In this document: positions 1-39,464 of the stretch, piece after piece
Position numbering within the stretch: position 1 is the stretch's first letter
How the letters are laid out: every line of letters begins with the position of its first letter
Assembly (NCBI GenBank): GCA_013203955.1
Contig: JABMOY010000068.1
Coordinates: 1 to 39,464, forward strand
Reading direction: 5' to 3'
Length of the DNA stretch: 39,464 nt
Source of the DNA: Rhodospirillales bacterium
GTDB lineage: Bacteria > Pseudomonadota > Alphaproteobacteria > Rhodospirillales > Casp-alpha2
Position numbers and translations under genes: made by a program
The notes under the pieces: generated by a model
The model's database searches: none
Told to the model about the DNA's origin: nothing
What the model saw: the letters and a program-made list of their open reading frames with translations, nothing else

Positions 1-94
1 CAGATAGGGACCCGATCCACGGATACCATCAGGGCCAGCGGTTCAACAGCACCGCATCAACAGGCCGGACACAAGACTGTACCTGACTTGGCCG

Positions 95-1120
95 CTACGA
101 CGTCGAAAAGTCCTTGCAACGCGGGAGCCATCCACACAAGATATTCGGCACAACCCGATCGTCCTTGAGCCTTAAAGTAGGCGCCATGGAAACAGAAGGG
201 CGTCCCTCCTTACCAGGAAAATAATGGATAAATAAGTCCGGCTTATTTTCGGCCTTTAGATTAAAGCCGATGTTGTCGACGGCGCCGTCGCCATTTTCGT
301 CAAGGGCATAGACCCGGTCGATCCAATATTTGACGGTCCCAACTTTATGGAAACTTTCGGACCAAATTTTTTCAACTTTTTTGCAGGCAATGTCTTCCTG
401 TTTTTTGTTGACAAGCACTGAAGGCGCCGTGTTTTGAACGATAGCGGCAGGCTCCACGGCCCGAGCCTGAGGCTGTCTCTCCCGAGGCACCCAGGCTTTG
501 GGTTTTTCCCTTGGTTTGGCCTTAGGTAGTGCTTCCGGATCTTGGGTGCCAAAAGTTTTGCCGATCGGGTTCTCGCCCTTCAGCATCGCCACGATGTCGT
601 TGGGTAATTCCCTTATGCTCATGCATTCTTTATCGGTGCCAGGCAGCTCCAAAATTTTAGCGCCTTTCCCCAAATTGCGAGCCAGGGGAAACAAATGCAG
701 GCGAAGCACGATAGGTTTGGGCAGGGCCCTATTGATCCGTTGCAGTAGGTGTTCGCCGATTTCTTGGAATTGGTATTTTTTCCCGATGACGGGGATCGGG
801 CTTTGATCGAAGGTGATTGTTATGGCTTCGTGGACACGGGGTAGGTATTGGCACAAGCTTTCGACATTATTTTGCCCGCGAACAACCAGAAAAATTGTCA
901 TCGGGCCCCGTCCGAGCCAGCCATCCTTGGCCACCGTCGGAATCGAAAAAGTCCGCAATTGAACGGGGATATAGCCCCTTATTTCAGTTTTTTCATCAAC
1001 AGGTTTTTCAGTGAATTTTTGGGCATAGGCGCTTGTCAGCGTCAAAAGCCAGATACCGAGAACGGATACGATAAATTTTAAAATTCCCGTTCTCCCATTC
1101 CTTGAGTTCAGCCAAAACAT
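95..1120 (-). CDS. Hypothetical secreted/exported protein
   Basis: Long ORF with N-terminal hydrophobic signal-like segment (FIVSVLGIWLLTLTSAYAQ). ATG at 1120 overlaps the stop of the MarR gene (TGATG); the track start at 1123 is a TTG one codon upstream. Confidence 0.7.
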   Translation of the reverse strand: MFWLNSRNGRTGILKFIVSVLGIWLLTLTSAYAQKFTEKPVDEKTEIRGYIPVQLRTFSIPTVAKDGWLGRGPMTIFLVVRGQNNVESLCQYLPRVHEAITITFDQSPIPVIGKKYQFQEIGEHLLQRINRALPKPIVLRLHLFPLARNLGKGAKILELPGTDKECMSIRELPNDIVAMLKGENPIGKTFGTQDPEALPKAKPREKPKAWVPRERQPQARAVEPAAIVQNTAPSVLVNKKQEDIACKKVEKIWSESFHKVGTVKYWIDRVYALDENGDGAVDNIGFNLKAENKPDLFIHYFPGKEGRPSVSMAPTLRLKDDRVVPNILCGWLPRCKDFSTS

Positions 1121-1575
1121 CAACGGGAAAGCCTAACCGTTTCTTCCAGTAGGCGAGCCATTCCCTGCCAGCGGGCGAAACCGATGCCAGCCATTATTTT
1201 ATTTTGGGCCTGTTTCCATAATGGCAAGGCCTTGACCAGGGCCGCCTGGCCTTTGGGGGAAATGGAAATTGTCCGCTGACGGCGGTCGCCGCTACTACCC
1301 GGTTGCACCAAACCCCGGTCCAACAACGGTTTCAGGTTGCGGGTTAATGTCGTCCTGTCCATGACAAGGGTTTTTGAGATTGCAGTCATACTGGCGGGGC
1401 CTTCGGTCGCCACGGCGGCCAATACGGAAAATTGCGTCGCCTTGAGTCCGCTGGGCTTTAAGACCTCGTCATACATCTGCGTCACCGCGCGGGCGGTGCC
1501 GCGCAGGTTCAGGCACGCGCACCCGGCGGTTTCGTCCAACAAGGACAGGTTTGATGATTTCAAGCTCTTTGGCAT
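1120..1575 (-). CDS. MarR-family transcriptional regulator
   Basis: 151 aa; winged-HTH pattern (LKATQFSVLAAVATEGPASMTAISKTLVMDRTTLTRNLKPLLDRGLV...GDRRQRTISISPKGQAAL) typical of MarR. Confidence 0.9.
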   Translation of the reverse strand: MPKSLKSSNLSLLDETAGCACLNLRGTARAVTQMYDEVLKPSGLKATQFSVLAAVATEGPASMTAISKTLVMDRTTLTRNLKPLLDRGLVQPGSSGDRRQRTISISPKGQAALVKALPLWKQAQNKIMAGIGFARWQGMARLLEETVRLSR

Positions 1576-1578
1576 TAT

Positions 1579-1617
1579 CAGTGTAAGTGCACTGTTTATG
1601 AATATGAGTCAACAGGA
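1579..1617 (-). promoter_or_regulatory. Putative MarR operator/promoter: CAGTG-N6-CACTG dyad with upstream TTGACT
   Basis: CAGTGtaagtgCACTG at 1579-1594, a few bp upstream of the MarR ATG (minus strand), containing the palindrome AGTGCACT; TTGACT reads on the minus strand at about 1612-1617. Confidence 0.4.
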
Positions 1618-1621
1618 TATA

Positions 1622-3628
1622 TCACGGAAGTTTGAATATCCGGTGCAGATTTCCGGTCGCAACCTTGGCTGCCGTTTCCGGTTTCAAGCCACCCAAGGCC
1701 TTGCGGATCTTGCCGACACGTTTGCTGAAATCAGCCAGATTCTTCGGGGTTGCGCTGGAATCGACGCCGACGATAAAGCGGTCAGGATATTCCTCGATAA
1801 CCTTTTTCCACCCGGCCATGAACTGCTTGTTCTCGTCAACCAACCGGCTCGCCACATAATCGAGCGGCTTGTGCAGCCAAGCCAGTTCACAAATAAGTTT
1901 CGGGAACCTTTTCAACAACTTCTCGGCGTCTTCCGGCGTCGATTGTCCGCACCAATGGGCCCAAATTACTTGCGCATTGCCATTGTGCGTCAGAGTTTTC
2001 TCGATGAAGGTTTCGTATTCGTCCGTGCGCTCATACCCACCTGCGGACCGGGTGTAAGGATTATGATGAAACGTCACCGGCAACCCATATTCGGCTGAAA
2101 TATCCAAAACCTCTTTCAGCAGGGGACTGTCAGGGGCCGAGTTTTGCTTGCCGCCGATCTTGCCGCGAACGGATACCTCACCGAGCGCCTTGAATTTCCC
2201 AGATGCCGCCTTTTCACGGACGTTTTTCATGATGCTCTGCTTTTGTTTGATCCATCCCTCGTGCTGGAAAGCGATTCCGGGAATGACACGACCGGGAAAC
2301 TTTTCCGAAAACGCCAAGGTGTCGTCGTCCTTCCATCCGCCCTGGCTTTTCACCCACAGAAGAACCACATCGATGTTGTTGGCGTCCATGGCCTTAATGG
2401 TGCCGTCGGGGGACGCCTGCTTGCCCTTGAAATGGCCATGACCGTCGGAAATAACACCATTGTATTTAGGAAAATTCGGCGAAGCCGGCACCCCGGAAGC
2501 AACCTCCCTCTGGCCCCACGATTTCCCCGTCAATAGTTTCCAGGCGTTGCGGTAGGCGATGCTGTGCTTGGCCTCGTCCGGCAAACCACGAAGTATTAGC
2601 CTTAAGTTCTTTGCCTTCTCCCTCAGAAAATCGGGCAAGGGCTTTCGACCGCCGCCGTAATCAGTGCCAGCGACGAAGCGGTCGCTGAAATCGGTCAAGA
2701 TTGCCTTGTAGGCTGGGTCCAATGTATCGGATTGGCTGCCGCCATCGGTTTTCCATATCACCGTATCCAGCACTTTATTGTTGCACTTGTAGCGCCTGCC
2801 CGGCCACCCCGTGGAAATATCGTAATAAAGGTTTGGATAGGTTTCCAAGAGACGGCGCACCAAGTCCGGGCCGAACCGTTTTTCGCGCTCGGGATGGCGG
2901 ATCTGGCCGAAATGGGCCTGGACTACCTTGGCCTTGGGGTGCGCTTTAAGCATTTTTTCCAAAGCCTCGAGGGCATGGTCTTCGGGTTCATGGTGAATAA
3001 AAAAAGCGACGCCGGTTTCTGCCGAAAGTGCGAACACCCTTTCTCCGTTCTCGCCATCAAGGGGAATATCCGAATCACGCTCGGTGCGTCCCTTCTTGCA
3101 TTGGCTGCCGGACATGTAATGGCGGAAATCGAATTCCCCCATGATCGGGTACTGGCCGCTTTGAACCTGGTCCTCTACTTGTCCGATGAAGCTGCCTTTT
3201 TGCTTAAGCCAGTTGGGATTCGTGCCGCCGTTGGTGGCGAGGATAAAACGGTCGGGGTGGGCGTTGACGACTTCGTGGATGTAATAACCCCAGCGGTAGC
3301 CTTTTTCTTTTTTCTTCTTTTTTTTCTTAGGTTTTTTGCCCTGGTAGCCATCGAAAGCGATCAGCGCCACGCCCAGTTCGTCCATCACCTCCAGGGCGTC
3401 GCCCAGGTAATCCTCGCCATCCTTGCGCTTGAGGCTCGATTCCAAATCGATCAGCGGAACCACGCCCTTGTCCAAAAACAATTGGATACGGGCCTGCCAC
3501 TTTTCCTCAAGCTCCTGGCGGCTGAAATTTAGTTCAACCGCTTCTTCCGCCCGGATGGGAACGGTCGGAACAACAGCCAAAACGAAGAAAATGGCGGCAA
3601 AAAGCCAGTAATAGAGCCGCTTTGACAT
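1622..3628 (-). CDS. Amidohydrolase-family protein with two tandem amidohydrolase_2-like domains and signal peptide
   Basis: 668 aa; signal-like N-terminus; two TIM-barrel metal-hydrolase-like halves (FFIHHEPEDH/VVQAHFGQ and DGHGHF/VTFHHNPY/VIWAHWCGQ), each ending in a G.(D)..AT/NA(L/H)...(L/F) type motif. Confidence 0.8.
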   Translation of the reverse strand: MSKRLYYWLFAAIFFVLAVVPTVPIRAEEAVELNFSRQELEEKWQARIQLFLDKGVVPLIDLESSLKRKDGEDYLGDALEVMDELGVALIAFDGYQGKKPKKKKKKKEKGYRWGYYIHEVVNAHPDRFILATNGGTNPNWLKQKGSFIGQVEDQVQSGQYPIMGEFDFRHYMSGSQCKKGRTERDSDIPLDGENGERVFALSAETGVAFFIHHEPEDHALEALEKMLKAHPKAKVVQAHFGQIRHPEREKRFGPDLVRRLLETYPNLYYDISTGWPGRRYKCNNKVLDTVIWKTDGGSQSDTLDPAYKAILTDFSDRFVAGTDYGGGRKPLPDFLREKAKNLRLILRGLPDEAKHSIAYRNAWKLLTGKSWGQREVASGVPASPNFPKYNGVISDGHGHFKGKQASPDGTIKAMDANNIDVVLLWVKSQGGWKDDDTLAFSEKFPGRVIPGIAFQHEGWIKQKQSIMKNVREKAASGKFKALGEVSVRGKIGGKQNSAPDSPLLKEVLDISAEYGLPVTFHHNPYTRSAGGYERTDEYETFIEKTLTHNGNAQVIWAHWCGQSTPEDAEKLLKRFPKLICELAWLHKPLDYVASRLVDENKQFMAGWKKVIEEYPDRFIVGVDSSATPKNLADFSKRVGKIRKALGGLKPETAAKVATGNLHRIFKLP

Positions 3629-3746
3629 GGTTTTATTCTCCGAAAGGTGTATTTTCTTGAACCCTCACCATATTAACAATTCTTACCCCAAGACCCCCGG
3701 ATAAATTCACCAAAGCCGGTTGGAAGCGCAGCTTAAGAACCCACGC

Positions 3747-5057
3747 ATGTCAAAAGAAAACTGGAACCGCAAGACCTGGGCATTGGCCGGGCCGGTGATT
3801 TTGTCGAATATTTCGGTGCCGTTGCTGGGCATCGTCGACACCGCCGTCGTCGGCCATCTGCCGGGGCCGCATTACCTCGGCGCAGTGGCGGTGGGCGCGT
3901 TGATCTTCAATGTCATCTATCACGGCTGCAATTTCCTGCGTATGGGAACCACGGGCCTGACGGCACAGTCCCTGGGCGCCGGCGATGCTGATGAGGTCCG
4001 CGCTTGGCTGGCCCGGGCCGGGCTTTTGGCGCTGGCCATCGGCGTCGGGATGATCGCCATACAAATACCGGTTCTGTGGGCGGCCCTGGAAGTCGTCAGC
4101 CCCGGTCCCTTGGTGCGGCCCCTGACCGACGCTTATTTTTCCATCCGCATCTGGGGGGCGCCCATGGCGCTGTTGAATTTTGCCCTGTTGGGGTGGTTTT
4201 TCGGCATCCAGAATACGCGCGCCGCGCTGGCGACGCAGGTCGTTATGAATGGTGTCAACATTACCTTGGACCTGTGGTTTGTTTTGGGGTTGGGTTGGGG
4301 AGTCGAGGGCGTCGCCTGGGCAACCCTGATATCAGAGGTCAGCGCCATTGGCCTGGGGCTTTGGCTGGTGAGAAGTAACCTTAAGCGGATCGGCGGCCAT
4401 TGGCATTTGGGCGACGCTTTCGACCGCGATCGGCTGGTGCGCATGTTCCGGGTCAACGGCGATATCCTAATCCGCTCGCTGTGCCTGCAGACGGCGTTCG
4501 TTATCATCACCGCCTTCGGCGCCCGGCTCGGCGATTTAGTGCTCGCTGCAAACGCGGTGTTGTTAAACTTCCAGATGTTTTCGGCCTATGCGCTGGACGG
4601 ATTTGCCAACGCCGCCGAAGCATTGGCAGGCGAAGCCGTCGGCGCCAAGGACCGAGGCCGGTTCCGCGAGGCGGTCAAGGCGACGAGCCTGTGGGCGCTG
4701 GTCTTTGCCGCCTTTTTCGCGCTTTTCTTTTGGATAGCAGGACCCTTTCTTATCGACCTGCTGACCAGCGTCGAAGATGTCCGCCGGATGGCCAGGGTTT
4801 ACCTGCCTTGGGTCCAATTCCTGCCGCTGATTTCGGTGTGGAGTTTCCAGTTGGATGGCATCTTCATCGGCTCGACCTGGACGGTGGAAATGCGCAACGG
4901 CATGGTGGCGTCTTTGGTCGTTTTCGCTGCGGTCCTGTTCGTGCTGCCGGCGGAAATGGGCAACCACGGGCTTTGGTTTGCTTTCTGCCTGTTCATGGGT
5001 GTGCGGGCGTTGACGCTCGGCGCCTTTTACCCACGGTTGGAACGCGGCGTCGGTTAG
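3747..5057 (+). CDS. MATE-family efflux transporter (DinF-like)
   Basis: Multi-TM protein; MATE-like N-terminus (WALAGPVILSNISVPLLGIVDTAVVGHLPGPHYLGAVAVG). ATG at 3747 preferred over the TTG at 3720 in the track. Confidence 0.9.
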   Translation: MSKENWNRKTWALAGPVILSNISVPLLGIVDTAVVGHLPGPHYLGAVAVGALIFNVIYHGCNFLRMGTTGLTAQSLGAGDADEVRAWLARAGLLALAIGVGMIAIQIPVLWAALEVVSPGPLVRPLTDAYFSIRIWGAPMALLNFALLGWFFGIQNTRAALATQVVMNGVNITLDLWFVLGLGWGVEGVAWATLISEVSAIGLGLWLVRSNLKRIGGHWHLGDAFDRDRLVRMFRVNGDILIRSLCLQTAFVIITAFGARLGDLVLAANAVLLNFQMFSAYALDGFANAAEALAGEAVGAKDRGRFREAVKATSLWALVFAAFFALFFWIAGPFLIDLLTSVEDVRRMARVYLPWVQFLPLISVWSFQLDGIFIGSTWTVEMRNGMVASLVVFAAVLFVLPAEMGNHGLWFAFCLFMGVRALTLGAFYPRLERGVG

Positions 5058-6247
5058 CCTTCTGGGGTGGGGGAAGAATAATTTCGTAAGGCCAAGCCTG
5101 TTAAAGCCGCCAAGGCCCAGGCAAAGGCCACCCACCAGTTTTGCCAGACCCCGTAGGAAAGCGAAGCCACGGTAAGATACGATAACCCCGCGGCGGTCAT
5201 TATCCCGCAGCAAAAACGGTTTTTACCCCCCCCGGCAACAACGATGAAAAAATATCCCACCAAGGCCGCAACGATGACGGCCCCAGGAATTCCTAGTTCA
5301 AGGCGTGTCTGTAGGAATGCATTATGGGGATGAAGCGGCATGATTTCCATGTTGGGCGCAAGACGGCGGTCTTCTTGTGGTATCGAACGAGATGCATCCA
5401 TTCCCCAACCCAACAGGGGCTTTTCATTAATTTTTTCGACGGCAAACGCCCACATTTTTAGGCGATGTCTAGCCGATGGTGGAAATTTCGCGGCGATATT
5501 TCCAACGCTGTCCACCGACAAAAAAGAATTGACCAATTGGGGCGATGCCAAAACCAGGATGGCGGCAATCGCGCCCACCGCCACCGCGCCCCGGCGGCCC
5601 AAAAACCAAACAATGAAAAATCCAACCAAGCCCACGGCGGGTGCCAGCAGGGCCGTGCCGCTTGATAAAAAAATGAAGCCGAAATAAGCCATGACTACAC
5701 CCGCGGCAGCCCATTTTCGGCTTCGCCGCCAGGCAACGGCAAGCGCAGGCCAAGCAATAAGGCTTAAGGCGACCGCGCCGTTGTTAAGTGTCGTCAGGGG
5801 GTCAAAATAATATGTACCCCAAAGTGAATCACCTGTTTTCATCGCGCAAACGAATCCCACTGCCATTATTGACAGACCCACAACCCATCCAACCAAGAGA
5901 GCATTTTCGGCGTGGCGGTGGAAGTTAAGATCGAGCCGGGAAATGGCGAACATGAGACCGGCCCCGGAAACCACCACAAAAACCAACCGCAAAACCAACA
6001 GCAAAGCGTTTGCCGGAATAATGGCCCAAGCAGCACTCGCCGCCGCCCACAGTGCCAAAGCCGACAGGATGGTTAGGATCGAAAGTTTAAAGGAAGGCCT
6101 GGGGGATTCTTTCCCCAACCAGCCCACTAGGCCGGCCAATCCTGTGACCACCACCAAAACGGCGATGCCTTTCGGCGCCAAAACTCCAAGGGGGCCTATT
6201 AAAAAGGCAAAAAGAACGATAAGGCGGTTGTTCAAGGTTGCGATCAT
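5054..6247 (-). CDS. O-antigen ligase/polymerase-family membrane protein (WaaL/Wzy-like)
   Basis: 397 aa, about 10+ TM segments, large loop with ...KPLLGWGMDASR...LHPHNAFLQTRLELGIPGA, the O-antigen ligase signature region. ATGA overlap with upstream gene. Confidence 0.85.
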   Translation of the reverse strand: MIATLNNRLIVLFAFLIGPLGVLAPKGIAVLVVVTGLAGLVGWLGKESPRPSFKLSILTILSALALWAAASAAWAIIPANALLLVLRLVFVVVSGAGLMFAISRLDLNFHRHAENALLVGWVVGLSIMAVGFVCAMKTGDSLWGTYYFDPLTTLNNGAVALSLIAWPALAVAWRRSRKWAAAGVVMAYFGFIFLSSGTALLAPAVGLVGFFIVWFLGRRGAVAVGAIAAILVLASPQLVNSFLSVDSVGNIAAKFPPSARHRLKMWAFAVEKINEKPLLGWGMDASRSIPQEDRRLAPNMEIMPLHPHNAFLQTRLELGIPGAVIVAALVGYFFIVVAGGGKNRFCCGIMTAAGLSYLTVASLSYGVWQNWWVAFAWALAALTGLALRNYSSPTPEG

Positions 6248-9048
6248 GACAACCCGGCTTTCTTGATGACGGCCAATGTTTTACTGGTGGTATCCGTCCA
6301 GGAAAACATCTTGGCGCGCTCAATTGCTTTACGGCTCAATTCATCGCAGAGCGTATCATCCTTCAACAAGCGGCCTATGGCCATTGCCATGCTTTCCACA
6401 TCCTTGGGGTCAAAAAATTCCGCCGCATCACCCGCCACCTCAGGCATGGCCGCAGTCCGGGAACTGGCAATCGGGGCCCCGCAGGCCATGGCTTCAACCA
6501 GCGGATTACCGAAGGTCTCAACCGTCGAGGGGAAAACGAAGACACCGCAACGCTGATACAGACCCACGAGATCTTTGGGCGAGACGCCGCCGAGGAATTC
6601 CACACGATCTTCTAGCTTCTCCTCTGCCACCTTTTGTTTCAGTTCCTTAAAATAAGCTTCATCTACGGGACGCCCGGCGATCTTGAGAGTGAGGTCCGGA
6701 TGCTCCGTTTTTAGGCGCACCATGGCGGATATCAGATTTTTGAAGTTTTTCTGGATGTAAAGATCGGAAACGGCAAGCAGGAAGTTCTCCCGCTTTGCGC
6801 CTTTTTCAGGTGGTGAAAAAATACCCGACACGCCATGAGAAACAACCGTAAAGCGGTCCCCAAAGAAGCCCATCAATCCACCCGAAGCCGCACTTAATGC
6901 ATATTCGGAAACCGTAATTGCCTTCTTTGACATCAAAAGAGAAAGGAAAGTCCCTATGTAAACCAAGGCCCAATACAAAATTTTAGAAGGGCGGCGCTCG
7001 ACGAAAGCGACGCTTAGGGCATTTCGCAACAAAATGACGGCATTCGGAGCCCAAAGAGGGCCGTAATTGGCCGGTGAAAAGGTCACATCGGCGCTTATTT
7101 TTTTGGCAAGCCGGGGAATATCAATTTGTTCACGCCATAGGAGCCGCCAAAACCCTTGGGGGAAACCCAGGTAATGAATGGTAATGCCTTCTAGGTTATT
7201 TGAAAGGAATGCCCGCTGGTCGTCGTGAACGCAAAGATGAAGGTCGATGTCACGATCGCGCGCCATCAGTGGCAAAACATTCTTCAAATACGTCACCCCC
7301 CCGCCACTTTTTGAATGCAGCCCGTTGAATAGCAGCCGGATTTTTGGTTTGGTTGCTACGGCATCAAGAGCATATGCGCGCTTCAACCCATCGAGGATGG
7401 CCCCGACATGATGGTCCCAGGTATAACGATCCAGGGCTAGGAAACGGGCATTACGGCCAGCCACTTTGCGCCATTCAGGGTTTTCGACAAGAAACTTCAC
7501 CGCATCGGCCAATTCTCCCACATCCTCGGGCTGGACAAGAATTCCGCTAATGCCTTTTGTTGGTTCCTCGCCTCCATCTCCGAGAACACTGACATGCGGG
7601 CAACCTCCAAGGACATCTCCGATCTGGCCCAAATCGCTTGCAATCACAGGGCGGCCCGATGACAAATATTCGAACAACTTTGTCGGAGATCCGAAAAACG
7701 GGGATCCGTCCGGATTGCGAACGTGGGGCGAAACCAAAATATCCGAGGCCGCCAAATAAAGGGGGGTTTCCTCCTGATCGATCAATCCGGTGATAGTCAC
7801 AAATTTTTTTATCTCAGCATCTGAGGTAAGTTCCTCGACGACCTTACGCCGAACCCCATCGCCGATGAACATGAAATTAACCTTGTGGGCCTCAAGCCAA
7901 TTTGGATCGGCCTTGAAAATTTTATTTAACGAATCGGCGAAAATCTCGGCTCCGTGCCAAGGCCCAAACGTTCCGACAAAGGTTACAACCAAAGAGCCTT
8001 TTGCAATTCCATAATTTTTCCTAAGCTCGGAAATATCTGTTTGGGAAAAGCGCCCCGGGTCAAAAAGATTCGTGTCGACGCCATTTGGATAGGTGACGAT
8101 CCGGCTTTTTTCAACCCCCCGGTTTATGAGCTCTTTTTTAAGAGTTTCGGAAACCGTAACCACAAGATGAGCGTGATGCAGACAGGCATTCTCGGTCCGC
8201 ATCGCAAGTTCTTTAAAATTTAAGGGCGTGCCCCAGTTTTTCGCCAGCCAGCTCTCTGAACCGTTGTATTCAATGACCAAGGGCAAGCCATAGCGACGGG
8301 ATAATATTACCCCTGCATAATTTCCCAAGGACAGGCGTTGATAGATTAACCCCTTAGACAAATCGAGGCGGGAGGAACCGGAGTCAATAAAAGGTTTGTT
8401 ATGTCGAAAATGGTTGAGTTCGCGAGGGATGACATAAGTGCTTTTCGGATTTACCGGGTTGAATTTCAACGCTTCGCTTTTAGGCATGGCGATGGGTGTT
8501 TCCACCGATGTGAAATTCACTTTAAGACCTTTATTTATAAACCCCTTAACCACACCACTGGTATGCGCCACCGATCCCCCCGCCTGAACGCCCAGCCAGA
8601 GACTTGTTTTAAGATATAAAATTCTGCCCTCGCCCTTATCCTGGACGGGGACGCGAGGCTTCTTGATGAGCCTTCCCAGGCGCAGCCATTGAAGGGAAGC
8701 CGCAAATATCCCATCCGCGATACCGACAACCATCCGTGCCCCGCCTGCCAAGGCCAGCCCCCATCCAAAGTCTTGAAAGGTAAGGTCAGGTCGAACGATT
8801 CGGCGCCTCCTGGTCCGGACCAACATCGCCAATAACCGCAGAGGCGGAACCAGAGGTTCCGTAGATTTATCAAAGATGGGGATGTAAACGGATTCGGATT
8901 CAAGGGTACGAAAAAAATTGAAAATGGCTAGATATCCCTGGGCCGTTATTGTCGAAACGACTAAGGTTTCTAATTCCTCCCCGGTTTTTTTCGACAGACG
9001 GTCCAGGTAATCGTGCGTCACCGGATATTGAGATATCAGGTAGCTCAT
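6244..9048 (-). CDS. Fused glycosyltransferase with two GT4-type domains
   Basis: 934 aa; first GT4 (YPNGVDTNLFDP...GSPTKLFEYLSSGRPVIASDLGQIGDVL) and second GT4 (VFPSTVETFGNPLVEAMACGAPIASSRTAAMPEVAGDAAEFFDP). Confidence 0.9.
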   Translation of the reverse strand: MSYLISQYPVTHDYLDRLSKKTGEELETLVVSTITAQGYLAIFNFFRTLESESVYIPIFDKSTEPLVPPLRLLAMLVRTRRRRIVRPDLTFQDFGWGLALAGGARMVVGIADGIFAASLQWLRLGRLIKKPRVPVQDKGEGRILYLKTSLWLGVQAGGSVAHTSGVVKGFINKGLKVNFTSVETPIAMPKSEALKFNPVNPKSTYVIPRELNHFRHNKPFIDSGSSRLDLSKGLIYQRLSLGNYAGVILSRRYGLPLVIEYNGSESWLAKNWGTPLNFKELAMRTENACLHHAHLVVTVSETLKKELINRGVEKSRIVTYPNGVDTNLFDPGRFSQTDISELRKNYGIAKGSLVVTFVGTFGPWHGAEIFADSLNKIFKADPNWLEAHKVNFMFIGDGVRRKVVEELTSDAEIKKFVTITGLIDQEETPLYLAASDILVSPHVRNPDGSPFFGSPTKLFEYLSSGRPVIASDLGQIGDVLGGCPHVSVLGDGGEEPTKGISGILVQPEDVGELADAVKFLVENPEWRKVAGRNARFLALDRYTWDHHVGAILDGLKRAYALDAVATKPKIRLLFNGLHSKSGGGVTYLKNVLPLMARDRDIDLHLCVHDDQRAFLSNNLEGITIHYLGFPQGFWRLLWREQIDIPRLAKKISADVTFSPANYGPLWAPNAVILLRNALSVAFVERRPSKILYWALVYIGTFLSLLMSKKAITVSEYALSAASGGLMGFFGDRFTVVSHGVSGIFSPPEKGAKRENFLLAVSDLYIQKNFKNLISAMVRLKTEHPDLTLKIAGRPVDEAYFKELKQKVAEEKLEDRVEFLGGVSPKDLVGLYQRCGVFVFPSTVETFGNPLVEAMACGAPIASSRTAAMPEVAGDAAEFFDPKDVESMAMAIGRLLKDDTLCDELSRKAIERAKMFSWTDTTSKTLAVIKKAGLS

Positions 9049-9055
9049 AACCTAA

Positions 9056-10270
9056 TCAACCGCCTTCCCTTGGCAATTTTTTCAAATGATTTGCAAGTTG
9101 ATCTGCCATGTAAGAGCCGATCTTTTCCAATCCTCGCCCGGTCAGATGAACGGAGTCCACAAAATGGGCATCCTTCGGCTTCAACGCTTGGGTTCCCCAT
9201 TTCTCGAGATCGATAACCTGAATATGGCGCTTGGCCGCAAGCCCCCGCAAGGCGGCATTATAACGCTCGGTCAGTTTCGCCAAGACGTATGGGTTTTTGG
9301 TATAATACGGTAGATGTCCAATTTTCAAGGCCCGCGGTGACGGGCTCGTCGACACATTGAACAATCCCGGCAAGGTGACCAGAAGGACTTGGCTGCCGAT
9401 CGATTCAAATTCTTCGACAACGTTTTCGATTCTATCCAAGAAGAGCGGCACATAACGATTTAGACGCTTAACCTCGGGCGAGACCGGGTCAGGCTTAAGC
9501 TCGCGATTGTACATTTTCTCAGCATACGCTCGCCGGCCCCCGAAAATTGCCTTCGCGGCACGGCTCGCACGATCAATTAACCAAACGGACCGAAAAAGAT
9601 TCTCCAAGGCATCGTCCCAGGGAACATTAAAAAAAAGGTCATTCCAACCGACATAGAGTGTGACAATTTCCGGCTTTAGAGATTTGTAACGCTCCATTTC
9701 GAAATAAATATTTCGTAGGAAATATCCCTCTACGCCGCCATTGATGACCTCGGTCGGTATACCCCTTTCGTTGAGAACCTTAGAAATGACGCTTGGGTAA
9801 TCACCGGCTCCGGCTCCGAAAGTGGTTGAATCGCCCAGGGCAAGGATGCGGGGCCGCGAGTGGGAACGGTCCAGTTCAGGTCCTTTAAATCCGTCCGCGT
9901 TGATCCGGAACAAGGTTTTCCCATCGCTTTCCCGATTTTCTATTTCGCCTTGAAGGACGCGGGCGCCAAAATCCCGGCCTGCTCGCTTCTTTTCAGCGAC
10001 GAGTAATTCTTCCGTTGCCTGGTATCCCGGACGCAGTATCCAGTGGTATCGTCCGCCAGGGGAAGGCATTTCGTAAGGGTCGAGATGAAGACCCTGTTGC
10101 AGCATCCCGGAAAAAGGGGGGTAGCCTTGAATGGTTTCGCGGTAAACGTAGACAAACCTAGCCGCCGCTTCAAAAAGCATGCCGACGCTAAGAAGCACTA
10201 ATAGCGCCACCGTTACTTTTACCGACAGCCTAAAGTTCTTTCCCTGCATTGCCTGTTCATTGGGGGGCAT
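9056..10270 (-). CDS. SGNH/GDSL hydrolase-family membrane-anchored protein
   Basis: Single N-terminal TM; block I LALGDSTTFGAG, block III-like YVGWNDLFF, C-terminal DSVHLTGRG. Track ORF extends to 10327; ATG at 10270 has a GGGAAG-like SD upstream. Confidence 0.8.
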   Translation of the reverse strand: MPPNEQAMQGKNFRLSVKVTVALLVLLSVGMLFEAAARFVYVYRETIQGYPPFSGMLQQGLHLDPYEMPSPGGRYHWILRPGYQATEELLVAEKKRAGRDFGARVLQGEIENRESDGKTLFRINADGFKGPELDRSHSRPRILALGDSTTFGAGAGDYPSVISKVLNERGIPTEVINGGVEGYFLRNIYFEMERYKSLKPEIVTLYVGWNDLFFNVPWDDALENLFRSVWLIDRASRAAKAIFGGRRAYAEKMYNRELKPDPVSPEVKRLNRYVPLFLDRIENVVEEFESIGSQVLLVTLPGLFNVSTSPSPRALKIGHLPYYTKNPYVLAKLTERYNAALRGLAAKRHIQVIDLEKWGTQALKPKDAHFVDSVHLTGRGLEKIGSYMADQLANHLKKLPREGG

Positions 10271-10471
10271 ATTGGCTTGCTTCCCGAGCATCACGGATAA
10301 GTGGCCCAAACTGTCTCGGTGTTCCAAGCCTTCCAGAAGATAAGTCCAATACCGTCCTTATCAGTATAAAAATACTGGAAATCCAATGATGAGCAGTCCA
10401 TAACCATCGAAGATGGAGAACGTTATAGAAACCCCACAAAAACTTAAATATCAAAGAGAACATAACCACCC

Positions 10472-12475
10472 ATGTGCGGCATAGCGGGTATTTTCATAAC
10501 CGATGGCGCCCGGCCCGTCGATGAGGGTGTCCTTATCGCCATGGGCAACAGCATGGCACATCGCGGGCCCGATGGCGAAGGCCATTGGACATCTGCCGAC
10601 CACCGGGTCGGCCTTGCCCATCGCCGCCTTTCCATCGTCGATTTATCGGATACCGCCGCACAGCCAATGGCGGATGCGGACGCAACCGTCTGGGTTACTT
10701 TTAACGGCGAAATCTATAACCACCTAACCCTTCGCCGGGACTTGGAGAAGGCCGGTCATCGTTTCCGCACCGATCATTCGGACACCGAGGTCCTCGTTCA
10801 CGGCTACAAGGAATGGGGGATCGGTGGCTTGGTCGAACGATTGGACGGAATGTTCGCTTTTGGGCTTTGGGATGAAGAAAAGAAGCGTCTTTTTATCGTC
10901 CGTGATCGTATCGGCATCAAACCTGTCTATTTCACCCGAAAGGACGGAACTTTCCGGTTCGCATCCGAGATCAAGGCTATACTTGCCGACCCCAAGTTTC
11001 CCCGCGATGTCGAACCGGCTGCATTAAACCACTATCTCAGCTTCATGGTCGCGCCGGCGCCGCTGACCATGTTCAAAGATATTTTCAAGCTTCCCGCTGG
11101 CCATATCTTGGAAGTGGATGGGTCCGGGCGCCTGGAAGCGCGCCGCTATTGGGACGCGGTGCCGGGCAAAGGCATAGATCCCGTTGATACCAAGGGCCTC
11201 TCGGAGGCGGCCTTGGAAGAATTTTACGCTACCGGTATTCTGGGCCGTTTACGGGCGGGCATCGATAAACGCATGATGTCCGACGTTCCTTTTGGCGTTT
11301 TCCTGTCGGGCGGCATCGATTCGTCCGCCAATGTCGCCCTGATGAGCCAAATGATGGACCGCCCGGTCGATACCTTCACCGTCGGTTTCAAGGACCACAC
11401 GCATCTAAATGAATTGGACTACGCCCAGCGCGTGGCAACTAAATTCAAGACCAACCATCACGAGGTGCTCATCGACGAAGGCGATATGCTCGGATACCTG
11501 GATAATCTGGTCCACCATCAAGACGAGCCGCTCGCCGACTGGGTATGCGTGCCGCTTTATTTTGTTTCCAAGCTGGCCAAGGATTCCGGCGTTACCGTCG
11601 TTCAGGTTGGCGAAGGGTCCGACGAACAGTTCGCGGGCTACAACAGCTATAAGCTCTATCTTCAACTGCATCGCCGGTTTTGGAATGTATTCAAAGCCCT
11701 GCCCGGACCGGCCCGCCACGCTGCCGCAGCGCTTGCAAGGGGACTTTCGTGTCCTCACACCCCCAGGCTCGACCGCATCGCCGATATTCTCGGGCGCGGC
11801 GCGCGCAACCAGGAACTTTTCTGGGGCGCGGCGCATGCTTATTGGAACATCCACAAGGACCGCGTCCTCGCCGGCCCCATTGAAGGCGGACCATGGCCGG
11901 TGCTGGAGGAAGCAGGGCTGGATGCGGGCGGGCTCGGCGCATCGGATAGCGGCGAAGTAATTTCAGCGCTGATGCGGTCTTTTGATTCGGCCTACCCCAA
12001 ACGGGAGGAATTGACCCGGATGATCCACAACGAATTCAAAGTACGCTTGGCGGAGCTTCTGCTCATGCGGGTCGATAAGATCACCATGTCGACGTCGATC
12101 GAAGGACGGGTTCCTTTCCTCGATCACGGGCTTGTCGATTTCACCATGGATATTCCCCATGCTTGGAAAATTCGCGGCGGTGAGCAGAAATACATACTTA
12201 AAAAGGCGCTCGCCGGCATTCTCCCCGATGAAATTCTCTACCGGCCGAAAATGGGGTTCGGGGCGCCGATGGCGGAATGGCTTAGGGGGGATTTCGGACG
12301 GCAAGCGGAAAACGCCGTTTTGGGCTCACCACTTATGGACAGAGGCTATTTCAACCGTAGCCATATCGAGGGGCGGTTTCGCGATCATAGGGATGGCCGG
12401 CGGGATAACGCGCTGCACCTGTGGCTTCTCTTTAACCTTACGGCTTGGCACGATCACTGGATTGGAGGAACTTAA
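10472..12475 (+). CDS. asnB: Asparagine synthase (glutamine-hydrolysing) family amidotransferase, copy 1
   Basis: N-terminal MCGIAGIF nucleophile Cys2; AHRRLSIVDLS, FNGEIYNH; synthetase domain PFGVFLSGGIDSS (PP-loop) and VGEGSDEQFAGY. Confidence 0.95.
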   Translation: MCGIAGIFITDGARPVDEGVLIAMGNSMAHRGPDGEGHWTSADHRVGLAHRRLSIVDLSDTAAQPMADADATVWVTFNGEIYNHLTLRRDLEKAGHRFRTDHSDTEVLVHGYKEWGIGGLVERLDGMFAFGLWDEEKKRLFIVRDRIGIKPVYFTRKDGTFRFASEIKAILADPKFPRDVEPAALNHYLSFMVAPAPLTMFKDIFKLPAGHILEVDGSGRLEARRYWDAVPGKGIDPVDTKGLSEAALEEFYATGILGRLRAGIDKRMMSDVPFGVFLSGGIDSSANVALMSQMMDRPVDTFTVGFKDHTHLNELDYAQRVATKFKTNHHEVLIDEGDMLGYLDNLVHHQDEPLADWVCVPLYFVSKLAKDSGVTVVQVGEGSDEQFAGYNSYKLYLQLHRRFWNVFKALPGPARHAAAALARGLSCPHTPRLDRIADILGRGARNQELFWGAAHAYWNIHKDRVLAGPIEGGPWPVLEEAGLDAGGLGASDSGEVISALMRSFDSAYPKREELTRMIHNEFKVRLAELLLMRVDKITMSTSIEGRVPFLDHGLVDFTMDIPHAWKIRGGEQKYILKKALAGILPDEILYRPKMGFGAPMAEWLRGDFGRQAENAVLGSPLMDRGYFNRSHIEGRFRDHRDGRRDNALHLWLLFNLTAWHDHWIGGT

Positions 12476-12494
12476 GGGATAGGTTTTCCCTTAA
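12472..12494. terminator. Candidate bidirectional hairpin spanning two convergent stop codons
   Basis: TTAAGGGA (12472-12479) / TCCCTTAA (12487-12494), perfect 8-bp inverted repeat, 7-nt loop, between convergent asnB and radical SAM genes. Confidence 0.35.
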
Positions 12495-14311
12495 CGGAAC
12501 CCCCTGAAAAATACCATGTGTATCAGGGCCTTAACAGGGGACAGCATGGATTTTCGAATTTGACCTGCGAAAGACCCTTGGCTGGCGTTTGGGAAAATTC
12601 TTGCCCCTAATCCATCCGTAAACCATTGCGGATCAAGAAGAGGCCCCTGATAGGCAAAGTGAAGCGGGCACCGTTCGCAGGGGGGTAATTGTTTTCCGCT
12701 GTTGACCGTACGCCTGAAATTTCGCATTTGCTCGCCATTCCAAATCGATTGAAAATCATCATTAATAAAGTTGCCCAGGGAATATTCAGTCTGGCTGGCC
12801 CCGGTCGCGATACAACAAACATCGACGCGGCCATCGACGCTAAAATTGCCAAGATCCGCCCATGGTTTTTGGCAGTAGTACCGCGTGGTGCCGAAGAAAA
12901 ACCTCTTGATCCGATGAAAAGTCATCCGTCCATCTTGGGTCTTCCCGGTTTCAAACGCAGGGTCTGAGGATTCCTTCTGGATGGCATCGATCCAATCCAC
13001 CTCGGCATCCAGATTGTCGGCGCCATTTGAATAAAGAACGATTCGGATTTGGCTGTCATGACCTGTGTCGAATTCAAGAACATCAAGGGTTTCACCCTTC
13101 TTGAATTCAAATGTTTTAATCCACCCCGCTGTTTTTCCACTCAATATCCCAATTCCCAGAATGCCCGAACGCACCTGGCAATTCACAGGCAACAGAACGG
13201 TTTGCCCGGCCTTACAGGGAATCGAATAACTGCGGAGAAGATAAGGGCCCGGGGGACCTTCCCAGCGGACGACCACTTTATTAACCGATGGCCACGAAAT
13301 CTCCACCCCGGGGGAATCGATTTGCCAGCGATTCTTCGAAGGCAATTTAATTTCCGTCTCCATCTGCCCGGCTTCAAGTGCCTCGCCATCATTCTGCGCC
13401 TCAACCTCCGCCCGGTAAGAGCGAAAAGTGGAAGAATCAAAAAATACCCTCTTCTTTATTTTATTTTCGGATAAACCGGCATTTACCCGGCTAATCATTT
13501 CTTTCAGATCGCGTTCAAGGGGGACTAAGCCGCGCAGGTCTTCGACGGTCCCTGCTTCATTCGCCAATTCGGAAAGAGGGCGTATAAAAATTTCATCAAC
13601 GCCAAGGTCACTGTCACACAAACGCAGGAAATCACTAACTTCGAGGATGTTGTCGTTGGTCACGACAAAAGAAGCGCTGATTTTTGGGGCCCGAGCGTCG
13701 CCTCTTGCCTGAACAATATCCCGGATAAGAGACGTAATTGCGTCGAACCCTTCCAACTTCATGACCTTGTTGTGAGTATCGGCGGTTGCCGCGTTCAAAG
13801 AAAAATTGATGTTTTCAAGTTTCAATAGAAGCGGAATATCGGCGTTGCTTAGACGGGAACCGTTAGTGATCAGGTAAGCCTTGGCGGAACGGCCTGTTAG
13901 CAACGCGACAAGATCGTCAAAACGCTTATATAACGTAGGTTCGCCGTTGCCTTCTATTCCATACATCCACACCGTGTTAAGGCTGGGCTCCAGAAACCGT
14001 TCAATATTTTCCAAGGCGATTTGCCGCTTGATGATCCCCGTTCTTTGCACCGTCACCGAACAAAACTCACACTGGGCGTTACATTGCCCGGTCGGGCAAA
14101 GGCCAATGTATTGAGGAAGAGAGATTGCTTCTTCGCGGTCGGCCCGCATTTCGATCGATGAGATCAGGTGATTAAAAAGACGGGACCTTTTGCACAGGGC
14201 ATGGAGGTTGCGCCGAAACCACCCCCAATGAGGCAAAAAGGTATCCGTTCGGGCGTCCAAACCGTTATGGGCCGGAGGGTTATCGACGTTTTGAGTCTGC
14301 GGCATTTCCAT
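12491..14311 (-). CDS. Radical SAM/SPASM-domain protein with an inserted beta-rich module
   Basis: GQCNAQCEFCSV (CxxxCxxC), GNGEPTLY, LITNGSRL; C-terminal SPASM-like Cys cluster (YYCQKPW...VDVCCIATG...LPPCERCPLHF). Start refined to ATG near 14311; track ORF starts at 14371. Confidence 0.85.
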   Translation of the reverse strand: MEMPQTQNVDNPPAHNGLDARTDTFLPHWGWFRRNLHALCKRSRLFNHLISSIEMRADREEAISLPQYIGLCPTGQCNAQCEFCSVTVQRTGIIKRQIALENIERFLEPSLNTVWMYGIEGNGEPTLYKRFDDLVALLTGRSAKAYLITNGSRLSNADIPLLLKLENINFSLNAATADTHNKVMKLEGFDAITSLIRDIVQARGDARAPKISASFVVTNDNILEVSDFLRLCDSDLGVDEIFIRPLSELANEAGTVEDLRGLVPLERDLKEMISRVNAGLSENKIKKRVFFDSSTFRSYRAEVEAQNDGEALEAGQMETEIKLPSKNRWQIDSPGVEISWPSVNKVVVRWEGPPGPYLLRSYSIPCKAGQTVLLPVNCQVRSGILGIGILSGKTAGWIKTFEFKKGETLDVLEFDTGHDSQIRIVLYSNGADNLDAEVDWIDAIQKESSDPAFETGKTQDGRMTFHRIKRFFFGTTRYYCQKPWADLGNFSVDGRVDVCCIATGASQTEYSLGNFINDDFQSIWNGEQMRNFRRTVNSGKQLPPCERCPLHFAYQGPLLDPQWFTDGLGARIFPNASQGSFAGQIRKSMLSPVKALIHMVFFRGFR

Positions 14312-14506
14312 CCAGGCGCATTGTAAGCGCGGAAGGCAGTGGTGGAAACAGGCTAGTTTAAGGCCTGCCACTTGTTTAAAGGGGTTATTTCACATAGGTT
14401 TAGCCTGCGATTCCAAGATTTTTTTATAACGCTCCCTAGGGCATTTAGTGGGCTTATTAGAACCTATGCCTCTCCATATGGATTCCTTTTTCGAGGGCAG
14501 GCTTCC

Positions 14507-17131
14507 ATGCGTCAAATCCTTTTAAACCAGAAAGGCGCCATCGTCGCCCGTATGCCGAAGCCGACAGTCGGACGGGGGTCGATTCTTGTGCGGACTCGCT
14601 ATTCCCTAATAAGTGTCGGAACCGAAATTGCTTCTTTGGCGCCCGACGCCTCCTCCGGACCGGATTCGGGGCCCGTGGAAAAAGCACAAGCCTATGGGAA
14701 CCTAGCCTCGCAATACCTTGGGAAAGCCGTTCGCGACCCGAAAAAGGCGATGCAGAGGCTTAGAGCCTTAACCATTAGCCGTCTACATGCGCTTATGCCG
14801 GTGAAGCCCGTTACTGCCTCGAAGCCGGTAAATGTCGGTGGAATGATCTGGCGCAAGGTTGGTGGAGGCAGCCAGCAAACAGATGGCAATACCCTGCGAA
14901 TTACCACCGACACGACGGAGTTCGGTTATCAAAGCATGACCGACGAAATCTCCATTCCCAAAGATCATGCCGTCGTTCTTGAAGTGCGCGGCGAAATCGA
15001 AAAAGGTGCCGTTTGTATCGGCCTCATTGCCGGAACCCAGGGGCCTTGGCTCGGCTTTACGACTTTTGAGGCAGGGGTTTTTGATGAAAAATTGGTTTTT
15101 GATGTCGAAGGTGCGAAATCGGCCACAGTCGTCATCGCCAATGCCGGCCATAACGATCCCAGCAGCCTTAAAATTGAACCCATTAACGTCTCCATGGTTC
15201 CACCGGCCCCCGACGGCGCGTCACAAAACGAAATGGATCAACAAGGCTGGAACGTCGGCTATTCCCTGGCCGGTGAAGTGGTCAAGGTGGGCCCCGGTGT
15301 TGATGATTTGGTCCCCGGGGACTTGGTTGCCTGCGCCGGCGCCGGTCAGGCGAACCATGCGGATTATGTTTCGGTAAAACGCAACCTGGTTTGCCGGGTT
15401 CCCAAGAATTGCGACTTAAGATGGGCGGCAACGACGACTGTCGGTGTTATCGCCCTTCAAGGCGTTCGGCGGGCGGCGCCTGAGCTTGGCGAACGGATCG
15501 CCGTTATCGGCCTTGGGCTTATCGGCCAATTGACCGTTCAAATGCTACGCGCCGCGGGATGCCGCGTCTATGGATTGGACCTTGACCCGGAACGTGTCGA
15601 GCGCGCGAAAGCGGTGGGTTTGGATGGTGGTGCTTCCAACGTCGAGGATTTCAAACACCTTATCAGGGACGTCACGAGTGGCCATGGCACAGACCGGACC
15701 TTGATCACGGCGGCCACGACATCGAGTGACGTTACCAACCTGAGCATGGAAATTACCCGTCGCAAAGGCACCGTCGTTCTGGTTGGAGATGTCGGTCTGA
15801 ATATCGAGCGGCCGGATTTCTATCGAAAGGAAATCGACCTTTTGATGAGCACATCCTACGGCCCGGGCCGGTATGACGCCGCCTATGAGATCGATGGCAA
15901 CGATTACCCCTTTGCTTATGTTCGGTGGACCGAAAACCGGAACATGGAAAGTTATCTGGATCTGGTTTCTTCGGGGCGGCTGAATATCGAGCCCCTTATT
16001 GATTCCATAATCCCCGTTGATGAAGCGCCCGCCACCTACAAAGCTCTTGCCGGCGGAAAGGACACCAAGCCGTTGGGCGTGCTTATCAGTTATCCCGAAA
16101 CCGAAATGCCGGAAACGGACGAGGCTGTCATCACGCTTCGCGGGCACCGCAAACCGCAATCAGGTCCCATAAATTTTGCCCTGGTCGGGGCCGGGGCCTT
16201 TGGAACCTCCATGTTAGTTCCGCAAATGCAAAAGCAGAAAAACCAATTCTTTTTGAAGGCCGTTGTCAGCAGCGATGCGACCCGGGGTGGGAACTTCGCC
16301 CGCAGCCAAGGCATCGAAATCCTTGCTTCGGATATGGAAACGGTCTTGGGCAATCCGGAAATCGATCTTATTGTTATTGCCACCCGGCACAACCTTCATG
16401 CGGAACAGGTTGTCCGGGCGCTCGGAGCCGGCAAGCACGTCTTTACCGAGAAGCCCTTGGCGCTTTCATGGAACGAGCTTCATTCCGTTACCGAGGCCTA
16501 TAACAACCGGGAAACCGACAGCCTTTTGATGGTCGGCTTCAACCGCCGGTTTGCCCCGGCGATTATAAAGCTGAAAGAAACCATCACCCAAAGGCGATCA
16601 CCCCTCATCATCAATTACCGCTTGAACGGCGGTTTTATCCCTGCGGAAAACTGGATTCAAGGTCCGGAGGGGGGTGGGCGAAACCTGGGCGAGGCCTGTC
16701 ATATGTACGATGTATTCCGGTCTTTGGCCAGCGCACCCGTGGCATCGATCCAGGCGGCGGCCATTGACCCGGTTGATACGGCTTACCAACGTAATGACAA
16801 CTTCTGCGCCACCATCACATACGAAGACGGCAGCATCGGCAATCTTGTCTATACCGCGCTGGGGCCCAAGAAAGGCCTTCCCAAGGAACACCTTGAGGTC
16901 TTCACCGACGGCGAGGCTTTTGTCATTGATGATTTTACCAGCTTGTCCCGGGCCGGCGATGAAACTCCCCTGTGGCAAGCGGCCGAAGCCGACAAAGGCC
17001 ATTTCGAAGAATTGAAACGCTTAGGCGAAGCGATTGCCGGTGGTAAGGAAGCCCCCATACCCTTCGACGAGATCATCGAAACCTCTTCCGTCGCCCTGCA
17101 CATCGAAGATCAATTATTCGGGCGGGCCTGA
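14507..17131 (+). CDS. Bi-domain oxidoreductase: zinc-binding alcohol dehydrogenase-like domain fused to Gfo/Idh/MocA domain
   Basis: MDR-type Rossmann IAVIGLGLIGQLTVQMLRAAGCRVYGLDLD; second Rossmann NFALVGAGAFGTSMLVPQM and Gfo/Idh/MocA motif HVFTEKPLAL. ATG at 14507 preferred over TTG at 14372. Confidence 0.9.
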   Translation: MRQILLNQKGAIVARMPKPTVGRGSILVRTRYSLISVGTEIASLAPDASSGPDSGPVEKAQAYGNLASQYLGKAVRDPKKAMQRLRALTISRLHALMPVKPVTASKPVNVGGMIWRKVGGGSQQTDGNTLRITTDTTEFGYQSMTDEISIPKDHAVVLEVRGEIEKGAVCIGLIAGTQGPWLGFTTFEAGVFDEKLVFDVEGAKSATVVIANAGHNDPSSLKIEPINVSMVPPAPDGASQNEMDQQGWNVGYSLAGEVVKVGPGVDDLVPGDLVACAGAGQANHADYVSVKRNLVCRVPKNCDLRWAATTTVGVIALQGVRRAAPELGERIAVIGLGLIGQLTVQMLRAAGCRVYGLDLDPERVERAKAVGLDGGASNVEDFKHLIRDVTSGHGTDRTLITAATTSSDVTNLSMEITRRKGTVVLVGDVGLNIERPDFYRKEIDLLMSTSYGPGRYDAAYEIDGNDYPFAYVRWTENRNMESYLDLVSSGRLNIEPLIDSIIPVDEAPATYKALAGGKDTKPLGVLISYPETEMPETDEAVITLRGHRKPQSGPINFALVGAGAFGTSMLVPQMQKQKNQFFLKAVVSSDATRGGNFARSQGIEILASDMETVLGNPEIDLIVIATRHNLHAEQVVRALGAGKHVFTEKPLALSWNELHSVTEAYNNRETDSLLMVGFNRRFAPAIIKLKETITQRRSPLIINYRLNGGFIPAENWIQGPEGGGRNLGEACHMYDVFRSLASAPVASIQAAAIDPVDTAYQRNDNFCATITYEDGSIGNLVYTALGPKKGLPKEHLEVFTDGEAFVIDDFTSLSRAGDETPLWQAAEADKGHFEELKRLGEAIAGGKEAPIPFDEIIETSSVALHIEDQLFGRA

Positions 17132-19777
17132 GTGGTGGACGAAACGATTTCAATAAAACCCGGTTTGGGGGAATCTAAGGCGGGGAAATCAGAAATTTCC
17201 CGCTTTATTTACGTTTCCGATATGCATGAAATGGGGATTTTATTGCATCCCCATCTTTCAAGCCTAACAGAACGACATCGCATCAAGCTTGAGCGTCCGC
17301 CCCTTCGCCAAGGTTCCGAGATCATCAAGGAATCCCTGAGAAACAAGGCTTCAGGAATTATTGTCGAAATGCAGCGCGGTTGGCCGAACCGGCGCGATCT
17401 AATGTTGTCGCGGAAGGTTCTAAAAGCCGGATTTTCACTATTTTATTATTGGCCTAGGGAAGAGGCGGTCGAGATTATTAACGGCCATCGTTTATCGAGC
17501 ATGGCAAGCTTGTTCCTGTATGTAAGTGCTTTTCGAGTGTTGTTTTTCTTTTCCAAATTTTCTCCCTTAGACGATGCGGACCTTGAAACTCGTCACCAAA
17601 ATAGGTTGCAGGCTATTCAGGACAACATCCACCCTCTTCCCATGAGAAATATTAAATTCTCCGGTGGTCATCCAAAAATCGACGGCAAGGGAATTTATTT
17701 ACGGGCCGATTATTGGGCGGATATGAGATCGGGAGGCAGTTATGGACATACGTGTTATGTGGCGAAGGAACTGGCGAAGGCCACAGGGAACTTCACATGC
17801 TTGATGGGGAGCCGCTTCGAATTGCTGGACACCCTTGGCCTTAATCAAGTTGTCATGTCCCCCCCATCCGTATTCGCCCATGAAACGGACATGCTTGATG
17901 CGAACCTCTCTTATCATGACTCCCTAAGAGTTTTTTTTGAGATTTATCAACCCGATTATATTTACGAACGTCTCGTCCCGGGAAACTACGAAGGCGCACG
18001 CCTGTGCCAGGAATTAAAAATTCCTTACCTTGTCGAATACAACGGCTCTGAAATCGTCATGCGCCGTTCATTCGGAGACGGCAAGGGGTTTCGATTCGAA
18101 CACTTGTTCCTTGAAGCCGAAAAACTAGCTTTTGAGCAGGCAACGGCTATCAATGTTGTTTCTGACGTCGTCAAAGACAGCCTCGTGGAAATAGGCATTG
18201 ATCCTCAAAAAATTCTGGTTAACCCGAACTGCGCCGACCCGGAAGCCTATGCCCCGGGAACGGATGAGGAAGTCATTGGACTGCGCGGAGACGTGGGCTG
18301 GAATGGTAGCAATATCGTCATTGGTTTTGTCGGTACTTTTGGGGGCTGGCACGGCATTGAAGTCCTGGCGAAAGCCCTTCCCCGCATAGCCGAAGAGGTC
18401 CCTAATGCTCGTTTTCTGCTTATCGGAAAAGGCAATCTACAAAATCTTATTATTGATTCCATTGACAGGAACGACCTGCACGACAAAGTACACATGCCTG
18501 GAATGTTGCCGCAGCAGGAGACGGCGCACTTAATGAAAATGTGCGATATCTTCGTTTCCCCCCATCACCGGGACATGGGAACCATGAAGTTTTTCGGTTC
18601 CCCGACAAAGGTTTTCGAATACATGTCCTTAGGCGCCGGCATTGTCGCCAGCGATTTGGAACAAATCGGCGAGGTGCTGTCGCCATCGTTGCAGGCTTCC
18701 GATTTGGAAAAAATCGATCTTGAGATTACGGACCAACGTTCGGTGCTTTGCCAGCCAGGAAGTGTAGATGATTTCGTATCCGCCGTTGTCGGGCTTGCTA
18801 AACGCCCGGAAGTCATCAAAGCAATTGGCGCCAATGCCCGCCAGGCTATCCTCGAAAAGTATTCCTGGTCCAAGCATGTCGAAAGATTTTTGGATTTCAC
18901 TCAGGGCCTTGAGAATTCCCTGTACCGAGAAGCACAGAATGTTCCCGAAATCGTTGAGCCGGGCGAAGATCAGGACATTGATCCCTTCAAGAAGGAAATT
19001 ATCGATCAGTGGGACAACGACCCTTGCGGGTCACATTATGCGGCCTTGGAAGGAAAAACCCGTTTCGAATGGTTCAAAGAGGTAGAACAATTCCGTCATG
19101 AAGAATTCGGGCCATGGATGTGCGAAACAATGGAGTTTTCGGACCATGCCGGCGAATCGGTCCTTGAGATCGGTGGCGGCATGGGGACTGATTTGGTTCA
19201 ATTTGCAACTGCCGGAGCAATCGTAACGGACCTCGACATGTCGACAGAGCATTTGAACCTGGCGCGCGAAAATTTTGAACTTAGAAACCTGGAGGGGACG
19301 TTCATTCACGGTGATGCCGAAGACATGCCCTTTGACGACAACAGCTTTGATCTCGTTTATACCAACGGCGTTATCCACCATACGCCGAACACCAAGAAGG
19401 TTATTGACGAGATTTACCGGGTGCTCAAACCGGGCGGGGAAGTCATTTGCATGGTCTATGCGGAAAGCTCCATCCAATATTGGCGTGATCTTGTTCTTTG
19501 GCGGGGGTTGCGTCAGGGTCAGCTTCAGTATTGGTCGATGGGGGAAATCATGTCCCGCAGCGTTGAAATATCCGAGACGGGCGCGCGGCCTTTGGTCAAG
19601 GTTTACAGGCCGAAACAACTCAAGGAAATGTTCGGGGATTTCACGGGTGCCCGGGTTTTTCATCGCCAATTAATGCCACACGAACCGCCGAAGCTGTTGC
19701 GATGGCTACCGGTAAGTTTCTTGCAAAAAATCATGGGATGGAACCTTGTGATCAAAGCGCGAAAACCGCAACAGTGA
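17132..19777 (+). CDS. Fused GT4 glycosyltransferase and class I SAM-dependent methyltransferase
   Basis: GT4 region (IGFVGTFGGWHGIEVL...GSPTKVFEYMSLGAGIVASDLEQIGEVL) followed by MT motif I VLEIGGGMGTDLVQFA and GDAEDMPFDDNSFDLVYTNGVIHHTPN. GTG start abutting previous stop. Confidence 0.9.
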   Translation: MVDETISIKPGLGESKAGKSEISRFIYVSDMHEMGILLHPHLSSLTERHRIKLERPPLRQGSEIIKESLRNKASGIIVEMQRGWPNRRDLMLSRKVLKAGFSLFYYWPREEAVEIINGHRLSSMASLFLYVSAFRVLFFFSKFSPLDDADLETRHQNRLQAIQDNIHPLPMRNIKFSGGHPKIDGKGIYLRADYWADMRSGGSYGHTCYVAKELAKATGNFTCLMGSRFELLDTLGLNQVVMSPPSVFAHETDMLDANLSYHDSLRVFFEIYQPDYIYERLVPGNYEGARLCQELKIPYLVEYNGSEIVMRRSFGDGKGFRFEHLFLEAEKLAFEQATAINVVSDVVKDSLVEIGIDPQKILVNPNCADPEAYAPGTDEEVIGLRGDVGWNGSNIVIGFVGTFGGWHGIEVLAKALPRIAEEVPNARFLLIGKGNLQNLIIDSIDRNDLHDKVHMPGMLPQQETAHLMKMCDIFVSPHHRDMGTMKFFGSPTKVFEYMSLGAGIVASDLEQIGEVLSPSLQASDLEKIDLEITDQRSVLCQPGSVDDFVSAVVGLAKRPEVIKAIGANARQAILEKYSWSKHVERFLDFTQGLENSLYREAQNVPEIVEPGEDQDIDPFKKEIIDQWDNDPCGSHYAALEGKTRFEWFKEVEQFRHEEFGPWMCETMEFSDHAGESVLEIGGGMGTDLVQFATAGAIVTDLDMSTEHLNLARENFELRNLEGTFIHGDAEDMPFDDNSFDLVYTNGVIHHTPNTKKVIDEIYRVLKPGGEVICMVYAESSIQYWRDLVLWRGLRQGQLQYWSMGEIMSRSVEISETGARPLVKVYRPKQLKEMFGDFTGARVFHRQLMPHEPPKLLRWLPVSFLQKIMGWNLVIKARKPQQ

Positions 19778-19784
19778 GCGTAAA

Positions 19785-21932
19785 ATGGGCCCTATGTTAC
19801 GCACCCTTTTTATAAAGTTAGCATCGCCCGGATCTCGTGGAGTTCGCTTCCTTTCGTCCAGACTTGATGCCGTTGCCGAGCATATCTGGGAAAAGACCCG
19901 GTATTTTGGCCCACGACTGCCATCCCACGGCAAAATAAATGCGATCCTTCGGCGCATGGGGATCAGTGGCTTTACCGATTATACGGTTGGTCAGATGTTG
20001 GGTTATTTCGGTCAACGTAGTTTCCTACCTGCGGAACGGGAAAAGGTCGTCGACGAGCTCAACAACAGTTTTCCCGATCAGGTCCGAGTTATCCTTGAAG
20101 CCGCGGAAAAAACCTCCAGCGGCGTATTTAGCTTCCTAGGCAGTGGCCCGGTCGATGTCCGCCGTGGAAAAAAGGGAAATGGCCACAAAATTGACTGGCG
20201 GCTAGACCCGACGACCGGGGAACGTTATCCAAAGGTTTTCAGCAATTACCGTTGGGGCACCGGCAAAATCAGCGTTGGTGGGGCCGATGTCAAGGGGCCG
20301 TGGGAACTGACCCGATGCCAGCATTTTGCCGCCCTGGGGCAGGCCTATTGGCTGACCGGTGACGAGCAATATGCACGTTGCTACGCTAAAACCATTCTGG
20401 ATTTTATTAAGCACAATCCGCCGGGGCACGGGGTCCATTGGGCCTGTTCCATGGATGTGGCTCTCCGGGTCATGGGCTGGCTCGTTGGTCTTTCTTTTTT
20501 TCAGGGGTCTCCGGCTCTTTCCTACCGGTGGTGGCGGCGTTTCCTAAAAGGGGTTACCGCCCACGGGCAGTTTCTGGCGGCAAACCTTGAATTCGGCACC
20601 ATCGACAAAAGGGTGGTGACATCCAATCACTACACGGCGGACTTGCTTGGCCTTTACTGGATTTCGACCTGCTTCCCCCATCTTGACGCGGGGGTGGTTT
20701 GGCGGGGTCTGGCCGAAAGAGGGTTGGAGCGCGAAATAAGAAAACAAATCCTGCCCGACGGCGGCGATTTCGAATCCAGCGTCCCCTATCACCGTTTAAC
20801 GGTTGAGATGTTTCTTTCGGCGTATGCCCTTTCACAACATTCCGGCGCCGGGTTCTCTAATAACTATCGCGACCGCCTTCTTTCGGCCCTTCGTTTCGCC
20901 AAGGCCTTGCGCCAGCCAGACGGTCGTTGGCCGCAGGTTGGAGATGCCGATGACGGCAGAGCCCATATTCTTACCGGATACGGGGCTTGGCAGCAGGAAT
21001 CCTTGGACCACTTGCTGGCGGCGGGGGCACACGTTTTGAATTGCCCTGATCTTTCGGAAGGCCTTCCCGAAGAAGCCCTCGTTGAGCAACTTTTCTGGGG
21101 CAATCCCACCCCTGAGCGAACTAACCTTCCCTCCGTACCTAACCCCGCGGCATTTCCCGATTTCGGGATTGCCGTTCTTCGTGGCGGACCATCCTACGTT
21201 TCCATAACCAACGGACCCGTAGGCACCGAAGGTTTCGGCAACCACAAGCACAATGACCAGCTTGCGGTCGAGTGGGTGGTCGGGAATCAGCCTCTTCTGG
21301 TGGATGGCGGAAGCTATATCTACACCCGCGACCCGGTGGCCCGAAATCTGTTCCGATCGACGGCCCAACACAACACGGTTATGGTTTCAGGGAACGAACA
21401 AAACAGCTTCGATCCTAGCAGCCTTTTCCGAATGGATCAGGAAGGAGATGTTCTCTGGGAAACGCCCCTCAACAAGGAAGGTTTTTCCGGAATTGAGGGC
21501 CGTCATACCGCCTATGCCAGGCTTACCCCACCCGTCATCCACACAAGAAGGGTCTTGGTGCGGAATGAGGACGGGATTGTCCTAATCGACGATCTTTTGG
21601 AAGGTGGGGCGGGACACGCCCTCCGCTGGCATTTTCTGCTTTATCCAGGAGTCGAAGCGGAGATCGAAGGAGGAAGCATTCACTTTCAAGGCCCCCATGG
21701 CGGGGGTCGGATGTTGGTTTCCGAGGAAGTGCCCTGGCGCCTTGAAGAAGGATGGTATTCCTCCGGATATGGCCGGCGCGAATCGACCTTGGCTTTGGTT
21801 GGGGAAATGAGCACGGGGGTTGAAAGATTGGTCTTTTCCTTAGCCCCGGATGAAGCCGTCCCGATTTCCTTGAAAGAAGCTATATCAACAATTAACAGGA
21901 TTTTCTCTACCTCGGGGACGAAAAGCGATTAA
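19785..21932 (+). CDS. Heparinase II/III-family protein (polysaccharide lyase-like)
   Basis: 715 aa; alpha/alpha-toroid region (WTLTGDEQYAR.. type segment, SNHYTADLLGLYWI, GDFESSVPYHRLTVEMFL) and GFGNHKHNDQLAVEWVVGNQPLLVDGGSYIYTRDPVARNLFRSTAQHNTVMV, typical heparinase II/III core. Confidence 0.93.
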   Translation: MGPMLRTLFIKLASPGSRGVRFLSSRLDAVAEHIWEKTRYFGPRLPSHGKINAILRRMGISGFTDYTVGQMLGYFGQRSFLPAEREKVVDELNNSFPDQVRVILEAAEKTSSGVFSFLGSGPVDVRRGKKGNGHKIDWRLDPTTGERYPKVFSNYRWGTGKISVGGADVKGPWELTRCQHFAALGQAYWLTGDEQYARCYAKTILDFIKHNPPGHGVHWACSMDVALRVMGWLVGLSFFQGSPALSYRWWRRFLKGVTAHGQFLAANLEFGTIDKRVVTSNHYTADLLGLYWISTCFPHLDAGVVWRGLAERGLEREIRKQILPDGGDFESSVPYHRLTVEMFLSAYALSQHSGAGFSNNYRDRLLSALRFAKALRQPDGRWPQVGDADDGRAHILTGYGAWQQESLDHLLAAGAHVLNCPDLSEGLPEEALVEQLFWGNPTPERTNLPSVPNPAAFPDFGIAVLRGGPSYVSITNGPVGTEGFGNHKHNDQLAVEWVVGNQPLLVDGGSYIYTRDPVARNLFRSTAQHNTVMVSGNEQNSFDPSSLFRMDQEGDVLWETPLNKEGFSGIEGRHTAYARLTPPVIHTRRVLVRNEDGIVLIDDLLEGGAGHALRWHFLLYPGVEAEIEGGSIHFQGPHGGGRMLVSEEVPWRLEEGWYSSGYGRRESTLALVGEMSTGVERLVFSLAPDEAVPISLKEAISTINRIFSTSGTKSD

Positions 21933-21960
21933 TCGCAGTTTGCAAGCCCCTGAGTCATTA

Positions 21961-21992
21961 CCTAGCATAATCGAAACCTAGCATAATCGAAA
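21961..21992. repeat. Perfect tandem duplication of a 16-bp unit (CCTAGCATAATCGAAA x2)
   Basis: 21961-21976 and 21977-21992 identical. Confidence 0.95.
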
Positions 21993-22068
21993 TTCTTTAC
22001 TGTCGAGTTATGGTCCATTTCCCGTGCTGCGGACACCAAATTCCCGAATTTAAGGAGGTTAAGGCCAG

Positions 22069-22776
22069 ATGAAAGTAACCCTCGTGATTCCCACCTTGAA
22101 TGAGGTCGTGGGAATGAAGGCCATAATGCCCCTGATAGATTCTTCGTTGTTTCACCAGATTCTTGTCGTCGACGGAGGATCAACGGATGGGACGGTAGAA
22201 TGGGGTCGGGAAAATGGATACACAGTAATAGAGCAAACCCGGCCCGGTATCCGGTTCGCTTATTTTGACCTGTTAGATAAAATAACTGGTGATATCATCG
22301 TTACCTTCAGCCCGGACGGCAATTGCCTTCACGAACTTTTCCCCCAGCTATTGAAAAAGATGGATGATGGGTACGATATGGTCATCGTATCCCGTTACAA
22401 GGACGATGCCGTAAGCGAAGACGACGACATTGTAACGGCCTTTGGAAACTGGCTCTTTACGACGACCATCAATGTTCTTCACGGAGGCCGTTATACGGAT
22501 GCCATGGGAATTTACCGTGCTTACCGGACGCAACTGATTTACGACCTGGACCTTGATAAGGATGAAAGTTATGCGCTGGCGGAAAAGTTGTTTGGAACCG
22601 TCATTAGCTGGGAGCCCCTACTTTCCATCCGGGCGGCAAAACGAAAATTAAATGTTGCTGAAATCCCGGGTGATGAACCCGAACGGATAGGGGGCGAGCG
22701 AAAATTACAGATATTTCGATGGGGGGCGGCCTATTACTTCCAAATGTGGTATGAGCTTTTCTTTTGGAAGAAATAA
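22069..22776 (+). CDS. Glycosyltransferase family 2 protein
   Basis: MKVTLVIPTLNEVVGMKAIMPLI...ILVVDGGSTDGTVE...ITGDIIVTFSPDGNC: GT2 GT-A motifs; SD-like AAGGAGG upstream. Confidence 0.9.
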   Translation: MKVTLVIPTLNEVVGMKAIMPLIDSSLFHQILVVDGGSTDGTVEWGRENGYTVIEQTRPGIRFAYFDLLDKITGDIIVTFSPDGNCLHELFPQLLKKMDDGYDMVIVSRYKDDAVSEDDDIVTAFGNWLFTTTINVLHGGRYTDAMGIYRAYRTQLIYDLDLDKDESYALAEKLFGTVISWEPLLSIRAAKRKLNVAEIPGDEPERIGGERKLQIFRWGAAYYFQMWYELFFWKK

Positions 22777-22934
22777 TTTTCTGGATTTTATTTTTTTATT
22801 CAATTTCAATGGGTTATGGCCACCCCGGATATTCGCTATTGAAAAGAAGCCACGCAAAACTAAGTGCATGATACTACACAGGTATATTAGTATGCGGGTC
22901 AGGTTCCTTAACTTCTTAAGAACGTGAGTAGTGG

Positions 22935-24629
22935 ATGAATTTTATCAATACGGACGCTTTCCTTTTCGGGACGGGTGCTTGGCAAAAGCTTAACGGCGTT
23001 ATGACGCCCGCCATCGGCAAGCCCAACGTCCTTTTGTGCTATCCCAAGACGGGAATGGATTTCGGTTCCACCGTTGCGCCGCCGCATGCGCTTTTGACCA
23101 TTGCCGCCCCCATATTAGAAGCCGGCTACAGCGTTGCCATCCTTGATCAGCGCGATAGGCCAATTACCCGTGAATCTTTAAAAAGTCTAATTTCCAGCGA
23201 CCTACTTTGTGTCGGCATTTCGACCATGACCGGCACCCAAATACGAAACGCCCTTAGGATTACCGACATAGTCCGTGAACTTACGGATGGCAGCGTCCCC
23301 CTTGTCTGGGGTGGGCCTCATCCTTCCGTCGCCCCCATTGAAACCATTGAGGATGACAACGTCGATATCGTTGTTATCGGCGAGGGCGAGGTTCCCTTCC
23401 TTAACCTGGTTAAGGCACTTGATGCCAAAACAAGCCTGCATGATGTTCCCGGTATTATGTTCATGGACGGCGGCAAGACCGTTACGACTGACGAGCCCCC
23501 TCTCATGGACGTTGAGGATTTGCTCCCTGTTCCCTGGGAATTGATTAACGTCGAACGCTATGTTCACCGCGATATGTACCTTCGGGACAAAACGCGCGTC
23601 CTTGACCTGGGGCAAACCAGCCGGGGCTGTCCCTTTAACTGCGGTTTTTGCTCCAGCGCCTCTATTCGCCAACGTAAATGGCGCGATATGTCAGTGGATA
23701 AAGCCCTGCATATGATCGAACGAGATGTTCACCGTTTTAACCTTGACGGTATCTGGCTCCGGGATGACGAATTCTATATCAAGCGAAAACGCGCCCATGC
23801 AATTTTCGAAGGCATCGTCGAGCGCGATCTCAATATCGGTTTTTACACGTCCGGAACGCGCGCCGATGTCCTTAACAAAGCCAAGCCCGATGAACTAAAA
23901 TTAATGAGGCGGGCTGGCGCGCATACCTTGAAAATCGGCGCGGAATCGGGTTCTCAACGGGTTTTGGATTTGATGCAAAAAGGCATTACCGTTGAACAAA
24001 CCATTGAAGCGAATCTTAAGTGCAAGGAATACGGATTTAATCCGGCTTATGCATTGATGATCGGCTATCCCACCGAAACCTTCGAGGAAATGAATCAAAC
24101 CATCGATCTCGCCTTCCGTCTTCGGAGTGATTATTCGAAGGCGCAAACGGAAACCATAGCCCAATATACCGCCATGCCCGGCACACCGGATTTTCACATG
24201 GCCATCATGCACGGATTAAAGCCGCCGACGACCCTTCGCGAATGGTCCGATTGGCTTTTTGACGACTATGACTTCGAAGGCCGGAGAAGCCCGTGGTATA
24301 CGAAAAGCGAGCGGATATACATGGGTAATATCTCGTATTCGAGCATCCTGTCGAACGCCTTCGAAAATGTCAGCGGCACCAAGGGCAATTGGCTGACCCG
24401 GCCTATCCGAAAAACCGGCGCCGGCCTGGTTGGGCGTTTCTATCGCTGGAAATTGAAATATAAAATGTACCGGTTTGCGCCTGAGCTGGGGTTGGTCCGT
24501 TATCTTCGACAAATATTGTTCTACGGAAAAGGTGCCAACCCTTTCACGACCTGGGCCAAATATATCGGCATCCACCTGGATGCCGATGAGCAACGCCAGA
24601 ATATTCAGGCCAAGGGCTGGACCCGTTAG
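22935..24629 (+). CDS. B12-binding-type radical SAM protein
   Basis: N-terminal cobalamin-binding-like Rossmann region (VLLCYPKTG...GGPHPSVAPIETIE...VVIGEGEVPFLNLV) plus SRGCPFNCGFCSS (CxxxCxxC). Confidence 0.88.
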   Translation: MNFINTDAFLFGTGAWQKLNGVMTPAIGKPNVLLCYPKTGMDFGSTVAPPHALLTIAAPILEAGYSVAILDQRDRPITRESLKSLISSDLLCVGISTMTGTQIRNALRITDIVRELTDGSVPLVWGGPHPSVAPIETIEDDNVDIVVIGEGEVPFLNLVKALDAKTSLHDVPGIMFMDGGKTVTTDEPPLMDVEDLLPVPWELINVERYVHRDMYLRDKTRVLDLGQTSRGCPFNCGFCSSASIRQRKWRDMSVDKALHMIERDVHRFNLDGIWLRDDEFYIKRKRAHAIFEGIVERDLNIGFYTSGTRADVLNKAKPDELKLMRRAGAHTLKIGAESGSQRVLDLMQKGITVEQTIEANLKCKEYGFNPAYALMIGYPTETFEEMNQTIDLAFRLRSDYSKAQTETIAQYTAMPGTPDFHMAIMHGLKPPTTLREWSDWLFDDYDFEGRRSPWYTKSERIYMGNISYSSILSNAFENVSGTKGNWLTRPIRKTGAGLVGRFYRWKLKYKMYRFAPELGLVRYLRQILFYGKGANPFTTWAKYIGIHLDADEQRQNIQAKGWTR

Positions 24630-24649
24630 CCGCCTAACGGAGCGTCCTC

Positions 24650-24832
24650 GTGACCGGTAAAGATTATAAGCCCGTCGAACCCGAGCAGGAATGCGAGTAT
24701 TGCAACAAACCCTTGATTGAGGGCTGCAATGAATTCGGCTCCATCTTCGACCGCGAGTCGGATATGGAACACCCCTGCCCCAATAACGAAAACCAGTTTC
24801 CACCACGAAAAATTTCCGACCAGGCCGGCTGA
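24650..24832 (+). CDS. Small cysteine-containing hypothetical protein (60 aa)
   Basis: GTG start with GGAG 7 nt upstream; ECEYCNKPLIEGC...HPCPNN; 20 bp after the radical SAM stop. Confidence 0.55.
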   Translation: MTGKDYKPVEPEQECEYCNKPLIEGCNEFGSIFDRESDMEHPCPNNENQFPPRKISDQAG

Positions 24833-24855
24833 TCTTTTTTTAGGGGGTAAATTGG

Positions 24856-25887
24856 CTATTTCTGATTCCCAGCAGAATTTTCCGGGTTCTTTTCCGTACC
24901 CCCCGAATCAATCACTTTATCAATTTGAAGGGAAATGATTTCCTTAATATTGGAACGAATCATGTGATGAAGAATAAAGTCACAAACAAAGCCCAATAAG
25001 AAAGTTAAAATCCCCAGCATCATGACCATGAAAACGACGCTCAACTGAAGGCTGGAAAAGACCGTAAACTCCCCGCCATCCCCAAGAGCAAACAACGTGT
25101 AACGAACCAGCCAATAGGAAAGCATCAAGAAACTGGGAACAATCAAGATCAAGCCGATCCCGCCGAAAAAATGCAACGGGTTGGCGCCGAATTTGTGCGT
25201 AAAGGAGATGGAGAGAAGATCGAACAAGCCTTGATACCGAAAGGTCTTGTACTTGGACGAACCGAATTTGCGAGGACTGTTTTCAACCGGGACCTCCGTT
25301 ACCTTAAAACCGGCGATGTGGGAAAGCAGGGGCGAATAACGATGATACTGCCCGTAGATACAGATCGCCGAAGCCGCCCTTCGGGAATAAGCCTTAAGCC
25401 CGCAATTGTGGTCATGCAGGCGAAGATCGCCGACCCAACTGACAACAGTATTGTAAACATATGACCCAATCCTGCGGGTCAGGGTATCCTTTCGGCCCTG
25501 ACGCCAACCGCTGACAACACCGTAACCTTCATCCAGCTTGGCCAGGAGCTTCGGAATGTCCTCGGGATGATCCTGAAGATCGGCGTCAATGGTGATCAGG
25601 GCGTCGCCTTTCGAGTGCTCGAAACCAGCCATAAGGGCCAAGGACTTGCCGCAATTGCGGCGAAGCCTGATCAAGCGTACATAAGTCCGCTCATGGCACA
25701 GGCCTTCGACGATATCGGGTGTATCGTCGGTAGAGCCATCATCAACGATGAGGATATCAAAGCTTTTTCCCTGCCCCATTTGAGTAAAAACGGCGGCAAC
25801 TCGGTCGACCAGTTCACAAATGCTGTCGGCTTCGCAAAAAGCCGGAACAACGACTGAATATTTTGGATTATTCCCGCTTTTCGCCAT
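24856..25887 (-). CDS. Glycosyltransferase family 2 with C-terminal TM helices (GtrB/ArnC-like polyprenyl-phosphate GT)
   Basis: YSVVVPAFCEADSICELVDRV...ILIVDDGSTDDTPDIVEGL...LITIDADLQDHPEDIPKLL; two C-terminal TM segments. ATG 25887 with GGAG SD preferred over the 25935 start. Confidence 0.92.
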   Translation of the reverse strand: MAKSGNNPKYSVVVPAFCEADSICELVDRVAAVFTQMGQGKSFDILIVDDGSTDDTPDIVEGLCHERTYVRLIRLRRNCGKSLALMAGFEHSKGDALITIDADLQDHPEDIPKLLAKLDEGYGVVSGWRQGRKDTLTRRIGSYVYNTVVSWVGDLRLHDHNCGLKAYSRRAASAICIYGQYHRYSPLLSHIAGFKVTEVPVENSPRKFGSSKYKTFRYQGLFDLLSISFTHKFGANPLHFFGGIGLILIVPSFLMLSYWLVRYTLFALGDGGEFTVFSSLQLSVVFMVMMLGILTFLLGFVCDFILHHMIRSNIKEIISLQIDKVIDSGGTEKNPENSAGNQK

Positions 25888-26048
25888 ATCGACACTCCCC
25901 TCAACACATGATAACCATGACGGCAATTGAGGCAACGGTCAAAACGCCTCGAAACAAAGTCCCCTGAGGGGGAATACGGGTATGGAAAAACGACAACGTG
26001 CATTCAAGTGCGGTCATTCGGTAGAGGTCTATTTTTTATTTTTCTAGG

Positions 26049-28097
26049 TTGTTTTCAGTTTGGAAGCCCATGAATTTCACGAGAATTTCACCCTATTTTG
26101 TACCTGGACTAGCCCTTTTGGTGGTGTTTCTTGTCATCTTCTACGCGGGCTTCGGCCAAAGGCCCATCAACTTTGACGAGCCCGGCATTTTCAACGCGCC
26201 TTATATGTTTGCCCAATATAACAGCGTTTCTTACCCGGTTTGGTACCACCGGTTCTCCGACAGTTTCGAGACATATTATTTCCACCCCCCGGTCTATTAC
26301 ACGGCCTTGGGTACGATCATGAAGGTTGTGTCCGTTTATTACGCCGAGGCCGTTATCCCGACACTGATTTTCATGATTTCCGTCTGGTTGATTGTTTCAA
26401 TGCGGGCGCCCTCTTTTTACAAATTTTCCTACTTACTTTCCTTATTCTCTCTGGTCGTTGTTTATATCGTCACGTCGATGGCCAACTTCGGCGTCCGCCC
26501 CGACATGGTAATGGCCCTTTGTTGGGCCGCCGGTCTTCTGGCCATGGAAAAAAGTCGGCTCGAAGGTTGGTCGTGGCCGATGATGTTTTTGGGTTCGTTC
26601 CTTGCCGTCCTGGCCTCATCTCTCCATTACATCGGAGTATTTTTCATGGCCAGCGTCCCGGTTTACTGCTTTTTCGCGTACCGAGAACTCGGTTGGCGGC
26701 AATCAAAAAAGGTCTTGGCTGCCGCCGTCGGGGGGGGGTGTCTGATTGGCGTCCCCTATCTGGTCCTATTTATTATTCCCAACTTCGAGCAAATTATTAA
26801 CTGGTTAACGAGAGCGGAATTCTCCAACGAGCATGGCTCGAACCCATTCCGGATTTTTTGGTTCAAGGTTTCCAGCAACGCCGCTAGAGACCTGTCTTGG
26901 AGCCCGGTAGAATTTTTTAGGGTTTTTCCAGGATTGTTGATGCGGTGGTACGTGCCTATAGGTCTTTTCGCCGCGGCGGGGCTATTGATGATCCGAAACA
27001 CCCGCACCCTGGCTTGGGCCGCCCTGCCCCATATGATCTTCATCTATTTTATTGCCGACAAGAATCAATCGACCTACATCATCCCGGAATATTTTTTCAT
27101 ATTTCTTTTGGTGTTCACGGGCTCGTTGCTGACGGTTCAACGATTGTTACGGCATATCCGGCTTTCGAACTGGGAACGGCCGGTCATGTTTGTACTTTGC
27201 GTTTCTTTCGCGGGACACATGGCCGGCTCGGCTCCGCATTTCCAATATGCTTTCAAACAAATCGGCAAGTTCCAGGTTCATTGGATGGAAGTCGCCCGGG
27301 CGGCAGGACAGCGGATCATTGGAACCGATGCCGTAGTCGGTGAAAACACTGCGGCGTTTTATATTTCCGGTGCCCGCTACTGGTATCCGGAAGGACCAAT
27401 GTTTCTGCTCCCGGACGAACGAACGTTTCCGCCAGGGCAAAAGACCAGAAGAAAGAAAAATCGATGGCACACTGGAGTCTTGGATGAAGAAAAGCGCCTG
27501 TCCGCCCCTACGTCCATCGTCGGGTTTACCCTGAACAGCCCGTCATGGCTGTTACCAAAGCATTTAAAGGCCGGGGGCAAAAAAGTGGATGGAAACTTGG
27601 CCGGCTATTACGCAGACGGCAAGCTCAATATCCTGGGCGTCGTTAATACCCCGGCAAATATCGGCATCATGTTTTTCTCAACCCGCAAGCCTGACCATGC
27701 TCGCTATTTCCAGATCAATCATTATACGCGGCGGATATCGGAGTTCGTGGAATCAGGCCAAGGTGATACCATCTTCGGCACATACCTGTGCTTAACCTTG
27801 AAAGACATTCCCGAGCAAAAGTATTTCCGGTTTTACCATCCTTTTATTACCTACCTTGAGGTCGATGGGAAAAACCCGCAGATTTTAGGTGTATTCCGGA
27901 CCCCAAAACGGACCTTCGATAAGATGACAAAAGTTCTTTCGCCGGACTGCTACATCAAGGAAAGCCACCTGGGAACGGTGCGTTCCTATTCCCTCGTCGA
28001 TTTCATGAAAGCCAACCCGGACTTTCACAAAGACATTTCGTTTTTTCCCAATCAGCAACAGGCTATCGAGGCGAAACGGGCAACGGAGAGGAATTAA
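26049..28097 (+). CDS. GT39/PMT-ArnT-like membrane glycosyltransferase with soluble C-terminal domain, tandem copy 1
   Basis: Many TM segments, N-terminal acidic loop motif NFDEPGIFNAPYMFAQ, VRPDMVM; C-terminal about 170-aa soluble region. Start may be ATG 26070. Confidence 0.8.
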   Translation: MFSVWKPMNFTRISPYFVPGLALLVVFLVIFYAGFGQRPINFDEPGIFNAPYMFAQYNSVSYPVWYHRFSDSFETYYFHPPVYYTALGTIMKVVSVYYAEAVIPTLIFMISVWLIVSMRAPSFYKFSYLLSLFSLVVVYIVTSMANFGVRPDMVMALCWAAGLLAMEKSRLEGWSWPMMFLGSFLAVLASSLHYIGVFFMASVPVYCFFAYRELGWRQSKKVLAAAVGGGCLIGVPYLVLFIIPNFEQIINWLTRAEFSNEHGSNPFRIFWFKVSSNAARDLSWSPVEFFRVFPGLLMRWYVPIGLFAAAGLLMIRNTRTLAWAALPHMIFIYFIADKNQSTYIIPEYFFIFLLVFTGSLLTVQRLLRHIRLSNWERPVMFVLCVSFAGHMAGSAPHFQYAFKQIGKFQVHWMEVARAAGQRIIGTDAVVGENTAAFYISGARYWYPEGPMFLLPDERTFPPGQKTRRKKNRWHTGVLDEEKRLSAPTSIVGFTLNSPSWLLPKHLKAGGKKVDGNLAGYYADGKLNILGVVNTPANIGIMFFSTRKPDHARYFQINHYTRRISEFVESGQGDTIFGTYLCLTLKDIPEQKYFRFYHPFITYLEVDGKNPQILGVFRTPKRTFDKMTKVLSPDCYIKESHLGTVRSYSLVDFMKANPDFHKDISFFPNQQQAIEAKRATERN

Positions 28098-28156
28098 CCA
28101 ATTGGAAAGTTGTCTGATCATTCGCAAAATTATTCTCCTGCACGGCACTTAACCCC

Positions 28157-29659
28157 ATGAATTCCAAGAAATTTTTAAACTATCTAGTGCCAGGACTTGC
28201 CCTCCTAGTTGTGGTCATTGTCGTCTTCTACGGGGGCTTCGGGCAAAGACCCATTAGTTTCGATGAGCCCGGAAATTTCAACGCACCTTATATGTTCGCC
28301 CAACATAGCAAGGTGGCTTTCCCGGTTTGGTACCTCAGATTTCCTGATAGTTTTGAGACATATTTTTACCACCCCCCCGTTTTTTATACAGCCCTTGGCA
28401 CCATCTTGAAGTTTGTTCCCGTTTATTACGCCGAGGCTGTTATCCCAACGTTGATTTTCATGATTGCCGCTTGGTTGGTTGTTTCTCTACGGGCGCCAGC
28501 ATATTTCAAATTTTCTTGCCTTCTCTCCACCTTCGCTTTGGTTACTATTTATGTTGTCACGTCGATGTCCCATTTCAGCATTCGTCCTGACATGGTGATG
28601 AGCCTTTTCTGGTTCACCGGGCTGTTCGCCATGGAAAAAAGCCGGCTCGACGGATGGTCGTGGCCATCAATGTTCCTGGGCTCACTCCTAATCGTCTTGG
28701 CCGCGTCTTTCCATTACATCGGGTTGTTTTTCATGGCCAGCGTCCCTGTTTATTGTTTTTTGGCATACCGCGAACTCGGCTGGTGGCGAGCCAAAAAGGT
28801 CATTGGCGCGGCCGCGGCCGGTGGGTGCCTGATCGGCATTCCCTATCTGGCCCTGTTTATTATTCCTAATTTCGAACAAATTGTTGATTGGTTAACGAAG
28901 GCGGAAAACTCCAACGAGCATGGCAGCAACCCGTTGCGGATTTTCTGGTTCAAGGTTTCGTCAAACGCCGTTAGGGACCTTTCCTGGAGCCCCGTGGAAT
29001 TTTTTAGGGTTTTTCCGGGTTTGTTGATGCGGTGGTACGTGCCTTTGGGCCTTTTCGCCGCAGCGGGGTTTTTGATGATCCGCCAAACCCGCGCCTTGGC
29101 CTGGGCAATCCTGCCCCACATGATCTTCATCTATTTCATCGCCGACAAGAATCAATCGACCTACATCATCCCGGAATATTTTTTCATATTTCTTTTGGTG
29201 TTCACGGCCTCGTTGCTGGGTATTCAACGATTGTTGCGGCGTGTCCGGCTTTCGAACTGGGAACGTCCAATAATGTTCGGGCTTTGCGCTGCCTTGGTTG
29301 GGCATCTAACTGCCACCGCGCCACCTTTCAAGTATGCCTTAAAACAAATCGGAAATTATCAGGTTCATTGGATGGACGTAGCCCGCGCAGCCGGGCAGCG
29401 GATCGTTGGCACAGACGCCGTGATAGGGGAATACTCTGCTGCGTTTTACATGTCCGGCGCCCGTTACTGGTATCCAGAGGGGTCGATGTTTCTAAAGCCG
29501 GATAACTTCCAATTCAAGTCCTATGGAATTTCTGGATTCAAGGGATCCATAAATCGGTGGAAGGGTGATATCAAAGATGAAAAGGAACGCTTGTCCGTCC
29601 CTACTGCCATCGTTGGGTATTCGTTGAATATACTTGAGAGGCCATATTCATATCATTAA
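28157..29659 (+). CDS. Copy-2 membrane part of the PMT-like protein (500 aa up to the TAA)
   Basis: Highly similar to residues of copy 1 through the TM region (e.g. SWSPVEFFRVFPGLLMRWYVPLGLFAAAG). Confidence 0.7.
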   Translation: MNSKKFLNYLVPGLALLVVVIVVFYGGFGQRPISFDEPGNFNAPYMFAQHSKVAFPVWYLRFPDSFETYFYHPPVFYTALGTILKFVPVYYAEAVIPTLIFMIAAWLVVSLRAPAYFKFSCLLSTFALVTIYVVTSMSHFSIRPDMVMSLFWFTGLFAMEKSRLDGWSWPSMFLGSLLIVLAASFHYIGLFFMASVPVYCFLAYRELGWWRAKKVIGAAAAGGCLIGIPYLALFIIPNFEQIVDWLTKAENSNEHGSNPLRIFWFKVSSNAVRDLSWSPVEFFRVFPGLLMRWYVPLGLFAAAGFLMIRQTRALAWAILPHMIFIYFIADKNQSTYIIPEYFFIFLLVFTASLLGIQRLLRRVRLSNWERPIMFGLCAALVGHLTATAPPFKYALKQIGNYQVHWMDVARAAGQRIVGTDAVIGEYSAAFYMSGARYWYPEGSMFLKPDNFQFKSYGISGFKGSINRWKGDIKDEKERLSVPTAIVGYSLNILERPYSYH

Positions 29660-29689
29660 AAAACCGGTGGAAAAAGAACGGGGGGAAAT

Positions 29690-30190
29690 TTGGCCGGCTA
29701 TTACGCAGACGGCAAGCTCAATATCCTGGGCGTCGTTAATACCCCGGCAAATATCGGCATCATGTTTTTCTCAACCCGCAAGCCTGACTATGCTCGCTAT
29801 TTCCAGATCAACCATAATACGCGCCAGATTACGGAGTTTGTGGAATCAATCCTGGGCGATACAGTTTACGGCACATACTTATGCAAAACCCTGGAAGACC
29901 TACCTGAGCTAAAATTTTTCCGGTTTCATCACCCTTTCAACACCTTTCTTGAAGTCGATGGTAAAAATCCGCAGATATTGGGCGTCTTTCGGACTCCTAA
30001 ACAAACCTTCTATAAACTGACAAAGGTTCTTTCGCCGGGCTGTTACATCAAGGAAAGCCACCTTGGAACGGTGCGTTCTTATTCCTTCGTCGAATTCATG
30101 AAGCAAACCCCAGAATTCCACACCGAGGTATCTTTCTATCGCAACCAGCAACAAGCCATCGACGCAAAAACAGCGGCAGGGAGGAAATAG
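29690..30190 (+). CDS. Copy-2 soluble C-terminal part of the PMT-like protein (possible separate translation from TTG)
   Basis: AGYYADGKLNILGVVNTPANIGIMFFSTRKPD... identical/similar to copy 1 C-terminus; GGGGGG 4 nt upstream of TTG. Confidence 0.4.
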   Translation: MAGYYADGKLNILGVVNTPANIGIMFFSTRKPDYARYFQINHNTRQITEFVESILGDTVYGTYLCKTLEDLPELKFFRFHHPFNTFLEVDGKNPQILGVFRTPKQTFYKLTKVLSPGCYIKESHLGTVRSYSFVEFMKQTPEFHTEVSFYRNQQQAIDAKTAAGRK

Positions 30191-30290
30191 CCAAGCGACT
30201 ATTAAAGATCAATCTTGGAGACTATTTTTCGACCGAGGCCTTAAATAACAGGTTGACCGTCAGTTTGCATTCAAGCCAACCTATGTGCTC

Positions 30291-32264
30291 TCAATCCCCG
30301 ATACAGGTTTCGTGCCACAAGATCGCGTTGAGCACCGTCCAAACCAAAAACCCGTTATTGGCGCGCCCTTCCACCTGATCTCGGAGTATGGAACCGAAAT
30401 AGTCGTTGTCAAGAAACCCCTGGCCACGAATAGGGGAGCGTTCAAAGGCGTCCAGGCAGTATTTTCCAAAATCCCCCCGGGTCATCCACTGGTCGAGCGG
30501 TGCGCCGAAACCTTGCTTGCGGCGATAAAGAAGATCGTGGTCAACGTAGGGTTCCGCAGCCTTCTTGAGCAGGCGTTTGCCCAAGCCGTTCTCCAACTTG
30601 TACGAAGCCGGCAAACGCATGGCGAAGTCGATGATATCGTGGTCGAGGAACGGCACCCGGGCCTCGACAGAATGGGCCATGGTCATTTTATCGACGCGCA
30701 TGAGCAGGTGTTCGGGAAGGCGGACTTTGGATTCGAGATAAGGAATCTTATAAGGCGTTTCGGGGTTCCCGACCCGGCCGTCAAGCCCGCCTAAATAACC
30801 TTGGATTATTTCGTGGCTGTCGAGCCCCCGGTGCCCGTCTGGAAGCAACCCGTCAATGGGGCAGTCAATACCTTGAACGAATGGCGCCGGGTCGGGGGTA
30901 AGCAGACGGCGCTGGTCCCCCACCCAGGCTGTTGCTCCGCCCCAGAAGAGTTGTTCACCCGCTTGGGCGCGTCGGGAAAATTCATCATCGGCGCCGGTAA
31001 GTCCTGCCGCCTGGCCGCCGAAAAACCGCCGCCACCATGACGTTTTATTGCCTTTTCGAAAGGCTTCCTCCTTCGCCCGGTGATCTTCGCACCACCAGTA
31101 GCCGAGAAAATGCTCATCCGCCCCTTCCCCCACCTGGACCACGGTTGTTCCCGTCTGCTTGACGAGCCCAGCCAGAAAATAGAGCGGAATGCACACATTG
31201 TCGGCGATCGGTTCATCCTGTAAGCCCGGCATTTGGGGAAGAAAGTCCAAGACCTCTTTTTCACTGATCATGGTTTCATGGTGATCGGTGCCGTAGCGGT
31301 CCGACACACGACGGGCATGTTGAAATTCGTTAAAATCCTCATAGCCCTCATAACCGACCGTAAAGGTCTTCACGGGCCTATCCATCAACTCGCTCATCAG
31401 CGCAACGTTGAGGCTTGAGTCAACGCCGCCGGAAAGGAGTACGCCGAACGGCACGTCCGACACCATCCGCCGGGCGATGGATGTTTTCAACAGCCGCGTC
31501 AGCTCGGCGACGGCGTCATCGAACCCGAGGTCTCTTTCGCGAATCCGGTTGCCCGTATCCGGCGTGCTGTCCCAGTAACATCGGGCCTTGGCCGCCCCCT
31601 GGTGGTCGATGGTGACCGTGTGGGCGGCAGGAAGTTTGAAAACGCCGCGAAACATCGTCAATGGCGCCGGCGCAACGATAAAAGTCAAATAATGCCAAAA
31701 GGCGGTGCGGTCCAATTCTGCCGACATATGGGGGTGCGCCATCAACGCCCGAATTTCGGAGGCGAAAAGCCATTCGCCGCTGTCGGTCCGGGCAATATAT
31801 AGGGGCTTTACGCCGGCCCGATCGCGCACCATGTGGAGGACCGGATGATCCGGGTTTCGGATGTCATAAACGGCGAAGGCGAACATGCCGTAAAGGCGGT
31901 CAATAACACCCAGCCCCCATTCCTCAAACCCGTGCAGCAAGACTTCGGTATCCGAATGGTCTGTTTTCCATTGGTATTTGCCGAGCTTCTCCAACTCAGC
32001 CCGTAATTCCGCGTGATTGTAAATTTCGCCGTTGAAGACGATGACCACCGATCCGTCGGCATTGGACATGGGTTGGGCGGCCGAATCCGATAGGTCGATG
32101 ATGGAAAGTCGCCTGTGCGCAAAGCCGCAGCGGCCTTCGCGTTCCCGCCACACGCCCGCCCCATCGGGCCCACGGTGGACCATGCGCTCACGCATAGCGA
32201 CGAGCGTGTCTTCCTGGCAGACCTCGCCGCCCTGTGGTTTATATGCGCCGACGATGCCGCACAT
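30291..32264 (-). CDS. asnB: Asparagine synthase (glutamine-hydrolysing) family amidotransferase, copy 2
   Basis: MCGIVGAYKPQGG, AHRRLSIIDLS, FNGEIYNH, PFGVLLSGGVDSSLNVALMSELMDRPVKTFTVGY, VGEGADEHFLGY. Confidence 0.95.
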   Translation of the reverse strand: MCGIVGAYKPQGGEVCQEDTLVAMRERMVHRGPDGAGVWREREGRCGFAHRRLSIIDLSDSAAQPMSNADGSVVIVFNGEIYNHAELRAELEKLGKYQWKTDHSDTEVLLHGFEEWGLGVIDRLYGMFAFAVYDIRNPDHPVLHMVRDRAGVKPLYIARTDSGEWLFASEIRALMAHPHMSAELDRTAFWHYLTFIVAPAPLTMFRGVFKLPAAHTVTIDHQGAAKARCYWDSTPDTGNRIRERDLGFDDAVAELTRLLKTSIARRMVSDVPFGVLLSGGVDSSLNVALMSELMDRPVKTFTVGYEGYEDFNEFQHARRVSDRYGTDHHETMISEKEVLDFLPQMPGLQDEPIADNVCIPLYFLAGLVKQTGTTVVQVGEGADEHFLGYWWCEDHRAKEEAFRKGNKTSWWRRFFGGQAAGLTGADDEFSRRAQAGEQLFWGGATAWVGDQRRLLTPDPAPFVQGIDCPIDGLLPDGHRGLDSHEIIQGYLGGLDGRVGNPETPYKIPYLESKVRLPEHLLMRVDKMTMAHSVEARVPFLDHDIIDFAMRLPASYKLENGLGKRLLKKAAEPYVDHDLLYRRKQGFGAPLDQWMTRGDFGKYCLDAFERSPIRGQGFLDNDYFGSILRDQVEGRANNGFLVWTVLNAILWHETCIGD

Positions 32265-32430
32265 GTTATAAATACGGGGAAATTCGGAAGGGCATGGAAT
32301 ACCTTACTGATAAAGTCAGTTTCTTATTGAAAAATTGTCACAAAGTCTTTATCTGTTTAGATAACTTTGCACCCCTTTTTAAAGCAAAAGCATCGCCTTT
32401 AAATGGCTGACACAGGTAAAGCTAGAGAGA

Positions 32431-34350
32431 ATGCCGACAAAAACATTCACCTTTATTTGTCTTTATAACCACCAATCGATAGGTGTTCGGACTTTATGTT
32501 CGATCCTGCGGGATCGGGGGTGGAACTACAATCTTATTTTCCTCAAACCCCACATCGAAAGCATCATACGGGAAATCCCTTCAGAGGAGGAAATACAACT
32601 CGCCATCGATAAGGTAATAGACCTTAACAGCGATTACGTCGGCCTTCAGGTCTTCTCCTCTTTCATCGAACTGGCTTCTATCCTGACCGAGAGAATCCAA
32701 GCTTTGGGGATTCCTGTTTTTTGGGGTGGGCCGCACCCGACCGTCATGCCCGATGATGCCATTTCCACCGCCGATATGATCTTCATGGGTGAAAGTGAGC
32801 ATTCTTTCATCGATTTCATCGAAAGAACCGAGAAAGGTGAGGATCTCTCCACCATCGCCGGCTCATGGCATCGCCAAGGGGACAAAATTACAAAAAACGC
32901 AGGGCTTCACGTTGAACAGAACCTTGACCTTTTTCCATTTCCCTATTTTGACAACGAGCATACCTATTACATTGGGGACGGAACCCTTTCGCCCTACACG
33001 GAAAATTACAAATTTTACGTCATGATGACGGCGCGGGGCTGCGCCTACTCATGCACATATTGCGTCAATTCGTTCCTCAGGAAGGAATTTGGCAACAAGG
33101 GGTTCGTCCGAGCCCGCAGCGTCGATAACTGTATTCAGGAACTTGAGGAGATGGTCGGGAAATACCCAATCGACCATATTTATTTTTCAGATGAAATTTT
33201 CGGTACTCAAAAAAAATGGGTCCGGGAATTCGCACCGAAATACAAGGAAAAGATTTACCTGCCCTTTTGCTGTTTATTCCACCCAAACACCGTCAAGGAA
33301 GACGTTGTTTCCATCCTAAAAGATGCCGGCCTCAGCAAGGTAGGCATGGGACTGGAAAGCGGCAGCAAGGAAATTATTGGTGACCTCTACGACCGAAGAA
33401 CCACCACTGAAAAAATGTTGAAAGCCTGTAATCTTCTTAACAAGTATGGCATCAGAGTTGCCTACGACATAATTCTCGACAGCCCCTATGATACCGAAAA
33501 GACCCTTTCGGATACATTAGACTTGCTATTGAAAATTCCGAAACCTTTCATCCTTTCGGCATTTTCCCTAACACCATTCGCAGGTTCGGCCCTTACGCAA
33601 AAAATGCTTGATGATGGGTACATCACCGAGGACGACATAGAAGGAAATGTCAAAACTCGGCGTTCAAAAGCGGTGTGGGCGTGGAGAGCCAATGATAAAG
33701 GCCTAAGAAAATTTGATTCCTACTGGAATGGGCTCATCCTTTTATGCGGCAGCACACGGTTCCCCAATTGGATAATCAAAATGCTGGCCCGCATGAGGTT
33801 CCTAAAATACTTACCCTCCTTTATCTGGAGGGTGGTCAAGGCCAAGGACATCATGGTCAAAAAATTTGGCGAGAATACGCTGGAAATAAAAAACAGCTCT
33901 GCCGATCAGATTTTCAGCAGTCCTTTCCACCTAAGAGCTGTGATTGACGACCAACTGTTCAAAAAGCCCGTTAACAGCGTTCGCGAAGAAGATATCGTTT
34001 TCCGCGAACAAATTGCCACGACTGAAAACGGACAATGGAAAGCAAGGGGAAGAGCAAGTTCTCCCTTCACTTATCTCGTGAAAGGCAAATATCAGCCGCA
34101 AAAGAAGGGCCGGTATCTGATTGCCGAGGGGAAGCTCTTAAACGGGGGGTTTACGCTGGGGTTGCTTCATGATGAAGAATGGCTGCAAAAGGTAAGCGTC
34201 GTCAATAAAGGCAGTTTCAAGATCGTTCTAGAGGTGCCGAACGACGATACCTACGCCGTTACCTTAGCCAACAATTTATCCGAGGGATCCCTACAAAACG
34301 ATTTCACGATTGATAAGATTGGCTGGCTTGAAGACGGTGCCGCCGCCTAG
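32431..34350 (+). CDS. B12-binding-type radical SAM protein with C-terminal beta-rich module
   Basis: FWGGPHPTVMPDDAI...IFMGESEHSFIDFIE; TARGCAYSCTYCVNS (CxxxCxxC); about 130-aa beta-rich C-terminal tail. Confidence 0.88.
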   Translation: MPTKTFTFICLYNHQSIGVRTLCSILRDRGWNYNLIFLKPHIESIIREIPSEEEIQLAIDKVIDLNSDYVGLQVFSSFIELASILTERIQALGIPVFWGGPHPTVMPDDAISTADMIFMGESEHSFIDFIERTEKGEDLSTIAGSWHRQGDKITKNAGLHVEQNLDLFPFPYFDNEHTYYIGDGTLSPYTENYKFYVMMTARGCAYSCTYCVNSFLRKEFGNKGFVRARSVDNCIQELEEMVGKYPIDHIYFSDEIFGTQKKWVREFAPKYKEKIYLPFCCLFHPNTVKEDVVSILKDAGLSKVGMGLESGSKEIIGDLYDRRTTTEKMLKACNLLNKYGIRVAYDIILDSPYDTEKTLSDTLDLLLKIPKPFILSAFSLTPFAGSALTQKMLDDGYITEDDIEGNVKTRRSKAVWAWRANDKGLRKFDSYWNGLILLCGSTRFPNWIIKMLARMRFLKYLPSFIWRVVKAKDIMVKKFGENTLEIKNSSADQIFSSPFHLRAVIDDQLFKKPVNSVREEDIVFREQIATTENGQWKARGRASSPFTYLVKGKYQPQKKGRYLIAEGKLLNGGFTLGLLHDEEWLQKVSVVNKGSFKIVLEVPNDDTYAVTLANNLSEGSLQNDFTIDKIGWLEDGAAA

Positions 34351-34400
34351 TCCTGAAAGACATTCAAGACCTTTTTCCCGTTCTTCATGAAAACCGACGT

Positions 34401-34418
34401 CACGGCATTTTAGCCGTG
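34401..34418. terminator. Short GC-rich hairpin between convergent genes
   Basis: CACGGC (34401-34406) attttA GCCGTG (34413-34418); no strong U-tract. Confidence 0.25.
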
Positions 34419-34420
34419 CC

Positions 34421-37162
34421 TCAGTTTGGCTTCCGGGAGACGGAAAAGATCATCTCTCTTGAATCGGGATCGTCCCGCGATATGCGGTGAAGAATTAGGT
34501 CCCGGCCTTCAAGTTCTTCCAAGCCAAGCGGGCTATAGTCAAACATTTCAAATTCGATGTCGGTTTGTCCCACGGATTTCAACATCCATTCAAACTCTGG
34601 GCGGGAATATTCCCGGTGATGCCCTTTGAAGGGAATTTCCGTTGAAAACTGGCTTTCGATCTGGGGAAAGGGACTTTCCCCACGGAGCATCTTAAGCCGG
34701 TTCGATACGTAGGCGAGGTTCGGAGTATCCATGATCAAGCGGCCGCCCGGTTTTAAAACGCGGGTCAAGGTTTCAAGAAGGTTCTTCGGAGTATCAGGAA
34801 CATGTTCAATGACCGACATGCATAGAACGACATCAAAAAAGTTATCCTCTATAACGCCGTTTAGCTCGTAACCAACATTCTCTAAATCCAGAATCTTGAT
34901 TTCATTATCCCTCATTAGACCAAGATTCTTCGAAAAATCATCCTGATGAGATGAATACTCATCAGCGGCCCAAGTTTCGAGCCCTGCCTCTACGCCCAAA
35001 AGCGCAAAATTTCCAAAATAGGATCCGTAATCCAGGAGCCGTAATCCAGGGCCAGTATATTTTTGAAGAGCTCTTGTGACGTGCAGCATTCTAATAACGC
35101 TACACTTTAAATAGTTCTCAAAATCGAAATTTTTCAAAGCCGGCACATTAGGGTGGAGACTTTTAAATGCCCCACCCTCAATACATGAATGTATTTTCTC
35201 ATAAACTCCCCAGGTGGCGTCGAACTCCTCGGGAAACTGTCGGCGCAAATCTTCGGGAAAATTAATTTTAAGTTTTTGCGCGCCAGAGGGATCGGCGGGC
35301 CAGCCAATTTGTTGAAGAGTTAAAGCGTCATTCCAGGTCGATTTAGGTTTATTCCACAGGCGCGAAGCAGTGAGATTGTCTTCCCGCAATTCGTCATCAT
35401 CAAGGGACCATTCAGCATCAGCCACCCATCCTGTTCCCGATGGAATAATACCTTCACCCATAACCTCAAATTCGGTGATGCGTGTCGCACAACAATGGAC
35501 ATTTGGATTGATCGAAAAAAATAGAGTTTGCTCCTGGTCGAAATAACCATTCTGGGCAATCATCACCGATAAGGCGTATTTTCCAATACCAAGAGTCAGC
35601 CAAGGGAAGCGAACCCGGATACGACCTTCTTTTTTTTCGCTATAACTAACGGGAATGTCCCGCATGATCGCCCGGAGGGTATCTACTACCCCGCCGTAAA
35701 GAAAACCAATTGCCATATCAACAGGTTCCTCGAACCCCGGCGCAACAACGTGAAAATCAATAACAATTTCCACCGCCTCTCCATGAGTAACCGTACGGAT
35801 CTGGTTCCCTTTGGCGTCGGTGATTTGCGCCTGCGATATCAGAATCGCGCCGTTTCCATGGAGGGTTAATTCCCCTTTTTCCATGCCCCGCGTCAGAACG
35901 AGGGGACGGCTTTCGTTTTGGTCAATTGTCAAACGAGCCGTATTCCAGCTCCCTTTTTCACCGCCCAGCATTCCCAAATCAATAAATTTATCATTAAAGA
36001 ATACAGAGACCGAGCCTGCCCCGTCGGTCTCTTTCCAGTAATCTAAAATAAGCTGAGCATGGTTTTTTTCGCTGCCAAGGCATTTCCTGGGAATACGAAA
36101 CAAACAAGCCGCCCGGGGATAGGCGGATCCGTAAGAAAGCACCGAACGAACCTCCCGGCCCTCAAACACGGTCGGCTCGCCCCAGCGGGAATTTTTCAAG
36201 TCGAATTCACTATCCGGGTTTTCCTCATTACCCTCGGAACCTGCAATCGGCAGTTCAAAGTCACCTTCGGCCCCACAGGAAATGGCAATTCGGCTAATAT
36301 GCATGCCTTCAAGCGCCCCAACGGGAAGGTAAAATTCCACCCAAAGCACCAACTCGCCGGCGTCATCATGCTTTATGAGTTCGGATTTTGACAGCTCGGC
36401 GCGTAGTCGAATCTCTTCCTGTTCGCGTATAGATGCTTCATAAGCTGCAATCATCCGCGCAGGGGCACCATCGGCGATAATCTTGCCCTGATCGATCCAA
36501 ATCATCCGGTCGCATAGTTTCCCGGCACTATAAATATTGTGGGAAACGAGCAGGACCGTGGTTCCTTCAACCTCACATAACTTTTCAATCTTCTTAAAGC
36601 TCTTCAGCGCGAAATAAGCGTCTCCTACCCCCAAAACCTCATCGATAACAAGGACATCCGGCACAATCGCCGTCGCCGCCGAAAACATCAGCCGGGCGCT
36701 CATGCCTGTGGAATATGTCTTAACCGGCTGGTCGATGTAATCATCAATTTCTGCAAAATCGATGATTTCAGAAACTTTCGCCTCGGCTTCCGAGCCGGAA
36801 ATGCCGAGATAGGAAAGGTAGGATTCGACGTTTTCACGGCCTGTGAAATCCGGGTGAAACCCACTGCCAATTTCTAACAGGGCCTGCGTTTCCCCCGTCA
36901 CTTCAAGAGTGCCCGATGTCGGCTCAGTGACTTGGGTGATCAGTTTAAGAAGCGTACTCTTGCCGGCGCCGTTACGCCCAATAATCGCAACCCTCTCACC
37001 CCGCAGAACCTCAAAATCGATTCCAGAGAGTGCCGCATGCTCCGAATACTTTCCCGACCCGGGCCGAAGCAGCCCTATCATGTCAAGAAGACGGTATTGG
37101 GGTTTTGCGAAAAGCTTGTAGACCTTCGTTAGCCCTTGGGCACGGATGATGACATCACTCAT
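34421..37162 (-). CDS. Polysaccharide ABC exporter ATPase (Wzt-like) with beta-sandwich/Wzt-C region fused to class I SAM methyltransferase
   Basis: Walker A IIGRNGAGKSTLLKLI, signature-region YSTGMSARLMFSAATAI, Walker B DVLVIDEVLGVGD; C-terminal MT (LRLLDYGSYFGNFALLGVEAG...FFDVVLCMSVIEHVPDTPKNLLETLTRVLKPGGRLIMDTPN). ATG at 37162 (MSDVIIRAQGL) overlaps the permease stop (ATGAGTGA); the track's extra N-terminus is antisense-like read-through of the permease gene. Confidence 0.92.
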   Translation of the reverse strand: MSDVIIRAQGLTKVYKLFAKPQYRLLDMIGLLRPGSGKYSEHAALSGIDFEVLRGERVAIIGRNGAGKSTLLKLITQVTEPTSGTLEVTGETQALLEIGSGFHPDFTGRENVESYLSYLGISGSEAEAKVSEIIDFAEIDDYIDQPVKTYSTGMSARLMFSAATAIVPDVLVIDEVLGVGDAYFALKSFKKIEKLCEVEGTTVLLVSHNIYSAGKLCDRMIWIDQGKIIADGAPARMIAAYEASIREQEEIRLRAELSKSELIKHDDAGELVLWVEFYLPVGALEGMHISRIAISCGAEGDFELPIAGSEGNEENPDSEFDLKNSRWGEPTVFEGREVRSVLSYGSAYPRAACLFRIPRKCLGSEKNHAQLILDYWKETDGAGSVSVFFNDKFIDLGMLGGEKGSWNTARLTIDQNESRPLVLTRGMEKGELTLHGNGAILISQAQITDAKGNQIRTVTHGEAVEIVIDFHVVAPGFEEPVDMAIGFLYGGVVDTLRAIMRDIPVSYSEKKEGRIRVRFPWLTLGIGKYALSVMIAQNGYFDQEQTLFFSINPNVHCCATRITEFEVMGEGIIPSGTGWVADAEWSLDDDELREDNLTASRLWNKPKSTWNDALTLQQIGWPADPSGAQKLKINFPEDLRRQFPEEFDATWGVYEKIHSCIEGGAFKSLHPNVPALKNFDFENYLKCSVIRMLHVTRALQKYTGPGLRLLDYGSYFGNFALLGVEAGLETWAADEYSSHQDDFSKNLGLMRDNEIKILDLENVGYELNGVIEDNFFDVVLCMSVIEHVPDTPKNLLETLTRVLKPGGRLIMDTPNLAYVSNRLKMLRGESPFPQIESQFSTEIPFKGHHREYSRPEFEWMLKSVGQTDIEFEMFDYSPLGLEELEGRDLILHRISRDDPDSREMIFSVSRKPN

Positions 37163-38012
37163 AGTCAACCAGGACTTTCCTAAAACGGCGGAAGAAAATG
37201 CATCCCAGCACGTAGAAAACAAGACTGCCGACGACCGCGACAATCCATATTCTCGGCGGCATTTCGTAACCATCGATGAGACTGAACCGAAAAATTTCGG
37301 CCATGTAATAGATCGGGTTGAAATCGACGACAAACCGCATTCCTTCGGGAACCATGTCCGGGCGGAAGGCGATCGGAGAGACGAATAACAATAACAGGAC
37401 CATCAAATTGACGAAATAATTAAGGTCCGGAACGAACACCCCCATGGCGGAAAACGCGGTGGATAGCCCCAGCAAGAACAGAACCTGCAATAACAACGCC
37501 AGGGGAAGAAACAATAGATTGGCTGAGATCGTTCCGTTTAAAACGCTTAACCCCACAATCATGGCGAGACCCACGAATTCCGTAACGATGGTCATCAATA
37601 CCACCCGCGCGGGAACCAAATCCACGGGCAGCATGACATTTCGCACCAGATGGATATCTCTCTTGATGGATGCGGTTGCCATTCCCAGCGTTTCCATAAA
37701 CGCGATATAGGGGACCAAACCGGAAAATACGAAAACGACGTAGTCGAGTTGCCCGTACCCGGGAAACCGAACGCGAAAAACGAACAAGTAAACAAACAGG
37801 TAAATAGCAAGAAACAATACCGGCTGCAGGACGATCCAAAACGAGCCGAACAACGAGCCGGCAAAACGCTTTTTAAATTCCACACGGGTTGTCGAGATAA
37901 TTATTTTACGATATCGGAACAACGTTTCAAGGTTGCCCCGAATCGCTCGAAAGATTCTGTAAAGGGTCGAAGAATCATCCCTCGTCCGAGTTCCCGCAGA
38001 AAACCCCTTCAT
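37155..38012 (-). CDS. ABC-2 type polysaccharide exporter permease (Wzm/KpsM-like)
   Basis: Cytoplasmic N-terminus FRYRKIIISTTRVEFKKRFAGSLFGSFWIVLQPVLFLAIYLFVYLFVF typical of Wzm/TagG permeases; six TM; paired with ATPase. Confidence 0.92.
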   Translation of the reverse strand: MKGFSAGTRTRDDSSTLYRIFRAIRGNLETLFRYRKIIISTTRVEFKKRFAGSLFGSFWIVLQPVLFLAIYLFVYLFVFRVRFPGYGQLDYVVFVFSGLVPYIAFMETLGMATASIKRDIHLVRNVMLPVDLVPARVVLMTIVTEFVGLAMIVGLSVLNGTISANLLFLPLALLLQVLFLLGLSTAFSAMGVFVPDLNYFVNLMVLLLLFVSPIAFRPDMVPEGMRFVVDFNPIYYMAEIFRFSLIDGYEMPPRIWIVAVVGSLVFYVLGCIFFRRFRKVLVDYE

Positions 38013-38039
38013 TTCCCCTGAGCCTTGCGCCGTCTCAAA

Positions 38040-38792
38040 TCAAGCCTGCTTGTCATGGGAAAGAAGCCCGTCCAATTCTTTCAAGGCAATCTGGGCTTTA
38101 TCCGTTAACGCCGACAATCCATCCGTTTGAGCAGCGGATTCCCTGCAAAGAACATGTAGATCATTGACGGCCCGCTGAAGAGTCTTCTGGTTCTTGAATA
38201 ACGATTTTGAATTGCCCGCACGCCCTGTGGCCGTTGCGTCTTCGACGGGCGGGATGGCATCTTCGATTCGTTGAATAATCCGCGCCGTGCGCTCGACCAC
38301 GGTGGATAATTCTCTGGCGTTTTCGGCACGCTCCGCTTGATAGGACAATAAGTTATTAACGGCCTTGGATAGCGTTTTTTGTGACTTTTTAACACGCTGA
38401 TTTGGCGTAATGGCTTCTGGGGCCGGAATCGAAGAACTCGCCTTCCAAGACTCGCCCTCTTGGGCCTGCCCTCGGAACGAGCCTAAGCCCCTTGATGCGT
38501 ATTTTATCCTGGTGAACCCCACGAAGATAATCACCAGCACGACAACGAACCCGCCTATGGTTATGTTGGTTTGACGAATGACACGTTTGTTAATGCTTTT
38601 CACCCGATCGTAGAGGCGCTTTTCGTAATCGGGAATCGATGCCCGCCATTCGTCAAACTCCGCACTCGCCCCTAGGTTTTCCGACCGAGGCTCCGCGGCC
38701 ATGGCTTCATGCCCGCTCCGATTCGGCACAACCAGCACGAAAAAAAGGGCAATTACCAGGACAAAGGCCCTTGTATTCAAACAGTTCAACAT
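38040..38792 (-). CDS. Membrane protein with duplicated cytoplasmic coiled-coil-like repeat, unknown function
   Basis: N-terminal hydrophobic segment, TM at aa ~76-94 (TIGGFVVVLVIIFVGF), two related helices QKTLSKAVNNL... and QKTLQRAVNDL... Confidence 0.75.
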   Translation of the reverse strand: MLNCLNTRAFVLVIALFFVLVVPNRSGHEAMAAEPRSENLGASAEFDEWRASIPDYEKRLYDRVKSINKRVIRQTNITIGGFVVVLVIIFVGFTRIKYASRGLGSFRGQAQEGESWKASSSIPAPEAITPNQRVKKSQKTLSKAVNNLLSYQAERAENARELSTVVERTARIIQRIEDAIPPVEDATATGRAGNSKSLFKNQKTLQRAVNDLHVLCRESAAQTDGLSALTDKAQIALKELDGLLSHDKQA

Positions 38793-38906
38793 CTTTAAAA
38801 AAAACCTGTTTCTAGAGGGTGTTAACGGTCGCTCCCCTCGATCAATTCCCCCCCTGAGGAGATAATAATCAAGCGCAGCCCTTTGAAAAAAACGTAACTA
38901 CTTTTA

Positions 38907-38948
38907 CATCATATCCAAAGCCAATGCGGTTATAATACCGATATGATG
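38907..38948. promoter_or_regulatory. Inverted repeat CATCATATC / GATATGATG flanking a consensus -10-like TATAAT
   Basis: Perfect 9-bp arms 38907-38915 and 38940-38948, 24-nt spacer containing TATAAT at 38931-38936; upstream of the partial PMT-like ORF. Confidence 0.45.
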
Positions 38949-39016
38949 ATCAAGGCTCCAGCGCCAACTTCCGCTGATTGTTCCCCCTTTTCTCACTAGA
39001 ACAGAGCACAATTACT

Positions 39017-39464
39017 TTGACACTTCGATGGCTCCACATCTTCATGGTCATGACCTTTGTGGGCGTCGCTGCCATCATGGTCCATTTATTTTTCCAGCAT
39101 GCTGGAAATTCTCCATACCTGTCCGCCGATGACATTGTCGCAAACATTTCATACAACCTCGCCCGTCTAGGACGTTATGGGTTTCCTGCCAGCCCCTTAC
39201 AGGGAGGCACGATTGCGGTTCGCACCGACGGGTTTTTCAATTTTGGCCCTTGGTATTTTCTCGTCGGTGCCGCTTTAACCTGGTTATTTGGGATAGGCCT
39301 TGAAATCCAACGGGCCATACATCCCCTTGGGATCCTTTTCGTCGCAGGCTTAGCCTTCCTGACCTTTCGCCAGGTTTCCCTGGCCGCCGCCGGAGCCATG
39401 GGTGCACTCCTGCTCGCCATCTTTGTTTACAGCCACTGGCCTATGGTGCGGCCTGATATCATGA
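39017..39464 (+). CDS. Partial PMT/GT39-like membrane protein truncated by the window's right edge
   Basis: Open frame (TTG 39017 or 38978) giving TLRWLHIFMVMTFVGVAAIMVHLFFQHAGNSPYLSADDIVANISYNLARLGRYGFPASP...FFNFGPWYFLVGAALTWLFGIGLEIQRAIHPLG...FVYSHWPMVRPDIM; TM-rich, ends without stop at the edge. Not in the supplied ORF track. Confidence 0.65.
   Translation, partial: MTLRWLHIFMVMTFVGVAAIMVHLFFQHAGNSPYLSADDIVANISYNLARLGRYGFPASPLQGGTIAVRTDGFFNFGPWYFLVGAALTWLFGIGLEIQRAIHPLGILFVAGLAFLTFRQVSLAAAGAMGALLLAIFVYSHWPMVRPDIM

Follow-up and report, generated by a model that had tools for sequence, protein, structure and literature searches.

A CBM-like module recurring across enzymes of Wzm/Wzt-type polysaccharide loci, and its possible role in holding them on a glycan

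Three copies of a module in the window

The window analyzed here is a contig of 39,464 nucleotides from the Rhodospirillales bacterium assembly GCA_013203955.1 (JABMOY010000068.1, forward strand). It contains three copies of a module of ~100–125 amino acids, one each in a bi-domain oxidoreductase (OR), a radical SAM/SPASM protein and a B12-binding radical-SAM protein. These copies, their parent genes and the neighboring genes that bear on them are as follows.

12491–14371, minus strand: radical SAM/SPASM protein (Pfam Radical_SAM, SPASM)
about 12968–13342, minus strand: CBM-like module, type I, between the radical-SAM and SPASM domains (hhalign to the OR profile)
14507–17131, plus strand: insert-bearing bi-domain OR, Zn-ADH plus Gfo/Idh/MocA (Pfam ADH_zinc_N, GFO_IDH_MocA)
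14828–15208, plus strand: CBM-like module, type I, inside the GroES-like domain of the OR (HMM, AlphaFold2, Foldseek)
17132–19777, plus strand: glycosyltransferase-methyltransferase fusion, next to the insert-bearing OR wherever the module was found
32431–34350, plus strand: B12-binding radical-SAM protein (Pfam B12-binding, Radical_SAM)
about 34000–34341, plus strand: CBM-like module, type II, C-terminal in the B12-binding radical-SAM protein (hhalign, shuffle control)
34421–38012, minus strand: Wzm/Wzt-type ABC exporter, its Wzt with its own Wzt_C domain and a C-terminal methyltransferase
38978–39464, plus strand: PMT/GT39-like membrane protein, N-terminus only, truncated by the contig end (family match 77%)

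The OR likely starts at the ATG at 14507 (MRQILLN...) rather than at the TTG at 14372, because its relatives start at the same MRQIL. The preliminary description of this DNA had noted that ~120 amino acids interrupt the GroES-like domain of this enzyme between the strings SRLHALMP and QGWNVGYSLAG, and our HMM match (~14834–15196) lay in exactly that place. As that description had also supposed, the segment is foreign to its parent enzyme: in an alignment with three standard bi-domain ORs (Thalassospira, Sphingobium and Streptomyces plasmids; 709–759 amino acids), these homologues had only a short normal linker at the insert site. The window enzyme was 32–39% identical overall to the plasmid homologues and alignable with them on both sides of the insert, and among the best tblastn matches listed, the alignments to plasmid ORs began downstream of the insert. 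The bi-domain oxidoreductase family is thus the parent of the OR insert, and its standard members lack it. Over 78 pairs, the insert had a mean identity of 38.6%, compared with 65.3% for the enzyme; this faster divergence of the insert is compatible both with a diversifying glycan and with relaxed constraint.

The stretch between Cys46 and the GHE motif borders the active-site entrance in classical alcohol dehydrogenases, and the insert presumably lies between the equivalents of these two landmarks, a position that would suit the presentation of a sugar chain to the enzyme. The copy in the radical SAM/SPASM protein was placed at 12980–13339 (minus strand), and its arrangement recurred in an Acidobacteriota homologue. 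The B12 copy shared 44% identity over 87 amino acids with the C-terminal domain of a PMT-like protein from Acidobacteria.

Two further copies lie beyond the window. Its end and a second contig of the same genome (C149; reverse-complemented) share a 10-base overlap, GATATCATGA, across which the PMT/GT39-like reading frame runs on, and C149 thus appears to continue the window directly. C149 contains a fourth copy, in the likely continuation of the gene at 38978–39464, and a fifth in the next gene; both carriers are PMT-like membrane proteins, and with C149 counted in, the locus has five copies. Because the window ends in the first of these tandem PMT/GT39-like genes and C149 appears to follow it, the assembly was probably interrupted at a repeat, and the locus would extend beyond the window. 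Elsewhere in the window, a multi-TM gene (26049–28097) has a tandem paralogue that is split into two ORFs (28157–29659 and 29690–30190), so that either the gene itself is disrupted or the assembly is at fault there, and an SGNH protein (9056–10327) lacks the module.

Homology and fold of the copies

The resemblance among the three segments had originally been picked out by eye. In Smith–Waterman comparisons, the OR/SPASM pair scored 63, compared with 28 ± 5 for shuffled sequences, and none of 1000 shuffles scored as high. The OR/B12 score of 39 was marginal (equaled or exceeded by 30 of 1000 shuffles), and the SPASM/B12 score of 34 was not significant (92 of 1000). Because these pairwise scores placed only the OR/SPASM resemblance beyond chance, profiles were needed to settle the rest. 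A profile built from six OR inserts matched the SPASM segment with an hhalign probability of 96.5% (E = 8.2e-10) and a B12-subtype profile with a probability of 65.8% (E = 5.7e-5, 91 columns); the latter comparison scored 33.1, whereas the highest score among 200 column shuffles was 21.2. The same profile matched the C-terminal domains of PMT-like proteins at 98.5% and 98.7%, and the SPASM segment scored 66.1 against a combined profile, for which the maximum in column shuffles was 23.7. Direct hhalign comparison of the SPASM segment with the small B12-subtype profile gave no significant match, and the SPASM–B12 link therefore goes via the OR-type profile. On these profile comparisons, the OR, SPASM and B12 segments are homologous and form one family with two subtypes. 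The recurrence proposed in the preliminary description thus held up under the HHalign comparison that it had suggested, save for the direct SPASM/B12-subtype match. Its regular expression proved loose: members of the family share the signature Y...G....G....W along with a significant profile match, and over at least 50 copies only these four letters were near-invariant (in an alignment of 51 rows that includes a doubtful one, Y in 49, the first G in 49, the second G in 51 and W in 50). The conserved Tyr and Trp are candidate sugar-site residues but could also be core residues.

AlphaFold2, supplied with six sequences, predicted an all-beta jelly-roll for the OR insert (pLDDT 92.9, pTM 0.87), placing it among proteins of that fold. 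Its top Foldseek match in the PDB was a porphyran-binding CBM (8xmz; E = 6.6e-5, TM 0.65), and the next matches included CBM4 (1gui/1gu3), CBM22, CBM6 and CBM29, as well as beta domains of glycoside hydrolases and phage tailspike domains. The better CBM-type matches had moderate TM-scores of 0.58–0.71 on the query at 8–14% identity. The protein 8xmz was also the top PDB sequence-profile match of the module, with an E-value (0.12–0.15) that is not significant alone, and by sequence the module matched no catalogued CBM family. The AlphaFold2 model of the type II copy of the B12 protein was weaker (pLDDT 72 overall, 86–92 in the core, with a poor N-terminus); this copy had no Foldseek match below E 0.001, and its matches were only generic beta-sandwiches. 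The shared beta-rich fold that had been anticipated was therefore borne out for the OR insert, with its confident jelly-roll and CBM matches, but not comparably for the B12 copy, whose membership is a matter of sequence rather than of fold.

The preliminary description had recognized no named family, and the databases agreed: no Pfam model matched the OR, SPASM or B12 segments up to E 10, ten further carriers likewise had no Pfam match over the module, and among the NCBIfam matches listed, none had its best stretch on the three segments. Several candidate relatives were tried and rejected. A NEAT-domain match obtained with a three-sequence profile (E = 0.013) was gone with deeper profiles; the module gave an hhalign probability of 0.3% against the window's own Wzt_C domain (PF14524), and we rejected that relation; a match to a cyclic-nucleotide-binding-like protein (L041; E = 0.003) covered half of the profile and was set down to chance, as were single marginal hits in two further scans. 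In the open-licence literature we found no account of a module used across a locus in this way. The best reading is that the module constitutes an undescribed CBM-like family that is absent from Pfam.

Genomic distribution and parent proteins

Searches with single segments found nothing outside the window in 190 genomes of the class, so three-row and larger profiles were needed; tblastn searches of plasmids with the OR and B12 segments likewise produced no match. An initial HMM made from the three window segments found copies in C149 and in two other genomes, one of the same genus (G437) and one of the same order but a different family (G251). A genome-wide scan of the collection found the OR insert in the Rhodospirillaceae MAG ARS16 and in a MAG of gp6 Acidobacteria from soil. 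Among Acidobacteriota, carriers numbered 2 of the 199 genomes in a phylum sample and 9 of the 193 in a class sample, each with from one to at least eight copies. In 399 genomes of Pseudomonadota we found nothing convincing outside the window, which indicates that the family is rare in that phylum. A local HMM search returned 51 matches, corresponding to at least 50 copies in at least 49 proteins, 10 parent families and 12 genomes of two phyla, after exclusion of a doubtful ORF that overlaps an asparagine-synthase frame (G1111, C761); because up to ~22 candidates were scored per genome, copy counts are minimum values.

In the genomes searched, the module was confined to polysaccharide loci. At least eight copies lay within 43–111 kb of a 164-kb contig (C5) in one genome of 4.7 Mb (G961), at least eight within 27–118 kb in another (G1176), at least six within 84–141 kb in a third (G1153) and at least four within 104–146 kb in G251, and in soil Acidobacteriota a single polysaccharide locus of Wzm/Wzt type held up to at least eight copies within ~55–90 kb. 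In all 12 module genomes the insert-bearing OR adjoined the same glycosyltransferase-methyltransferase gene, and homologues of a heparinase-like protein, Wzm, Wzt and AsnB (the last ~64% identical across phyla) were present in most of them. This common core implies that marine Rhodospirillaceae-type MAGs and soil Acidobacteriota have the same kind of ABC-exported polysaccharide locus.

We grouped the carriers by sequence clustering and Pfam matches. The module was always an insert in the ORs (n = 13) and always lay between the two domains in the radical SAM/SPASM proteins (n = 2); the other parents were B12 radical-SAM proteins, four multi-TM groups of PMT/GT-C type (with PMT_2 matched in some), SGNH/AlgX-like proteins, RCC1-repeat proteins and a nucleotidyltransferase-methyltransferase. 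Two carriers matched Pfam ALGX. Type I copies (OR, SPASM and several PMT-like proteins) have a longer N-terminal part with a Trp, whereas type II copies (B12, SGNH, RCC1 and most of PMT-like group A) are shorter. Two RCC1-repeat (beta-propeller) proteins of an Acidobacteriota locus (L131, 7959–12610, minus strand), each with a C-terminal type II copy, lie beside a Wzt gene.

The OR insert appears to have entered its parent once, as judged from a tree in which 76% of bootstrap replicates gave the OR inserts a single origin. Three proteins of PMT-like group A had type I and ten had type II, in both cases at the C terminus, and strongly supported branches forced at least two changes of subtype. 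One PMT-like protein (L126; G1153, contig C1, 122842–126084) has a type I and a type II copy in tandem. These subtype changes and the tandem protein indicate that the module moved between parents, with type II copies exchanged among them. The idea of a mobile accessory module was thus upheld, with at least 50 copies in 10 parent families and subtype exchange in group A, and the HMM search that had been suggested as a check on it found that the copies do cluster in polysaccharide loci.

A candidate tether to the polysaccharide

CBMs are known mainly from glycan-breaking enzymes, with the classical families mostly on secreted glycan-degrading enzymes. Like the jelly-roll CBMs that it resembles (8xmz, CBM4, CBM22, CBM6 and CBM29), the module is an accessory beta-sandwich (~120–170 residues in those CBMs), but it has no detectable membership of these families by sequence and occurs on intracellular and membrane enzymes of biosynthesis. 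Its CBM-type fold, its confinement to polysaccharide loci and its presence in ~10 enzyme families together point to glycan binding, which, given fold, context and precedent, is our best reading of its function. We consider it reasonably probable that the module is a CBM-like family that tethers the enzymes of a polysaccharide locus to their polymer. According to this proposal, many enzymes encoded in a single type of Wzm/Wzt polysaccharide locus have acquired the module, either as an insert or at the C terminus, and each copy would bind a stretch of the polymer or of a lipid-linked precursor, thereby holding the dehydrogenase, the radical-SAM tailoring enzymes, the membrane glycosyltransferases and the acyltransferase-like SGNH protein on the glycan. 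Such tethering would raise the local substrate concentration and favor modification of the polymer over modification of free sugars.

Precedents exist for parts of this arrangement. AlgX, an SGNH protein that functions in alginate acetylation in Pseudomonas, has a C-terminal CBM in exopolysaccharide biosynthesis (PMC9734138). The likeness to the SGNH/AlgX-like carriers is one of layout, with the CBM C-terminal to the SGNH domain, and of the Pfam ALGX match; in AlgX, however, the CBM is on one enzyme, whereas the module is spread across ~10 parent families. Two SGNH/AlgX-like proteins with a C-terminal module and the layout of AlgX with its CBM are encoded at L081 (8684–10459, minus strand) and L118 (6162–7820, plus strand). 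In Wzt, a jelly-roll domain binds the sugar that caps the polymer prior to its export (PMC9445017), which is likewise glycan recognition fused to a pathway protein, and a Wzt_C domain is present in the same locus, although without a detectable hhalign relation to the module. The Asp/Gap accessory-Sec glycosylation proteins, from a pathway that makes glycoproteins, were among the weaker Foldseek matches (6lnw and 6oyc), but with low TM-scores and no sequence link.

The preliminary description had suggested either a common ligand, such as the nascent glycan, or a scaffold that co-localizes the pathway. A docking domain that assembles the enzymes and binds no sugar strikes us as unlikely. Up to at least eight copies per locus is what a scaffold would give, and CBM-like jelly-roll domains can also mediate protein–protein contacts. 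However, we saw no co-evolution among the copies of one genome, we came across no shared partner or dockerin-like mate in the course of these analyses, and the carriers are expected, from their sequences, on both sides of the membrane, with the OR and radical-SAM enzymes cytosolic and the SGNH/AlgX-like proteins periplasmic, which would make a single assembly hard. (Transmembrane segments were absent from the OR, SPASM and B12 proteins of the window, the SGNH/AlgX-like proteins had an N-terminal hydrophobic segment, and for the PMT-like proteins the topology given by hydropathy and the positive-inside rule was inconsistent among homologues.) Because the polymer too is expected on both sides, it fits better than one scaffold, leaving the scaffold the weaker of the two suggestions. 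The common ligand fared well in kind, since the CBM matches of the OR insert favor a glycan, but not as one and the same ligand for every copy: type I copies were 23.3% identical within a genome and 21.9% between genomes (permutation p = 0.20), and type II copies 28.4% and 28.0% (p = 0.12). Because copies of one locus are no more alike than others, a single identical ligand is unsupported, and the copies may bind different parts of the glycan.

We regard it as quite improbable that the ligand of the module is not the polymer but the lipid carrier or a lipid-linked primer, bound at the membrane face. PMT-like proteins and Wzm/Wzt pathways use polyprenyl-phosphate substrates, which would suit such a role, as would the presence of the module on soluble and membrane enzymes alike; the best fold matches of the OR insert, however, were polysaccharide-binding CBMs and not lipid binders. 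There is very little likelihood that the module has no ligand, contributes only to structure or stability and was retained because it was inherited with its parents. The fast divergence of the OR insert relative to its enzyme and its possible single origin would be compatible with this explanation, but repeated attachment to ~10 parent families, the exchange of subtypes in group A, the occurrence of two copies in one protein and the near-invariance of Y, G, G and W across two phyla all argue against it. That the three window segments are unrelated beta-rich stretches matched by chance, as the weak SPASM/B12 and OR/B12 pairwise scores and the non-significant SPASM/B12-subtype comparison might suggest, is hardly credible given the shuffle-controlled profile–profile E-values (which already refute it for OR/SPASM) and the C-terminal position of both types in homologous PMT-like parents.

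If the module does tether enzymes to the polysaccharide, a more far-reaching and tentative proposal is that it turns free-standing enzymes into polymer-acting tailoring enzymes, with the growing polysaccharide as the site of redox and radical chemistry on either side of the membrane. The polymer-acting set would then comprise the dehydrogenase-reductase, the radical-SAM and B12 radical-SAM enzymes, the nucleotidyltransferase/methyltransferase, the membrane glycosyltransferases and the acyltransferase-like SGNH protein. The new element would be the reuse of a CBM-type fold across a whole biosynthetic locus; the module would mark which enzymes have the polymer, and not free sugar nucleotides, as their substrate. 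It would also provide a sequence marker for finding such loci and a targeting domain that could be transferred between proteins in polysaccharide engineering.

The exporter of the window has a peculiarity of its own. Its Wzt homologue (34421–37333, minus strand) has a methyltransferase domain downstream of Wzt_C. Because methyl caps are recognized by Wzt in known systems, this homologue may, by analogy, be a single protein that both makes and reads the chain cap.
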